From contig JAIXQP010000042.1 of assembly GCA_027485675.1 (NCBI GenBank), positions 62,001 through 126,000 of the forward strand: a stretch of 64,000 bases of DNA. Direction: 5' to 3'. The stretch is from Terriglobales bacterium (GTDB lineage: Bacteria; Acidobacteriota; Terriglobia; Bryobacterales; Bryobacteraceae). Positions within the stretch are counted from its first letter, which is position 1, and each line of letters opens with the position of its first letter. The notes under the pieces are model-generated. The model saw only the letters and a list, made by a program, of their open reading frames with translations, was not told the DNA's origin and made no database searches. This document shows, one piece after another, positions 1 to 64,000 of this stretch. A program made the position numbers and the translations under genes.

Positions 1-470
1 GCGGGCAGGCCGACGGCACCCGGCGCGATCACCTTCGCCTGCTGCGGTTCGGCCTCAATCTTGGGCGGCTCCGGCAGGCGGGCGGGTTCCGGCTGGCCGG
101 TCACCGGCGCGGGAATCCGCGCGGCCGCGCGGGTGGTGGAGGGCTGCCCCTGCGGAATCTGAATGTTCGGCCGCGGCTTCAGACTGTTTTCGTCAAACGT
201 CCGGTTGATCTTGTTCCGATTGGGATCCGTCTGCGTCGGTTCGAGATTGGGCAGGTAGAGCGGGGTCACGTTGCGGGCCACCTGCTGCTCCACCAGCCGG
301 GCGGTCCGCGCTTCGAAAATCGGCACGTCGCGCAGCAGGATCGCCAGGACGAGATGCAGGCCCACCGACCCGCCGATGATCTTGCCCCAAGGCCGCGGCT
401 CCAGACGCGAATCCACCCCGTAGAGGGTGGGTAGTTCGTTCTGTAGCGGCCTCGGATCGGATGGTGCCAT
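1..470 (-). CDS. TonB-like energy transducer, 3' end cut by window edge
   Basis: The minus-strand frame from the ATG at 470 stays open to the left edge (156 codons seen, no stop). The product has a short cytoplasmic head, one membrane segment at about residues 35-52 (GGSVGLHLVLAILL), then a long periplasmic stretch rich in proline and charged residues. This is the layout of TonB-type proteins, which carry proton-motive energy to outer-membrane receptors. The C-terminal TonB domain would lie outside the window, so a TolA-like or other Pro-rich anchored protein remains possible. The start shares bases with the stop of the upstream oxidoreductase gene (TAATG), so it is probably translated by coupling as the last visible gene of the lipid A operon. 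Confidence 0.6.
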   Translation of the reverse strand, partial: MAPSDPRPLQNELPTLYGVDSRLEPRPWGKIIGGSVGLHLVLAILLRDVPIFEARTARLVEQQVARNVTPLYLPNLEPTQTDPNRNKINRTFDENSLKPRPNIQIPQGQPSTTRAAARIPAPVTGQPEPARLPEPPKIEAEPQQAKVIAPGAVGLP

Positions 471-1432
471 TACGGTTGAATCTGGTGCGCCGCCAGCGTG
501 GCGCTAATCGTGCGGGCGTGGACCTCGATGTGGTGGAGAATGTCGATCGACACCGCCAGTGCTTTCCGGGCCTCTATCCCATCGACGCGGGGGGTGGTCC
601 GGGCGGTTACACAATCAACAAAGTGGGCGAGTTCGAGCGCCAGCGGCTCGGCCTTGGTGATCCGGAACTGATCGTAGCCGATCTGCCGGTCCCCGGAGAC
701 GGAGAACGCCACGGCCTCCTGTTTGTGATAGTCGAGTGAGATGTACTGATGCGGCTGAAACAGACGCATTTTGCGGACGCGTTCAGTATAAACGCGGCTG
801 GCCGTGACATTGGCGATGCAGCCGCCGGGGAAGGCGAGCCGGACGTTGGCGATGTCCACCTTTTCGGACAGAATCGAAATCCCGGCGGCCCGCACCTCCT
901 CCGGCATCTTGCCGGTGAGCGCCAGCAGGATATCGATATCGTGGATCATCAGGTCCAACACGACATCCACGTCCAAGGCCCGCGGGGTGAACATGCTCAG
1001 CCGGTGAATCTCGAAGAACAGCGGCACGCTGATGCGTTCCGAGAGCGCCGTGATGGCGGGGTTGAACCGTTCGAGATGGCCCACCTGCAGAATGCGGCCG
1101 TGCCGCGCCGCGGCCTCAATCAGCGCGTCCGCTTCGGCCAGGGTCGGCGCGATGGGCTTTTCCACCAGCACGTCGATCCCCGCGGCGAGCAACGCGCAAC
1201 CGACTTCGGCATGCACCGACGTCGGCACGGCCACCACGGCGGCGTCGATGGCCCCGGCGAGTTCGCCGAGCGGCAGCGCCCGGGTGGCAAATTCGGCCGC
1301 CGCCGCGGCGGCCCGGTCCGCGTCGGCGTCGCAGACTGCGGCGAGTTCCGCGTTCGGCAGGGACCGGATCACCCGCATATGATTGCGGCCGAAGGCGCCC
1401 GCGCCCACGACGGCAATTCGAAGTTTACTCAT
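470..1432 (-). CDS. Gfo/Idh/MocA-family NAD(P)-dependent oxidoreductase, possible GnnA-like sugar-nucleotide dehydrogenase
   Basis: A 320-residue protein. It opens with a Rossmann nucleotide-binding motif (VVGAGAFGRNH) and carries the family motif EKPIAP at about residue 92 and the segment QVGHLERFNP just after. Members oxidise or reduce sugars and sugar nucleotides. It is the fourth gene of fabZ-lpxA-lpxI-gfo, and its start overlaps the end of lpxI by 8 bases. A neighbour of lpxA in this family recalls GnnA, which oxidises UDP-GlcNAc at C3 so that a partner aminotransferase (GnnB) can make the 3-amino sugar used for lipid A with N-linked acyl chains. No aminotransferase of that type is visible here, so substrate and role are inferred. 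Confidence 0.85.
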   Translation of the reverse strand: MSKLRIAVVGAGAFGRNHMRVIRSLPNAELAAVCDADADRAAAAAAEFATRALPLGELAGAIDAAVVAVPTSVHAEVGCALLAAGIDVLVEKPIAPTLAEADALIEAAARHGRILQVGHLERFNPAITALSERISVPLFFEIHRLSMFTPRALDVDVVLDLMIHDIDILLALTGKMPEEVRAAGISILSEKVDIANVRLAFPGGCIANVTASRVYTERVRKMRLFQPHQYISLDYHKQEAVAFSVSGDRQIGYDQFRITKAEPLALELAHFVDCVTARTTPRVDGIEARKALAVSIDILHHIEVHARTISATLAAHQIQP

Positions 1433-2237
1433 CTGTTTTGTAGCCTACTATGCAGATGCCCGCGGCGTTGGCCTGGGCGATCATTTCGTCCTTGTCGAGC
1501 AGCAGGGTGCGGCCCGCATCGCAGGCGAGAATCGTCGAGTTCGTCTCCCGCATGGTGGCGATGGTGCCGAGGCCGGCCACGGGCACGTCGAACAGCATGT
1601 GCTGGCGGCGCCGCGAGCTCTTGATGAGCCGCAGCGGATGGCCATTCGAAAGCGAAGCGGCCCGGCGCAGCATGGCGTCCGTACCCTCCATCGCCTCCAG
1701 CGCCACGCAAGCGCGGTTGCTGATCACCACCGCCTGCCCCACGTCGAACTCCGCCAGCGCGGCGGCGATGCGGCGGCCGTAGCGCACCTCCTTCTCCTCG
1801 TCCGCGTTCGGCTTCCGCTTGGTCAGCACCCCTTCGCCGGCCAGCAGCGGCTTCAGCAGCAGCGTCGAATCGACGAGACGAATCCCTTCGCCGGCCAGCA
1901 CCCCGGCCACCCCGCCGATCAACGCCTCCGTGTTCTTTTCCTTGAGCGAAAACAGCAGTTTCGCCAGCCGCCAGTCCGGCGCGATCGACGAAAAAATCGA
2001 CGCGTGCTTGACCTGGCCGGCCATCATCAGCTCCGTGATGCCTTCCGATTTGCAGATGTCGATCAGCTTGCCCAGCGCTCCCAGCGAGATCCAGTAGGTC
2101 TTCGCGGCCAGCGCTTCGATCTCCGGCGCGGCCTCTTCTTTGATACCGATCGCCACGACAGCAACGCCCATCGTCCGCGCGGTTTCGAGCGCCAAAATCG
2201 GAAAGCGGCCATTACCGGCAATGAGGCCGTAGGGCAT
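1425..2237 (-). CDS. lpxI: UDP-2,3-diacylglucosamine pyrophosphatase LpxI
   Basis: LpxI (DUF1009 family) hydrolyses UDP-2,3-diacylglucosamine to lipid X and UMP in lipid A synthesis, replacing LpxH in many bacteria. The protein is 270 residues, the usual length. The start at 2237 is chosen because the product then begins MPYGLIAGNGRFP, the conserved family opening; the longer frame to 2324 would run into lpxA and adds an unrelated low-complexity head. The C-terminal half has the conserved run of short motifs typical of the family (GTDAML, KSSRRRQH, DVPVAGLGT). The gene lies 4 bases after lpxA and overlaps the oxidoreductase gene, so it belongs to one operon. Confidence 0.93.
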   Translation of the reverse strand: MPYGLIAGNGRFPILALETARTMGVAVVAIGIKEEAAPEIEALAAKTYWISLGALGKLIDICKSEGITELMMAGQVKHASIFSSIAPDWRLAKLLFSLKEKNTEALIGGVAGVLAGEGIRLVDSTLLLKPLLAGEGVLTKRKPNADEEKEVRYGRRIAAALAEFDVGQAVVISNRACVALEAMEGTDAMLRRAASLSNGHPLRLIKSSRRRQHMLFDVPVAGLGTIATMRETNSTILACDAGRTLLLDKDEMIAQANAAGICIVGYKTDE

Positions 2238-2241
2238 GGCT

Positions 2242-3018
2242 TTATTTAATAACGCCGCGCTCGGAAGAACGAATGAAGGCGAGCAGGTCGGCGATCTCCT
2301 CGGTGGGGGGAATCTCCTCTTCAATCCGGGCGATGGCTTGCGAGGTGTTCAGGTTGGCGCGCGTCAGAATCCGCAGCGCGTTTTGCAGATGCTCAATGGC
2401 CACGGCGTCGAACCCGCGCCGTTCGAGGCCCGTGGCGTTCGCCCCAAACACGGAGTTTTCGCGTTTGCTGACGGTGGTGGCGAACGGCATCACGTCCTGC
2501 GTAATCACGCTATAGCCGCCCACCATCGAATGCTTGCCGATGCGGCAGAACTGATGGACGCCGGTGAAGGCGCCAATGACCGCCCAGTCGCCAATCACCA
2601 CGTGCCCCGCCAGCGTCACGCCGTTGGCCAGCACGCAGTGCGAACCCAGCCGCACGTCATGAGCGACGTGGGAGTAGGCCATCAGCAGATTGTCGCTGCC
2701 GATGCTGGTCAGCAGGCCGCCGCCGGTGGTGCCGCGGTGAATGGTGACGAACTCGCGGATCTTATTCCGGTTGCCGATGTGCGTCTCGGCCCGTTCGCCG
2801 TGATACTTCAAGTCCTGCGGCGCCACGCCCACCGTCGAGTAGGGGTAGAAGATGTTCTCCTGGCCGATCGTCGTGGGTCCTTCGACAAAGACATGCGCCT
2901 TCAGCCCCGTATGGGCGCCGATCGTCACGTCCGCGCCGATCACGCAGAACGGACCGATAACGGCCGTCTCATCGATCTGCGCGGACGGATCGACAATCGC
3001 AGTCGGATGGATGGGCAT
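2242..3018 (-). CDS. lpxA: UDP-N-acetylglucosamine O-acyltransferase LpxA
   Basis: LpxA transfers a hydroxyacyl chain from acyl carrier protein to UDP-GlcNAc (or to the 3-amino sugar in species that make it), the first step of lipid A synthesis, in the cytoplasm. The 258-residue protein has the hexapeptide-repeat left-handed beta helix in its N-terminal two thirds and the LpxA signature around HVAHDVRLG, with the catalytic-type histidine, followed by TLAGHV and VHQFCRIG. The helical C-terminal part follows. The start at 3018 (MPIHPTAIV) is preferred over 3048 because the latter would overlap fabZ; it sits one base after the fabZ stop. Confidence 0.95.
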   Translation of the reverse strand: MPIHPTAIVDPSAQIDETAVIGPFCVIGADVTIGAHTGLKAHVFVEGPTTIGQENIFYPYSTVGVAPQDLKYHGERAETHIGNRNKIREFVTIHRGTTGGGLLTSIGSDNLLMAYSHVAHDVRLGSHCVLANGVTLAGHVVIGDWAVIGAFTGVHQFCRIGKHSMVGGYSVITQDVMPFATTVSKRENSVFGANATGLERRGFDAVAIEHLQNALRILTRANLNTSQAIARIEEEIPPTEEIADLLAFIRSSERGVIK

Positions 3019-3019
3019 G

Positions 3020-3463
3020 CTAGGCGTCCGGTTTGTCGCGGAGGACACACATCAGGGTGGCTTCGGCCACGACCACGCCGTCCACCGACGCCTTGCCGGC
3101 CATTTTGCACATGGTGGCTTTGCGGCTGACCATGGTCATTTCGATCCGCAACTGGTCGCCAGGGCGCACGGGGCGCCGGAACTTGGCGTCGTCCACCGAG
3201 GCGAGCAGCACGAGTTTCGAGTGGCGATCCGGAATGTTCTTCAACACCAGAACGCCGGCCACCTGGGCCATGCTTTCGGTGATCAACACCCCCGGCATCA
3301 CCGGAAACTCAGGAAAATGCCCAACAAAAAAGGGTTCGTTGGCGGTGACGTTTTTGATCCCGACGATCCGGTCCGCTTCGAGTTCGACGATCCGATCGAC
3401 CAGGAGAAACGGATACCGGTGCGGCAGAATGTCACGAATCGCATCAATATCAAGAATTGCCAT
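3020..3463 (-). CDS. fabZ: 3-hydroxyacyl-ACP dehydratase FabZ
   Basis: FabZ dehydrates 3-hydroxyacyl-ACP in fatty acid elongation. The same hydroxyacyl-ACP pool feeds LpxA, which explains the common fabZ-lpxA pairing. The 147-residue hot-dog-fold protein has the opening ILPHRYPFLLVDR, the active-site histidine in GHFPEFPVMPG and the acidic residue in ITESMAQ. It is the first visible gene of the minus-strand operon and lies only 24 bases from the divergent peptidase gene. No clear Shine-Dalgarno sequence precedes the ATG. Confidence 0.95.
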   Translation of the reverse strand: MAILDIDAIRDILPHRYPFLLVDRIVELEADRIVGIKNVTANEPFFVGHFPEFPVMPGVLITESMAQVAGVLVLKNIPDRHSKLVLLASVDDAKFRRPVRPGDQLRIEMTMVSRKATMCKMAGKASVDGVVVAEATLMCVLRDKPDA

Positions 3464-3471
3464 GGGAATTA

Positions 3472-3482
3472 GTTAGTCTAAC
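3472..3482. promoter_or_regulatory. 11-bp palindrome in the 24-bp fabZ/peptidase divergent gap
   Basis: GTTAG-T-CTAAC is a perfect inverted repeat with one central base, lying in the only non-coding DNA between two divergent start codons. It could be an operator or part of overlapping promoters. Short palindromes also occur by chance. Confidence 0.3.
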
Positions 3483-3487
3483 AAACG

Positions 3488-4630
3488 ATGGACTCTTTTC
3501 TTTCCTGGGCGCGGGCCAACGAGCGCCGCATTGTGGCAACCATCCGTGAAATGGTGGAGTGCGAGTCGCCAAGCGACGATCCGGCGGCGATCAACCGCCA
3601 GGTGGAGCAGATCGCCGACCGCTGGGGCCAAATGGCCAAGGTCACCCGCAAGAAGGCCAAGGGCCACGGCGACCACCTGCTGCTGGAGTTCGCCCTGCCC
3701 GGCAAGAAGAAGTCGGGGCAACTGCTGACGCTGGGTCACACGGACACCGTCTGGCCGCTCGGCACGCTCAAGACGATGCCCTGGCGCGAGGCCGATGGCC
3801 GCCTGTGGGGCCCCGGCGTCTACGACATGAAGGGCGGAGTGGCCTTTTTCTGCCACGCCATGGAGGCGCTACGCGAGCTCGATGTCCCCGTAGCCCGCAA
3901 AGTGGTCCTGCTGCTCGATTCCGATGAGGAGATCGGCAGCCCGTCTTCGCGGCCGCTGATTGAAGCGCAAGCCCGCAAGAGCTCCGGCGTCCTGGTGCTC
4001 GAACCCGGCACCGGGCCCACCGGCAAGCTGAAGACCTCCCGGAAGGGGGTCGGCGGCTTTCAGGTGACCGTCACCGGCAAGGCGGCCCACGCCGGCGTCG
4101 ATTTCACGAGCGGCGCCAACGCCATTGTGGAACTGGCCCGTCAGATCTGCAAGATCGCCGGCTTCACGGACCTCGCCATCGGCCTGACGGTGAACCCCGG
4201 CGTGATCCGTGGCGGCACCCGCAGCAATGTCGTTCCGGCGGAAGCGTCCGTCGATGTCGACCTCCGCATCGCCCGGCTGAAAGACGCCGCGCCGCTCGAA
4301 AAGAAGTTCCGCGGCTTGAAGCCGGTGGACCCCCGCTGCACCATCACGGTCACCGGCGGCCTGAACCGCCCGCCCATGGAGCGGACGAAGGCGATTGCGG
4401 CGTGGTTTGGTGAGGCGCGGAAGCTGGCCGCGCAGATCGGCATTGACCTCGAAGAGTCCTCCACCGGCGGTGGCTCAGACGGCAACTTCACCGGGGCGCT
4501 TGGCATTCCGACGCTGGATGGCCTGGGGGCCGTCGGCGAAGGGGCGCACGCGGTCAACGAATCGCTGTTCATTGACCGCATCGCGGACCGGACGGCGCTA
4601 CTGGCAGGGTTGGTAGCGAATGTAGTTTAG
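3488..4630 (+). CDS. M20-family metallopeptidase (carboxypeptidase G2-like)
   Basis: A 380-residue cytoplasmic zinc peptidase of the M20 family; no signal peptide. Metal-site motifs are present in order: LGHTDTVWP near residue 83, YDMKGG near 115, the catalytic pair in DSDEEIGS near 145, and a late histidine in GAHAVNES. The dimerisation-domain motif HAGVDFTSGANAI lies between them. This layout best matches glutamate carboxypeptidase or CPG2-like enzymes that remove a C-terminal residue or split an amide. The true substrate is unknown. No Shine-Dalgarno is seen; a TAGTCT box lies 8 bases upstream of the ATG. The 3' end overlaps the convergent gene by 33 bases. Confidence 0.88.
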   Translation: MDSFLSWARANERRIVATIREMVECESPSDDPAAINRQVEQIADRWGQMAKVTRKKAKGHGDHLLLEFALPGKKKSGQLLTLGHTDTVWPLGTLKTMPWREADGRLWGPGVYDMKGGVAFFCHAMEALRELDVPVARKVVLLLDSDEEIGSPSSRPLIEAQARKSSGVLVLEPGTGPTGKLKTSRKGVGGFQVTVTGKAAHAGVDFTSGANAIVELARQICKIAGFTDLAIGLTVNPGVIRGGTRSNVVPAEASVDVDLRIARLKDAAPLEKKFRGLKPVDPRCTITVTGGLNRPPMERTKAIAAWFGEARKLAAQIGIDLEESSTGGGSDGNFTGALGIPTLDGLGAVGEGAHAVNESLFIDRIADRTALLAGLVANVV

Positions 4631-5818
4631 CCGGACGCCGTCCGGCTTCTGGTACGTGCCGCCGCCGGAGTAGACCTCGGTGTAGGAAAACGACTGCTGG
4701 CGGCAGTACTTCTCGTTCGGCATCTTGTACAGGAGAAAGCCGTCGCGGGTCCGGTCGAGCGGCACGCCGAGAGCGTTCTTCCGAATGGAGAAGGCGGCGG
4801 TCTGCATCACGGAAGCCTTCACGACGGCGGCCGGATAGACCTTCGCCACGGCCCGGCGGCCGTAGCCTTCGATGGCGGCATCGCGCGGGTTGCCCGCCGG
4901 GAACTTCCAGCGCGGGGCCAGCCGGTCCGCTTCGGCCATCAGCGCATCGATGGAGGGCTGCAGTGCGCCCAGGATGCCGGAAGCGTCCTTCACCCCGGCG
5001 GCGTCCAGCAGCGCCTGGTGGCGGCCGGCCGCCTCCTGCACCATCGCCTCGCGATCAAAGAGCGCCCGGCGAATCGGTGTGAGGTCGGTGGTCAGAAAGC
5101 CCTCCCGGGATTCGAGTTGCTCTTTGAGCTTCACGACCTCGTTGGCCCAGATTTTGGCCGGCCCGGCGGCGGTATTCATGGCGAGCACCCGGCCGATCTC
5201 CTCCCGGCGGGCCGCGGTGCCGCACCAGGTGGCGGCGGACTCCATGTTGTTTGGCCCGTAGGGCTCCGTCGATTGCGCGATGGCCTTGTAGGGCCCTTGG
5301 CAGGCTTCGTGGATGCGCGTCAGCGTGGCCAGCATGTTCCGGAACTCGTCCACATTCTCGGGGGCGCTGGCGCCCGGGTTCAGGTTGAGGTAGTACTGCC
5401 GGAAGAGCGCAGTCTGCGTACCTTCGGCGGTCCGGGTGAACTTGTTGTAGAAGTCGTAAACCAGCGCCGTGTTCTGCTGGCTGGAGGCGCCGGCGCCGCG
5501 CAGCGCGGCCTCCAGCTTCTCGCCGGTAGCGGCCACGCCGTCGCAACGGCGCCGGGCGGCGAGCACCTCCGGCTCGCGGCTATCGCGGATCAGCATGCGC
5601 AACTGCATGTTGCAGTCGTTGTAGGCAGTGCGCAGCCGGGAGACGGCCGCCCGGGCGTCGGCCTCCCGGCCGGCTACGTTGCCGGCCGCGAACGCCGGAT
5701 CGATCTGCAACTGGTCGAGCATGCTGTTGACGCGTTGCACCGCGCGGGCGCCATCGGGTGAGATGGCGGCGAAAAGATTGACGAAACAGAGTGGGATGAC
5801 AAAGAGTGAAGACCGCAT
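4598..5818 (-). CDS. secreted protein of unknown function
   Basis: A 406-residue protein with a signal peptide (hydrophobic segment at about residues 3-18). I do not recognise a family. The body is rich in alanine, arginine and glutamate, predicted largely helical, with scattered cysteines that could form disulfides. Its last eleven codons are antisense to the end of the M20 peptidase gene, so the tail-to-tail overlap is real if both stops are used. It is divergent from the sensor kinase gene across 145 bases, which may place it under control of that two-component pair; this is inference from position only. Confidence 0.7.
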   Translation of the reverse strand: MRSSLFVIPLCFVNLFAAISPDGARAVQRVNSMLDQLQIDPAFAAGNVAGREADARAAVSRLRTAYNDCNMQLRMLIRDSREPEVLAARRRCDGVAATGEKLEAALRGAGASSQQNTALVYDFYNKFTRTAEGTQTALFRQYYLNLNPGASAPENVDEFRNMLATLTRIHEACQGPYKAIAQSTEPYGPNNMESAATWCGTAARREEIGRVLAMNTAAGPAKIWANEVVKLKEQLESREGFLTTDLTPIRRALFDREAMVQEAAGRHQALLDAAGVKDASGILGALQPSIDALMAEADRLAPRWKFPAGNPRDAAIEGYGRRAVAKVYPAAVVKASVMQTAAFSIRKNALGVPLDRTRDGFLLYKMPNEKYCRQQSFSYTEVYSGGGTYQKPDGVRLNYIRYQPCQ

Positions 5819-5898
5819 AACACTAAGCTCGATTTCGGGCCGTAGTTGGTGTCAACGATCCGTTGAGAGAGCGCCTTCTGACTGTAACCCATTGAAGC

Positions 5899-5923
5899 TT
5901 AACCTTCTTAACAGAGGTTTAAC
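5899..5923 (+). promoter_or_regulatory. three TTAAC direct repeats upstream of the sensor kinase
   Basis: TTAAC occurs at 5899, 5908 and 5919, about one helical turn apart, with a further TAAC at 5884 and a TTAA at 5952. Tandem repeats at turn spacing are typical of OmpR/PhoB-family sites, and the regulator encoded downstream is of that family. They lie between divergent genes. Confidence 0.4.
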
Positions 5924-5963
5924 TGCCGCCGGAAGCCAACTGGGGTTACCGTTAAGGAGGAGC

Positions 5964-7652
5964 ATGCAGAATACCGGGCAGCGATGGCGGGGGTGGGCCG
6001 AAATTGGGGCCATGGTCGCCTTGTGCGGCGTTCTGGGAGCATTGCAGTACCGGTGGATTGGCGAGGTCAGTGTGGCCGAACGGGAGCGCCTGCAGGCCAG
6101 TCTGCAGTCCGGCTTGAACCGGCTGAGCCAGGACTTCAATGACGAGATCTCTCTGCTGTGCCGCGCCATCATGCGCGGTGGCGATACGGACTACCTCTCC
6201 CGGCTGGCCGCCTGGCAGGAGAGCGGGCGGCACATCGCCATGTTGCGAAGCGCTTTCGTGGCCCGGCCGGAGAAGGGCGACATGCGGTTGCTGCGGCTGA
6301 ATCCGGAGACCCAAACCGAAGAAGCGATCCCGTGGCCGGGGGAGTGGGAGGGCATGCGCCGCCAGATGCTGGCGCGACTCGCGGGAGAACGGGGCCGCGG
6401 CGGGGTCGTCGTCCGCGGTGATTTGACATTGATCGATCTGCCGCGCTTCACCCGCAGTTCGGGCTTCGGTCCCGGTGGTCCAGGACCGGTTGAACAGGAA
6501 TGGGTCCTGCTCGATATGGACGCCCAGTATCTGACGACCGTCCTGGTGCCCGAACTGCTGGCCCGCCATTTGGGCGAACCCGCGGCCGCCGAGTACCGCT
6601 ACGGCGTTTCTGCCCGCAACGACGCGGCCCGGCTGATCGCCGGGGAAGCCGTGGGGCAGCCGGATGCGCAGGTAGCGCTCTTTCAGCCGCAGTTTGAAAC
6701 CATTTTTCGGCGCGGCGGAGGCCCTCCCGGAGGCCGGCGGGGTCCGCCGCCGAACGTCGACGAAGGCCGCTGGACGCTGGCCATACGGAATCAGGCTGGT
6801 TCCCTCGAAGGGGTGGTAGCCCGGACGCGCTGGCGGAATCTCGCGGTCACCGGCGGCATCCTGACCCTGCTGCTCGGCGCCGTCGGCCTCATCCTCCGCA
6901 ACACCCGCGAATCGCAGCGGCTGGCCGAAATGCAGATCGACTTCGTGGCCGGCGTCTCGCACGAACTCCGTACGCCGCTCACCGTCATCCGCACCGCCGC
7001 CTACAATCTGCGCGGCAAGATCGCGGCCAATCCCGCCCAGGTGGAACGCTACGGCGGGTTGATTCAGCAGGAGAGCGAAAAGCTCACGGCGCTGGTGGAA
7101 CAGGTGATGCAGTACGCCAGCGCCCGCGCGGGCAAGACCATTCAGGGAGCCCGGGAGCCGGTGGCGATCGAGGCCCTGCTTGAAGCCTGCGCGGCGGCCA
7201 ACGCCGCGCTGATCGAGGAGGCCGGTTGCGAGTTCGCCGTCGCCATCGCCCCCGGCCTGCCGCTCGTGCTCGGCGATGCCTTGGCGCTTCAGCGTGCTGT
7301 CAACAATCTCCTCGTCAACGCCGCCAAGTACGGCGTCGGCGGCCAATGGATCGGCCTATCCGCCGCCCGGGCGCAGGACGGCGGCGTCGAAGTCCGGGTC
7401 GCCGACCGGGGCGCCGGCATTCCGGCCGCCGAGCAGGCCCATGTTTTCGACGCTTTCTTTCGCGGGCGCAGCGCGGTGGAGGACCAGGTGCACGGCACCG
7501 GTCTCGGCCTCAATCTCGTGAAAGGGATTGTAGAGGCGCACGGCGGAACAGTTACAGTGAAGAGCGCGGCGGGGAAAGGAACCGAGTTTCTAATCCTCCT
7601 CCCGGCGGCGCCGGATGGATATCAGGATGAGTTCACGAATTCTGCTCATTGA
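5964..7652 (+). CDS. membrane sensor histidine kinase
   Basis: A 562-residue inner-membrane kinase. The start at 5964 is fixed by the strong ribosome site AAGGAGG at 5954; an upstream frame to 5628 would read into the opposite gene. There are two membrane segments, near residues 14-32 and around 300, enclosing a periplasmic sensor domain of about 260 residues that matches nothing I recognise. The HisKA motif SHELRTP has the phosphorylated histidine at residue 333. The ATPase boxes follow: N box (NNLLVNAAKYG), VADRGAGIP, VFDAFFRG and GTGLGLNLVKG. The last 26 bases overlap the response regulator gene, so the two form a pair. Confidence 0.93.
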   Translation: MQNTGQRWRGWAEIGAMVALCGVLGALQYRWIGEVSVAERERLQASLQSGLNRLSQDFNDEISLLCRAIMRGGDTDYLSRLAAWQESGRHIAMLRSAFVARPEKGDMRLLRLNPETQTEEAIPWPGEWEGMRRQMLARLAGERGRGGVVVRGDLTLIDLPRFTRSSGFGPGGPGPVEQEWVLLDMDAQYLTTVLVPELLARHLGEPAAAEYRYGVSARNDAARLIAGEAVGQPDAQVALFQPQFETIFRRGGGPPGGRRGPPPNVDEGRWTLAIRNQAGSLEGVVARTRWRNLAVTGGILTLLLGAVGLILRNTRESQRLAEMQIDFVAGVSHELRTPLTVIRTAAYNLRGKIAANPAQVERYGGLIQQESEKLTALVEQVMQYASARAGKTIQGAREPVAIEALLEACAAANAALIEEAGCEFAVAIAPGLPLVLGDALALQRAVNNLLVNAAKYGVGGQWIGLSAARAQDGGVEVRVADRGAGIPAAEQAHVFDAFFRGRSAVEDQVHGTGLGLNLVKGIVEAHGGTVTVKSAAGKGTEFLILLPAAPDGYQDEFTNSAH

Positions 7653-8313
7653 GGACGAACCGGGGTTGGTGCTGACGGTAACCGACCTGCTGACGAACGA
7701 GGGCTTCGAGGTGCAGTCGGCCACCGATGGCCCGTCGGGTCTGAAGCGGGCGCTCGAAGAGAAGTTTGATCTCCTCGTCCTCGACGTCATGCTCCCCGGC
7801 AAGAACGGTTTCGAGGTTTGCCGCGAACTCCGGCAGCAGGGCCGCGATGTCGCCGTGCTGATGCTTACCGCGAAGACCCAGGTGGTAGACCGCGTGGTCG
7901 GGCTGAAGCTGGGAGCGGACGACTATCTGACCAAGCCCTTTCATCCCGCCGAACTCGTCGCCCGCGTGGAGGCCCTGCTCCGCCGGGTGAAGAACGATAA
8001 CCTGGCGCCGGTGCGCAGCTTCTGCTTCGGGAATGTCGAAGTGGACTTTGAAAAGGGCGATGTGAAGAAGAATGGGTCGGCCGTCAATCTGGCCGGTAAG
8101 GAGCTGCAGTTGTTGCAGTATCTGGTGGAGCGGCGGGGTAAGGTGGTCTCCCGCGAGGAGCTGCTGGCGAACGTTTGGGAGTATCAATCGGCGGTATCTT
8201 CCCGGACGATTGATGTCCACGTCGCCTGGCTGCGGCAGAAGCTCGAAGACAACCCGCAGAATCCCCGGCATATCTTCACCGTCCGGGGGGTGGGCTACCG
8301 GTTCTCCGTTTAG
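7627..8313 (+). CDS. OmpR/PhoB-family response regulator
   Basis: A 228-residue regulator. The receiver domain has the acidic pocket (IEDEP), the phosphorylation site D53 in LDVMLPGKNG and the conserved lysine K103 in LTKPFHP. A C-terminal winged-helix domain with SRTIDVHVAWLRQKL and GVGYRFSV binds DNA. It is partner of the kinase just upstream, whose end it overlaps; an alternative start at 7615 would enlarge the overlap to 38 bases. Direct TTAAC repeats upstream of the kinase gene are a plausible site for autoregulation. A hairpin with a T run at 8357 follows and would end its transcript. Confidence 0.94.
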   Translation: MSSRILLIEDEPGLVLTVTDLLTNEGFEVQSATDGPSGLKRALEEKFDLLVLDVMLPGKNGFEVCRELRQQGRDVAVLMLTAKTQVVDRVVGLKLGADDYLTKPFHPAELVARVEALLRRVKNDNLAPVRSFCFGNVEVDFEKGDVKKNGSAVNLAGKELQLLQYLVERRGKVVSREELLANVWEYQSAVSSRTIDVHVAWLRQKLEDNPQNPRHIFTVRGVGYRFSV

Positions 8314-8356
8314 TGGCTGGACGGGTGTACACTAAAAGTGTCGACGAACGACGAGC

Positions 8357-8379
8357 AGTGGGCGAAAGCCCACTTTTTT
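8357..8379 (+). terminator. GNRA-loop hairpin with T run, candidate rimP leader attenuator
   Basis: AGTGGGC at 8357-8363 pairs perfectly with GCCCACT at 8368-8374 around a GAAA tetraloop, followed by six T. It is a textbook intrinsic terminator after the response regulator gene, but it ends only 10 bases before the rimP start, so it may also act in the rimP mRNA leader. A smaller hairpin (ACACT/AGTGT at 8329-8341) lies just upstream. Confidence 0.8.
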
Positions 8380-8389
8380 ATTGGTCGAG

Positions 8390-8854
8390 ATGAAACAACC
8401 GCTGGTAGATCAGATTTACGAAATTGCCGATCGCATCGCGCGCGGAGCCGGCCTCGAGATTGTCGAGGTGGAGCTGCTCGGCGGCGGTGCGGCCCGCCTG
8501 TTGCGGGTTTCGATCGACAAGGAAGGCGGGGTGTCCCATGCCGACTGCGAGTTGCTTTCGCGGGAGTTGGGCGCCGCGCTCGACGCGGGCGATGTGATTC
8601 CCGGCGAGGCCGGCTACCAGTTGGAGGTCAGCTCTCCCGGCGTGGAACGCAAGCTGATCCGGCCGCGCGATTTTGAACGGTTCGCCGGGCAGAAGGTAAA
8701 GGTCAGCCTGCGGGAACCGGTCGACGGGGCGAAACGGTATGAGGGTGTATTGTCATCCTTTGTTGATGGAGTCGTTACGCTGGAAACAGCGGGAAAGCTG
8801 GTGGCGATTCCGTTTGATCTCATTAGCAAAGCCAATTTGAAGTTCGAGTGGTAG
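8390..8854 (+). CDS. rimP: ribosome maturation factor RimP
   Basis: RimP helps assemble the 30S subunit. The 154-residue protein has the family features: ELLGGGAARLLRVSIDKEGG in the first domain, the signature LEVSSPGVERKL and a C-terminal SH3-like beta domain. The ATG at 8390 gives the usual family start (MKQPLVDQI); a TTG at 8381 would add three residues. No strong ribosome site precedes it. It heads rimP-nusA-infB-ylxP-rbfA, an order kept across many phyla, and lies right behind a terminator-like hairpin that may regulate it. Confidence 0.94.
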   Translation: MKQPLVDQIYEIADRIARGAGLEIVEVELLGGGAARLLRVSIDKEGGVSHADCELLSRELGAALDAGDVIPGEAGYQLEVSSPGVERKLIRPRDFERFAGQKVKVSLREPVDGAKRYEGVLSSFVDGVVTLETAGKLVAIPFDLISKANLKFEW

Positions 8855-8867
8855 GAAGGAAAACACC

Positions 8868-10223
8868 TTGGGTACGATTTATCAATCCATCGAGATGCTC
8901 AGCAAGGAAAAGGGCATCGATCCGCAGGTCATCATTGACGCCGTCAAGGACGCCATGCTCGTCGCCGCGCGCAAACAGTTCAAAACCAATGACGAACTGG
9001 TTGCGGAAATGGACGAAAAGACCGGCATGATCCAGATCTACGGCGTCAAGAAGATCGTGGAGGAAGTGACCGACAAGGTGCGGGAAATCAGCCTGAACGA
9101 CGCGCTGCTGCAGAACCCGCGCGCCGCCGTGGGCGGCGAAGTGCGCACGAAGCTCAAAACCGAAGCGCTGGGCCGCATCTCGGCCCAGACGGCCAAGCAG
9201 GTCATTATGCAGAAGGTGCGCGAGGCCGAACGCGACACCATCTTCAGCGAGTTCCACAACCGCGTGGGCGAGCTGGCTACCTGCACCGTCAAGCGGATCG
9301 AAGGGCAGGATCTCATCTGCGACCTGGGCAAAACGGAAGCGCGGATGCCGAAAAAGGAGCAGTCGCGTCTCGAGTCGTTCAACATCAGCGACCGCGTCCG
9401 CTGTGTCATCAAGAGCGTCGAACGCAGCGGGAAGAATTCGGGCGTCATCCTCTCCCGCGCCGATTGCGAGTTCGTCAAGCGGCTGTTCGAGCAGGAAGTT
9501 CCGGAAATCTACGACAACACGGTGGTCATTAAGGCCTGCGCCCGCGAGGCGGGCGAGCGGACCAAGATCGCCGTGGCCTCGCGGGACCGCGACGTCGATT
9601 CCGTCGGCGCCTGCGTCGGCATGAAGGGCATGCGCGTGCAGTCGATCATCCGCGAACTCCGCGGCGAGAAGATCGACATCATTGAGCACTCCGAGGACCC
9701 GGTGGCGTTTGCGACCCACGCCCTCAGCCCGGCCAAGATCAGCCGCGTGGCGATTCTCGATCTCGGCACCAAGCACATGGAAGTGATTGTCGATGACAGC
9801 CAGCTTTCGCTCGCCATCGGCAAGAAGGGCCAGAACGTGCGGTTGGCCGCGAAGTTGATCGGCTGGAAGATCGACATCAAGAGCGAGGAGGAGAAGCGGC
9901 AGGAGGTGGAGATGCAGATGGCGTCTTTGACCAGCTCCGGCGCGCCGGTCTCCGTGCTGATTGATTACGGTCTGCCGGAAGCCGTGGCGGAGCAGTTGCT
10001 CTCAGGCGGCGTCTCGACGGTGGAAAAACTCGGCTCCATGACGCCGGAGCAGATTATTGCGGTACCCGGCGTGGGTATCGAGAATATGGAAAAGATCGGC
10101 GAAGCGGTCAACGCGTATTACGGCACGCCATACGAGGCAGCGCCGGAAGAGGCGGGGGAGGCGGCTCCCGCGCCCGAGGCTGCGGCGGAAAGCCCGGCTT
10201 CCGAGGAGCCGGCCGCCGGTTAA
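8868..10223 (+). CDS. nusA: transcription termination/antitermination factor NusA
   Basis: NusA binds RNA polymerase and nascent RNA and controls pausing, termination and antitermination. The 451-residue protein has the N-terminal polymerase-binding domain (LSKEKGID near residue 10), an S1 domain at about 130-200, two KH domains at about 210-345 (including GMKGMRVQSI and AIGKKGQNVRLA), and a helix-hairpin-helix segment near 405-425 (AVPGVGIENM). An alanine- and glutamate-rich tail ends the protein. The start is a TTG at 8868, supported by AGGAAGGA seven bases upstream; the rimP stop is 13 bases before it. Confidence 0.94.
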   Translation: MGTIYQSIEMLSKEKGIDPQVIIDAVKDAMLVAARKQFKTNDELVAEMDEKTGMIQIYGVKKIVEEVTDKVREISLNDALLQNPRAAVGGEVRTKLKTEALGRISAQTAKQVIMQKVREAERDTIFSEFHNRVGELATCTVKRIEGQDLICDLGKTEARMPKKEQSRLESFNISDRVRCVIKSVERSGKNSGVILSRADCEFVKRLFEQEVPEIYDNTVVIKACAREAGERTKIAVASRDRDVDSVGACVGMKGMRVQSIIRELRGEKIDIIEHSEDPVAFATHALSPAKISRVAILDLGTKHMEVIVDDSQLSLAIGKKGQNVRLAAKLIGWKIDIKSEEEKRQEVEMQMASLTSSGAPVSVLIDYGLPEAVAEQLLSGGVSTVEKLGSMTPEQIIAVPGVGIENMEKIGEAVNAYYGTPYEAAPEEAGEAAPAPEAAAESPASEEPAAG

Positions 10224-10384
10224 ATCGGAGAGGGCCCCGGTTGCCGTTATTTCAGAAGAGGATACGTAGGGAACTCGCGTCCGAATCTGGTATTATGGCA
10301 ACTGGGGCAAATCTCGCTATGCTTTCAGGAGAAGTGTCGGTATGTAGCTGAAAAACGACACGGTTCCCCATTTATTGATTCTCT

Positions 10385-13300
10385 ATGAGTAAGATTCGTA
10401 TCAACGAGCTGGCCCGTGAGCTTGAGGTGAAACCCAATGTCATCCTCGACATGCTTGCGGAGTATGGCGTAGAAGAAAAGAAAACGCATTCCAGCTCTGT
10501 TGACGAGGAAGTGGCACTGGCGCTCCGCAGGCGCCTCGCCAGACTCGAAGCCTCCGCGAAGGAACCAGATTTTCTGCCTGTTGCTGAATTGCCTCCTGCC
10601 CCTCCTGTTGAAGTGGCGGCCCCGCCTGTAGTCCAGGCGGCTGTCGTTCCGGAGCCTCCACCCCCCGTGCCGCCTCCGCCGGCTGCACCGCCGGTTGTGG
10701 CCCCGCCGCCCGCTGCTCCCGCGGTGGTCGCGGCTCCCCAGGCTCCGCCGCCCGTCGCGGCCGCGCCGCGGGTGATGACGGCGCCTGCCGCGCCTCCGAC
10801 CCGGCCCGCTGCTGCTGCTCCTTCGGCCCCTGCGGAAGCCGCCACGCCGCCGCCCCCGGTGCGCCCGATGTTCCCCCTCCGTCCGCCTCTGGCGACGGCT
10901 GGTCCGCTGATCCCACCGATTGCGAGCACGCCTCCGGCTGCCGCTGTGGCTCCGGTCGCCCCGCCTGCGGCGCCCGCGGCGCCGGTGGCGACGGCTCCTC
11001 TGGCTCCGAGCCAGGCCCCGCCCCGCCCGGCGTCCGTGGTGCCTCCGATCGCCCCCGCCCGGCCGAGTATTCCCGCCGCGCCTTCGTTCCGCCCGGGACC
11101 CGCCGCCTCTGGCCCCCGGCAGGCGATGCCTGGCCCCAGTGCTCCGGCCGCACCAGCGGCTCCGGCTCCGGCTGCTCCCTCTGCCGCTTCGGCCGCTCCG
11201 GGTGCGCCGCGCCCGTCCGCGCCGCCCCGCCAGCAGCCCCCGGCCGCCGTCATTTTGGGCTCTCCGGCTCCGCGCCCGTCGGCGCCTGCCGTGCCCCGTC
11301 CGCCTGCCCCGGCGGCTCCGCAGGCTACGCGCCCCGGCGCTCCGGCCATGCCGGCCCCCCCGCCGCCGCGTCCGGCTCCCGGCGCCAGCCGCCCCATGGC
11401 GCAGATTTCGAACCCCCAGCGTCCGCTCGTCGGTCAGCCTTCGGCCCGGCCCATTGTCCCGCCCCGGCCGGACATGGTGGACCGGCTGAATCAGCTGCGG
11501 CAGGGTCCGCCGGCGCCCGGCGCCCCGCGCCCTGCTCCGCCGCAAGCGGCCCGTCCCGGCGCTCCGGCCCCGGGCCGTCCTTTGTATCAGGGACCTGGCC
11601 GTCCCGGCGGCATGCAGTCGCAGCAGCGGCCGGCCGGTCCTGGCATGCCTACTGGTGGCGGCCGTCCTGGTGGTCCGCCCATGATGGGCCGTGGCCGCCC
11701 GATGCATCCCACCACGCCCGGCCGCATTGAACCCGCCGTTCCGCCGCCCACCACCGAGGCCGGACGCCGCGAAGTCGGTAAGCGCGCCCGCGAGAAGCGC
11801 GAGATCGAGCCGCAGGAAGGGCTCCTCAAAACCCGTTACTCCCGGAAGTCGGAAACCCCGCTGCCGGCGATCAACAAGGACATCACGATCTCGGAAGGCC
11901 TGACCGTTAAGGAACTCGCCGACAAGCTGGGCATCAAGACCAACCTGGTGATCAAGAAGCTGGTGGAGAAGAAGATCTTCGCCACGATCAACCAGACCCT
12001 GGACCTGAAACTGGCCGAAACCGTGGCGCGCGAATTCGGCGCCAGCACGAGCCACGTCTCCTACGAAGAAGAGAAGAGTTTCGAAGTCGAGTTGGCCGAA
12101 AATCCGGCCGATCTCATCACCCGCGCGCCGGTCGTGACCATTATGGGCCACGTCGACCACGGCAAAACCTCGCTGCTCGACGCCATCCGTTCGGCCCGCG
12201 TGGCGGACCGCGAAGCCGGTGGCATTACGCAGCACATCGGCGCCTATCAGGTGGAGATCCACGGCAAGAAGATCGTCTTCATCGATACCCCGGGCCACGA
12301 AGCGTTCACCCGCATGCGGTCGCGCGGCGCGAAGGTGACGGACGTCGTCATCCTGGTCGTCGCCGCCGACGACGGGGTGATGCCGCAGACGATTGAAGCC
12401 ATCGACCACGCCAAAGCGGCCGGGGTGCCCATCATCGTCGCCATGAATAAGATCGACAAGCCGGATGCCAATCCGGAAACGATCAAGCGCCAATTGATGG
12501 AGCACGGTCTGCAGGCCGAAGATTGGGGCGGCGATACAATCGTCGTGCCCGTGTCGGCCAAGCAGAAGACCAATCTCGACCTGCTGCTTGAAAACGTGCT
12601 GCTCGTCGCCGAAATCAAGAACCTCAAGGCGAACCCCACCCGTCCCGCCGTGGGCAACGTGCTCGAAGCCAAACTCGACCGTGGCCGCGGCCCCGTGGCG
12701 ACCGTCCTGGTGCAGAACGGTGTCCTCCGCGTGGGCGACTTCTTCCTGTGCGGCGCCGTCTTCGGCAAGGTCCGCGCGATGTTCGACGACCAGGGCGCGC
12801 CGATCCGCGAAGCCCAACCGTCGACCCCGGTGGAAGTCATCGGTCTCGACAGCCTTCCCGAAGTGGGCGACGCCTTCCAGGTGGTCACCGATACCGCCAA
12901 GGCCAAGCAGATCGTGGTTTACCGAGAAGCGAAGGCCCGCGACGCCGCGATGGCCAAGGCCAAGCAGCGCATTTCGCTCGAAGCTCTCAACATGCAGATG
13001 CAGTCGGGCTCCGATGCCAAAGACCTTAACATCATCATCAAGACGGATGTGGGCGGCACGGCCGAAGTGCTCTCCGAGACGCTGCAGAAGCTCTCGACCG
13101 ATAAGGTCCGCGTGCGTGTTCTCCGTCAGGGCGTGGGTGCCATCTCGGAAGCCGACGTACTCCTGGCCTCGGCCTCGAACGCCATCATTATCGGCTTCAA
13201 CGTAAAGCCGGATCGCACGGCTGCCTCGGTCGCCGAACGCGAGCGCATCGATGTCCGGTCCCATTCGATCATCTACGAAGTCACCGACGAGATTAAGAAG

Positions 13301-13636
13301 GCCATGTTGGGCCTCCTCGCCCCGGTCTACAAAGAGATCTACAAGGGCCGGGCCGAGGTCCGCGAGATCTTCCGCATCACCAAAGTCGGCAACGTCGCGG
13401 GCTGCTACGTCACCGACGGCACCATCACCCGCAACTCGGAAGCCCGCATTGTCCGGGATGGCGAAACGGTGCACACCGGCAAGATCAACCAGCTCAAACG
13501 CTTCAAGGATGACGCCAAGGAAGTCAGCAACGGCTACGAGTGCGGTATCTCGATTTCGGGCACCAACGACATCAAGGTGGGCGACATCATCGAAGCCTTC
13601 CTCATGGAGCGGGTCATCCAAGATTCGCTGAACTAA
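10385..13636 (+). CDS. infB: translation initiation factor IF-2, with very long Pro/Ala linker
   Basis: IF-2 is the GTPase that brings initiator tRNA to the ribosome. At 1083 residues it is longer than the roughly 890 of E. coli. An IF2_N domain covers residues 1-52. A stretch of nearly 400 residues rich in Pro and Ala, with Arg and Gly, follows. A second IF2_N domain starts near 500 ([13 protein letters not shown]). The G domain starts near 580 with [30 protein letters not shown] and SAK. Domains II-IV fill the rest. The 161 bases between nusA and infB show no clear ribosome site or promoter. A long antisense frame over the whole gene is a composition artefact. Confidence 0.96.
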
Positions 13637-13637
13637 C

Positions 13638-13925
13638 ATGGCCGCCGTCGGGGTGCTGCATCTGGAATTGCACCTCGACTACGCCATCTCCATCAAAGAC
13701 AAGCGCAACGTCATCCGCAGTTTGAAAGCCCGGCTGCGCGACCGCTTCAATGTGGCGGTGGCCGAAATCGGGCATCAGGACTCGTTGACCCACGGCCTGG
13801 TGGGCGTGGTGACCATCGCCAACGACCGGGTCTATGCCGAAGGCATCCTGCAGAAAGCGGATGAGGAAGCGGCGGCCCTGCTCGGCGCCACCTTGGTCAG
13901 CAGCGGAGTAGAGTGGATTGAGTAG
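13638..13925 (+). CDS. ylxP: YlxP family (DUF503) protein
   Basis: A 95-residue protein starting one base after the infB stop. It has the DUF503 features: VGVLHLELHLDYAISIKDKRN at the start (read in part), then LRDRFNVAVAEIG and a closing GVEWIE. YlxP sits between infB and rbfA in many bacteria and has been linked to ribosome maturation in Gram-positives. Its position here fits that role in the NusA operon. Confidence 0.88.
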   Translation: MAAVGVLHLELHLDYAISIKDKRNVIRSLKARLRDRFNVAVAEIGHQDSLTHGLVGVVTIANDRVYAEGILQKADEEAAALLGATLVSSGVEWIE

Positions 13926-13931
13926 AAGATT

Positions 13932-14291
13932 ATGGAACCCCTGATTCGGGCCCAACGGGTGTCAGAAGCCCTTCGCATTGAGCTCACCGAGATGATCGGC
14001 TTTGAACTCGCCGACCCGCGCGTCGAAGGCGTCATGGTGAACGAAGTCCACGTGTCGCCGGACCTCAAAAAAGCGCGAGTCATGGTGACGATTCCGGCCG
14101 GCTCGGACAAGGCCGCCGTCCTCGAAGCGCTCAACCACGCGAGATCGTTTCTCCGGGCGCAGGTGGCCGAACGGCTGCAGCTGCGCCGTACTCCCGATCT
14201 GCAGTTTGAATCCGGCGCCGATGTGGATCCGGCGAAAGTGAAAAGCCTGCTCCGGCGGATTCAGCGGGGCCGGCCGCGGGATCTCGAATAG
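13932..14291 (+). CDS. rbfA: ribosome-binding factor RbfA
   Basis: RbfA binds the immature 30S subunit and assists 16S rRNA 5' end processing and cold adaptation. The 119-residue protein has the KH-like fold pattern: RVSEALRIELTEMI at the start, VSPDLKKARVMVTI in the middle, and LRRTPDLQFESGADVD near the end. It follows ylxP by six bases and closes the operon. The convergent aldolase gene ends 22 bases downstream and no hairpin is evident in that gap. Confidence 0.94.
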   Translation: MEPLIRAQRVSEALRIELTEMIGFELADPRVEGVMVNEVHVSPDLKKARVMVTIPAGSDKAAVLEALNHARSFLRAQVAERLQLRRTPDLQFESGADVDPAKVKSLLRRIQRGRPRDLE

Positions 14292-14313
14292 ACCCCGCGG
14301 CCCGGCGCCCGGT

Positions 14314-15144
14314 TTAGAGCAGCGCGGTCGGCCGCCGCTTCCAGTTGGCAATGCCCTCGAGCGCGGCAATGTGCGCGCCGGCTTGGGTCAGAATGTGGTG
14401 CAGGTCGTTGCCGACGCTGAAGAAGCTGAAGCCCTTCTCGAGGAACTCGCCCACGCGGCTCGTGCCGAACAGGAAGATCCCCAGAATCACGTTGTTTTTC
14501 TTGGCGTGCTCGATCAGCTTGTTGGTCGCCTCGAGCAGCTCCGGCGACGTGTACATGTGCGGGAACTCGTACTTCACGTAGAGACCCATCGACATGCAGA
14601 GGTCGTTCTGGCCGAGGAACAGCATGTCCACGCCGGGCAACGCCGCAATCTCGGCGATGTTATCGATGCAGGCCGCGGTCTCCACCTGCAGCGCCACAAT
14701 GACGTTGTCATTCGCGCTGCCGGCATAACCCAGCAGACCCGCCTTGTTCATGCTCCGCTGCGGAAAGTACACCGAACGCGTCCCGGCCATCGGATACTTG
14801 GCGCAGCTGATGGCGTGCGCGGCCTCCTCGGCCGTGTTGATGTAGGGCACCAGAATGCCGTCGGCGCCGAGGTCGAGCGCCTGCTGGATACCGGCGCGGT
14901 CGTGGGCTCCGGCGACGCGGACCATCGACTTCGCCCCGCCGCTGGCAATAGCGCAGAGCATAGCGGAAAGCTTCTCAAAGCCCATCGGGCCGTGCTGCGA
15001 ATCGACCAGCAGCCAGTCGTAGCCGGTGTGAGCGAGTTGCTCGGCGACGGTCGGGCTGTGCGAGTTCAAGAACAAGCCCATCTTGGGCTGGCCGTCGCGC
15101 ATTTGCTGCTTAAATTCGGCGCCGGTAACTGGGGCGTCAGACAT
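14314..15144 (-). CDS. HpcH/HpaI-family aldolase
   Basis: A 276-residue class II pyruvate-type aldolase. Members split 4-hydroxy-2-oxo acids such as 2-keto-3-deoxy-L-rhamnonate or 4-hydroxy-2-oxoheptanedioate to pyruvate and an aldehyde, using a divalent metal. Family motifs are seen: LLVDSQHGPMGF, the metal-binding glutamate in LQVETA and the aspartate region PGVDMLFLGQNDL. The ATG at 15144 has AAGGAG eight bases upstream, one of the clearer ribosome sites in the window. No sugar pathway genes lie beside it, so the substrate is open. Confidence 0.88.
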   Translation of the reverse strand: MSDAPVTGAEFKQQMRDGQPKMGLFLNSHSPTVAEQLAHTGYDWLLVDSQHGPMGFEKLSAMLCAIASGGAKSMVRVAGAHDRAGIQQALDLGADGILVPYINTAEEAAHAISCAKYPMAGTRSVYFPQRSMNKAGLLGYAGSANDNVIVALQVETAACIDNIAEIAALPGVDMLFLGQNDLCMSMGLYVKYEFPHMYTSPELLEATNKLIEHAKKNNVILGIFLFGTSRVGEFLEKGFSFFSVGNDLHHILTQAGAHIAALEGIANWKRRPTALL

Positions 15145-15178
15145 TCGATTTGCTCCTTAGATTGGTAAAACCTCTAGC

Positions 15179-15186
15179 ACTATAGC
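15179..15186. promoter_or_regulatory. shared symmetric -10 box between divergent genes
   Basis: ACTATAGC contains CTATAG, which reads TATAGC toward the plus-strand gene at 15226 and TATAGT toward the minus-strand aldolase gene at 15144. It lies about 35-40 bases from both starts, so one box may serve both directions. No good -35 boxes were found. Confidence 0.4.
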
Positions 15187-15225
15187 GGACCTAAGGGATT
15201 GCCTGCAAACCGCCGATACAAGCTT

Positions 15226-15645
15226 ATGTCCACAACGTCATCCGATCTTTCGGCGATTCTTAGCCGGATGCGGAAACCGGTGTCGCCCACCGTGGAGCTG
15301 GAGTCTGAACCGGAAGCCAGCGCCGAACCAAGCTCCGATGTCCAGCAGAGCGCGAGCGACCTGGCCGAAATCCAGGCCGAGCTCGTCGCCGACGAAACGC
15401 TGCTCCTGCGGATCCTGGGCATGCTCTACCTCAGTAAGAAGCGGAACATCGTCGGTTACGCGGTTTCCATCATTGATGTCGAAAGACGGATGGGTCTGCC
15501 CCGCGAAGGCGCCACGTTTGTCTGCGATTACATGAAATACAAACGCCTGGTCCTGGCGGATGACAAGAGCCGGTTTACCATTACCGTCGAAGGGATCGAC
15601 TATCTCCGCCGCGGACTCGGCGTTGAGAAGGCAGCCACCGAATAG
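15226..15645 (+). CDS. small protein of unknown function, possible winged helix
   Basis: A 139-residue protein from the ATG at 15226; a TTG at 15199 would add nine residues. The first 50 residues are rich in Ser, Glu and Pro and look disordered. The last 90 contain a helix-rich segment (DETLLLRILGMLYL), a turn (ERRMGLPREG) and a strand pair near VLADDKSRFTITVEG, a pattern like a winged-helix DNA-binding or adaptor domain. I do not recognise the family. The gene stands between the aldolase and a Ycf48-like gene that begins 19 bases after its stop. Confidence 0.65.
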   Translation: MSTTSSDLSAILSRMRKPVSPTVELESEPEASAEPSSDVQQSASDLAEIQAELVADETLLLRILGMLYLSKKRNIVGYAVSIIDVERRMGLPREGATFVCDYMKYKRLVLADDKSRFTITVEGIDYLRRGLGVEKAATE

Positions 15646-15664
15646 GTTCGCTACCCTGAAGAGG

Positions 15665-16639
15665 GTGCGACTGCTTTTTCTTCTTCTCTGTGCGCTGCCC
15701 CTGGCAGCCGAAATTGGCTTCGTTTCGCAAAACAGCGGGGTGGCCGCGAGCCTCCGCGGACTCGCCGCCGTCAGCGATCAGGTGGCCTGGGCCAGTGGCA
15801 CCGGCGGCACCGTCCTGTTGACCACGGACGGCGCCACTTGGCAGCGCCGCCCCGTCCCCGGCGCCGACGCCCTCGATTTCCGCGACATCGAAGCCTTTAA
15901 CGCCCGCCGCGCGGTGGTTCTGGCCGCCGGCGAAGGCGAAAAATCCCGCCTCTACCGCACCCTGGACGGGGGCGCCACCTGGGAACTCCTCCGCACCAAC
16001 CCCGACCCCAAAGGCTTTTGGGATGCCATCGCCTTCTGGAACGAACAGCGCGGGGTGCTGATGGGCGACCCCGTCGATGGCCGCTTTGTCATCGAGACCA
16101 CCGAGGACGGGGGCAAGACCTGGCAACGGCGCACCACCCCGCCTGCCCTGCCGGGCGAAGGCGGCTTTGCCGCCAGCGGCACCTGTCTCGTCGTCCGCGG
16201 CAAGCGCGAAATCTGGTTCGCCACCGGCGCCGCCCGGGTCTTCCGCTCCCTCGATGGCGGTCAGTCCTGGACGGTTTCCGAAGCGCCTCTCCGCCAGAAA
16301 GAAGCCTCCGCCGGTATCTTCTCTCTCGCCCTCGGACCCGGTTCCACCGCGATTGCCGTCGGCGGCGACTACCGCAAGCCTCAGCAAGCCACCCAAACCG
16401 CGGCCTTCTCGCGGGATCAAGGCGCCACCTGGACCGCTGCGGCCGGCTCCGGCGGCTACCGCTCGGGCGCCGCGTTCTTCAACCGCTCCACCGTCGTCGC
16501 CGTCGGCACCTCCGGCGCCGATCTCTCCACCGACGGCGGCAAAACCTGGCGGCCCGTCAATGCGGAAAACTATAACGCCGTCCAGCGCGGCTGGGCCGTC
16601 GGCCCCAAAGGCCGCATCGCCCGGGTCACTCTTCGATGA
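15665..16639 (+). CDS. exported Ycf48/BNR-type beta-propeller protein
   Basis: A 324-residue protein with a signal peptide (LLFLLLCALPLAAE). The body has repeated blades of the form DGGxTW or DGATW (DGATWQRR, DGGATWELL, DGGKTWQRR, DGGQSWTV, DQGATWTA, DGGKTWRP), the mark of BNR/Ycf48-like propellers. Ycf48 assists photosystem II assembly in cyanobacteria, but acidobacterial homologues are common exported proteins without known role. The GTG at 15665 is chosen because it begins the signal peptide; longer frames overlap the previous gene. TACCCT lies 7 bases upstream. It overlaps the methyltransferase gene by ATGA. Confidence 0.8.
   Translation: MRLLFLLLCALPLAAEIGFVSQNSGVAASLRGLAAVSDQVAWASGTGGTVLLTTDGATWQRRPVPGADALDFRDIEAFNARRAVVLAAGEGEKSRLYRTLDGGATWELLRTNPDPKGFWDAIAFWNEQRGVLMGDPVDGRFVIETTEDGGKTWQRRTTPPALPGEGGFAASGTCLVVRGKREIWFATGAARVFRSLDGGQSWTVSEAPLRQKEASAGIFSLALGPGSTAIAVGGDYRKPQQATQTAAFSRDQGATWTAAAGSGGYRSGAAFFNRSTVVAVGTSGADLSTDGGKTWRPVNAENYNAVQRGWAVGPKGRIARVTLR
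15714..15727 (+). repeat. copy of interspersed 14-mer TTGGCTTCGTTTCG
   Basis: Exact copy inside the Ycf48-like gene, read here as codons for IGFVS. The frame differs from the copies on the minus-strand genes. Confidence 0.65.
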
Positions 16640-17352
16640 GGCACCGGCGCCAGCCGACCCGCAACCGCACCGGCTGGACCTCCAACGTGCTCAACGAGTT
16701 GAGCGAACTTTTCGTCGCGCATGCCGCCACCGTCCAGCGCCCCGTGCTCGATATCGGCGCCGCCTACGGGGTCGCCACCCTCCCCGCCCTGGCCGCCGGC
16801 GCCACCGTCTACGCTAACGACGCCGACCCCACCCATCTCGCCGCCCTCGAAGCTGCCACCCCGCCCGCCCACCGGCCCCGCCTCCGTCTCCTCCCCGGCC
16901 GCTTCCCCCAGGACCTCGACCTTCCCCCCGCCAGCCTCGACGCCGTCCACGCCTCGAACGTCCTCCACTTCCTCACCGGCAACGAACTTACCGCCGGCCT
17001 CGCCCTCATCCGCCGCTGGCTCGCCCCCGGCGGCCGCCTCTTCATCCAGGCCGGCACGCCCTATCAACAACCCTTCCAAGCCTTCATCCCGATTTACGAA
17101 GAACGGGTCCGCACCGGCGTCCCTTGGCCCGGCTGGATCGAAGATACCCGCGCCATCTCCACCCACAAAAAGCTAGGTCAAATTCCCCGTTCGCTCCACC
17201 TTCTCGATGAACAGGTGCTGACCAATCTCCTCACCACCGCCGGCCTCGCCGTCGAGCACTCCTGGACTTACTGCCGCCGCGACCTGCCCAGAAGTATGCA
17301 TCTTAATGGGCGCGAGGGAGTGGGATGCATCGCATCCTCCTATACTGAGTAG
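16636..17352 (+). CDS. class I SAM-dependent methyltransferase
   Basis: A 238-residue cytoplasmic protein with the SAM-binding motif I VLDIGAAYGVATLP at about residues 36-49, an acidic post-motif (ANDADPTHL) and the region LDAVHASNVLHFL typical of motif II-III. The C-terminal half (AFIPIYEERV, PRSLHLLDEQV) should give acceptor specificity, which I cannot assign. The start overlaps the stop of the propeller gene (ATGA), so the two are co-translated. The last bases overlap a TATACT box that may start the next gene. Confidence 0.82.
   Translation: MRHRRQPTRNRTGWTSNVLNELSELFVAHAATVQRPVLDIGAAYGVATLPALAAGATVYANDADPTHLAALEAATPPAHRPRLRLLPGRFPQDLDLPPASLDAVHASNVLHFLTGNELTAGLALIRRWLAPGGRLFIQAGTPYQQPFQAFIPIYEERVRTGVPWPGWIEDTRAISTHKKLGQIPRSLHLLDEQVLTNLLTTAGLAVEHSWTYCRRDLPRSMHLNGREGVGCIASSYTE
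17341..17346 (+). promoter_or_regulatory. TATACT box 6 bases before the receptor start, leaderless-type
   Basis: TATACT matches the -10 consensus in five of six positions and ends six bases before the ATG at 17353. With usual spacing, transcription would start at or next to the ATG. No Shine-Dalgarno sequence is present. The identical box and spacing occurs at 31918. Confidence 0.5.
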
Positions 17353-20300
17353 ATGTATCGCTTCTTGGGGAGCTTCCCTCTGCGTCCGTTTGTACTCTCG
17401 CTTGCGCTTTCGATCTCGGCCCTCGCCCAGACCTCCACCACCCAATTCTCTGGAACCGTCTCCGATTCGAGCGGCGCCACTGTCCCCGGCGCCACTGTCG
17501 TCGCCACCAACGAAGATACCGGCCTCAAGTATACACTCGCCACGACTGACGCGGGTCTGTTCGCCTTCCCCTCGATCCCCGTAGGCTCCTATAGTCTCAA
17601 TATCGAAAAGTCCGGCTTCAAGAAGTTCCAGCTCTCGAAGATCGTTCTCCAGATCAATACCCCCGCCACGATCAACGCCACCCTCGAAATCGGTTCCGCC
17701 GCGGAAACCGTCCAGGTGGAAGCCACCGCCGAAATCCTCCAAACCACCGGCGCCACCATCGGCAACGTCATCGAGCGCAAGGCCATCGAAGCCCTTCCGC
17801 TCAACGGCCGGAATCCCCTCAATCTCCTGATCTACGAACCCGGCGTCGTCCAGCGCTCCGGCGGCACCGTCAGCGTCAATGGCTCCCGCACCGGCGCCGT
17901 CAACGTCACCATCGACGGCATCGAAGCCAACGAAAGCACCAACCCGAACCCCGTCAACAACATCTTCCGCCTCAATCCGGATAACGTCCAGGAGTTCAAG
18001 GTCACCACCTCGAACCCCTCCGCCGAGGAGGGCCGCAACTCCGGCGCCAACATCTCCGTCGCCACCCGTGGCGGCACCAACCAGTTCCACGGCACCGCCT
18101 TCCACTTCTTCCGCAATACCGCCCTGAACTCCAACGAGTTCTACTCGAAAGCCCAGGGCCTCGAAAAGCCCATCATCAAGCTCAACCAGTACGGCGTCGA
18201 ACTCGGCGGCCCCATCCGCCGGAACAAGACCTTTTTCTTCGGCTCCTGGCAAGGGCAACAGGTCAACTTCGCCGACCCCATCGACAAGGCCTTCGGCGAG
18301 TCGGTCGACCTGTATAACCAAATCGCTCTCACCGGCGTCTTCCGCTACTTTGTCGTCGACCAGCGCAGCCCCTTCACCGTCAACGGCCAGCGCATCACGC
18401 AGAACACCCCCATCCTCGTCGACCGCGCCACCGGCAACCTGGCCCCCGGCGTCCGCGCATGCGCCAGCCCCACCGACGCCAACTGCGTCGCCAGCTTCAA
18501 CATCTTCCAGAACGACCCCCTCCGCCGCGGCATCGACCCTGCCGTCCGGGGCGTCCTCGGCGCATACCCGGCGCCCAATCAGTTCGCCTCCGGCGACGGC
18601 CTCAACACCGGCAACTACGTCTGGAATTCGCCCTTCCAGGTTCGCGGCCCGCAGTACCTCGGCCGCATCGACCACGTCATCAACGATAAGCACAACCTCT
18701 TCGGCCGCATCCTCGGGGCCGAACAGAACACCCTCGGCGGTGACCCCCTCAACGGCCGCCCCCAGGTTCTCCCCGGCTTCCCGGCCCGCGGTGAAGTCTT
18801 CCGCCCGGCCTACAACGCCGCCGTAGGCCTTCGCAGCGTGGTAACCCCCCGCCTCGTCAACGAGTTCACGGTCGGCTACTCCCGCTTCGACTTCCTCTTC
18901 ACCCAGGGCGAAGCCAACCCGCTGTTCCCCAACACGCCCCGGTTCACCTTCAACAACTCGGACGTGGACTACACGGCCTCGCCCCGCACCCAGCGCGCCG
19001 TCAACACCTATCAGCTCATCAACAATCTGACGTACATCGCCGGCGCTCACGTCATGAAGTTCGGCGGCAACGTCCGTATTTACCAGCACAATGACCGGCG
19101 CGGCGACGTCGGCGGCGTCTCTCTGACCCCGGCCATCTCCCTCTCCCGCACCGTCCGCCCGCCTACCGGCTTTACCTTCCCGGCCGTGGCCACGGCCACC
19201 ACCCCCGGCATCGCTTCGAACGACCTGAACCGTCTGCAGGGCATGGTCAACGATTTGCTCGGCATCCCCGCGCAGATCTCCCATAACTTCATCGGCGATC
19301 TCCGCAGCGACACCTTCCTGCCCTTCCAGACCGGCGACAACCAGGTCACCCTCTGGGCCCAGGGCCAACGCACCAAGCAGTTCAACTTCTTCGCCCAGGA
19401 CGATTGGAAGATTCGCAAGAACTTCAGTGTTTCCTACGGCGTCCGCTGGGAGTTGAATCCGCCCCCGCGCGAAGCCGGCGGCCGCACCTACGTCCCGGAT
19501 AAGAACATCGACGGCAGCCAGGGCCTCGTTACCTTCGTCCAGGCCGAACGCTGGTATAAGAACTGGAACGCCGGCGCCCTTGCGCCACGCATCGCTCTGA
19601 CGTGGTCTCCGGGAGACTCCGGCAAGACCGTCATCCGCACCGGCTATACCATGGCCTTCGATCCCATCGCCACCTTCCAGGTCACCTCGGTCGCCTCCGC
19701 CGTGCCCGGCCAGATCTACCGCTGCACCGCCACCATCGGCGGCGCCACCACCCCCGGCTGCCAGAGCGCTCCGAACGTTCGCCTCAGCGATCTGCCCACG
19801 CAACTCGCGCCGCCCAATGCCAAACCCTCCAGCCAGTTGACCCCGCCGCTGGCCACCCAGAACACCGCGCCCCCGGCCCGCATCTTCGATCCCAATCTGA
19901 AGCTGCCCACGGTCCACATGTGGAACCTCACCATCCAGCAGGACCTCGGCAAAGGCTACATCGGCAGCGTCGGCTACGTCGGCCGCCGCGGCACCCGGCT
20001 CTATCGCAGCTGGGACGTCAACCAGATCGACGCCCGGCCCATCCTGCCGAGCTTCCTCGCCATGCAGCGCAACGTCGCCCTCGGCAACGGTTGCCGCGCC
20101 GACGGCACCTTGGCCAACGGCGCCCCCTGCGCCGGCGCCAACGCCGTGCCGCTCATCCAGCAAGGCATCATGACCAGCGCCTTCGCCAACTCCACGGCCT
20201 CCACCTCGGACCTCAGCCCCGCGCAGAACGCAGCCGGCAACATGGCCGTCCGCCTGGAGCAGACCACCCTCGCCGCCCGTCTCCGCCCCAATCAACAGTT

Positions 20301-21165
20301 CGCCCAGATCCTGCTGCTCGATAACGGCGCCGACTCCATCTATCACGGCTTGCAGATGACCCTCCGCAAGCGCTTCGATTCGGCCGGCCTCCTCTTCAGC
20401 GGCGGCTACACCCTCTCGAAGTCCATCGATAACCTCTCGGTGGACCCCGTCGCCGCTACCACCGGTGGCGGCCTCACCACCACCGGCGCCCGCACCCCTG
20501 CCGACGGCCGCAACTACGATAACGAACGGGCCCGCAGCGACTTCGACCAGCGCCACGTCCTGAACTTCAGCGGCATCTACGAACTTCCCTTCGGCCGCGG
20601 CAAGAGCCTGTTCCGCAACGCCAATCGCGCCGTCAACGCCGTCATTGGCGGATGGAGCCTCAACACCATCTACACCTACCAGTCCGGCGAACCGTTCACG
20701 ATTCGCTCCGGCTTCCTCACCGCTAACGGCACGGCCCAAAGCCGCGCCGCGCTCGCCCCCGGCGTCACGGAACTGCCCAGGCCGCAGTTGCAGAACAAGG
20801 CCGGCGTCATCGGCCCGGTCTTCTTCCAGGACGCCAGCATGTTCGTCAACCCCGGTCCCGGCGAACTCGGCTTCGGCCGCAACCTGTTCCAGGGTCCGTC
20901 GTACTGGAACGTGGACCTTGGCATCTCGAAGGGCTTCCAATTCTCCGAGCGGATCCGCTTGACCTTCCGGACGGAGATGTTCAACGCCCTGAACCACGCC
21001 AACTTCCGCAACCCGCGCGATGCCTCTGTCGGCAGCCCGGCCATCAACTCGAACGTGTTTGCCCAGGCCTGCTGCGTGACGCTTTCGACGGCCAGCTCCT
21101 CCACCACCAACCAGAACGGCGAAAGCTGGCGCGTCATTCAGTTCGCGCTCAAGCTGGCGTTCTAG
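17353..21165 (+). CDS. TonB-dependent receptor with carboxypeptidase-regulatory-like domain (Oar-like)
   Basis: A 1270-residue outer-membrane receptor. A signal peptide covers about residues 1-26. A carboxypeptidase-regulatory-like beta domain follows at about 30-115 (FSGTVSDSSGATVPGATV). The plug region includes LPLNGRNPLNLL and SVNGSRTGAVNVTIDG, and a long 22-strand-type barrel ends in the aromatic FALKLAF typical of outer-membrane proteins. Such receptors are greatly expanded in Acidobacteria and are thought to import large or complexed substrates, possibly glycans; the ligand is unknown. The gene is preceded by TATACT but no ribosome site. It overlaps the convergent deacetylase gene by 17 bases. 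Confidence 0.9.
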   Translation: MYRFLGSFPLRPFVLSLALSISALAQTSTTQFSGTVSDSSGATVPGATVVATNEDTGLKYTLATTDAGLFAFPSIPVGSYSLNIEKSGFKKFQLSKIVLQINTPATINATLEIGSAAETVQVEATAEILQTTGATIGNVIERKAIEALPLNGRNPLNLLIYEPGVVQRSGGTVSVNGSRTGAVNVTIDGIEANESTNPNPVNNIFRLNPDNVQEFKVTTSNPSAEEGRNSGANISVATRGGTNQFHGTAFHFFRNTALNSNEFYSKAQGLEKPIIKLNQYGVELGGPIRRNKTFFFGSWQGQQVNFADPIDKAFGESVDLYNQIALTGVFRYFVVDQRSPFTVNGQRITQNTPILVDRATGNLAPGVRACASPTDANCVASFNIFQNDPLRRGIDPAVRGVLGAYPAPNQFASGDGLNTGNYVWNSPFQVRGPQYLGRIDHVINDKHNLFGRILGAEQNTLGGDPLNGRPQVLPGFPARGEVFRPAYNAAVGLRSVVTPRLVNEFTVGYSRFDFLFTQGEANPLFPNTPRFTFNNSDVDYTASPRTQRAVNTYQLINNLTYIAGAHVMKFGGNVRIYQHNDRRGDVGGVSLTPAISLSRTVRPPTGFTFPAVATATTPGIASNDLNRLQGMVNDLLGIPAQISHNFIGDLRSDTFLPFQTGDNQVTLWAQGQRTKQFNFFAQDDWKIRKNFSVSYGVRWELNPPPREAGGRTYVPDKNIDGSQGLVTFVQAERWYKNWNAGALAPRIALTWSPGDSGKTVIRTGYTMAFDPIATFQVTSVASAVPGQIYRCTATIGGATTPGCQSAPNVRLSDLPTQLAPPNAKPSSQLTPPLATQNTAPPARIFDPNLKLPTVHMWNLTIQQDLGKGYIGSVGYVGRRGTRLYRSWDVNQIDARPILPSFLAMQRNVALGNGCRADGTLANGAPCAGANAVPLIQQGIMTSAFANSTASTSDLSPAQNAAGNMAVRLEQTTLAARLRPNQQFAQILLLDNGADSIYHGLQMTLRKRFDSAGLLFSGGYTLSKSIDNLSVDPVAATTGGGLTTTGARTPADGRNYDNERARSDFDQRHVLNFSGIYELPFGRGKSLFRNANRAVNAVIGGWSLNTIYTYQSGEPFTIRSGFLTANGTAQSRAALAPGVTELPRPQLQNKAGVIGPVFFQDASMFVNPGPGELGFGRNLFQGPSYWNVDLGISKGFQFSERIRLTFRTEMFNALNHANFRNPRDASVGSPAINSNVFAQACCVTLSTASSSTTNQNGESWRVIQFALKLAF

Positions 21166-21871
21166 CCCAGTAGCACTCCGGCCGCGAAGCGTAGCACCGC
21201 TCCATCGCGGCCGGAGACGGAAACAGATCGGCCAGTTGCGTCGCGTAAGCCCGCAACGGCTCCAACCCCGGCGGCGGTAACCGCCGGACGCAAGTCAAAC
21301 CAGGAAACGGCAAGGCGGCCCCCCAGGCCGCCTTTACCGTCTCTCGCGGAAACGAACCCAGATACGTCTTCACGTAATGCGCCGCGAAGTAGCTGCGCCA
21401 GTCCGGCGCCGGCCGCAAGCCCAGCGTGAACTCCACCTGGCCCCGGACGAACGCATACGGGCGGTCTTCGTAGTAGAGCAACCGTACGGGCGGCACTAGC
21501 GCCGTCGCCGCGTCCCGCAGCTCCCGGTGGTCCACATGGTTCCCCACGCCCATCGGCGCCAACACCAGTTCGGGATCCAGCTCGTCGAGCAAACTCGCCA
21601 GCGCACGTTGGCTTCGTTTCGTATTTCGCACGGGTCCGCTCACGATCTCGACAAAGCTGCGGAACCGGTCGTCGCGCAGCCCCAGGTGCAGGCACTCCGC
21701 GCCCAGCCGCCGGCAGGCCTCGCGGTCCTCGGCCCGGCGGGCGTGGAACAGGCGGTCGCCGGAGCTGAAAAAGGTCGCAATCACTGGCCGCTGCACTTGG
21801 GAAAGTAGTGAGGCGCAGGAGAGCACTCCGTCGTCCAAATGCGGCGACAGGCAGAGCGTTACCCGTGCCAT
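21149..21871 (-). CDS. PIG-L family deacetylase
   Basis: A 240-residue zinc hydrolase of the PIG-L/LmbE family, which removes N-acetyl groups from GlcNAc-containing molecules (as in mycothiol or bacillithiol synthesis) or acyl groups from antibiotics. The zinc motif PHLDD is at residues 10-14 and the third ligand in NHVDHRE near residue 110. The start at 21871 puts this motif at its normal place; the frame upstream to 21976 lies inside the previous gene. It is the last gene of a seven-gene minus-strand run and overlaps the previous gene by 13 bases. In that setting it may deacetylate a sugar or aglycone intermediate. Confidence 0.85.
   Translation of the reverse strand: MARVTLCLSPHLDDGVLSCASLLSQVQRPVIATFFSSGDRLFHARRAEDREACRRLGAECLHLGLRDDRFRSFVEIVSGPVRNTKRSQRALASLLDELDPELVLAPMGVGNHVDHRELRDAATALVPPVRLLYYEDRPYAFVRGQVEFTLGLRPAPDWRSYFAAHYVKTYLGSFPRETVKAAWGAALPFPGLTCVRRLPPPGLEPLRAYATQLADLFPSPAAMERCYASRPECYWARTPA
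21608..21622 (+). repeat. copy of interspersed 14-mer TTGGCTTCGTTTCG
   Basis: One of four exact copies in the window (others at 15714, 23455, 23660). It lies inside the PIG-L coding region and extends to TTGGCTTCGTTTCGTA, as in the copy at 23660. Confidence 0.7.
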
Positions 21872-22572
21872 AGCGCCGCTCCCACGCCGAAGCCCATCGT
21901 CATCACCAGCCGCTTTTCCCGCCCCGCCGGCGGATAGCCCCGCGCCGTCAAGACCGCGTCGTTCACCACCACCCAATCCGCCTTCCCGAACACCGTCTCC
22001 ACCGGACCATACAACCCAGGATACGTCGACGACTCCGCGACGCCCTCGGCGTTGATCCGGTTCGGCAAGCCGAGGACGACGCCATCATGCAGACCCGCCG
22101 CGGCCAGCGCTTCGCCGACGAAGGCGCGGAGCTGCTCCCGCCCCTCGGCCTCCGGCAGCGCCGCCCGGCCATAGGGCAGCCGCCGGGGAAAGACGAGCGA
22201 GAGGGATGGCGTCATCAGCTTGAGCTGCGTTTGGCCGAGGTCGATCGCCACCGGCCGCCGCCAGCCGTACTCGGCCCAAATCGCCTCCGCCCCGCGCCGC
22301 GCGCAGAACGGGTCCGGCGGCAGCAGATGGTGGGGGAATGCGAGCGCCGCGGCCTCGCCCCCGGCAATCACCAGCTCGGTAAATCCCGCCGCCCGCTCCA
22401 GCGTCTCGCCGTCCGCGTTCTCCGCCGTGCCCGCGTGCAGCCGGCGCAGGAACTCGGCGAGCCCGGCGTAGTAAGCCGGCTTGTCGTCCCGCAACTGATA
22501 GAGTGTCGTATGCCGGGCGAGGCCGTGCCAGATCTCAAGCCCGGTCAACCCGGGGTGCTGATAGACGGTCAA
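21859..22572 (-). CDS. half-length ROK/ASKHA-like sugar-kinase-related protein
   Basis: A 237-residue protein. The likely start is the TTG at 22572, in a TTGA overlap with the GT2 stop; longer frames lie inside the GT2 gene. Residues 1-105 match nothing I know. From 107 on it resembles the N-terminal lobe of ROK kinases: phosphate-1 motif DLGQTQLK at 111-118, GLPNRINAEG, then VVNDAVLTA. It stops right after GFGVGAALW, which matches the phosphate-2 glycine motif, so the usual C-terminal lobe with the catalytic and zinc motifs is absent. It may be a sugar-binding or accessory protein rather than an active kinase. Overlaps on both sides show it belongs to the cluster. Confidence 0.6.
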   Translation of the reverse strand: MTVYQHPGLTGLEIWHGLARHTTLYQLRDDKPAYYAGLAEFLRRLHAGTAENADGETLERAAGFTELVIAGGEAAALAFPHHLLPPDPFCARRGAEAIWAEYGWRRPVAIDLGQTQLKLMTPSLSLVFPRRLPYGRAALPEAEGREQLRAFVGEALAAAGLHDGVVLGLPNRINAEGVAESSTYPGLYGPVETVFGKADWVVVNDAVLTARGYPPAGREKRLVMTMGFGVGAALWHG

Positions 22573-23492
22573 GCGAGCGGCTCCTTGGTCTCCTCCACCG
22601 GCCGCCACGTGGGGCACGGCGTCTTCGCCCAACGAGAATAGTAGATCCGCTGCGCGTGGTAGGCAGCCTTGCAGAGCAGCAGCGCCGCTTGGAAGATGCC
22701 GTAGAGCAGCTTTTCTCCCCAAGGCGCCTGGCGGAGCCGCGTCCGGTCCAGGCGCCGGCCTCGCGGTTTCTCGCGCGGAAAGAAGTAGGCCATCCGTTCG
22801 AGCTCCAGGCGCATGCGCTGATACTTCCGGAACATGCCGCGCAGCGTCTCCGGGGGCCGGTATTGGATGCCGGCCGGGGTGCAGAGCAGCGCCTCCGGCG
22901 CCCGGCCCAGCGAAAGGAAGATGTCGTCGCAGCGAATGCCCGCCTCCAGGTGGAGAAACGGATTGTCCGCGGCCGGGTTCCAACGCAGCTCCGCCGGCCG
23001 CGGGATGTGCCAGCGCCGGATGGCGAAGCACTGGCCGTTACAGTACAGGCGCTTGGTCTGGTAGCCTTCGCGCAGGTTGAAGTAGTAGAGGGCGGTGGCG
23101 AGTGGCGTCCGGCGCAGCGGCCGCAGCGGGTACTTTTCGGCGTAGGCGATCTCCACCTCCGGATGCTCCGCCATGGCCCGGCTCAGCTCGGTCACTGTGT
23201 GCGGATGGATCAGAATGTCCGCGTCCGTGAAGAGAATCCAGGGCGCTTCCGGCCGCGCCTCGACGAGTGCGCGTTGCGCCTCGACGATGCCGCCGCGGGT
23301 CTCCCACACGGTCACATCCGTCTCGCCGGCCAGCAGCGCCGCCGTTTCGTCTTCGTTGTCGTTGAGCAGGAGGTGCAGTTCGAAGCGCAGGCCGCAGGCG
23401 GCCTCGGCTCGCTCGACGGACACCCGCAGGGAGGCAAGAAGCGCCCGGATGTTCTTGGCTTCGTTTCGTGCGGTGATGCCAATTGGAATCAT
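22569..23492 (-). CDS. family 2 glycosyltransferase
   Basis: A 307-residue GT-A fold transferase. The start at 23492 (MIPIGITARNEAKNIRALL) gives the normal GT2 opening. The metal-binding DAD (LFTDADILIH) lies near residue 93 and the acceptor region has CDDIFLSLG with an acidic pair. A hydrophobic stretch near the C terminus (KLLYGIFQAALLLCKAAYHAQ) may associate with the membrane. It likely adds a sugar to a lipid, protein or small-molecule acceptor. It overlaps the GT1 gene by ATGA and the ROK-like gene by TTGA. Confidence 0.87.
   Translation of the reverse strand: MIPIGITARNEAKNIRALLASLRVSVERAEAACGLRFELHLLLNDNEDETAALLAGETDVTVWETRGGIVEAQRALVEARPEAPWILFTDADILIHPHTVTELSRAMAEHPEVEIAYAEKYPLRPLRRTPLATALYYFNLREGYQTKRLYCNGQCFAIRRWHIPRPAELRWNPAADNPFLHLEAGIRCDDIFLSLGRAPEALLCTPAGIQYRPPETLRGMFRKYQRMRLELERMAYFFPREKPRGRRLDRTRLRQAPWGEKLLYGIFQAALLLCKAAYHAQRIYYSRWAKTPCPTWRPVEETKEPLA
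23455..23469 (+). repeat. copy of interspersed 14-mer TTGGCTTCGTTTCG
   Basis: Exact copy plus one base (T) near the 5' end of the GT2 gene, where the minus strand reads RNEAK. This peptide is itself common in GT2 enzymes, so this copy could be coincidental. Confidence 0.6.
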
Positions 23493-24589
23493 GGCGCCAA
23501 CCCGGCGATCAGCCGCGCTGCCGCGCGCGCGCCGTCCGTCTGATATGTCGCCGAGAGCCGCGCCATCGCCGCGCGCTCCGGCCCGTCCTCCAGCAGCCGC
23601 GTCAGATCGTGTCGAATCTCTTCGACGGTCGCTGTCCGCAAATCCGTCACCAACCCGATTTGGCTTCGTTTCGTAAAGTACGCCTGATGAAACTGGTCGT
23701 TGCACATCGGCGAGAGCAGCATCGGCACATTGGCCGCAATCGCTTCCATGAAGGAGTTCGCTCCGCCGTGCGTGACGAAGACGCGGGCCCGCCGCAGCAG
23801 TTCGAGTTGCGGGGCATACCGGTAGACGTGGCAGCCGGGAAACGGCCCCGGCAGGTCGCCTACCGAAAGCACCAGCTCCGCGCCGGGGTTGGCCTCGGCC
23901 AGCTTGGCGAACAGCTCCGGCCAGTGATAGATCTGGCTGCCGAAGGAGGCGTAGATCACGGGCCGCCCGTCTGGCAGCGGCTGCAGCGCCGCCTCGTCCC
24001 CGCGTGCCCGCAGCGGAAACGAGGGGCCCACCAAGTGGACGCCCTCCACCGCGCCGCAGAGGGCCTCCGTGGTGAAGGCGATGTTGAGGTGCGGCGAAAG
24101 CCGGTCGCAGCCGGAGTACTGCCCGGGAGGACGCTGCAAGCCGCGAACTGTTTGCAGAAGGTCACTGTCCAGGTCTGTCGGGATGACCGGGTTCAAGGAG
24201 TTCGACACCGCGGCCCAAGGTAACTCCTCGGCCTCCGCCGCCAGCGAGGCCGCGTAGTAAAGCGGATCCACCACCACCACATCGGTATCGCCGAGACACC
24301 GCTGAAGCCGAGCCGTCTGGCCGTCCAGATCGTCCAGCAGCAACTGCCCAATCCATTGCGCCAGCCGCTCCCGGTCCTGAATCAGTTCCACCAGCGCCGC
24401 CCCGTGGGTCGGCCGCTCCGAGCTGCCGGGCAGCGGCCGGAACGGCAGCCCCGCCGCCGCGCACTGGGCCGCGATGTCGCCCGGCGCCAGCACCTCCACC
24501 GTGTGCCCCAGCTCCTGTAGCGCCTGCGCCGGGCCGATGTACGGGTTCACGTGGCCCTTCTCGGGGATCAGTACGAACGCGACTCTCAT
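23489..24589 (-). CDS. family 1 (MGT/UGT-like) glycosyltransferase
   Basis: A 366-residue GT-B enzyme of the type that glycosylates macrolides, polyketides, carotenoids and other small molecules. The N-terminal half begins VAFVLIPEKGHVNPYI with the GHxNP pattern. The C-terminal half holds the nucleotide-sugar site: VIYASFGSQ, then VFVTHGGANSFMEAI with the GT1 signature HGG, then MCNDQFHQA. The start at 24589 overlaps the stop of the asparagine-synthetase-like gene by ATGA. Its type points to a small-molecule acceptor and so to secondary metabolism rather than wall polymers. Confidence 0.88.
   Translation of the reverse strand: MRVAFVLIPEKGHVNPYIGPAQALQELGHTVEVLAPGDIAAQCAAAGLPFRPLPGSSERPTHGAALVELIQDRERLAQWIGQLLLDDLDGQTARLQRCLGDTDVVVVDPLYYAASLAAEAEELPWAAVSNSLNPVIPTDLDSDLLQTVRGLQRPPGQYSGCDRLSPHLNIAFTTEALCGAVEGVHLVGPSFPLRARGDEAALQPLPDGRPVIYASFGSQIYHWPELFAKLAEANPGAELVLSVGDLPGPFPGCHVYRYAPQLELLRRARVFVTHGGANSFMEAIAANVPMLLSPMCNDQFHQAYFTKRSQIGLVTDLRTATVEEIRHDLTRLLEDGPERAAMARLSATYQTDGARAAARLIAGLAP
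23660..23675 (+). repeat. copy of interspersed 14-mer TTGGCTTCGTTTCG
   Basis: Exact copy extended to 16 bases (with TA), inside the 3' part of the GT1 gene, where the minus strand reads TKRSQ, the same peptide as in the PIG-L copy. Confidence 0.7.
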
Positions 24590-26214
24590 ATACCTTCCCA
24601 ACGCGTAAACCAGGTCAAGGTAGCCAGCAGCCGGAACTGCAATCCCGTCTCCCGGTCGTCGCGCGGCGGCCCCATCGCCCCGACGCGATCGGCGTCGACA
24701 TACGGCTCAAGCAACTCGGCGCGCTCCTGCCACGCCTGCCGAAATAGCCGGTGCACCGCTTCGCGGCCCGCGAGGTTCTTGGTCAACGCCGACTTCGGCC
24801 GCCACGCAATCTCGTCCGGCAGCACCGTCGCCGCCGCCCGGCGCAGCAGCCGTTTGCCGAGCGCCTCCTCCGGCGCGGCCGCATCGGCCAGGGCGAGGAC
24901 GGTTGGGTCCGCGAAGGGCACACGCCCCTCAACCGAATGGGCCATCAACTGTACGTCGCCGTTGTGCAGGAGCCGCGCGAGCCAGCGCTGCCGGATCAGG
25001 TACGACATCGCTCGCAACTGCCCGCCCGGCGTGGTCCAACGGTGGCCCGCGGCCTCCGCTTCGGCCTGATACTTGGCCGCGAAATGCGCCGGGCCATCCA
25101 TCTGCCGCAGCGGCACGGCGCCGAAGAAATCGAGCAGCGGGCGGGGTGAGGTGATCCGCGCCGGATCGAGCAGAAACCCGTAGCCGTAGTGCGTCTCGTC
25201 CGCGGCATCGCCCACCAGCACGGCCTTGCAGTGGGGCGCCGCCGCTTCGGCGAGCAGGTTCTGCGAGACCTCTTGCTCCCAGGCCGCGATGTGGTCGTTG
25301 GCCCAGAGCGTCCGCCGCAGCGCGGCTTCGTAGTCATCAGGCGAGACCAGCGTCAACGGATGGCCCGCCGCCTCGGCCGCTTGCTTCGAGAAGGGCACGT
25401 CGTCGCTCTTCACGATCAGCGAATCGGAGTAGTCCATCGCGCCGTAGTCGATGGTGAACGCCGGCAGCGGCGGCTCGGCCAGCGCGGCGAGGAGGCTGGA
25501 ATCGACGCCGCCTGAAAGGAACAAGCCTGCCGGGGTGCTCGTCCGCACAGCGCGGCGAAGCGCGGTTAGCAGGTCTTCGTTCCGCGTGGCGCTCCGGTAG
25601 GCGGTGGTTCCGTGCCGGGTCCGGTGGTGGCCAGCCGGCAGCCGTCGCAGGTTGGCGAACGGGCTCAGCGCGAAGTACGGCGCCGTCAGGTGTTCGGCCA
25701 CGCCCTCTTCGCTGGGGCGGAAGGGGACCACGCCGGTCTCGAGCAACGGCCCGGCTTCGGAGCAGAACGCGAACCACCCGGGCCCTTCGTGATAAACGAA
25801 CGGCTTCACCCCGAGCGGGTCCACGGCGGCCAGATAGTCGCCGGTCACGTCATCCCACAGGAACAGCGCGAACATCCCTTCGAAGCAGGTTAGTGCCGCC
25901 GGCCCCCAGGTGAGCAGGGCCGCGAAGGCCACCTCCGTATCGGTCTCGGTGGTGAACGGATACCCCGCCAGTTGCTTCCGCAACTCGCGATGGTTATAGA
26001 TCTCGCCGTTGAAGAGCAGCGTGAACCGCCCATCGGAGAGCGGCAACGGATGCGGCCGCGGGTCCACCAGCGCCAGGCGCGTCTGCGCCAGCGTCGCCCG
26101 TTCCGTCACCAGCGTCCCCGCGCTGTCCGGACCCCGGTGCCGCAGTCGAGCGGCGAACCGGGCGGCCAGCGCCGCGTCCCCCGGCGGACCGATCAACCCG
26201 GCAATGCCGCACAT
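24586..26214 (-). CDS. asparagine synthetase (glutamine-hydrolysing)-like amidotransferase
   Basis: A 542-residue two-domain enzyme. The N-terminal glutaminase has the nucleophile Cys2 (MCGIAGLIG), the segment RHRGPDS and LFNGEIYNH. The C-terminal ATP-PP domain has the loop LSGGVDSS near residue 235 and GDAADE near 340. AsnB enzymes adenylate a carboxylate and pass ammonia to it; relatives also build lasso peptides, beta-lactams and amidated sugars. The position among glycosyltransferases and a radical SAM enzyme suggests amidation of a pathway intermediate, but simple asparagine synthesis is possible. It overlaps the preceding gene by 22 bases and the GT1 gene by ATGA. Confidence 0.88.
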   Translation of the reverse strand: MCGIAGLIGPPGDAALAARFAARLRHRGPDSAGTLVTERATLAQTRLALVDPRPHPLPLSDGRFTLLFNGEIYNHRELRKQLAGYPFTTETDTEVAFAALLTWGPAALTCFEGMFALFLWDDVTGDYLAAVDPLGVKPFVYHEGPGWFAFCSEAGPLLETGVVPFRPSEEGVAEHLTAPYFALSPFANLRRLPAGHHRTRHGTTAYRSATRNEDLLTALRRAVRTSTPAGLFLSGGVDSSLLAALAEPPLPAFTIDYGAMDYSDSLIVKSDDVPFSKQAAEAAGHPLTLVSPDDYEAALRRTLWANDHIAAWEQEVSQNLLAEAAAPHCKAVLVGDAADETHYGYGFLLDPARITSPRPLLDFFGAVPLRQMDGPAHFAAKYQAEAEAAGHRWTTPGGQLRAMSYLIRQRWLARLLHNGDVQLMAHSVEGRVPFADPTVLALADAAAPEEALGKRLLRRAAATVLPDEIAWRPKSALTKNLAGREAVHRLFRQAWQERAELLEPYVDADRVGAMGPPRDDRETGLQFRLLATLTWFTRWEGI

Positions 26215-26813
26215 AGGGCCAGCTCCTGCCGGGTCCGCTCCAGAATATCCGGGCCAGGCACCAGCGTCGGACGTTTGGGAATCGCGGGCAGCCCCAACTC
26301 CGCAGCCAGCGCCCGCAGCGCCCGTTTGTCGGGGTCTGGTTGCTCAATGGTTACCGCTTGAAAGGGCAGATGCAGCCGCACCCCGGCATGGGCGAAACAC
26401 GCCCGCGTCAACGGCAACAGGTCACAACTCGTCTCGCCGCGGAAGACCTGGTCGGCCGCGTCGCCGCCCATCACCTCCGCCACGCCCGCGTCCCGCAACC
26501 CTTCGGCGAGCAGCAGCTTCGACACCGGATGCAGGTTATAGATCGGCGTCCGCGTCACCTGCAAGAAACGCCCCAATGCGGCTTCGAGGTCCGGCGCGCG
26601 GAACACCGTCAACGGCACGGCGAACCGCTCGGCCAGCGCCTGCGTCCGTTCGAGTTCGCAGTAGCCGGCAATGCCGGTGGCGAGCGTATAGCCGCGCACG
26701 GGCCGGCCCAATTCCTGCAGCAGCCGCACCAACACCCACGAATCCAGGCCGCCGCTGACGGCCACCGCCTCCGTGGCGGGCAATGCCTGCAGCAGCGTGT
26801 CGCGAAGGGTCAT
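26193..26813 (-). CDS. stand-alone asparagine-synthetase-type ATP-PP domain protein
   Basis: A 206-residue protein that is only the synthetase half of an AsnB-like enzyme. It has the PP-loop SGGLDS at residues 20-25 and GGDAADQ at 116-122, matching GDAADE in the full enzyme next door. There is no glutaminase domain. It should adenylate a carboxylate or similar group and use free ammonia, an amine, or ammonia from its neighbour. Start at 26813 is fixed by the ATGA overlap with the radical SAM gene. A split or paired ligase with the downstream AsnB-like protein is an attractive idea but unproven. Confidence 0.75.
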   Translation of the reverse strand: MTLRDTLLQALPATEAVAVSGGLDSWVLVRLLQELGRPVRGYTLATGIAGYCELERTQALAERFAVPLTVFRAPDLEAALGRFLQVTRTPIYNLHPVSKLLLAEGLRDAGVAEVMGGDAADQVFRGETSCDLLPLTRACFAHAGVRLHLPFQAVTIEQPDPDKRALRALAAELGLPAIPKRPTLVPGPDILERTRQELALCAALPG

Positions 26814-27655
26814 GCGGTGAGGGTGACGAGCGTCTCCCGCTTGGTCCGGATGTCCGCCGGACTCAACTGCCGGTGCGTATCCAGGCCGGCCTGGCCGCCG
26901 TTGCACAGGAAGCAGGAGTGCAGCGGCTCGCTCTGCGTCAGGTGCGCTTGAATGCGGCGGGCGAGCGCCGCGGCGTCGGGGTCGTCCACGGGCACGCCGT
27001 CTTCGGCGAAGCGGGGCCCATCGACGGCGAACTTCTGCACGTACTGCGGGCGCGTGCAGGAGTAGAAGCGCCCGTTCTTGATCGTGTTGCAGCGGTGGCG
27101 GATCCAGCAATCGGCGAAGGTCTCTTTGGCCTGCTCCGCGGTGGCCCGGGCGGTGCGGTCGAGGCAGGTGAACTTATCCTGCATCTTCCAGCTCACTTCA
27201 ATGCCGCGCGCCGCCGCCTGTTTGGCGATATACCGGATCAACGGCTTCGGCAGCGCCGGCTCGGGGTAGAGCGAAACCGAGATCATCTGAATGCAGTCCC
27301 AGCTTTGCGGCGAAAGCTTTTCGATCAACAGCGCGTTCGTCGTCAACTGAATCCGGGGCCCTACCTTCAGCCGGTGGGCGATGGTCAACAGCGTTTCGAG
27401 CTCCGGATGCAGCAGCGGTTCGCCGCCGACGATCTTTACGAACTGCGGCTCCACCACGCGCCGCACGAGCAACAGATCCTGTTCAAACTGCGCCGGGTCC
27501 GCGCACCACTTCTTCAGGATCGGCGAATACGAGCAGCAGTGGTCACAGCGAAGATTGCAATGGTCCGTGACGTGATACTCGAGCGCTCTTGTCTGCACTC
27601 GTCCGCTGACTATCGGGTACGGCTCAGAGGCCTGCTCCATGACCGAAGATAGCAT
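26810..27655 (-). CDS. radical SAM protein with extra C-terminal cysteines
   Basis: A 281-residue enzyme with the radical SAM cluster motif C33-x3-C37-x2-C40 (HCNLRCDHC) and the SAM-binding GGEPLLHPE near residue 77. After the barrel, cysteines occur as C-x5-C-x10-C and later C-x2-C (LHSCFLCNGG), a layout suited to an auxiliary iron-sulfur cluster of SPASM or twitch type. Reaction and substrate are unknown. It starts six bases after the dnaE stop with GAGG upstream (an ATG at 27640 is a weaker alternative) and opens the seven-gene run. Confidence 0.85.
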   Translation of the reverse strand: MLSSVMEQASEPYPIVSGRVQTRALEYHVTDHCNLRCDHCCSYSPILKKWCADPAQFEQDLLLVRRVVEPQFVKIVGGEPLLHPELETLLTIAHRLKVGPRIQLTTNALLIEKLSPQSWDCIQMISVSLYPEPALPKPLIRYIAKQAAARGIEVSWKMQDKFTCLDRTARATAEQAKETFADCWIRHRCNTIKNGRFYSCTRPQYVQKFAVDGPRFAEDGVPVDDPDAAALARRIQAHLTQSEPLHSCFLCNGGQAGLDTHRQLSPADIRTKRETLVTLTA

Positions 27656-27661
27656 GGCGCC

Positions 27662-31150
<3,489 letters not shown>

Positions 31151-31180
31151 GTTGGGGCACTGCGGGCGGGGGAGACTACC

Positions 31181-31188
31181 AGTATACT
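31181..31188. promoter_or_regulatory. palindromic AGTATACT, -10 box for both divergent genes
   Basis: AGTATACT is its own reverse complement, so TATACT is offered on both strands, toward dnaE and toward the VIT transporter. Starts lie 30-40 bases away on each side. The -35 regions are poor. Confidence 0.45.
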
Positions 31189-31214
31189 TTCGAGGGGCCC
31201 CGGAGGCCCTGTCC

Positions 31215-31910
31215 ATGCGGGCTCTCCATTTTGAAAAGCATCGAACGGATCGCATCGGATGGCTGCGCGCCGCTGTGTTGGGAGCGAATGACGGCATCGT
31301 CTCGACGGCCAGTCTGGTGGTGGGGGTTGCGGCGGCGCATGCGGTGAACAGCGACATTCTCGTTACTGGCGTGGCCGGCCTCGTGGCCGGGGCCATGTCG
31401 ATGGCGGCTGGCGAATACGTCTCGGTCAGCTCGCAGGCTGATACCGAGAGCGCCGATCTCAACCGCGAGCGCGCCGAGTTATCGGCTAATCCCGAGTGGG
31501 AGCGGGGCGAACTCACCGCGATCTATGTCAAGCGCGGACTGGACGAGGCGCTCGCCCGGCAAGTGGCGGAGCAGTTGATGGCGCGCGATGCCGTTGGCGC
31601 GCACTACCGCGACGAATTGGGGATCTCCGATACCACCGCGGCCCGGCCGCTGCAGGCGGCGCTGGCGTCGGCCGCCACCTTTGCCGTGGGCGCCGCGATG
31701 CCTTTGGGCATGGTGCTGGTTGCGCCCGCGGGGGCGTTAATTCCGGCGGTGGTGGCCGCGTCGATCGTCTTCCTCGCGCTGTTGGGAGGCCTGGGTGCTT
31801 ATGCGGGCGGGGCGCCCGTCGTCAAAGCGGCGGCGCGCGTGACGTTCTGGGGCGCGGCGGCGATGGCGCTGACGGCGTGGGTGGGCGCGATGTTCGGCGC
31901 GGCTGTGTAG
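31215..31910 (+). CDS. VIT/CCC1-family iron or manganese transporter
   Basis: A 231-residue inner-membrane protein. The N-terminal half has the family signature LGANDGIVSTASLVVG and the segment AGAMSMAAGEYVSVSSQAD. A cytoplasmic acidic helical metal-binding region follows (ERGELTAIYVKRGLDEALA), then three more membrane spans. Members move Fe2+ or Mn2+ out of the cytoplasm. The start at 31215 is supported by GGAGG eight bases upstream; a longer frame overlaps the dnaE start. Confidence 0.9.
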   Translation: MRALHFEKHRTDRIGWLRAAVLGANDGIVSTASLVVGVAAAHAVNSDILVTGVAGLVAGAMSMAAGEYVSVSSQADTESADLNRERAELSANPEWERGELTAIYVKRGLDEALARQVAEQLMARDAVGAHYRDELGISDTTAARPLQAALASAATFAVGAAMPLGMVLVAPAGALIPAVVAASIVFLALLGGLGAYAGGAPVVKAAARVTFWGAAAMALTAWVGAMFGAAV

Positions 31911-31917
31911 CTCCGGC

Positions 31918-31923
31918 TATACT
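31918..31923 (+). promoter_or_regulatory. TATACT box 6 bases before the acetamidase start, leaderless-type
   Basis: TATACT, then six bases, then ATG at 31930: the same box and spacing as at 17341. No Shine-Dalgarno sequence lies between the previous stop and this start. Confidence 0.5.
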
Positions 31924-31929
31924 CCCGAT

Positions 31930-32910
31930 ATGCGAATCCTCCTGCTGCTGGCCTGCTGCTTCTCTCTCCCGCTGGGTGCGGAAACCTACTACCGCACCTT
32001 CTTCCACAAGCACCCTGTGAAGCAGAAGATCCGGGCCGGCGAGCGGGTCACCACCCGCACCGTCGACTCAAGCGGTAAGGATGAAAAGAGCCAGGAGGTC
32101 GCCGAAGCGCCCAACCCGCTCACCGGCCCTTTCTTCGTCGAAGGCGCCGAGCCCGGGGACGCTATCGCTATCCACTTCCACAAGGTCCGCCTCAACCGGG
32201 ACTGGGGCTACTCCGGCTACCGTCTCGGCCTGTTCGCCATGACTCCGGAGTACATCGAAAAGACCTATCCGCCCGTCTACAAGCGCGACCTGGTGCGCAA
32301 AGGCTACGCCCATTATGTGCCCTGGGATCTCGACCGCGAGAAGGGCCTTGTCCGGCTTCGCGAACCGGGCAGCAAGGCCATCGTGATGGAGTTCCCCGCG
32401 AAGCCGATGCTCGGCTGCGTGGGCGTAGCCGCGGCCGGCGATTGGGCGCCCACGTCCAGCCCCTCCGGCCCCTACGGCGGCAACATCGACTACAACCGCA
32501 TCGGCGAAGGGGCCACGGTCCTGCTGCCGGTCTACCACCCCGGGGCGCTGGTGTTCCTGGGTGACGGCCACGCCCTGCAGGGCGACGGCGAGCCGACGGG
32601 CAACGGCGTTGAAACGTCAATGGACGTCGAGTTCTCCGTCACCGTCCGCAAGGGCCTGAAGCTCACCGGTCCTCGGGTGGAGACGGAAGACGCCATCATC
32701 AGCATCGGCTCCCAGCCTGAGTTCCAGAGCTCGCTCGACCGGGCCCTTGAAATGGCCACCACCGATATGGTGCAGTACCTGATGACGGAGCATGGTCTTG
32801 AAGAGTGGGCCGCCCATCTGCTTATTGCCTTTCAGGGTAAGTATGAGGTGGTGACGGCCCGGGGATCCATGGCGCTCCTGATTCCGCGGAGCGCCTTGCG
32901 AAAACGATAG
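31930..32910 (+). CDS. exported acetamidase/formamidase-family protein
   Basis: A 326-residue protein with a signal peptide (LLLLACCFSLPLGAE). The family regions are present: GPFFVEGAEPGDAIAIHF, MLGCVGVAAAG, GPYGGNIDYN and VFLGDGHALQGDGE with its acidic metal-site residues. Acetamidase/formamidases hydrolyse short amides to ammonia and acids; the exported acidobacterial forms are not characterised. The end lies seven bases from the convergent receptor gene. Confidence 0.87.
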   Translation: MRILLLLACCFSLPLGAETYYRTFFHKHPVKQKIRAGERVTTRTVDSSGKDEKSQEVAEAPNPLTGPFFVEGAEPGDAIAIHFHKVRLNRDWGYSGYRLGLFAMTPEYIEKTYPPVYKRDLVRKGYAHYVPWDLDREKGLVRLREPGSKAIVMEFPAKPMLGCVGVAAAGDWAPTSSPSGPYGGNIDYNRIGEGATVLLPVYHPGALVFLGDGHALQGDGEPTGNGVETSMDVEFSVTVRKGLKLTGPRVETEDAIISIGSQPEFQSSLDRALEMATTDMVQYLMTEHGLEEWAAHLLIAFQGKYEVVTARGSMALLIPRSALRKR

Positions 32911-32917
32911 GCCGCTT

Positions 32918-35900
32918 CTACCAGCTAAAGCGGGTGTTCAGTTGGATGACTCGGGCGCCCGCCGTCCCCAACAGCCGTCCGAAGAAGGCGTCGTTCAGGC
33001 TGGTGCGGAGGCCGGTCAGGTTGGTGTGGTTCAACGCATTGAACATATCAGCGCGGATCTGGATCTTGGCGGACTCGGTGATCGATACACTCTTGCCGAT
33101 GGAGAAGTCCAGATTCACCAGTCCGGGAGCGCGAATGGCGCCGTTCCCGACATTGCCGGGGCGAACGGGAGCGCGGGATACGGCGCCCAATGGGACCAGA
33201 GCGAACGCCGACCGGTTCAAGTACTGCAGAGTATCGCGGTAGTCGTCCAGATAGACCTGCCCTCCCACATAGTCCGGACGGTTGATCTGCAATGCGCCGG
33301 TCTGCGACAACGTCACCGGCTCGCCGGTGCGCGCCTGCAGGATGCCCGAAAGCTGCCACCCGCCGAAGATCGATTTGGCCAGCCGGCCCGCCTGGTAGAG
33401 TTGCGGCACCTCGTACACCCACTCGGCGTTGAAGTAGCTCTTGATGTCTCCGGTGTTCGGTCCGCGATCGGCCTTCGGGAAGTTGAACTCCTGCGTCCGC
33501 GCGTCCCCGTCTCCCTGATAGTAGGCGCCGATGTCGCCGCCGGCGGTGGACAGGCCCTTGCCCCAGGTGTAGTTGATGCTGCCGGTCAGCCCGTGCGAAA
33601 AGCGTTTGCGGAGGGAGGTCTGCCACGAAGTGAAGATCGACTGCTGCGTGTTGTCCACGTAGTAATTCACGTTGAGCAGAGGATTCGGCCGGAGGCCGGT
33701 GATCCGGTCTTGATTGTTGGCCCAACGGTGCATCAGGAACTTGATGCCCCGGGTGCCGACAAAGGCGGTCTCCAGCGCCAAGGTGTTCGTAATCGCCCGC
33801 TGAAAGCCGAGGTTGAAATGCATGCTGTAGGGGTTTTGCAATTGGGGGTTGTAGATCGAGAAGATGTTCGTCACGCCCCGGGCGGCGGAGTCGCGCGCCA
33901 GAGCCACGGCGATGTCATCAGCGTAAGTGCCCCACTTCAGACCGAGACGTTCGGAATCGGCGCGGCTGAACCGGATGCGGAAGGGCGTGTTGGGACCGGG
34001 TTGCACCGCGGCCTGCAGAGCGCCGGTGACCTGGCTGCTGAACAGGATGCCGAAGCCTCCCCGGATGGCCATCTTGCCGTTGCTTTGCGGGTCATAGCTA
34101 AAGCCGATCCGCGGCCCGAGATTGGCCCACCGGTCGGCCTCCACCGGGTTATTGCGATCGCGTAGCGGACCCACCGCAAACGTGTTCGGGTCCAATAGCC
34201 CGTCGGGATTATAGAGGCCCGTTTCCTTGGCCGTCTCTTTCGCCTTGGGGACGAAGTTGCCGAAGGAGTCATAGCGGAGGCCGAGATTCATAGTCAGGTT
34301 CGGGCGGATCCGCCAATCGTCCTGCGCGAAAAAGCCCAGGCTTCGTTGCACGCCCCGGAACTCGCCGTTGCCAAACACGGGAGCCACCTCCGTAGGGATG
34401 TTAGCGATCAGGTCGGCGCGGCTGGTGTAGCTGATCAGCGGCGCTTCGGGATTGGTCTTCTGGCAGCAATCGCTGCGATAGCTGAAGCCGAATTTCAGGC
34501 CGTGCTTGCCGCGCTGCAAGGCAATCTTCTGATCGATGTTCACGGTGCGGCCTTCGAGCATATAGTACTCGTGGTCGGGCGAATTCCAGCCCAGGTTCGT
34601 AGCGATGCGAAAGACGCTGCGGCCGAAGGGCAGCACTTCGGGCTTACCGCTGGGGTCCTTTTGCTCGAAGAAGAAGCGGTCATACCGTCCGGTATCGGCC
34701 AGGTTGTAGCCGAAGCGGCTTTCGGAAGTCCAGGTCGCGCCGCCGGTGGTGTAGGCGAGCGTGCCCCGCTCGTTCCATACCAGGAAGTCGCGGTCGTTGC
34801 TGCCATTGATGTAGCTGCGGGGAACGAGTTGCGTGGGGCGTCCGCGGCTGTAGGAGAACGCGAGATTGCTCATCTGACCGATCCGGAGATCGGAGCGGAT
34901 GTCGGCATGATTGTCGTTCCGGATCGAACTCCGGGGATCGCGATACAGCCCGACGTCCGCCGTGGCGGCGTACGGCTGGTTCGGCAGCGGTACGAAATCG
35001 AGGAGTTGCTTATAGGCGGGAAGGCCGGCCAGCATGTCGTTGCGCAGGCGGGGCGTGGGGACGTTCTCTTGCACCACGGTGAACGCGCGGTCCCGGTACC
35101 CTTCATAGACTCCGAAGATGAACAGCTTGTTTTTCACGATCGGCCCGCCGATCGAACCGCCAAACTGGTTGAACGTAGAACCCGGCTTGGTGGCCAGCAA
35201 CTGATTCCGGGCGTTGAGCTCTTCCGCCTGAAAATTTTCGAACAGACTGCCGTGCCACTGATTCGTGCCGGAGCGGCTGAGCAGATTCACCTGCCCGCCG
35301 ACGATGTTGCCGTACTCCGCGGACGGCACCCCCTTTACGGTATCCACTTCCTGAATCGCCTCAATGCTCATGATGTCAATCAGATTTGGCCGGCCAAAGC
35401 CGGAAGAGGCCCGGCCCTCGGGATTGCCTCCCGCGTCCGTCCCATCGACGGAGAAGGCAACGCCGTTCTTACCGACGCCGTTCATGCGGACACTATCGCC
35501 CGTTGAAACGACGCCCGTGCCAAGGCTGAGCAGGTTCGAGAAGTTCCGGCGGGCCAGCGGGAGCTCGCGCACCTTGATGGCTTCGAACGAATTGATCTGC
35601 TCGGACGACACCGTATTGATCAGCGGGACATTGGCGTCCACCTGCACCGTTTCGGTAGACGCACCAATCTCGAGCGAAAACGTATTCCGAATCTGCTGCC
35701 CGGCCGTCAACTCAAAGCCGCTAGACTCTTGCCGCTTGAACCCCTTCGATTCGGCGCGCAGCGTATAGGTGCCAACCCGGAGGAACGTGAACACGGCTTC
35801 GCCTTGGGCGTCTGTGATCTTCTCGGTTACGGCTCCGGTGCCGTTATGGATCAGAGTGACTTTGGCGCCGGGAATCACCGCCGCCGAAGAATCGGTGACG

Positions 35901-35992
35901 GTGGCATATAGCGTAGCCGTGGTGACCTGTGCCCACATCGTACTCGCACAGCAGAACAAGGCCAATAGCGAATCGCGGATGAGTGATTTCAT
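32918..35992 (-). CDS. TonB-dependent receptor with carboxypeptidase-regulatory-like domain
   Basis: A 1024-residue outer-membrane receptor, shorter than the one at 17353. Signal peptide about residues 1-22, regulatory-like beta domain next (ATLYATVTDSSAAVIPGAKV), then a plug with LPLARRNFSNLLSLG and a barrel ending in a terminal aromatic (NTRFSW). Start at 35992 is set by GAGGAG five bases upstream. The regulator gene lies 111 bases upstream on the same strand, separated by a hairpin, so the receptor may have its own promoter. Ligand unknown. Confidence 0.9.
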   Translation of the reverse strand: MKSLIRDSLLALFCCASTMWAQVTTATLYATVTDSSAAVIPGAKVTLIHNGTGAVTEKITDAQGEAVFTFLRVGTYTLRAESKGFKRQESSGFELTAGQQIRNTFSLEIGASTETVQVDANVPLINTVSSEQINSFEAIKVRELPLARRNFSNLLSLGTGVVSTGDSVRMNGVGKNGVAFSVDGTDAGGNPEGRASSGFGRPNLIDIMSIEAIQEVDTVKGVPSAEYGNIVGGQVNLLSRSGTNQWHGSLFENFQAEELNARNQLLATKPGSTFNQFGGSIGGPIVKNKLFIFGVYEGYRDRAFTVVQENVPTPRLRNDMLAGLPAYKQLLDFVPLPNQPYAATADVGLYRDPRSSIRNDNHADIRSDLRIGQMSNLAFSYSRGRPTQLVPRSYINGSNDRDFLVWNERGTLAYTTGGATWTSESRFGYNLADTGRYDRFFFEQKDPSGKPEVLPFGRSVFRIATNLGWNSPDHEYYMLEGRTVNIDQKIALQRGKHGLKFGFSYRSDCCQKTNPEAPLISYTSRADLIANIPTEVAPVFGNGEFRGVQRSLGFFAQDDWRIRPNLTMNLGLRYDSFGNFVPKAKETAKETGLYNPDGLLDPNTFAVGPLRDRNNPVEADRWANLGPRIGFSYDPQSNGKMAIRGGFGILFSSQVTGALQAAVQPGPNTPFRIRFSRADSERLGLKWGTYADDIAVALARDSAARGVTNIFSIYNPQLQNPYSMHFNLGFQRAITNTLALETAFVGTRGIKFLMHRWANNQDRITGLRPNPLLNVNYYVDNTQQSIFTSWQTSLRKRFSHGLTGSINYTWGKGLSTAGGDIGAYYQGDGDARTQEFNFPKADRGPNTGDIKSYFNAEWVYEVPQLYQAGRLAKSIFGGWQLSGILQARTGEPVTLSQTGALQINRPDYVGGQVYLDDYRDTLQYLNRSAFALVPLGAVSRAPVRPGNVGNGAIRAPGLVNLDFSIGKSVSITESAKIQIRADMFNALNHTNLTGLRTSLNDAFFGRLLGTAGARVIQLNTRFSW

Positions 35993-36050
35993 GGATCTCC
36001 TCGTGACAGTAGCTACCAAATCTTATGGGCCACGCCGGAGGGGAGCAAGG

Positions 36051-36075
36051 AAAGAACGGTTCCGAACTGTTCTTT
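36051..36075 (-). terminator. 11-bp-stem hairpin between regulator and receptor genes
   Basis: AAAGAACGGTT and AACTGTTCTTT pair over 11 positions (one G-T pair) around a three-base loop. On the minus strand the stem is followed by TTTCC, a weak T run. It could end the regulator mRNA, act as an attenuator for the receptor, or be an operator palindrome. Confidence 0.45.
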
Positions 36076-36103
36076 TGCTCGGTGATGCTTACCAATTCGC
36101 TGA

Positions 36104-37456
36104 CTAAAGAACGCGAACCGCAACCAGCCAGGTTCGCGTGGGCACTTTGTCATGAACCTCGGCCTTCACCACCGCCTGAAAGTGCCACGGTCCCCGATGA
36201 TTCGGGCTTTCCTTGCGCAACCGCGCGAGTAGCTCGGCAAGAGAGCTTTCGGCGGACAGGTACTCCGTTGCCGCTTGCGTCGCTTGGGCGTTCAGCCCGC
36301 TGATTAAAAGCAGCCGCTGATTAGCCATCATGCCCGGCAACATCGAAATGAGGGCGTACTCTTGGTCGGCGCCATTCTCGGCGGCGGCGTAGTTGATGAT
36401 GTATTCGGCGGGCTCGCCCGGCCGGGGCGACCGGTTCACCACCGCGCGTTGGCGCCTGCCTGCGCTCGGCGTCAACTGCAAGGGCGTGTCCACCAGCAAA
36501 GGATCGAGCCATCGATTTGCTTCGTTGTTGCCCAGGAGAATCAGATCGTTTGCGCGCAGATCGTCCCAACTGAGAAACCGGCTTTGGGTCGACTGCACCT
36601 CGGTGCCGAGCCGCGTCAGCAGCGAGGTGAGCCGCACGGCGGCCATGGCTTCGCCCACCTTAGTCTGATTCACCGCGGGGCTGAAGTAGACGGCGCCGCC
36701 CGGAGGTAGGCCAAAGGCCTGTCGATACACCTCCTCCTCGGCGGGTTGCACGCGGAAGCGCTTCGGTAAAGTGTCCGCGGGAAGGACCGTTTCAAAATGC
36801 TTCAACACGGTCGTCATCGGGCTGCTGAAGCAGATGATGGCCGGCCGGCCGCTTGCGATCCACGGTCCCCAGATCTCCCGGGTCGCCGCACCCCCTGCAG
36901 GAGCGGTCCGCGCTACCGAAAACGCCGTTCCGGCAAAGTATCCAATAGCCACCAGGAGAAGGGCGGCGCCGCCTGCCCACACGCGCCGGCTCCACGGGTT
37001 CTCTATCCGGCTGACTGCCGCGGGAGACCTTTCGGGAACTGCCTGGACGGCGACCGTCTCCGGCGAAAGCGGTAACGGGTCCGCCGGCAACCGGCGAAAC
37101 ACCGGCACATACCGGCCCACCGGGAGTTCGATCCGCAGGCTATGGGTACTGCCCTCGCCGCTGTAGTACTCGTGGAGCTTCTGCCGCAAGGTATGCGCCT
37201 GGCGGCGGACCACGGAATCTTCGCTGGGTGAATACTCCGGGCCCCGCAGAAACACCTCGGAGCCGATCAGATACTCGTTGATCCTTCCCCCGTCGCCGCG
37301 CAAGGTCATTTCACAAATGAAGCGCAGGAACTTCTGCAGCTTCTCCGATCTTTCAAAAGAGCTGCTCCGCAAGATGGCTTGGAGTTCTGTCTGGATCTCC
37401 TCCGGATTCAGGTCTGCCGGGTCCAGAGTGGCGGTGTTTTGCGTGGGCGTCGACAT
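36104..37456 (-). CDS. membrane-anchored regulator-like protein of acidobacterial type
   Basis: A 450-residue protein. Residues about 15-110 form a conserved cytoplasmic domain seen at the N terminus of many acidobacterial regulators and cyclase-like proteins (FERSEKLQKFLRFI, DSVVRRQAHTLRQKL, YYSGEG, then PVGRYVPVF); it is thought to act in DNA binding or signalling. One membrane segment lies near 165-185 (GGAALLLVAIGYFAG). The 260-residue extracytoplasmic part matches nothing I know. The layout resembles ToxR-type one-component regulators. Its neighbour is a TonB receptor, which it might control; a perfect palindrome just upstream is a candidate site. Confidence 0.7.
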   Translation of the reverse strand: MSTPTQNTATLDPADLNPEEIQTELQAILRSSSFERSEKLQKFLRFICEMTLRGDGGRINEYLIGSEVFLRGPEYSPSEDSVVRRQAHTLRQKLHEYYSGEGSTHSLRIELPVGRYVPVFRRLPADPLPLSPETVAVQAVPERSPAAVSRIENPWSRRVWAGGAALLLVAIGYFAGTAFSVARTAPAGGAATREIWGPWIASGRPAIICFSSPMTTVLKHFETVLPADTLPKRFRVQPAEEEVYRQAFGLPPGGAVYFSPAVNQTKVGEAMAAVRLTSLLTRLGTEVQSTQSRFLSWDDLRANDLILLGNNEANRWLDPLLVDTPLQLTPSAGRRQRAVVNRSPRPGEPAEYIINYAAAENGADQEYALISMLPGMMANQRLLLISGLNAQATQAATEYLSAESSLAELLARLRKESPNHRGPWHFQAVVKAEVHDKVPTRTWLVAVRVL

Positions 37457-37469
37457 GGTCCGTTCCGCC

Positions 37470-37488
37470 GCAAGTGTATATCACTTGC
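37470..37488. promoter_or_regulatory. 19-bp perfect palindrome upstream of the regulator gene
   Basis: GCAAGTG-TATAT-CACTTGC has seven-base arms and a five-base centre that overlaps -10-like sequence (TATAT; TATACA on the minus strand). It lies 14 bases upstream of the regulator start, in the divergent gap with the hydrolase gene. Candidate operator for autoregulation. Confidence 0.5.
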
Positions 37489-37583
37489 CGTTGCGGTGGG
37501 GACCTCCCCCTGGCGAACTGTTCGCGAACCGTCTGCATCTGCCGAAAAACGCCGCTTCGGGATACGCTCAGGGATGTTATCCC

Positions 37584-39488
37584 ATGCGCCGCACCCTCCC
37601 TCTCTTTCTCCTGCTCGCCGTGGCTGGCCAGGCCGGGCTCGTTCGGTTCGAGATCACAGAGCAGCGGGACGTGCTGAACGGGCAAAGTTTCGGCCCTACC
37701 GGAGCCTACGAACTTCTCCGTGGCCGGGCCCACTTTGCCGTCGATCCCCAACTGCCGGGTAACCGGCGGATCACCGATCTCCAATTCGCACCGCGCAACG
37801 CGGCCGGCCTGGTGGAGTTCTCCGCTGACGTGGTGATGCTTCGTCCGAAAGACCCCAAGGCCGGGAATCGCACACTGCTCATGGAAACCCCCAACCGGGG
37901 CGCCATGGGGATGCTCGCTCTATATAACCGCGCCCAACCTTCGGCCAATCCAACCAGCGCCGCGCATTTCGGCGACGGATACCTGATGCGCGAGGGATAC
38001 ACGCTCGCCTGGGTCGGGTGGCAACACGATGTGCCGAAGCGGGAGGGCCTGTTGCGGGTGCATGTCCCGGCGGCCTCCGGCATCACCGGGATGGTGCGCG
38101 GCGAGTTCACTCCCGCCGAGCCGGTCAGGCGCATTCCGCTCGGGGACGCCGGGCACGTTCCCTACCCCGTCAGTGAGCCGGGAAGCCTCACCCTGACCGT
38201 GCGCGACGGCATTCACGGCGATCGCAAGCCGCTGACTCCCGGAGAATGGCGTTTTGAAGGGGATGCGATCGTGCTCACCCAACCTGCGACGCCGGGCCGG
38301 ATCTATGAATTTCTCTATCGCAGCCAGTCGCCCGCGGTCGCTGGTCTCGGGCTGGCGGCCCTGCGGGACTTTGCCGCCCACCGTAAGGAAACCGGCGCGG
38401 AGCAGTTCGCGGTCGGCGTCGGCACTTCGCAAAGCGCGATGGCGTGGAAAGCTCTCGTTTACGAGGGATTTAACGCCGACGAAAAGGGCCGCCGGGTCTT
38501 CGACGGTTTACAACCCCATGTGGCCGGCGGCCGCCGCTCCACCTTCGAGCGCTTTTGCCAACCTAGCCGGACCTCCGGCCCCTATCGCAACGCGAGCCTA
38601 TCGCCGACCGACCAGTTTCCGTTCTCCGATGCCGAAGACCGCGAACTGGCGACCGGCCAACGCGACAGCCTGCTCGCCCGGGCGCAAAAGGCCGGGGTAG
38701 TTCCCAAGATCCTCTACACGAATACGAGCTATGAGTACTGGGCCTCGGCGGGCGCTCTCGTCCACGTGAGCCTCGACGGCCGGCGCGATCTCGCGCTACC
38801 TCCCACCACCCGGCTCTATCTCCTCTCCGGCGGCCAGCACGGCCCCGCCGCCTTCCCGCCTCAGCGCGGCAACGGCGAAAATCTCCCCAATTGGAACGAC
38901 TACAAATGGTCGCTCCGCGCCATCCTCCGCGATCTACGCGAGTGGGTTGTCAACGACACCGAACCGCCCGCCTCCCGGTATCCCCGCCTGGCTGACGGAA
39001 CCCTCGGCCGGGGCAACCCTCCCGCGCACCGGACCCGGTACCTCGACTTCGGCCCCGAATACCTCGCCAAGGGCGTCGTCACCCATCAGCCACCGAAGGC
39101 TGGCATCGACTACGCCGTTCTGACGCCGCTCCCCGATGCCGACGGCAATGATCGCGTTGGGGTGAAGATGCCGTGGGTGAGCGTTCCCCTCGGCGCCTTC
39201 ACCGGCTGGAACCGCCGCACCGCGGCCATCGGCGCCGCCGGTGAACTGCTCGCCAACACGGGCTCCTATCTTCCTTTTCCGCAGGCCCGAATTCGAAAAG
39301 ATTTCCCCAGCCGGGATGCCTACCTCCAACGCATCGAAGCCGCCGCCCAACAGATGGTGCGCGATCGGTTCCTGCTGGCCGAGGACGTTCCGGCGATGGT
39401 AAAGCTGGGGGGCGCGATCTGGGATTGGGCTGTTGCCGTTCCGAACGGTTCGGAACCTACCTCGGCGGCACGCGCCAACATAGAATAG
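37584..39488 (+). CDS. exported alpha/beta-hydrolase-domain protein
   Basis: A 634-residue exported protein; signal peptide at residues 1-18 (PLFLLLAVAGQA). It belongs to the large acidobacterial/planctomycete group annotated as alpha/beta hydrolase domain-containing. A nucleophile-elbow-like GVGTSQSAMA occurs near residue 280, and LYLLSGGQHGP carries a candidate late catalytic histidine. Substrate unknown. The ATG at 37584 is chosen because the signal peptide begins there; the longer frame overlaps the divergent regulator gene. It is followed after six bases by the DUF1592 gene. Confidence 0.75.
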   Translation: MRRTLPLFLLLAVAGQAGLVRFEITEQRDVLNGQSFGPTGAYELLRGRAHFAVDPQLPGNRRITDLQFAPRNAAGLVEFSADVVMLRPKDPKAGNRTLLMETPNRGAMGMLALYNRAQPSANPTSAAHFGDGYLMREGYTLAWVGWQHDVPKREGLLRVHVPAASGITGMVRGEFTPAEPVRRIPLGDAGHVPYPVSEPGSLTLTVRDGIHGDRKPLTPGEWRFEGDAIVLTQPATPGRIYEFLYRSQSPAVAGLGLAALRDFAAHRKETGAEQFAVGVGTSQSAMAWKALVYEGFNADEKGRRVFDGLQPHVAGGRRSTFERFCQPSRTSGPYRNASLSPTDQFPFSDAEDRELATGQRDSLLARAQKAGVVPKILYTNTSYEYWASAGALVHVSLDGRRDLALPPTTRLYLLSGGQHGPAAFPPQRGNGENLPNWNDYKWSLRAILRDLREWVVNDTEPPASRYPRLADGTLGRGNPPAHRTRYLDFGPEYLAKGVVTHQPPKAGIDYAVLTPLPDADGNDRVGVKMPWVSVPLGAFTGWNRRTAAIGAAGELLANTGSYLPFPQARIRKDFPSRDAYLQRIEAAAQQMVRDRFLLAEDVPAMVKLGGAIWDWAVAVPNGSEPTSAARANIE

Positions 39489-39494
39489 GGTGTC

Positions 39495-41789
39495 ATGCGG
39501 TCCCTCCTGCTTTTTGCCGCCGGCAGCGCTCTGGCTTTCGCCCAGCCTCCCGCCGCGCGCGCCGTCTTCGACCGCTACTGCGTTTCCTGTCACAACGACC
39601 GCGTCCGCACGGCAGGCGTCTCCCTCTCGCCTTCGCCCAAGCTCGATGCCGCCCTGCTCGAGAATGTCGTCCGCAAACTCGACCACCGGCATATGCCGCC
39701 CCTCGGCCTGCCGCGCCCTGACGAGGCTTCCTACAAATCCGCTATTGCGTCGCTGACCGATTCGCTTGACCGGGCCGCTGCCGCCAACCCGAACGCGGGG
39801 CGCACCGGCGCCTTCCGGCGGCTTAACCGCTTCGAGTACCAGAACGCGATCCGCGACCTGCTCGCCGTGGACTTTAATGTCGCTTCGCTGCTGCCAGCCG
39901 ACGAAACCAGCCACGGCTTCGACAACATCACCGTCGAGAACCTCTCGCCAACGCTGCTCGAGCGCTATCTCTCCGCGGCGGCCAAGATCAGCCGTCTCGC
40001 GGTCGGCAGCCCGATTCGCACCCCCTCCTCGGACGTCATCCTGATCCCGCCGGATCTGACCCAGGAGGAGCATATTGAAGGCCTGCCGCTCGGCTCCCGC
40101 GGCGGCGCCCTGACTTCGTATCACTTTCCGGTCAGCGGCAAGTATGAGCTGCAGGTTCGCCTTTCCCGCGACCGTGACGAGCGCGTGGAAGGCCTCGACA
40201 CGCCCCACCGCGTCGAACTCACTCTGGACGGCGCCCGCCTTGGCCTGTTCACCGTCAACCCGGTCCCGCGCGGCACCGACAATCAGAATGTTGACAAGCA
40301 CCTGTCGGTCACCGTGCCAGTGACGGCCGGACCGCACCAGATCGGCGTTTCCTTCCTTCGGAAAACCGCGGCTCTGCTCGAAACCGCTCGTCAGCCCTAC
40401 CAGGCGCATTTCAATATGGACCGCCACCCGCGGGTGCAACCGGCCGTCTATTCGATCTCGGTGCTGGGACCTTACGAGGCTACCGGCCCCGGCGATTCTC
40501 CCAGCCGCCGCCGCATCTTTGTTTGCCAGGAACAAACCGACGCGTGCGCCAGCCAGATTCTTTCGAACCTCCTCCGCCGCGCGTATCGCCGGTCGGTCAC
40601 CCCGGCGGATCTCGAGACTCCAGTAAAGTTCTACCGGGAAGCGCGCGCTGCGGCCGGTTTCGACAATGGCATCGAAATGGCTCTGCGCGCTCTGCTGGTG
40701 AATCCGCAGTTCCTGTTTCGCATTGAGAAGGATCCTCCCGGCGCCACCCGGGGCGCGCCCCATCGTCTCACCGACTTCGAACTCGCCACGCGCCTTTCGT
40801 TCTTCCTCTGGAGCAGCATCCCGGATGACATCCTGCTCGACCTTGCCGCCCGTGGCCAATTGCGAAACCCGGCCGAGATGGAACAGCAGGTGAAGCGCAT
40901 GTTGGCGGACCCTCGCTCTGACGCTCTCGTCAACAATTTCGCCGGGCAATGGCTGTACCTGCGCAACCTGGATTCCACGACGCCAGACCCCCGGCAGTTT
41001 CCCGATTTCGATGACAACCTCCGGCAGGCGATGCGCCGCGAGACGGAGCTCTTTTTCGCCAGCATCGTCCGCGAGGACCGGCCGGTTTCGAATCTTCTCC
41101 GCGCTGATTACGCCTTTGTCAATGAACGCCTCGCCCGGCATTACGGCATTCCGCATGTCTACGGCAGCCGCTTCCGCCGCGTCTCTCTGGCCGGCCAGCC
41201 GGCGCGCGGCGGCCTGCTGAGCCAGGCGAGCATTCTCACCGTCACCTCCTACTCCACGCGCACGTCCCCGGTGATCCGGGGCAAATGGATCCTCGCCAAC
41301 ATCCTCGGCACGCCGCCGGCCCCTCCGCCGCCCGCGGTTCCGCAGTTGAAAGAGGCTGCGGCCGGGCCCGGCGCCAAGTCGCTCTCCATGCGGGAGCGCG
41401 TGGCCGAGCACCGCGCCAACCCCGCCTGCGCCGGCTGCCACAATCTGATGGATCCCATTGGCTTCGCCTTTGAAAACTACGATGCGGTAGGCCGCTGGCG
41501 CACGACGGAGGGTGGCGTTCCCGTCGACGCCTCCGGGGTGATGCCGGACGGCACGAAGTTTACGAATGCAGCCGATCTGCAGAACGCCCTGCTCCGCCGT
41601 CCGGAACTCTTCACCTCCACTTTGGCGGAGAAGCTGCTCATCTATGCCCTTGGCCGCGGGGTCGAACCCTATGACGCCCCGTCCGTCCGCCAGATTGTCC
41701 AACAGGCCGGCACGAAGGATTACCGCTTCTCGTCCCTGATTCTGGGTATCGTCAACAGTACGCCGTTCACCATGAGGAACTCGCTATGA
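39495..41789 (+). CDS. exported diheme DUF1592-type protein
   Basis: A 764-residue exported protein of the DUF1587/1592/1588/1585 set common in planctomycetes and Acidobacteria. Signal peptide about 1-16. A c-type heme motif CVSCH is at 29-33 and a second one, CAGCH, at 645-649 in the DUF1588/1585 part (LMDPIGFAFENYDA). This suggests a periplasmic or surface electron-carrying protein, perhaps acting on polymers; no activity is known to me. TAGAAT lies eight bases upstream. It overlaps the DUF1552 gene by ATGA. Confidence 0.85.
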   Translation: MRSLLLFAAGSALAFAQPPAARAVFDRYCVSCHNDRVRTAGVSLSPSPKLDAALLENVVRKLDHRHMPPLGLPRPDEASYKSAIASLTDSLDRAAAANPNAGRTGAFRRLNRFEYQNAIRDLLAVDFNVASLLPADETSHGFDNITVENLSPTLLERYLSAAAKISRLAVGSPIRTPSSDVILIPPDLTQEEHIEGLPLGSRGGALTSYHFPVSGKYELQVRLSRDRDERVEGLDTPHRVELTLDGARLGLFTVNPVPRGTDNQNVDKHLSVTVPVTAGPHQIGVSFLRKTAALLETARQPYQAHFNMDRHPRVQPAVYSISVLGPYEATGPGDSPSRRRIFVCQEQTDACASQILSNLLRRAYRRSVTPADLETPVKFYREARAAAGFDNGIEMALRALLVNPQFLFRIEKDPPGATRGAPHRLTDFELATRLSFFLWSSIPDDILLDLAARGQLRNPAEMEQQVKRMLADPRSDALVNNFAGQWLYLRNLDSTTPDPRQFPDFDDNLRQAMRRETELFFASIVREDRPVSNLLRADYAFVNERLARHYGIPHVYGSRFRRVSLAGQPARGGLLSQASILTVTSYSTRTSPVIRGKWILANILGTPPAPPPPAVPQLKEAAAGPGAKSLSMRERVAEHRANPACAGCHNLMDPIGFAFENYDAVGRWRTTEGGVPVDASGVMPDGTKFTNAADLQNALLRRPELFTSTLAEKLLIYALGRGVEPYDAPSVRQIVQQAGTKDYRFSSLILGIVNSTPFTMRNSL

Positions 41790-43135
41790 TCATTTCGAAG
41801 AAATCGCTCCCTCGCCGCACCCTGCTTCGCGGTCTCGGCGCGGGCCTTGGGCTCCCGTTGCTCGACGCCATGGTTCCGGCCATGACTGCGCTCGCCGCCA
41901 CCCCGGCCGCGCCGGTCCGCCGTTTGGGCTTCGTCTACATTCCCATGGGAGCGACGATCTCGCAGTGGACGCCGCCCGAACTCGGGCGTATGACCCGGCT
42001 CTCGCCCACGCTCCAGTCCCTCAGCCCGTACCTTGATCAACTCAGCGTCATCAGCAATCTCGAACTGAAGAACGCCTATTCGCCCGGCAATCACGCCACG
42101 GCCAATGCCGCGTTCCTCAGCGCGGCCAAGGCCAAGCTGACCGAAGGAACGGACTACGAACTCGGCACCACCGTGGACCAGATAGCGGCCCGGCACATCG
42201 GCAAGGATTCGCCCCTGCCTTCGATGGAACTGGCGATGGATCTGCTCACCACTATCGGCAACTGCGACAACGGCTACGCTTGCGTCTACCAGAACAATTT
42301 GTCCTGGTCATCGCCCACGACGCCCCTGCCGGCCGAAGCCCATCCGCGCCTGGTGTTTGAACGGCTCTTTGGCGAAGGGGGTAGCGCGGCGGAACGGCGC
42401 GCGGAGCTGCGCAAGAACGCCAGTATTCTCGATTGGGTGTCTGCGGATATCGCCCGGCTCCAGGGCCAACTCGGCGCGGGGGATCGGACGAAGGTCGGTG
42501 AGTATCTGGAAGCCGTCCGCGAGGTCGAGCGGCGCATTCAGAAGGCCGAAAAGCAGACGGATGGCTCTGCCCTGCCGGATGTCGATCGGCCGGTCGGCGT
42601 GCCCGCCTCCTATGGGGACCACGCCAAGCTCATGTTTGATCTCCAGGTGCTCGCCATGCAGGCGGATATCACCCGGGTGATCTCCTTCCAGTTGGCTCGC
42701 GAGGCCAGCACGCGGGTTTACCCGGAGGCCGGCGTCACCGATCCGCATCATCCGCTCACCCACCACTCGGGCGACCCGGAGAAGATGGCCCGCGTGGCCA
42801 AAATCAACGCCTACCATATGAGCCTGTTTTCCTATTTCCTGGGCAAGCTGAAGTCCACCCGGGAAGGCAATGGCACGCTGCTCGATAACTCGTTGCTCCT
42901 GTGCGGCAGCGGCATGGGCAACCCCGATGTTCACGACCATGTGAATCTGCCGATCGTCGTTGCCGGCGGTGCCGCGGGTAACGTCAAGGGTGGACATCAT
43001 ATCCGCTATAAGCAACCGACACCCTTGGCCAATCTGCATCTGACGCTTCTCGACAAGGTCGGGGTGCACCTCGATGCTTTCGCCGACAGCGAAGGGAAGA
43101 TTAGCGAGCTCCTCAAGCCAGCCTCACTCGGATGA
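41786..43135 (+). CDS. exported DUF1552 protein
   Basis: A 449-residue protein starting with a Tat-like signal (SLPRRTLLRGLGAG followed by a hydrophobic run). DUF1552 proteins nearly always follow a DUF1592 gene; the function is unknown but the fold is thought to be related to alkaline phosphatase or sulfatase-like DUF1501 proteins. It has the family regions VISNLELKNAYSPGNH and LLCGSGMGNPDVHDHVNLP. It overlaps its neighbours on both sides by ATGA, so the three genes are translated together. Confidence 0.85.
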   Translation: MIISKKSLPRRTLLRGLGAGLGLPLLDAMVPAMTALAATPAAPVRRLGFVYIPMGATISQWTPPELGRMTRLSPTLQSLSPYLDQLSVISNLELKNAYSPGNHATANAAFLSAAKAKLTEGTDYELGTTVDQIAARHIGKDSPLPSMELAMDLLTTIGNCDNGYACVYQNNLSWSSPTTPLPAEAHPRLVFERLFGEGGSAAERRAELRKNASILDWVSADIARLQGQLGAGDRTKVGEYLEAVREVERRIQKAEKQTDGSALPDVDRPVGVPASYGDHAKLMFDLQVLAMQADITRVISFQLAREASTRVYPEAGVTDPHHPLTHHSGDPEKMARVAKINAYHMSLFSYFLGKLKSTREGNGTLLDNSLLLCGSGMGNPDVHDHVNLPIVVAGGAAGNVKGGHHIRYKQPTPLANLHLTLLDKVGVHLDAFADSEGKISELLKPASLG

Positions 43136-44622
43136 AGCTCTACTACCCAGTTTTGCTCTGCGCCGCGGCTTTTGCCGCCACCGAGTCGGATTCGCGCCTG
43201 CTCGACGCGGCCCGCCGTGGCGACGCTGCGGCCGTACGCCAATTGCTGAACCAGAAGGCGGATGTCCACAGCAAAGCGCCGGACGGTTCGACCGCCCTCC
43301 ATTGGGCCGTGGAACGGGATGATGCCGAATCGGCCGCCGCGCTGCTGGCCAAAGGCGCGGACGCCAATGCCGCGAATCTTCACGGCGCCACGCCGCTTTA
43401 TCTCGCCTGTCTGAACGGCAGCGCGGCGATGATCGACCGGTTACTCAAAGCCGGCGCGGATCCGAACCTGAGTTCGCCGGAGGGCGAAACGCCTCTGATG
43501 ACGGTCGCCCGTACGGGCCGGCAGGACGCCGTGAAGCTCCTGCTGACCCGCGGTGTGGACGTGAACCGGAAAGAGGCCTGGCGTGGCCAGACGGCGCTCA
43601 TGTGGGCTGCCGCGGAAGGACACGCGGGCGTTGTGGAGCAACTCATCGAGTTTGGCGCCGATCATCGCGCCCGCTCGAATGGCGGCTTCACGCCGCTGCT
43701 GTTCGCTGCCCGGGAAGGCCACATCGCGGTTGTCCGCACGCTGCTCAAAAATGGCGCCGATGTAAATGATGCGCTGCCCGCCCGCACGCGGCGGCCGGCC
43801 GGCGCCAGCACCACCGAACCCGGTAACATCAAGGCCGGCACGACGGCGCTGCATCTCGCCGTCGCCAACGCCCACTTCGAACTGGCTGCCGCCTTGCTCG
43901 ACGCTGGTGCGAATCCCAACGCCGATGGCCCGGGATGGACCCCGCTCCACACGCTCACCTGGGTCCGCAAGCCCGGCACTGGCAGCAACGATCCCGCCCC
44001 GGCTGGATCCGGCAGCATGGATAGCCTAACCCTGGCCCGTAAGTTGGTGGCCAAGGGAGCGAACCTGAACGCGCGGATGACCGTCAAGAGCAACGCGGGT
44101 CTGAGCGCGCTGAACACCGTCGGCGCTACTCCGTTTCTGATGGCTGCTCGCTGCGCCGATGCCGAGTATATGCGTCTGCTCGCCTCGCTCGGGGCTGACC
44201 CGTTGCTGCCGAACGAGGACGGTACCACGCCTCTGATGGTGGCCGCCGGTGTCGGCACCCGTTCCCCCAATGAAGATGCGGGCACGGAAAGCGAAGTCCT
44301 CGAGGCCGTGCAGGTTGCACTTGATCTCGGTAATGACATCAATGCCGTCGACAAGAACGGGGATACGGCCATGCACGGGCCTGCGTATAAGCATCTGCCG
44401 GCTGTCGTGCTGCTGCTGGCGGATAAGGGCGCCCGCATTGAGGTGTGGAACCGCAAGAACAAACAGGGCTGGACCCCGCTGCGCATTGCGGACGGGGTGA
44501 ACCGAACCGGCAACCTCCGCCTGTCGCCTCCCACGGCGGCTGCTCTTCGCAAAGTGATGAAGGCCGCGGGGGTGTCCACGGATCTGGAACCGCTGCCCGA
44601 AGGGCCTACTACGGTTCGTTAG
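43132..44622 (+). CDS. exported ankyrin-repeat protein
   Basis: A 496-residue protein with a signal peptide (YYPVLLCAAAFAA). The rest is about ten ankyrin repeats (for example DGSTALHWAVERDDAESAA, GATPLYLACLNG, GETPLMTVARTG, GQTALMWAAAEGH), with two longer insertions near 220 and 285. Ankyrin repeats bind other proteins; export and coupling with DUF1592/DUF1552 suggest it scaffolds that pair in the periplasm. It overlaps the DUF1552 stop by ATGA and the convergent gene by 14 bases. Confidence 0.85.
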   Translation: MKLYYPVLLCAAAFAATESDSRLLDAARRGDAAAVRQLLNQKADVHSKAPDGSTALHWAVERDDAESAAALLAKGADANAANLHGATPLYLACLNGSAAMIDRLLKAGADPNLSSPEGETPLMTVARTGRQDAVKLLLTRGVDVNRKEAWRGQTALMWAAAEGHAGVVEQLIEFGADHRARSNGGFTPLLFAAREGHIAVVRTLLKNGADVNDALPARTRRPAGASTTEPGNIKAGTTALHLAVANAHFELAAALLDAGANPNADGPGWTPLHTLTWVRKPGTGSNDPAPAGSGSMDSLTLARKLVAKGANLNARMTVKSNAGLSALNTVGATPFLMAARCADAEYMRLLASLGADPLLPNEDGTTPLMVAAGVGTRSPNEDAGTESEVLEAVQVALDLGNDINAVDKNGDTAMHGPAYKHLPAVVLLLADKGARIEVWNRKNKQGWTPLRIADGVNRTGNLRLSPPTAAALRKVMKAAGVSTDLEPLPEGPTTVR

Positions 44623-46030
44623 CCGGTTTCCGGTAGACCGTCACCTTCGACTGCGCGCCCGCCGCTACCGGCTGAAAGCCGTTGTCCCGCGGCCACTGCT
44701 GGTCATCGGGCGCGGCGAAGAACCAGACGCACTCCGGCCCCCGTTCGTTGAAAACCAGCTCCGGTGTTGCCAGCCGATACCGGAGCCGGTAGTAGTTCAA
44801 CGACGGCACCAGGGTCCATGTGGAGCAGGCCTTCCCCGGCCGCTCGAGCGCTATTGCGGCCAGCCGCTGGTTCTCGGCATCCTCCGGCCACTCCCCGAAG
44901 TGGTTCCAGCGGGAAGCCGCCAGGTGGCTGCCCGTGAACAGAATCAACGCGGCCAGAACCACGTACCGTACCTTGGGCAGCGACGCCAGCGCCGCCACGG
45001 CCAGCAGACTCACCACAAAGATCGGCAGCGTCGTCCGGCCCAGCGGATACTTCACCCCGCCCCAGCGGTGCGCCGCCTCCGCCACCGCGAACGTCAACAC
45101 CATGGGCACTGCGGCGAAAAACGCTTCCTTGCGGCGCCAGAGCAGCGGAATCGCCAGGGCCGTGGCCCCCAGCACCCAGGGCAGCAGCGCCTTCTGCCAA
45201 GCCAGCGCGGCATCCAGATTCCACTCGCCGTGCACCGGCATCATGGCGAGCCAGACGAACTGGTCGAGCGTATGAGCCCAGTCGGCGGCGCCGAAGTAAA
45301 AGTTGTCCCCGGTGGCGTGACGGAGGGCCGGGTAGAGAATGGGCGCCGCGACCAGCAGCGTGCTCGCCACGATGCCGAGCGCCGCCTTCACCCCGGCTCT
45401 TCCTCGCATCGCGGCATACGCCGCGCCCACAGCCACTCCCGCGTAGAGCAGGGTCAAATTCGCCGCCAACGCCAAGCCCAGGAGCGCGCCCGCGCCGGCC
45501 CAACGCCGCCAGCCGGCGGTTTCGAGGCCGCTCATCAGCACAAACACCGCGCCCAGCCAGAACGCCAAGGCCAGCCCGTAGCCCCGGCCCGCCGCCAGAT
45601 GGTCCAGCAACAGAGGGTTCGACGCGATGGCCACCCAAGCCGCCACGGCCAGCCAACTCTCGCCGAGCAGCCGCCGCAGCACCAGCGCCAGCAGGATCAG
45701 AAACACGATGCCGCCCAGCACGGAAGGCAGCCGGATGGCCCATTCCGCATCCCCCAGCGCCAGGAAACTGAGCCGCGAGAGCAACGTGAACAACACATGG
45801 TTGTTCGCGTCGTAGTAGACGAACATCTCCTCGAGTGGCTTCGAGGAAAAAGACAGAAACGACATCGCCTCGTCAATCGTGAGCGACTGCCGGACGCTGC
45901 GCGAGAAATTGACGGCGCCCACAGACGCGATCAACAACGCAAGCACCAGACGGGGTAGAGCCAAGCCGTAGTGTAGCCGAATCGCCCAAGCGTTTTCACA
46001 AACAACGCAATAGGCGTAGAGTAGATCCAT
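44609..46030 (-). CDS. GT39/ArnT-like polytopic membrane glycosyltransferase
   Basis: A protein of up to 473 residues with about ten membrane spans. The first loop has the acidic SLTIDEAMSFL, the position of the catalytic Asp-Glu of GT-C enzymes such as PMT and ArnT, and NNHVLFTLLS follows. It would move a sugar from a lipid carrier to a target in the periplasm; target unknown. The ATG at 46030 overlaps the start of the divergent gene by two bases; a TTG about 20 codons in (before the first span) is a reasonable alternative, so the exact start is uncertain. Confidence 0.75.
   Translation of the reverse strand: MDLLYAYCVVCENAWAIRLHYGLALPRLVLALLIASVGAVNFSRSVRQSLTIDEAMSFLSFSSKPLEEMFVYYDANNHVLFTLLSRLSFLALGDAEWAIRLPSVLGGIVFLILLALVLRRLLGESWLAVAAWVAIASNPLLLDHLAAGRGYGLALAFWLGAVFVLMSGLETAGWRRWAGAGALLGLALAANLTLLYAGVAVGAAYAAMRGRAGVKAALGIVASTLLVAAPILYPALRHATGDNFYFGAADWAHTLDQFVWLAMMPVHGEWNLDAALAWQKALLPWVLGATALAIPLLWRRKEAFFAAVPMVLTFAVAEAAHRWGGVKYPLGRTTLPIFVVSLLAVAALASLPKVRYVVLAALILFTGSHLAASRWNHFGEWPEDAENQRLAAIALERPGKACSTWTLVPSLNYYRLRYRLATPELVFNERGPECVWFFAAPDDQQWPRDNGFQPVAAGAQSKVTVYRKPANEP
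45995..46022 (+). promoter_or_regulatory. promoter-like boxes, -10 six bases before the PLP-enzyme start
   Basis: TTCACA at 45995 and TAGAGT at 46017 are spaced by 16 bases, and TAGAGT ends six bases before the ATG at 46029. Transcription would begin at about the start codon; no Shine-Dalgarno is seen. Confidence 0.45.
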
Positions 46031-47609
46031 GATGGAATTTCTCTCGAAACGGCTTCCCCGCCGCGACGTGTTTCGCGGCTCCGCATTCGGACTACTGGCC
46101 GGCCTGCTTCCCGGTAAGGCGGCAGCCGCTCCCACCGCCGGCCTGCAACTGGGCGCCGGCATCTATGAATCCATCGGCGTCCAGCCGCTCATCAACGCCC
46201 GCGGCACCTTCACCATCATTAGCGGTTCCACCATGCTGCCCGAAGTCCGCACGGCCATGACCGAAGCGGCGCAGCGCTATGTCCACATCGATGAGTTGAT
46301 GGCCGGCATCGGCGCCCGCCTCGCGGAGTTGACCAAGGCCGAATGGGGCATGATCAGCTGCGGCTGCTCCGCCGCTATCACGCACGCCACCGCCGCCTGC
46401 ATCGCCGGCGGCAATGCAGACCTGCATGTGCGTCTGCCCAACCTCGAAGGTTTCGCTAAAGACGAAGTCATCATCCCGAAGCACTCCCGCAACGTCTACG
46501 ACGCGGCCGTCCGCGCGGTGGGCGCGAAGGTGGTGGAAGCCGGCACCGTCGCTGAGTTTGAGCACGCCATTGGTCCCAAGACCGCGATGGTCTACATCCT
46601 CGCCGGCCCCGGCGCCGATCGCAGTCCGTTGAACACCAAAGTCATCTGCGAAATCGCCAAGAAGCACAACGTCCCCGTCTTCGTGGACGCCGCCGCCGAA
46701 GGGCTCACCGTGCCGAACGTCCATCTCGCGGCCGGTGCAGACCTGGTCGCTTATAGCGGCGGCAAGTGTCTGCGCGGGCCGCAGACCGCCGGCCTGCTGC
46801 TCGGCCGCAAGGACCTTGTGCAAGCTGCGTGGGTGCACAGCTCGCCGCACCACGGCTTCGCCCGCGGTTTGAAGATCGGGAAGGAAGAAGCCATCGGCAT
46901 GCTGATGGCGGTGGAGATGTGGATGAAGCGCGACCACAAGGCCGAATGGAACACGTGGACGGCGCGGCTCGATCATGTCGCCAAGCAGGTCGCCTCCATT
47001 CCCAGCGTCACCACGTCCATCCGGCAGCCGGAGGGCCTTTCGAACAACACCCCGACCCTGGTGATCAAATGGGATCCGGCCAAGACCGGCATTACGGGCC
47101 GGGCCCTGGCCCGCCATCTTTTCACGACGTCGCCGCGCATTTCGCTGCCCACCGGCGCTAATGAAACCACCATCCAGGTGGTGCCCTACATGATGGCCAA
47201 CGGGGATGAAAAGATCGTCGCGGACCGCATCGTGGCGACGTTGAAGAATCCGCCGGCCACCCCGGCGCCATCCAACGCCGCGCCCGCCGCGGACCTTTCC
47301 GGCCGCTGGGACGTCGAGATCGAATACAGTGCGAGCAAGTCAAACCACGTTCTTCATCTGAAGCAGACCAACGGCCAGATCGAAGGCACTCATCAGGGGG
47401 ACTTCGTCTCCCGCGATCTGATGGGCCAGGTGGAGGGCAATCGCGTCCGGCTGAACAGCAACTACGCCGAGCGCAACGGCGACTCACTCCAGTTCGAGTT
47501 CAACGGCCAGTTGAGCGGCGACCAGATCACCGGCACGCTGAGCATGGGTGAGTACCTCGACGCCAAATGGACCGCCCGCCGCCACGTGGCGAACGGCCGC
47601 CGCGGCTAA
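46029..47609 (+). CDS. exported SelA-fold PLP enzyme with C-terminal beta domain
   Basis: A 526-residue protein. A twin-arginine-type signal (LPRRDVFRGSAFG plus hydrophobic run) occupies residues 1-36. The catalytic domain is of the SelA/DgaE type, PLP-dependent enzymes that include D-glucosaminate-6-phosphate ammonia-lyase; the PLP lysine is likely K246 in YSGGKCLRG. After residue 420 comes a separate 100-residue beta-rich domain (LSGRWDVEIEY, HVLHLKQTNGQIEGT) like a small lipocalin-type barrel. Tat export would allow cofactor loading in the cytoplasm. Substrate unknown. It overlaps the convergent sulfatase gene by four bases. Confidence 0.8.
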   Translation: MMEFLSKRLPRRDVFRGSAFGLLAGLLPGKAAAAPTAGLQLGAGIYESIGVQPLINARGTFTIISGSTMLPEVRTAMTEAAQRYVHIDELMAGIGARLAELTKAEWGMISCGCSAAITHATAACIAGGNADLHVRLPNLEGFAKDEVIIPKHSRNVYDAAVRAVGAKVVEAGTVAEFEHAIGPKTAMVYILAGPGADRSPLNTKVICEIAKKHNVPVFVDAAAEGLTVPNVHLAAGADLVAYSGGKCLRGPQTAGLLLGRKDLVQAAWVHSSPHHGFARGLKIGKEEAIGMLMAVEMWMKRDHKAEWNTWTARLDHVAKQVASIPSVTTSIRQPEGLSNNTPTLVIKWDPAKTGITGRALARHLFTTSPRISLPTGANETTIQVVPYMMANGDEKIVADRIVATLKNPPATPAPSNAAPAADLSGRWDVEIEYSASKSNHVLHLKQTNGQIEGTHQGDFVSRDLMGQVEGNRVRLNSNYAERNGDSLQFEFNGQLSGDQITGTLSMGEYLDAKWTARRHVANGRRG

Positions 47610-49240
47610 CCCTTCTTCTTCTTCGCCTGGGCCCAGCTCTGCCACGGAGCCACGTTGGCCCGCTTGGCCCAGGCCTCCCATTTCGCCGCCATCAGTTTCA
47701 CGCGGTCCGGCTGCGCCGCCGCCAGGTTGTTCATCTCAGTGCGGTCGGCCTCAATATCGTAGAGCTCCCATTCGCCCTTGTGAACCTTCACGAGTTTCCA
47801 GGGGCCCATGCGAATGGCCTGGTTGCCTTCGTGCTCCCAGTAGATCGCCTCGTGCGGCGTGCGGCGTCCGGTGCGGAACACCGGCTCCAGGCTCTTGCCC
47901 TCCATCGGGAGGATGCGCTCGCCCTTCCAGGTGGCCGGGTACTTCGCTTTCCCGAGGTCGACGCAGGTCGCCATCAGGTCGATCAAGTGGCTGGGCTCGC
48001 TCGACATGGCGTTGCGGCGTTTGATCACCGCCGGCCAGTGGGCGACGAGCGGGCTCGAAATGCCGCCCTCGTGCACCCAATGCTTGTACATGCGGAACGG
48101 CGTGTTGGAGGCGTTTGCCCAGGACGTCGCGTAGCTCGTATAGGTATCGGCGGGCCCGGGCAGGATGTCGGGCGCGTTCCCATAGCGCACGGGGCGGCCG
48201 TCCCGCGTGGTGCGCGGCTTGATGGAGGCGTTCGGATCCTGATTCGGCGGCGGCGCGCTCATGCCCTCGGCGCATCCGCCGTTATCGGCGAAGAACAGAA
48301 TCAACGTATTGTCGAGCATCTTCTTCTGTTCGAGCGTCCGCACGACGCGGCCGATCGCGCGGTCCAGGCGGTCGATCATGCCGGCATAGACGGCCATTCG
48401 CCGCGCCTCCCACTCCTTATCCGGCGCGTCGGCCCAGGCGGGGACGGATTTGTCGCGCGGGGTCAACTCCCAGTTGGACTTCACGAGGCCGAGCTTCTTC
48501 TGTTTGGCGAAGCGTTTTTCGCGCAGGGCGTCCCAGCCGTCCTTGTAGGTGTCTTTGTACTTGGCGACGGTCTCCTCCGGGCAATGCAGCGGCCAGTGCG
48601 GCGCGGTGAAGGCCATATAGAGGAAGAACGGGTTGGGTTTTGCGCTGAACTCTCCGATGTAGGCGGCGGCGTTTTCGCCGATCGCGTCGGTGTAGTAGAA
48701 GTCCTCCTTGTCCGGCTGGATGGTTTCGTTGTCGCGTGTGAGGGTGGCCGGGTCGTAGAAACTTCCGGCGCCGTCGATGGTGCCGAAATAGCGGTCAAAG
48801 CCGCGCTGCACCGGCCAGTTGCCCTTGTCGGCGCGAGAGCGGGGCGTGACATGCCATTTGCCGGTCATCGCCGTCTGATAGCCGGCGGTTTTGAGCACTT
48901 CGGCGATGGTGACGGATTGCTTGTTCAGGTCGCCGCGGTAGCCGGGCAGGCCGTAGTCGTTCATCATGTGGCCGATGCCGGCCTGGTGGGGGTAGAGGCC
49001 GGTGAGCAGCGAGGCGCGGGTGGGGCAGCAGCGGGCGGTGTTATAGAACTGAGTGAAGCGGATGCCGTTGGCGGCGAGCCGGTCCAGGGTTGGCGTTGCG
49101 ATTTCGGAGCCGTAGCAGCCGATGTCGGACCATCCCATGTCGTCGGCCATGATGAGGACGATGTTGGGCCGGTCCGGGGCGGCGAGGGCAGGGGCCGCGG
49201 CGGAGCTCGCGGCAAGCTTGAGGAATTGGCGGCGCTGCAT
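47606..49240 (-). CDS. exported arylsulfatase-family sulfatase
   Basis: A 544-residue sulfatase with a Tat-like signal (QRRQFLKLAASS). Metal-site motif MADDMGWSD is near residue 31, and the formylglycine site is C71 in CCPTR (C-x-P-x-R), followed by ASLLTGLYPHQAG. Sulfatases remove sulfate from sugars or other esters; this length and motif set is that of choline/arylsulfatase-type enzymes. Activity needs the formylglycine-generating enzyme, not seen here. TAAACT lies seven bases upstream of the ATG and no ribosome site is present. Confidence 0.9.
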   Translation of the reverse strand: MQRRQFLKLAASSAAAPALAAPDRPNIVLIMADDMGWSDIGCYGSEIATPTLDRLAANGIRFTQFYNTARCCPTRASLLTGLYPHQAGIGHMMNDYGLPGYRGDLNKQSVTIAEVLKTAGYQTAMTGKWHVTPRSRADKGNWPVQRGFDRYFGTIDGAGSFYDPATLTRDNETIQPDKEDFYYTDAIGENAAAYIGEFSAKPNPFFLYMAFTAPHWPLHCPEETVAKYKDTYKDGWDALREKRFAKQKKLGLVKSNWELTPRDKSVPAWADAPDKEWEARRMAVYAGMIDRLDRAIGRVVRTLEQKKMLDNTLILFFADNGGCAEGMSAPPPNQDPNASIKPRTTRDGRPVRYGNAPDILPGPADTYTSYATSWANASNTPFRMYKHWVHEGGISSPLVAHWPAVIKRRNAMSSEPSHLIDLMATCVDLGKAKYPATWKGERILPMEGKSLEPVFRTGRRTPHEAIYWEHEGNQAIRMGPWKLVKVHKGEWELYDIEADRTEMNNLAAAQPDRVKLMAAKWEAWAKRANVAPWQSWAQAKKKKG

Positions 49241-49363
49241 GGGGCCGAGTTTATCAAACCGAAACCGCGGATCTTCGGACTTCTCGTTGGGGGCCAGTCA
49301 GCCGGTGGGGGGCTCTTTTGGTCTAGGCGGCGACGTCTGGAGGGGGGGCCGGGAAGAGGGTGC

Positions 49364-49369
49364 TAAACT
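49364..49369 (+). promoter_or_regulatory. -10 box of the tRNA-Pro gene
   Basis: TAAACT ends ten bases before the tRNA 5' end, consistent with a transcript starting at about 49376. No clear -35 box is seen in the G-rich upstream DNA. Confidence 0.4.
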
Positions 49370-49378
49370 AGAGGTTTG

Positions 49379-49456
<78 letters not shown>

Positions 49457-49490
49457 TCTGCCTGGCCGACTCGCTGAGCTATCATCGGGC

Positions 49491-51083
49491 ATGACCCGGC
49501 TTGTGCTCTTTGGCTTGCTTTCAGCGAGCCTCTATGGCCAGTATGGGGCGTCCGATGACGGTTCGATTGTCTATTTCAGCCGTCCCGCCATAACGATAAA
49601 CACGACTCCCTACGGCTGGCGGCTCTTCGCCTGGACTGGAGGCTCGCCCTACCCCGTAATCCACGCTCCCGCGGGGGAGTTCGTCCGGCTCCTCACTCTC
49701 TCCTCGGATGGGAAGAGGTTCCTCATACGGCGCTCCACCGGGTTCGAGGTGTGGGGCCACAGCTCCACCGCGCCGCTACTCGCCCTCTCCGCAACCGCCG
49801 TTGCCATGAGCCGAAACGGCCGCTGGTTGGCCACCATTGACCCGCAATCCGCGAGGCGCTGGGAGTTGACCGACTCCGGCGCCCGCCCCGCCGGCGCCTT
49901 ATCCGGCATGCTTTTGCGGCAGCCGCCCCACGGCGGCTCGTTCATCGCTGACGATGGTACCGTCAACCTGGAGTGCGACGATGGCAAGTCCTGCGCCTGG
50001 GATGGACAGCAAACCGTCCGGCTGCCCGCCTACTTCCCCCCTGGCGGCGTCGGGCCGTTCCTCTACCACTGGAACAATACGGAGACTCTCAGCGGCCGAG
50101 ACCAGGAGCTGGAGCAGTACGACTGGAGGAATCAGAAGACCGTCGTGATGCCGAAGCGCTGTTCGAAGCGCGTGCTGAACACTCCCTCGCTCGGCATCCC
50201 CCCGCGAATCACCCAGTACGCGTCCCAAGCTTCGCTGGGAGCCGCGGATGCCGGCGGCCGCCGCGTCGTGGCCGGATGCCTGAACCAGTTCGCCGTCTTC
50301 GATTCCGTCTCCGGCGCCGAACAACCCCTGCCGCCGGAGGCCGTCCTCGACACCTCGCTGACCCGTGTCCTCTCCCGTCCGTCGCCCGATCGTTTCGCGT
50401 GGCTGCCCGTGGATCGCCAGGTGCCGCCGGTGGGCCGCTTCGAGGACATCCAGGTCTCGGGTCCGGTCACCGCGTATGGCTTGCTCACCGCTATCAGTGA
50501 CCCGGACTACACCCTGACCTGGGGCGGACAACCGCTCCCCTGGCTGCGCGGCAGCGGCGGCTACTCGTACGCGCCAATGCCCGCTGACCTCGTCTCCGGC
50601 GCCACCGACGCTGTTGTGATTCAGTCTTCAACCCGGCCGTGGTGGAACGCCACCGTCTCTGTCCCCAGCGAGCCAAGCGCCCCGACGGCCGTCCCCATGT
50701 TCTATGGCGATCCTTGGGTCCTGTTCCAGCACGGGGACTATCGGGGCTTTCTCACGACGTCATCGCCCGCTCGCCGGGGGAGCTATCTCCACTTCCTGAT
50801 CAGCGGCGCACCCCCGGGAACTACCGCCGACACGAGCACTTTGGCCACCTTCCCCGTAGGCGCCGGGCGCTCGTTCTATAGCCTGCCGGTGGTTGCGTTG
50901 TCCCCCACGCCCTACCATCCGGCGATCAGCCAGATCACGCTACGGATTCCTGAAGATGCGCCTCCTCTTCCCCCCGGCGGCGTCCTAGCGAATTTTTCGC
51001 TCGTTCTGTGGCTGCCCGACCAGCAGGGTGTCTATTTCTTCAGGACATCGGCCTACCTCAACTACCGTATTGAGACCCAATGA
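49491..51083 (+). CDS. exported protein of unknown function, propeller-like
   Basis: A 530-residue protein with a short signal peptide ([14 protein letters not shown]). The first 330 residues show recurring strand patterns with [22 protein letters not shown] and [10 protein letters not shown], as in WD40-like propellers of the TolB type. The rest is probably Ig-like beta domains. I do not recognise the family. The start at 49491 is used because the frame to 49122 would read through the tRNA; TATCAT ends five bases before it. The gene is flanked by tRNA-Pro and a DUF1592 gene. Confidence 0.7.
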
Positions 51084-51119
51084 TAAGATCAGAGCGCGTA
51101 GGTTCTACGCCTCTGACTC

Positions 51120-54100
51120 ATGCTTTCTCGCCTCCGTTTCCGCACCGCCAGCGCGCTCGCGCTCGCTACTCTCACCGGCTCCGCCTGGACGGTCCATTAC
51201 CTCTCCGCCCAGCCCGCCGCGGCCCCGACCCGCCTCGAACCCGGCTTCGAACAAACCGTTAAACCCTTCCTCCAAAAGAACTGCCAGCAGTGCCACAACG
51301 CCGATAACCTCACCGCCGGCGTCCGTGTTGACCACCTCGATACCAGCCTCGAAGACCGCCACATCCGCGTCTGGGAAGGCATCCGCCACCGCGTTCGCGA
51401 CGGCTCCATGCCCCCGAAAGGCATGCCGCAACCCTCCGCCGCCGAACGCGAAGCCACCATCGCCTGGATCACGCAAGCCATCGAAATCGCCCGCCTCCGC
51501 CCCGCGCCCAAGAACGGCCTGGTCCGCCGCCTCACCGTCGCGCAGTACCGCAATACCCTTCGCGAACTCCTCAATCTCGAAGACGACCTGACCGAAATCG
51601 TCCCCCCGGACGCCGTTTCGGCCGACGGCTTCGTGAACAATAAAGACACCCTGCAGCTCTCGCCGCTGCTTCTTGAAACCTATCTCGAAATCGCCGAAAA
51701 GGCCCTGAACCGCTCCATCGTGGACCCCGCGCAGAAGCCTGCCGTCCAGAACTTCCGCATGGACCTCGGCGAGTCCATCAACAAGAGCCCCTTGCCCGAA
51801 GAGCTGATCCTGGGCGCCAACAGCCTGCTGCTCGAGAACAAGGACTTCACCGTCACCGAACTGACTCCGAAGAAACCCTTCGCCTACACGCCCAAGCCCA
51901 TGCGGACGAAGTACCGCTTCATCGAAGGCTACCAGGGCAACGACACCGTCCGCGGCTGGCGCGAGTACGACAGCATCTACCACTCGGTCTTCGCCTGCAT
52001 GCGCGGCAGCAATGGCTACCCCAAAGGCAAGGCCTATAGCGCCGTCCCCTCCGGCCTGTTGCTCCGCCCCGCCATCCCGAACGACGAAACGTTCGAGGCG
52101 GACGGCACTTATGGTCCGAAGGCCAACTTCAAAATCTCCCTGCGCGAACTCCCCGACCACGGCCGCTTCCGCGTGACCGTCACCGCCGCGAAGTATAACG
52201 ACGGCCTTCTGCTCGACCCCAGCGACAATCCCCGCTCCGAGCCCGAGGCCCTCACCGTCTCTACGTTCCCGGCCACCCAGACGATCAACGTGAAGCAAGC
52301 CGGCGTCTATCAGGTGGATATCCACACCCCGAAGCGGAACCTCACCGTTCCGCCGGCGGACACGTCGCGGCTCAACGAGGGCCTCGGCGGCCTCTGGTCC
52401 TTCGATGACCAACCCGGCGGCGCTCTCGAAGGCAAAGCCAACCTGCAGGCTTCGCCCTTCGGCAAAGCGCTGGCGTTTGAAGGCGACTACGACGCGATGC
52501 TCGTCCCGCCGCAAGACTCTTATCAGGTGGGTACTGGCGACTTCACCGTCGCCGCCTGGGTGCAGCCCAAAGCGCCCCGCCGCGCCCCCATCGTCTCCCT
52601 GGGCCGCGTGGGCGGCACTCCCGGCTGGGCCCTGTTTCTCGGCGGCGGCCGCGGGGCGCTGCAGTTTGAAACCACCGGCCCGGGCAAACAGCCCAACGGT
52701 ACTCTGACGTCCGGTCCGGGCGTGGTCCGCTCCGGCGCCTGGCAGCATGTCGCCGTTGTCGTCAAGCGCGGCAGCGCCGCCAACTCGCGCCTGTACATCA
52801 ACGGCTATCAGGTGGCCCAAGGCGCCATTGGCGCGGCTGACCTGAGCAGCTTGAACGTTCCGCTCCGGATCGGCGGCGTGCCGAACGCCACCTCCTTCCG
52901 CGGCGACATCGACGACGTCCGGCTCTATCGCCGTGCCCTTAGCGAAGCGGAGCTGCAAGGCCTCATCGAACCGGGCCGCAAGTTCGCGCAGGCTCCGCCG
53001 GAACCGCCGCAGGACCTCGCGCTGACGCTCGGCGATCGCGAATTCTCCGGCGGCCTGAAGCAGCCGGCCTTCGTCGCCGTCCGGCTTCCCGCCGGTCCGG
53101 TCTCCTTCCGCGCCGTGACGAATGGCGCCCTGGGGATCGAGCGCGTGGTGCTCACGCCCCTGCCCGCGACGGACCCGCTGGCGCGCCGCTTTCAAACCTT
53201 TGAAAAGCGCAATCCCCTGCTCGGCGTCCACCTTGGTCTCCGCCGCGATTGCGGCAGCACGTTTGCCCCCGTCGGTCCGGCCAAAGTCGTCTCCAGCGCG
53301 CAGGATACCCGCTTCGTCTATGAGGGCGCCATTCAGAACTTCCCCAGCCCGGAAGTCGAGAAAGATAACGTCAACTACCTCGCCGGCATCCGCGAGATCG
53401 CCGTCCGCAGCGAATACACCGACGATCGCGAAATGCCCCGGCTGCGCATCCGCTCGGTGGAGTTCGAAGGGCCGTTCTATGAGTCGTGGCCGCCTCCTGC
53501 GCACAAGGCGATCTTCATCGATTCGCCCCGCAAGGCCGACCCGAAAGCCTACGCCCGCGAGATCCTCCGCGGTTTTGCCACCCGCGCTTACCGCCGGCCG
53601 CTGACCGATCCCGAAGCCAATGCGCTGTTCGCCGTCTTCGATCGCTCCTTTGCGGCCAGCGGCAAGTTCCGGGAGAGCGTGAAGGACGCTCTCCAGGTCG
53701 TGCTCACCTCGCCGCAGTTCCTCTTCCTGGTTGAGAAGAGCGCCACCCCGGCGCCCGAGCCGCTCGACGATCACGAACTCGCCTCGAAACTCTCCTACTT
53801 CCTGTGGAACGGCCCGCCGGACCAGACCACGCTGCGCCTCGCCGCGGCTGGGACGCTCCGTTCGCAGTTGGCAGCCGAGGTGACGCGGATGGTCGCCGAC
53901 GCCCGCTTCTCCCGCTTCGCCCAGGAGTTCAGCTCGCAATGGCTCAGCCTCGATAAGTTCAGCGTCCTCGAGCCGGATCGCAAGCGCTTCCCGAAGCTGA
54001 ACCGCCACACCCGGACTCATCTCCGCCAGGAGCCCATTGAGTTCGTCAACTATCTCCTGCGCAACAATCTGCCGGTCCGGAACCTGATCCAGTCGGATTT

Positions 54101-54752
54101 CATTGTCGCCAACGAAGCCGTCGCCAGCTACTACGACCTGGGCAACAAGACGGAGAGCGGGCTGAAGTATGTCGCCCTGCCGCATGGCCGCCGCGAGATG
54201 GGCGGCGTCCTGACGCAAGCCGCCATCATGGCGGGCCTGTCCGATGGCCGCGAGTCGAATCCCGTGAAGCGCGGCGCGTGGCTGGCCCGGAAGATCGTGG
54301 CGGAACCGCCCGCGGATCCGCCGCCGAACGTTCCGGCCTTGAAGGAGGATGAAGCCGGCAAGCTGACCCTCCGCCAGCGCATTGAGCGGCACCGCAGCCA
54401 GCCTGGCTGCGTGCAGTGCCACCTGAAGATCGACCCGTGGGGCATTGCGTTTGAAGAGTTCGACGCCGGCGGCCGGTTGAAGTCCGAACCCGCCGACGCT
54501 CGTTCGCAATTGCCCGACAAAACGGAGGTTGCCGGCATCGACGATCTGCGGCGTTATCTCGCCGAAGACCGGATTGACCAGGTTGCCTTCAGCGTCTTGA
54601 AGCATATGGCCACCTATGCCACCGGCCGCAGTTTGACCTACAATGAAGTCAACTATTTGAAACAGGACGGCCTGAAGCTCAAGGCCAACGGCTACCGGAT
54701 GCAGGATATGCTCCGCTACGTCGCCACCAGCAAAATCTTCCTCGAAAAGTAG
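51120..54752 (+). CDS. exported diheme DUF1592-type protein with LamG domain
   Basis: A 1210-residue relative of the protein at 39495. It has a signal peptide, a first heme motif CQQCH at 55-59 and a second, CVQCH, at 1097-1101 followed by [18 protein letters not shown] laminin-G/concanavalin-like domain is inserted at about residues 420-620 ([45 protein letters not shown]). LamG domains bind carbohydrate or protein, so this copy may be targeted to a polymer. The DUF1552 gene follows after 22 bases. Confidence 0.87.
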
Positions 54753-54774
54753 TACGATTCTTTCGGAGTCTCCT

Positions 54775-56115
54775 ATGAGCAACACTCGTAAACTCGACCG
54801 CCGCGCCTTTCTCACTGGCCTGGGAGGAGCCTCGCTGGCTTTGCCCGTGTTGGACGCCATGGGCGCCGAAGTCACGAACAATGCGCCGAAGCGTTTCTGC
54901 GCCTTGTATACGGCCAATGGCATGTCGCTGCCGCGCGCCGAGCACGACATTAGCGAGTGGAGCTGGTTCCCGGCGCTCGAAAAGAACGGACAGTTCGAAT
55001 TTGGCTTGTCCACGGAGCCCCTCAAGCCGTTCCGTCAGAAGCTCAGCTTCCTGGGTGGTATGCACCATCCGAGCGGCCCCAAGGCCGACCCGCACACGTG
55101 CTCCGACATGTGGCTCACCGGCGCGCCGCTGCATAACCCGAAGCCCGGCACCTACAACACCGCCGGCCTCGATCAGGTCATCGCGCTCCACACCAAACAG
55201 TACTGCCGCCAGCCTTCGCTGATTCTTTCGATCGACGCGGGCACCGGCTTCCTGTCGCGCACCGGCACCATCTCCTACAGCCTCGAAGGCAAGCCCATCC
55301 CGGCCGAAAACAACCCGCGCCGGATTTTTGACCGGCTCTTCCGCGGCGACCGCGAGTCGCTCCAGTCCGAACACGAAAAGCTCCAGCGCCGCATCAAGCT
55401 TGTCGATGCCGTCGCCCAGAGCGCCAAGTCGCTCGAACAGCAGCTCGGCAAGTCCGACCGCGAACGCATGGACCAGTACATGACTTCGCTGAACGAGGTC
55501 GAGTCCCGGCTGATCGCTTCCGAGAAATGGATTGACATCCCGCTGAAGAAGCAGGACTACTCGCATCTGAATCTCGACGCGACGTCGGAAGGCGACCCGG
55601 CCGAGTACTATCGCAACATGTTCGATCTGATCGCGCTGGCCTTCGACGCGGACATTACCCGCTCGGTGACCTTCATGCTGAATCGCGAAGACGGCATGGG
55701 CATCAGCGATACGTTCCCGCTGAAGCTGGGCCTATCGAAGACGCACCACAACCTCTCGCACGCCACCGACAAGGAAGGCCAGTTGCAGTTCGCCAAGTAC
55801 GACCTGTTCCTGAGCCACCAGGTGGCGCACTTCCTGAAGCGCCTGTCCGGCTATCAGGACCGCAACGGCTCCGTGCTCGACAACACCCTCGTCCTGTTCG
55901 GCAGCGGCGCGAGCACGACGCACAATCCGCGGAACATTCCCACGCTGGTCGCCGGTGGCTCCAACTTGGGCCTCAAACACGGCCAGTATTGGAAGGGCGG
56001 CGAAGCACGTATGTCGAACCTTTACGTCAGCATGCTGCGGGCGCTTGAAGTTCCCGTGGAGTCCTTCGCCGACAGCACGGGCACGCTGAGCAGCCCGGTC
56101 TTTACGCGCTCCTAA
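54775..56115 (+). CDS. exported DUF1552 protein
   Basis: A 446-residue paralogue of the protein at 41786, again directly after a DUF1592 gene. The N terminus has [19 protein letters not shown], a Tat-type signal. Family regions include [25 protein letters not shown] and LPVLDAMG. A ribosome site (GGAG) lies about seven bases upstream of the ATG, unlike most exported genes here. Function unknown. Confidence 0.85.
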
Positions 56116-56121
56116 TCTGTC

Positions 56122-56880
56122 ATGAACACAAACCGGAAAATCGCGCTGGTCACCGGCGCGGGTAGCGGCATTGGCCGTGCTGTCAGCTTGGCCCTGCAGG
56201 CCGCGAACTATTCGGTGGTGCTCGCCGGGCGCCGCGCCGCGGAGCTCGACGCCACGGCGGCGCTCGCTTCCGATACGGGCGGCGCGATGCTGCCGGTGCC
56301 CACGGATATCAGCGATCCCGATCAGGTTGCCGCGCTCTTCGCCAAGCTCGAAGCGACCTTTGGCCGCATCGACCTGCTCTTCAACAACGCGGGTATGGGC
56401 ACCCCGGCCATTCCCATGGAAGAGCTGACGTTTGCGCAGTGGAGTGCCGTGGTGGGCGTTAACCTTACGGGCTCGTTCCTGTGCGCCCAACAGGCCATGC
56501 GGCTGATGAAGAAGCAGGATCCGCAGGGTGGCCGCATCATCAACAACGGCTCCATTTCCGCCCACGTGCCGCGTCCCCACTCGGCGCCCTACACCGCCAC
56601 GAAACACGCCATCACCGGCCTTACGCGCAGCATCTCGCTCGATGGCCGCCCGTTCCGCATTGCCTGCGGGCAGATCGATATCGGCAACGCCGCCACGGAG
56701 ATGACCCAACGCATGACCGGCGGCGTTTTGCAGGCCGATGGCAGTATGCGTCCGGAGCCGCGCATGGATGTGCAACACGTCACGGACGCCGTGCTTTATA
56801 TGGCCGGCCTGCCTCTCGAAGCCAACGTACAGTTCATCACCGTCATGGCCACCGAGATGCCGTTCATCGGCCGCGGCTGA
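56122..56880 (+). CDS. short-chain dehydrogenase/reductase
   Basis: A 252-residue cytoplasmic SDR. The cofactor motif TGAGSGIG is near residue 12, the NNAG motif in LLFNNAGMG near 90, and the catalytic Tyr157-x3-Lys161 in APYTATKHA with Ser upstream (NNGSISAH). An alcohol or sugar is the likely substrate; not assignable. It lies six bases after the DUF1552 stop and one base from the convergent acyltransferase gene, so it belongs to the same transcript as the redox pair. Confidence 0.92.
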
Positions 56881-56881
56881 G

Positions 56882-58002
<1,121 letters not shown>

Positions 58003-58006
<4 letters not shown>

Positions 58007-59274
58007 TTCGGGGCGCGAATGCAGTATATGGCTTTCTGGCTGCGGAGGTAAAGATCGCCCCCCACGACGGCGGGACTGGCGATAAACACTTCGTCCTTCA
58101 TCGTATTCGTCGCCAGGAGCTCCATCTTATCCGCAATCTTCATCACCAGCACATCGCCCTCTTCGGTGGATAGATAGATCTTGCCGTTCACTCCCACGGG
58201 GGAGGCCTTGAAGTTATAGGGCTTCGGCAGCCGCTCCTGGAAAAGGACTTCGCCCGTCAAGGCATTCAAGCAACTGAAGAAGCCGTTATCGCTGACGAAG
58301 TACAAGCGGTCATTGATCAGCACCGGCGAGGGCGTATAGGAGTTCGCGCGCTTGTTCTGCCAAACGATGGCGTCGGTGCCGGTCAGGTCGCCTTTGCGGC
58401 CGAGCTTGATGGCCATCAGGTTCGGGTCCCGGTGCCCGCTCATCACATAGACGATGCCCTTCGCCGTCACTGGCGCGGGAATCACGTTGGTGCCTAAGCC
58501 GGCGCACTCCCAAATCAGCTTGCCGGTGGCGAACTCGTAGGAGCGGGTCTTGTTGGTGGCGGCGACGATGATCTGCTTCTGCCCTTCGTGCGTCAGCACG
58601 AGCGGCGGCGACCAGGCGCTCGGCTCATCGCGCTCCACCTTCCACAGCTGCTTGCCGGTGGTTTTGTCGAGCGCCAGCAGATAGGAGCCCTCCTCCTGGT
58701 CGAAGCCCAGCAGCAGGGTGTTTTCGTGCAGCACCGGGGCCGTGCCTTCGCCGAAGGCGAGGCGCATGCGCATGGGGGCGAACGCCTTCTGCCAGGCCAG
58801 TTTTCCTTCCATCGTGTAAACAAACAGGCCTCGCGAGCCGAAAAACGCATAGACGTGCTTGCCGTCGGTCACCGGGGTATTCGATGCAAAGCTGCCGTAG
58901 CGGAAGTGGTAGCCCTCGTGCGGCGTCGCCTTCAAGGCCTCGCGCTCCCACATAATCTTGCCCGTCTTGCGGTTCAGACAGAGCACGAGAAACCGGTGCG
59001 GAACGTTTGCCGCGAAACCGCCGCCCGGTCCGCGTCCGCCGCCGCCGCCCGGTGCCGAAAGTGGGCCTTCGGGCACCGCGGTCGTGACAAACATCAGGTC
59101 GCCGTAGACCACGGGCGACGAGTGTCCCCGGCCGGGAATCTCCGTCTTCCAGGCCACGTTCTGCGTATCGCTCCATGTCGTGGGAGCCTCGCCGCGCGCC
59201 ATGCCGTTTTCGAAGGGGCCGCGCCACGAGGACCAATCCGCTTGCAAGAGAAGTAGGGCCAGCGAGAGAATCAT
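58003..59274 (-). CDS. exported PQQ-binding-like beta-propeller protein
   Basis: A 423-residue protein with a short signal peptide ([11 protein letters not shown]). It begins [11 protein letters not shown] and has repeated propeller blades with the pattern [34 protein letters not shown] and [12 protein letters not shown], as in PQQ-dependent dehydrogenase or BamB-like propellers. No PQQ enzyme catalytic residues are evident; a binding role is likely. A Gly-rich loop lies near residue 80. TAGCAT ends six bases before the ATG. The acyltransferase gene follows by ATGA. Confidence 0.85.
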
Positions 59275-59336
59275 CTCCCGATGCTATCGCAAAGCGTTCC
59301 GGCAACTCTGGAGCCTCGGACGGTATCATCGGTATA

Positions 59337-62306
59337 GTGGAATTCCGTCCCGGCCCGACGCTGGTCCCGTGCTTATTGGCGGCCCTCATAGGGTTCGTTT
59401 CAACGCCGCGCGCCCTAGGCCAGTTCCTCCCGGCCGAAGCCAAATATGAAGGCCGCCGGATCGCCTCGATCGACTACCAGCCGGAGTCGCAGCCGTACAC
59501 CCGGACCAACCTCGAACGCCTGAATCCGATCAAAACCGGCGATCTGTTCGCGATCGAGGCCATCTCCGCTTCGATTGAGACCCTCTACGAGACAGGGCGC
59601 TTTGAAGACGTCTCCGTCGACGCCACGCTCACCCCGGGCGGCGAGGTAAACCTTGTCTTTCGCACGGTGCCCGCCTGGTTTATCGGCGGCGTCTCCGTGG
59701 CTGGGGCGACCGACCCGCCCAGCGATGGCCAATTGATCACCGCCGCCAAGCTGGAACTCGGCCAGGCCTTCACCGAGGATTACCTCATTGAGGCGACGCA
59801 GAGCATTCTCAACTCCCTTCGCAACAACGGCCTTTACGGCGCTTCGGTGGAGCCCCGCTTCGACTACGATCCGCTCACCCAACAGGTTCAGATCCGCTTT
59901 CAGATCCGTCCCGGCAAGCGCGCCCGGTTCGTTAAACCGGTCTTCACCGGGGAAAGCAAGCGCTCTTCGGCCAGCCTCTTTCGCGTTACGCACTGGCCGC
60001 GGGTCTGGGGCCTGCTCAGCGCCAAGCACCTTACCGAACAGCGCCTGGCCAACGGTCTCGAGCGGATTCGTTTCAGCTTCCAGAAGAACGGGTTTCTCAT
60101 GGCGCGGGTGAAGCTGGAAGGCCTGCGCTATCTGGCCGAAGGCAATCGGGTGGAGCCTACTGTCGATGTTTACGGCGGGCCCCGCATCCGCGTGCGTGCC
60201 GCCGGGGCCAAGCTCTCCGCCGGTAAGCTGCGCGAACTCGTTCCGATCTATCAGGAACGGACCGTGGACCGCGATCTGCTCGTTGAAGGCAACCGCAACC
60301 TCGAAAAGTATTTTCAAGGCCAAGGCTACTTCGACGCTTCCGTCGAGTTCGATAACCCCACCAATCCGGGGGACGCCGAACAAACCATCGTCTACAACAT
60401 CGAACGCGGCCTTCGCTATAAACTCGTCCACCTGGAGATCAACGGCAACGAGTATTTCGACGATCAGACCGTCTCCGAACGCATGGCCATCCGCACCGCC
60501 ACGCTCCTCCGCTACCGCAACGGCCGCTTCTCCGATGACCTGCTCCGCAAGGATCTTGACGCCATCGCGGCGCTCTACCGCTCGAACGGATTTCGCGATG
60601 TCCGCGTCACCTCCCGCGTCGACAAGGACTATCAGGGCCACCCCGGCCAAGTGGCCGTCTTCCTGGACATTCAGGAGGGCGGCCAGTCCTTCATCGCCAC
60701 GCTCGATATCGCCGGCGTCAACCCGAAGGATCTCGAGTTCGTCCAGAGCCAGCTGCAGACGATTGAAGGCCAACCCTACTCGGACGCGAACATCGCCGCG
60801 GACCGCGATTTCCTGCTCAACTTCTATTTCAACAACGGCTTTCCCGATGCGGCGTTCGAGTATACGGTCAAGCCTGCGGACCAGCCCAATCAGTTCAACG
60901 TCCGCTACCTGATCAGCGAAGGGCGCCGGAATTTTGTCCGCCGGGTTCTCGTGAGCGGCTACCGGACCACGCGGCCACGCCTGATCTACGACCGCATTCC
61001 GATCCAGTCCGGAGACCCCCTTTCCCAAAGCGCAATCATCGACGCGCAGCGGCGCCTGTACGATCTGGGGATCTTCGCCAAGGTCGATATTGCGCTCCAG
61101 AATCCCAACGGCCGGGAACGGGACAAGTACGTTCTCTACCGTCTGGAAGAAGCCAGCCGTTACTCCTACACCATCGGCTTCGGCGCCCAGCTCGCCCGCA
61201 TCGGCGGCGGCAACACGACTCTCGCGGCTCCGGCCGGGGCGCCCGGCTTCAGCCCCCGGGTCTCGTTCGGCGTCAGCCGAGCGAACTTCCTCGGCGTCGG
61301 CCACACCATCGGCGTACGCAGCCAGATCTCCAACTTCCAACAGCGGGTGGCCGTCTCCTATTTCGCCCCCCAATTCACCGGCAACGACCGGCTGAATCTC
61401 AATCTCACCAGCCTCTTTGATAAGTCCCGTGACATCCGCACCTTTGCCGCGGAACGGTTTGAAAACTCCATTCAGCTCGGGCAGCGCATCTCCCGTTCGA
61501 CGAGCGTGCAGTACCGCTACGCGTTCCGCCAGGTCAACATTGACGAGTCCACCCTGAACATCGACCCCGCGCTGATCCCGGTCTTCTCGGTGCCGGTTCG
61601 CATCGGGATCATCTCAAGCTCGTTTATCCGGGACCGCCGCGACGATCCCATCGAATCCACCAAAGGCATCTTCACCACCATCGACACGGGTCTCGCCTAC
61701 CGCGCCTTCGGCTCCCGCTCGGACTTCGCCCGGCTGCTCATCCGCAACTCCGTTTACCGGCGCATCCGCCGCGACGTCGTGTTGGCCCAGTCCCTCACCG
61801 TCGGCAGCATCTACTCGTTCAACGAGACCTCTCCGGACGCCAGTGTTCCGCTGCCGGAACGCTTCTTCGCCGGCGGCGGCGCCTCCAACCGCGCCTTTCC
61901 CGATAATCAGGCCGGCCCGCGCGACCTCACCACCGGCTTCCCCGTTGGCGGCAAGGCGCTCATCAACCAAAGCCTGGAGCTCCGCTTCCCGCTGCTCGGC
62001 GATGCGCTCGGCGGCGTGATCTTCCATGACGCGGGCAACGTCTACACCAGTCTGAACAAGATCTCGTTCCGCCTTAAGCAGCGGGACATCACCGACTTCG
62101 ACTACATGGTGCATGGGGCCGGTTTCGGGATTCGCTTCAAAACTCCCGTCGGGCCCGTCCGTCTCGATCTGGCCTACGGGCTCAATTCGCCCCGCTTCTT
62201 CGGGTATGAAGGCACGCGCGATCAATTGATCCAAGGCGGCGGCCGCCCCGTCAGCCAGCGCATCAACCGGCTGCAATTCCACTTCTCTCTGGGGCAAACC
62301 TTCTAA
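59337..62306 (+). CDS. Omp85-family outer-membrane assembly protein (BamA/TamA-like) with about seven POTRA domains
   Basis: A 989-residue outer-membrane protein. The likely start is GTG at 59337 before a signal peptide (LVPCLLAALIGFVS); the longer frame overlaps the divergent gene. The POTRA hallmark helix-turn pattern (like LYETGRFEDVSV) recurs near residues 81, 161, 248, 328, 414, 498 and 574, giving about seven POTRA domains where BamA usually has five and TamA three. The barrel from about 610 has the conserved substrate-loop region as SNRAF near 849 and ends in a Phe. Next to a TamB-like gene it may be the TamA partner. TATCAT lies seven bases upstream. Confidence 0.85.
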   Translation: MEFRPGPTLVPCLLAALIGFVSTPRALGQFLPAEAKYEGRRIASIDYQPESQPYTRTNLERLNPIKTGDLFAIEAISASIETLYETGRFEDVSVDATLTPGGEVNLVFRTVPAWFIGGVSVAGATDPPSDGQLITAAKLELGQAFTEDYLIEATQSILNSLRNNGLYGASVEPRFDYDPLTQQVQIRFQIRPGKRARFVKPVFTGESKRSSASLFRVTHWPRVWGLLSAKHLTEQRLANGLERIRFSFQKNGFLMARVKLEGLRYLAEGNRVEPTVDVYGGPRIRVRAAGAKLSAGKLRELVPIYQERTVDRDLLVEGNRNLEKYFQGQGYFDASVEFDNPTNPGDAEQTIVYNIERGLRYKLVHLEINGNEYFDDQTVSERMAIRTATLLRYRNGRFSDDLLRKDLDAIAALYRSNGFRDVRVTSRVDKDYQGHPGQVAVFLDIQEGGQSFIATLDIAGVNPKDLEFVQSQLQTIEGQPYSDANIAADRDFLLNFYFNNGFPDAAFEYTVKPADQPNQFNVRYLISEGRRNFVRRVLVSGYRTTRPRLIYDRIPIQSGDPLSQSAIIDAQRRLYDLGIFAKVDIALQNPNGRERDKYVLYRLEEASRYSYTIGFGAQLARIGGGNTTLAAPAGAPGFSPRVSFGVSRANFLGVGHTIGVRSQISNFQQRVAVSYFAPQFTGNDRLNLNLTSLFDKSRDIRTFAAERFENSIQLGQRISRSTSVQYRYAFRQVNIDESTLNIDPALIPVFSVPVRIGIISSSFIRDRRDDPIESTKGIFTTIDTGLAYRAFGSRSDFARLLIRNSVYRRIRRDVVLAQSLTVGSIYSFNETSPDASVPLPERFFAGGGASNRAFPDNQAGPRDLTTGFPVGGKALINQSLELRFPLLGDALGGVIFHDAGNVYTSLNKISFRLKQRDITDFDYMVHGAGFGIRFKTPVGPVRLDLAYGLNSPRFFGYEGTRDQLIQGGGRPVSQRINRLQFHFSLGQTF

Positions 62307-62310
62307 TCTC

Positions 62311-62928
62311 ATGCGCACCGTGGCCCTACTCCTGCTTCTCGCCTTTGCCGCTCCGGCGGAAGTGGTCGATCGCATTGTCGCCACCGTGGGCCGCAAGGTC
62401 CTTACCGCCGCCGCGGTGCGCCAGCAGATCCGGGTCGCCGCCCTCCTGAATGGCGCGCCGCCCGAGGAGTCCTTCGCCGCCTTTGAGGCCATGCGGGATA
62501 GCCTGATCGATCGCACGCTCATCCTCGAAGAGATGCGCATCAGCCGCTATGCCATCCCGGAGGGGGCCGAGGTGCAGCCCGCGCTCGACCGTGAAATCGA
62601 GCAGGCCGGCGGCCCCGAGAAATGGGCCGCGCTGCTCACGCGTTACCGGCTCACGGAGGAGCAGGTCCGCCTCAGTCTCCGGCTCCAGGCCGCCGTTGTC
62701 CGCTTCACCGTCTATCGCTTCCGTCCCGCCGTGCAGGTCACCGCGGACGCGATTCGCAGCTATTACGAAACCCGACTTCCCGTGCAGCCGAAACCTGCGC
62801 TCGAGGAGGTCCGCGATCAGATTGAAACCGTCATCCGCCGCGAGCAGATTAATGTTCTGCTGAGTAAGTGGCTCGCCGAAGTCCGGCAACAGACCCACAT
62901 CGAAACCTATGAGGAGCTGAAGCCATGA
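62311..62928 (+). CDS. SurA-like periplasmic chaperone without PPIase domain
   Basis: A 205-residue exported protein: signal peptide (VALLLLLAFAAPA), then VVDRIVATVGRKVLT, the usual opening of the SurA N-terminal chaperone domain. It then runs through a helical region (EAMRDSLIDRTLILEEM) to a C-terminal helix (VIRREQINVLLSKWLAEV) that closes the chaperone module in SurA. The parvulin isomerase domain is missing. It lies between the Omp85 and TamB-like genes and overlaps the latter by ATGA, so it probably guards outer-membrane clients of this assembly line. Confidence 0.85.
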   Translation: MRTVALLLLLAFAAPAEVVDRIVATVGRKVLTAAAVRQQIRVAALLNGAPPEESFAAFEAMRDSLIDRTLILEEMRISRYAIPEGAEVQPALDREIEQAGGPEKWAALLTRYRLTEEQVRLSLRLQAAVVRFTVYRFRPAVQVTADAIRSYYETRLPVQPKPALEEVRDQIETVIRREQINVLLSKWLAEVRQQTHIETYEELKP

Positions 62929-64000
62929 GCCCTTGGCGCCGCCGCATCCTCCGCTCGATCTCGTTCCTCGTTTTGCTGGCCACGGGCCTGTTCGCCATCG
63001 GCTTCCTGGTCTTCCAGTCGGACTGGCTCCGCGAGCAGATCCGCCGCCGCGCCCTCACCGAAATCGCCAAAGCCACGGGGGGCCGCCCGGAGATGGGCCG
63101 CTTCGACTTCGATCCCGCTTCCTGGCGGATCACCATCGACGATTTCGTTCTCCACGGCACGGAGCCCCCCTCCGCCCCGCCGCTGCTGCGGGCGCCGCGG
63201 ATTGTGATCGGCCTCAAGATCCTTTCGTTCCTCAATCGCAAGGCGGACCTCCGGTCCATCGAGGTCCGCAACCCCGAGTTCCACCTGCTCCGCAACGCCG
63301 ATGGCTCAACGAATCTGCCCTCGCCCGCCGGCGCGCAACCCTCCACGCGGCCGCCGCTCGCCTTCTTCATCGGGCTCGCCATCGATGAGTTCGCGGTGCA
63401 CAATGGCGTCTTCACCTACAACCAGAAGCAGGCCCCCTTCGCCTTCGCCGGCCGCGACCTCGAACTCGGTTTCACCTACCATCCGGACCCCGCCCGCTAC
63501 GACGGCGCGGTCCGTTCGACGAACTTCACCGCCGACATCCCCGACTTTCCCTTGCCGCGCTTCGCCGGCGATTTCGCGACCGAACTCACCGTCTACGAAG
63601 ACAGCATCACCTTCCATAAGCTGCGGGCCGACGCCGGCCGCCACTCCGTCGAAGGTCTCGGCGCCATTCGCGATCTCCGCCATCCGAAGATCACCCTGAA
63701 GCTCTCTGCCCGCTCGGATCTCGAAGAAACAAAGCTAGGCCGCGGTCCGGTGGCCACCGCCGGGGTGCTGACCTATAGCGCCGAGGAGAACTACCACTAC
63801 GAAGGCGAGGTCTCCGGCCGCGGGCTTTCCACTGCGTATCTCGAAGGCATCAACGTCCGCTCCCGCGTGCTGGTTACGCCGGACGGCGCTCGCCTGTCGA
63901 ACGTCTCCGCCGATTCGCCGGAGGGCAACTTCGCCGGAGCCGTCAATCTTCCGGCGTTCCGGCGGCTCGAAGTGAAAGGCGAAGTCTCCGGCCTATCGCT
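62925..64000 (+). CDS. TamB/AsmA-like envelope protein, 3' end cut by window edge
   Basis: 358 codons are seen and the frame is open at the right edge. The protein starts with a short basic head and one membrane anchor (ISFLVLLATGLFAIGFLVF), then a long run of beta strands typical of TamB/AsmA/YhdP bridge proteins (FDFDPASWRITIDDF, ILSFLNRKADLRSIEVRNPEF read in part). Such proteins span the periplasm and act in phospholipid transport or outer-membrane protein insertion with TamA. The full length and the C-terminal DUF490 domain cannot be checked. Confidence 0.8.
   Translation, partial: MSPWRRRILRSISFLVLLATGLFAIGFLVFQSDWLREQIRRRALTEIAKATGGRPEMGRFDFDPASWRITIDDFVLHGTEPPSAPPLLRAPRIVIGLKILSFLNRKADLRSIEVRNPEFHLLRNADGSTNLPSPAGAQPSTRPPLAFFIGLAIDEFAVHNGVFTYNQKQAPFAFAGRDLELGFTYHPDPARYDGAVRSTNFTADIPDFPLPRFAGDFATELTVYEDSITFHKLRADAGRHSVEGLGAIRDLRHPKITLKLSARSDLEETKLGRGPVATAGVLTYSAEENYHYEGEVSGRGLSTAYLEGINVRSRVLVTPDGARLSNVSADSPEGNFAGAVNLPAFRRLEVKGEVSGLS

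Follow-up and report, generated by a model that had tools for sequence, protein, structure and literature searches.

A conserved, overlapping gene cluster of Acidobacteriota and its possible role in building an amino-sugar-type glycoside

Introduction

HygY (hygromycin B), SpeY (spectinomycin), and BtrN are twitch radical SAM enzymes that act on the carbinols of sugars or cyclitols. Glycosyltransferases of the GT1 family that are of MGT/YjiC type glycosylate small aglycones, and antibiotic pseudoaglycone deacetylases act on GlcNAc-type units. In HygY, one cysteine reportedly separates epimerase from dehydrogenase, to go by the title of a 2021 paper by Besandre et al. Here, we describe a gene cluster of a Terriglobales bacterium that encodes relatives of all three enzyme types. 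The cluster lies within a window of 64,000 nucleotides (the whole stretch of DNA that was analysed; contig JAIXQP010000042.1), for which an initial annotation had been made from the sequence.

Locus organization and conservation

The seven minus-strand open reading frames lie at 21149..27655, as the initial annotation had placed them, and every junction overlaps as it had described (Table 1); from gene 1 to gene 7 the overlaps are 4, 22, 4, 4, 4, and 13 nt. Gene 1 may start at ATG 27655 or ATG 27640, the latter agreeing better with relatives. The end of dnaE is only 6 nt from the first possible radical SAM start, which in this genome leaves the cluster no room for a separate promoter, and a convergent TonB-type receptor gene overlaps the gene 7 side at the other end. 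Because the genes overlap throughout and both flanks are occupied, a precursor-peptide gene cannot fit in the set, which holds no carrier-protein or precursor gene. A domain scan found no exporter, resistance, or regulatory gene among the seven, and none was recognized by eye among the neighbors. Similarly, Pfam and NCBIfam revealed no aminocyclitol synthase, aminocyclitol-forming enzyme, or aminotransferase among the seven genes, and none was recognized by eye beside the set. No RNA family reached gathering scores in positions 16000 to 33000.

Table 1. Coordinates and family assignments of the clustered genes (positions in the window)
Gene	Product	Coordinates	Strand	Basis or remark
1	Radical SAM enzyme, twitch type	26810..27655	-	PF04055; HygY/SpeY-related, predicted sugar-carbinol epimerase
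2	Compact stand-alone ATP-pyrophosphatase amide ligase (asparagine-synthetase type), without glutaminase domain	26193..26813	-	PF00733
3	AsnB-like glutamine-dependent amidotransferase with Cys2	24586..26214	-	GATase_7 + Asn_synthase; TIGR01536
4	GT1 glycosyltransferase, MGT/YjiC-like	23489..24589	-	PF00201
5	GT2 glycosyltransferase with DAD motif	22569..23492	-	PF00535
6	ROK-like protein, landmarks probably circularly permuted; TTG start (22572)	21859..22572	-	hhalign, motif order, AF2, Foldseek
7 (optional)	PIG-L family N-deacetylase	21149..21871	-	PF02585

Homologue searches covered Acidobacteriota genomes and a plasmid collection, together with one gene 2 pattern scan of genome contigs. Rather than being scattered, the homologues are linked elsewhere: several uncultured soil bacteria share the gene order, which recurs in 10 genomes and in four contexts, one of the 10 copies being cut by a contig end. 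Overlap lengths are mostly conserved as well (the genes 2/3 overlap is -22 in 8 of 8 loci, and the genes 6/7 overlap is -13 in 4 of 4), and an arrangement shared to this extent by relatives is not due to chance. Exceptions to the conservation of overlaps do occur among relatives. All seven genes are under purifying selection, with dN/dS of 0.04 to 0.20 between the window and three relatives (L002, L003, and L004), the values against L004 being rough at a dS of >1.

The core comprises six genes, and PIG-L is facultative. The latter had been listed as a cluster member and is a genuine member of its family in the window, but it is not obligatory, being absent from three of nine complete loci (L005, L006, and L027). 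In five relatives, only scars or eroded remnants of the cluster are found next to dnaE, which indicates that the pathway is dispensable and its product not essential. A stand-alone PIG-L with an independent function after cluster loss was considered and rejected in favor of a scar, since the usual ATG is lost in G009, G015, and G016 and dN/dS among these three is 0.29 to 0.61, compared with 0.15 to 0.20 for intact copies. In L153, the PIG-L frame stays open from a TTG within dnaE, and expression may be possible there. The loss of an accessory pathway could be studied in this clade, in which a single site holds intact, eroding, or deleted copies.

Radical SAM enzyme

The initial assignment of gene 1 as a radical SAM enzyme was confirmed, and both its particular relatives and its predicted reaction can now be named. 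The best PDB relative is 7wzv, which we take to be SpeY (the PDB listing prints a generic name only); it covers residues 12 to 264 of 276, and the gene 1 profile aligns with it over positions 3 to 256 of 272 (E = 5e-30). The CxxxCxxC motif (C28/C32/C35) is invariant in 9 of 9 rows, as are C178, C195, C243, and C246, presumably the ligands of one auxiliary cluster, and an extra cysteine, C184. These cysteines are also kept in 7 of 7 rows of a second alignment that includes two distant relatives and a Streptomyces homologue. C184 lies 11 residues ahead of the next conserved cysteine, as does its counterpart in the Streptomyces homologue; 7wzv has a serine there, and the position is, we assume, that of the hydrogen-donor cysteine of HygY.

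The Streptomyces homologue (28.6% identity) was the only sequence of the plasmid collection matched by gene 1 at E ≤ 1e-8, and it sits in a hygromycin-B-like aminoglycoside cluster that also carries an APH(7'')-Ia gene. The top NCBIfam matches of gene 1, MoaA and viperin, involve the N-terminal part only and are far under cut-off. Judged by its sequence, gene 1 is of the aminoglycoside "twitch" radical SAM type, and retention of the extra cysteine at the presumed HygY position leads us to predict a sugar-carbinol epimerase. Cys184 gives a single-residue prediction that applies to one purified enzyme: an epimerase with Cys184 and a dehydrogenase after replacement of Cys by Ala.

Amide ligases, glycosyltransferases, and deacetylase

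Gene 2 matches PF00733 (E = 1.3e-12), a family also found in 9 of 9 relatives, and its SGGxD and GDxAD motifs, K163, and K180 are invariant. Gene 3 scores 269.1 bits against TIGR01536 (cut-off, 267.1); its best PDB match is 7ylz, a "hydroxyamidotransferase" (E = 3.5e-57), and Cys2 stands in an MCGIAG motif present in 9 of 9 rows of an alignment that omits L008.

GT1 exceeds the PF00201 cut-off (44.7 bits against 19.5), and its structural relatives are YjiC and an oleandomycin glycosyltransferase; its top NCBIfam matches, TIGR01426 (E = 1e-31; 110.3 against a cut-off of 260) and NF033129 (61 against 700), both fall short. GT2 exceeds the PF00535 cut-off (30.4 bits against 23.3) and has an invariant D90-A91-D92. 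It had no match in the PDB at E ≤ 0.01 or in the plasmid collection (tblastn, E ≤ 1e-5), and a two-sequence comparison with the glycosyltransferase beside the Streptomyces radical SAM homologue gave weak similarity (E = 2e-4). PIG-L matches PF02585 (55.1 bits; cut-off, 28.2), and 5 of 5 cluster rows retain both its HxDD and its HxDH motif unchanged; its best PDB relatives are the Dbv21 and teicoplanin pseudoaglycone deacetylases.

ROK-like protein

Gene 6 had been described as half of a ROK-like protein. It is probably not a half; a complete ROK in circularly permuted order is the better reading. The ROK landmarks D-x-G, N-D, G-x-G-x-G, E-x-x-H, and GG are all found in 9 of 9 rows in rotated order, the last residue of E-x-x-H being H in six rows, Q in two, and R in one. 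The ROK N-lobe match spans residues 106 to 235 of 237 (hhalign, short ROKs), this C-part aligning with the short-ROK N-lobe at an E value of 2.4e-10, and the top Foldseek matches of the gene 6 model are sugar kinases, e.g., 3lm2 and 4htl. PF00480 gave nothing in gene 6 at E ≤ 1 (the six PF00480 matches of G000 do not include gene 6), Pfam gave no ROK match in four further gene 6 relatives, and tblastn against the plasmid collection gave none at E ≤ 0.01.

Controls for the permutation were mixed. Gene 6 might instead consist of the ROK N-terminal lobe only, preceded by an unrelated N-terminal segment and with no circular permutation, which we consider less likely. The N-part alone has no significant match (hhalign E = 0.04; HMM scores of ≤4.7 bits), and a fold search with a poor model of it gave no usable match, so permutation is argued from order, spacing, and profile scores. 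Against 24 long ROKs, rotation gains nothing (49.2 rotated and 49.8 native) and only the C-part is supported; with short ROKs, rotation yields a local E value of 2.5e-10, on a par with the C-part by itself. The rotated score was reached by 7 of 200 shuffles in local hhalign but by 0 of 200 in global hhalign, and in each of these modes the natural order of the N-part scores lower than 7 of its 19 further rotations. The five landmarks have near-ROK cyclic distances (93/23/23/58/40, compared with 96/22/18/52/46), which were matched by 1,770 of 100,000 N-part shuffles under limits set after the value was seen; however, three of the first four (23, 23, and 58) are just beyond the ranges of 30 short ROKs (19 to 22, 17 to 19, and 51 to 53). 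Two further results argue for a whole, permuted ROK: positive N-part HMM scores map to the last 30% of ROK in 13 of 15 cases, and AF2 gives the whole of gene 6 a pTM of 0.84, whereas the N-part alone falls to a pLDDT of 61.8. No precedent for a permuted ROK was found in the literature searched, and one source states in general terms that circular permutation may relate the kinase families within a fold group (PMC1079889). If true, a naturally permuted ROK would offer a clear example of such a rearrangement among proteins with the sugar-kinase fold.

The threonine of the GTG phosphate loop is T132 in PsNagK, where T132V leads to loss of activity (PMC10031466). In gene 6 this threonine is replaced by phenylalanine in 9 of 9 rows, and kinase activity is therefore doubtful. 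The replacement may point to a conversion from kinase to sugar-binding or substrate-channelling partner.

Proposed pathway and alternative explanations

The gene set, its order and overlaps, selection, family assignments, motif residues, and losses are observations; the reactions, the sequence of steps, and the product class we infer as follows. An acceptor drawn from primary metabolism would receive sugars from GT1 and GT2, at least one of them an N-acetylhexosamine. Hydrogen abstraction from a sugar carbinol carbon would fall to the twitch radical SAM enzyme, whose conserved cysteine would return hydrogen on the opposite face, giving the epimer. PIG-L, if present, would take off the N-acetyl group. 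AsnB, using glutamine-derived ammonia, and the stand-alone ATP-PP ligase would adenylate carboxylates and convert them to amides, and the ROK-like protein would phosphorylate or bind the free sugar, although the kinase step may not exist, given the phenylalanine in place of the phosphate-binding threonine. The set probably serves to decorate a small molecule based on sugar, and the best reading of the product is an epimerized, amidated, and sometimes N-deacetylated glycoside from a constitutive pathway. To the reading that the six-gene core and optional deacetylase build an amino-sugar-type glycoside, we give a probability of roughly 45%. The initial annotation had proposed a glycosylated, amidated small molecule; a conserved, co-inherited set that combines glycosylation with amide formation and lacks a carrier-protein or precursor gene agrees with this, but "small molecule" is provisional and a surface glycan is possible.

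Such a surface glycan is the most serious, if unlikely, competitor. GT2 and GT1 would add sugars to a cell-surface or exopolysaccharide unit, AsnB would form uronamides, the radical SAM enzyme would epimerize, and PIG-L would deacetylate. Polysaccharide clusters, too, contain GT2 enzymes and AsnB-like amidotransferases, PIG-L enzymes are able to act on glycans, and expression that is apparently constitutive and dependent on dnaE would fit. However, in the contexts read, inspection of the set and its surroundings (by eye in ORF lists, with two neighbors domain-scanned) revealed no gene for a flippase, polymerase, initiating transferase, or exporter, and a GT1 of MGT/YjiC type and a PIG-L nearest to antibiotic pseudoaglycone deacetylases argue against it.

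Maturation of a ribosomal peptide by the radical SAM enzyme, ATP-PP ligase, and AsnB-like enzyme is very unlikely. AsnB-type cyclases and radical SAM enzymes are frequent in RiPPs, and NCBIfam assigns AsnB a lasso-cyclase match of 109.1 bits and gene 1 several peptide-maturase matches. The former is nevertheless far under its cut-off of 525, and the latter are far under theirs and N-terminal only, whereas 7wzv matches over nearly the full length; AsnB also retains Cys2, and the window set leaves no space for a precursor gene. Also very unlikely is detoxification, in which GT1 would inactivate an antibiotic and the other genes scavenge sugars: macrolides are inactivated by MGT-type enzymes, and TIGR01426 and NF033129 lead the GT1 matches, but both miss their cut-offs, and fixed co-inheritance with two amide ligases and a radical SAM enzyme would be left unexplained.

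Returning to the amino-sugar-type glycoside, no named pathway with this gene set was found in the literature searched, in line with the initial annotation, nor any precedent among Sulfopaludibacter clusters or Acidobacteria with aminoglycoside and radical SAM genes. We tentatively suggest that uncultured Acidobacteriota could possess, in this cluster, a kind of amino-sugar pathway that has not been described before, centered on a twitch radical SAM epimerase and two asparagine-synthetase-type ligases and including a permuted ROK that would have been cut between the second phosphate loop and E-x-x-H, with its old termini fused and Thr changed to Phe. If true, aminoglycoside-type radical chemistry reaches uncultured Acidobacteriota.

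Comparison with known systems

Compared with the group of HygY, SpeY, and BtrN, gene 1 has nearly full-length homology to 7wzv and to the radical SAM gene of the Streptomyces APH(7'')-linked cluster, with the same cysteine layout. It shares the extra cysteine with the Streptomyces gene, but none of the seven genes corresponds to the aminotransferase, alcohol dehydrogenase, or galactose genes found in the Streptomyces cluster. Gene 3 resembles AsnB-like amidotransferases, with a Cys2 glutaminase and a synthetase domain and 7ylz as its nearest solved relative, and differs in being accompanied by a second ligase, gene 2, that has no glutaminase. The glycopeptide pseudoaglycone deacetylases Dbv21 and teicoplanin Orf2 are the closest solved relatives of gene 7, but this locus has no glycopeptide genes and gene 7 is optional here. 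Gene 6 shares with ROK sugar kinases (NagK, ManNAc kinase, and short ROKs, e.g., L092) a metal-binding Asp, the catalytic Asn-Asp, a motif of the E-x-x-H type, and GG, but departs from them in its rotated linear order, the Phe for the GTG Thr, and the missing PF00480 match. Finally, a trio of radical SAM enzyme, ATP-PP ligase, and GT1 is adjacent in two genomes (loci L128 and L129) of another Acidobacteriota family, outside the class of the window. Identity with the window genes is 34 to 35% for the radical SAM enzyme and 42 to 43% for GT1, and the AsnB-type ligase of the trio matches gene 2 in both loci and, in L128, matches gene 3 equally well. In contrast, its radical SAM enzyme is divergent from the other two, and GT2, gene 6, and PIG-L match nothing in the stretch read, which in L129 ends with the contig past the radical SAM gene.

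Conservation, context, and selection of the gene set

The seven genes (1, radical SAM enzyme; 2, ATP-PP ligase; 3, AsnB-type ligase; 4, GT1; 5, GT2; 6, ROK-like protein; 7, PIG-L deacetylase) form a real, selected, accessory biosynthetic operon, and our best estimate of its product class (probability about 0.45) would be an epimerised, amidated, and sometimes N-deacetylated glycoside. The ORFs, strands, and overlap lengths reported in the initial annotation are borne out by the window sequence, and the gene order that it proposed seeking elsewhere recurs in ten genomes, the window genome included (see table), the relatives being labelled Acidobacteria, “Candidatus Sulfopaludibacter,” or Bryobacterales. 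The set lies between dnaE and a TonB-type gene in four genomes, downstream of an HpaI-type aldolase gene (1-nt overlap) in four more, and in one further context each in L008 and L090. The window's own HpaI-type gene has just 24% identity to that aldolase. The L090 locus, from another genus, is complete, among the most divergent found, and useful for structure alignments.

Loci and features of the gene set and its relatives
Locus (genome)	Feature	Position	Strand
Window	Set order		minus
Window	HpaI-type gene	14314-15144	minus
Window	Open frame antisense to TonB-type gene, 1274 aa	17173-20997	minus
Window	TonB-type gene, 1270 aa	17353-21165	
Window	Radical SAM ATG common to relatives	27640	minus
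Window	Earliest possible radical SAM ATG	27655	minus
Window	dnaE end	27662	
L002 (G001)	Set order		
L003 (G017)	Set order		
L004 (G006)	Set order		
L005 (G004)	Set order; aldolase gene overlapping radical SAM start	8293-9114 (aldolase)	
L006 (G005)	Set order; aldolase gene, as above	6834-7655 (aldolase)	
L007 (G010)	Set order; aldolase gene, as above	3-503 (aldolase)	
L027 (G014)	Set order; aldolase gene, as above	11813-12592 (aldolase)	
L008 (G501)	Set order		
L090 (G458)	Set order, seven genes	4757-11779	
L128	Reduced trio	6819-10353	
L129	Reduced trio	6964-10273	
L155	Eroded copy, dnaE site	5132-5673	
L156	Eroded copy, dnaE site; gene 6 an open frame, 243 aa	935-3367	
L132 (NZ_CP016083.1)	Hygromycin-B-like cluster	822488-840523	

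In the window, dnaE ends 6 nt upstream of the earliest possible radical SAM ATG and 21 nt before the ATG common to relatives, while the 3' end of the PIG-L gene falls within the tail of the convergent TonB-type gene. Because these neighbors abut or overlap its ends, no room remains in this genome for a promoter dedicated to the set, which is probably expressed through dnaE transcription. Long antisense open frames are common at high G+C, and the one opposite the TonB-type gene is probably not a gene.

In the eight relatives measured (all but L090), the overlap of genes 2 and 3 is always 22 nt, and that of genes 6 and 7 is 13 nt in all four of them with PIG-L. Exceptions are a 1-nt overlap of genes 5 and 6 in L005, L006, and L027; a 1-nt overlap of genes 4 and 5 and, with the start chosen, a 20-nt gap between genes 1 and 2 in L027; and, in L008, a 370-nt gap between genes 1 and 2, an 8-nt overlap of genes 4 and 5, and an interrupted AsnB frame with one ambiguous base. 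The L007 locus ends in GT1 at the contig end; PIG-L is present in six of the nine loci that reach the end of the set and was not found at L005, L006, or L027. In 21 comparisons (window versus L002, L003, and L004), dN/dS was 0.04 to 0.20 for all seven genes, the L004 values being rough because dS exceeded 1.

Distribution and loss

At an E value of ≤0.001 the gene 2 profile matches 112 of 200 family genomes, only eight above 200 bits, with the next best at 52 bits. The gene 6 profile matches 8 of 19 genus genomes, counting an eroded copy in G011, and among 396 phylum-wide genomes only the window genome plus, weakly, an ordinary ROK; the radical SAM profile (E of ≤1e-15) matches five of these 396, the window genome counted.

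A dnaE match occurs in 18 of the 19 genus genomes, and the flank was read in five relatives with a similar dnaE. In G009, G015, and G016 (L154, L152, and L153) the six core genes had no match at the flank, and a PIG-L gene lacking its usual ATG sits directly after dnaE as a clean scar left by the loss. G012 has only short pieces of the radical SAM, ATP-PP, and AsnB genes; in G011 the gene 6 frame is still open, the radical SAM gene is divergent and broken, and PIG-L is eroded. The gene 2 search gave no match anywhere in these five genomes. Since all nine genomes with at least 84% identity to the window dnaE carry the set or its remains (four intact loci plus these five), the set was probably ancestral in this group and lost more than once, as judged from gene presence rather than a tree. 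Of the ten genus genomes outside this group, four carry the set elsewhere.

Gene 6 as a candidate permuted ROK

Pfam and NCBIfam scans gave no ROK match for gene 6, yet the sequence past residue 103 aligns with the N-lobe of ROK proteins (hhalign E values of 5e-7 with 24 long ROKs and 2.4e-10 with 31 short ones). Its AF2 model (pLDDT 84, pTM 0.84) had three Foldseek matches at an E of ≤0.001. Two are chains of the putative kinase 3lm2 and the third is 4htl, a putative ManNAc kinase; the alignments span 135 to 151 columns, with a TM of 0.41 by query length. Two motifs, one of the E-x-x-H type and one GG, lie within residues 1 to 103. The landmarks are D-x-G 11, N-D 107, G-x-G 129, E-x-x-H 147, and GG 199 in the short ROK L092 and E-x-x-H 13, GG 71, D-x-G 111, N-D 204, and G-x-G 227 in gene 6, giving cyclic distances of 96/22/18/52/46 and 93/23/23/58/40, respectively. 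Three of the first four gene 6 distances lie just above the ranges in 30 short ROKs (87 to 96, 19 to 22, 17 to 19, and 51 to 53).

We consider gene 6 to be, rather probably, a circularly permuted ROK. In global hhalign the rotated sequence scored 68.5, beating 200 of 200 shuffles (maximum, 67.7), compared with 64.7 for the C-part alone. Run against 55 sequences in each direction, an N-part HMM gave 15 positive scores in 45 forward hits, 13 of the 15 in the last 30% of the ROK, versus 5 in 47 reversed hits; a fold search with the N-part alone was uninformative. That only the C-part is ROK-like, the N-part being unrelated, appears fairly unlikely, but it accords with the local mode, where 7 of 200 shuffles reached the rotated score and where the rotated E value against short ROKs equals that of the C-part alone; moreover, 7 of 19 further N-part rotations outscore the natural order in each mode, and rotation brings no gain against the 24 long ROKs.

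The metal Asp, Asn-Asp, and Glu of gene 6 correspond to residues tested in NagK, where T132 is required for activity (PMC10031466). Because Phe replaces the corresponding Thr in nine of nine gene 6 proteins, kinase activity of the gene 6 product would be doubtful at best.

Enzymes of the set and the reduced trio

Cys2 is retained in gene 3 along with the two domains (best solved relative, 7ylz). Gene 2 encodes a ligase of the Asn_synthase type that lacks a glutaminase and whose PDB relatives are weakly scoring PP-loop enzymes. The structures nearest to GT1 are YjiC and oleandomycin transferases and those nearest to PIG-L are Dbv21 and the teicoplanin deacetylase; GT2 had no PDB relative by sequence at an E of ≤0.01.

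G236 and G409, which belong to a different family of the same phylum and to a class other than the window's, hold a radical SAM gene (34 to 35% identity) divergent to a ligase and a GT1 gene (42 to 43%), the AsnB-type ligase lacking Cys2. This reduced trio suggests that the radical SAM enzyme, ligase, and GT1 are the functional heart of the set. Two genes that follow in both genomes look, by eye, like a lysine 6-aminotransferase and a monofunctional transglycosylase.

Comparison with twitch-type radical SAM enzymes

Pfam and NCBIfam assign the radical SAM enzyme only generally. Its best solved relative is 7wzv (residues 12 to 264; E, 3e-29; profile E, 5e-30), which bears a generic name in its structure file and which we take to be the spectinomycin dehydrogenase SpeY. 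The single plasmid-collection match (E, 2e-17) is from Streptomyces sp. SAT1, and its best solved relative is likewise 7wzv (E, 5e-89). Its neighbors, APH(7'')-Ia, aminotransferases, galactose genes, and a phytanoyl-CoA dioxygenase, mark a hygromycin-B-like cluster, and the homologue is probably HygY-like. This stretch (L132) lies at the end of a linear plasmid, and its APH(7'')-Ia is at 94.88% identity.

All seven aligned radical SAM proteins keep CxxxCxxC, four auxiliary-cluster-type Cys residues, and one extra Cys 11 residues upstream of the second of these, where 7wzv has Ser. HygY is reported (Besandre et al., 2021) to be an epimerase in which mutation of a single Cys unmasks a latent dehydrogenase activity. 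The extra Cys is presumably this HygY cysteine, and the radical SAM enzyme of the set is predicted, with good confidence, to be an epimerase like HygY.
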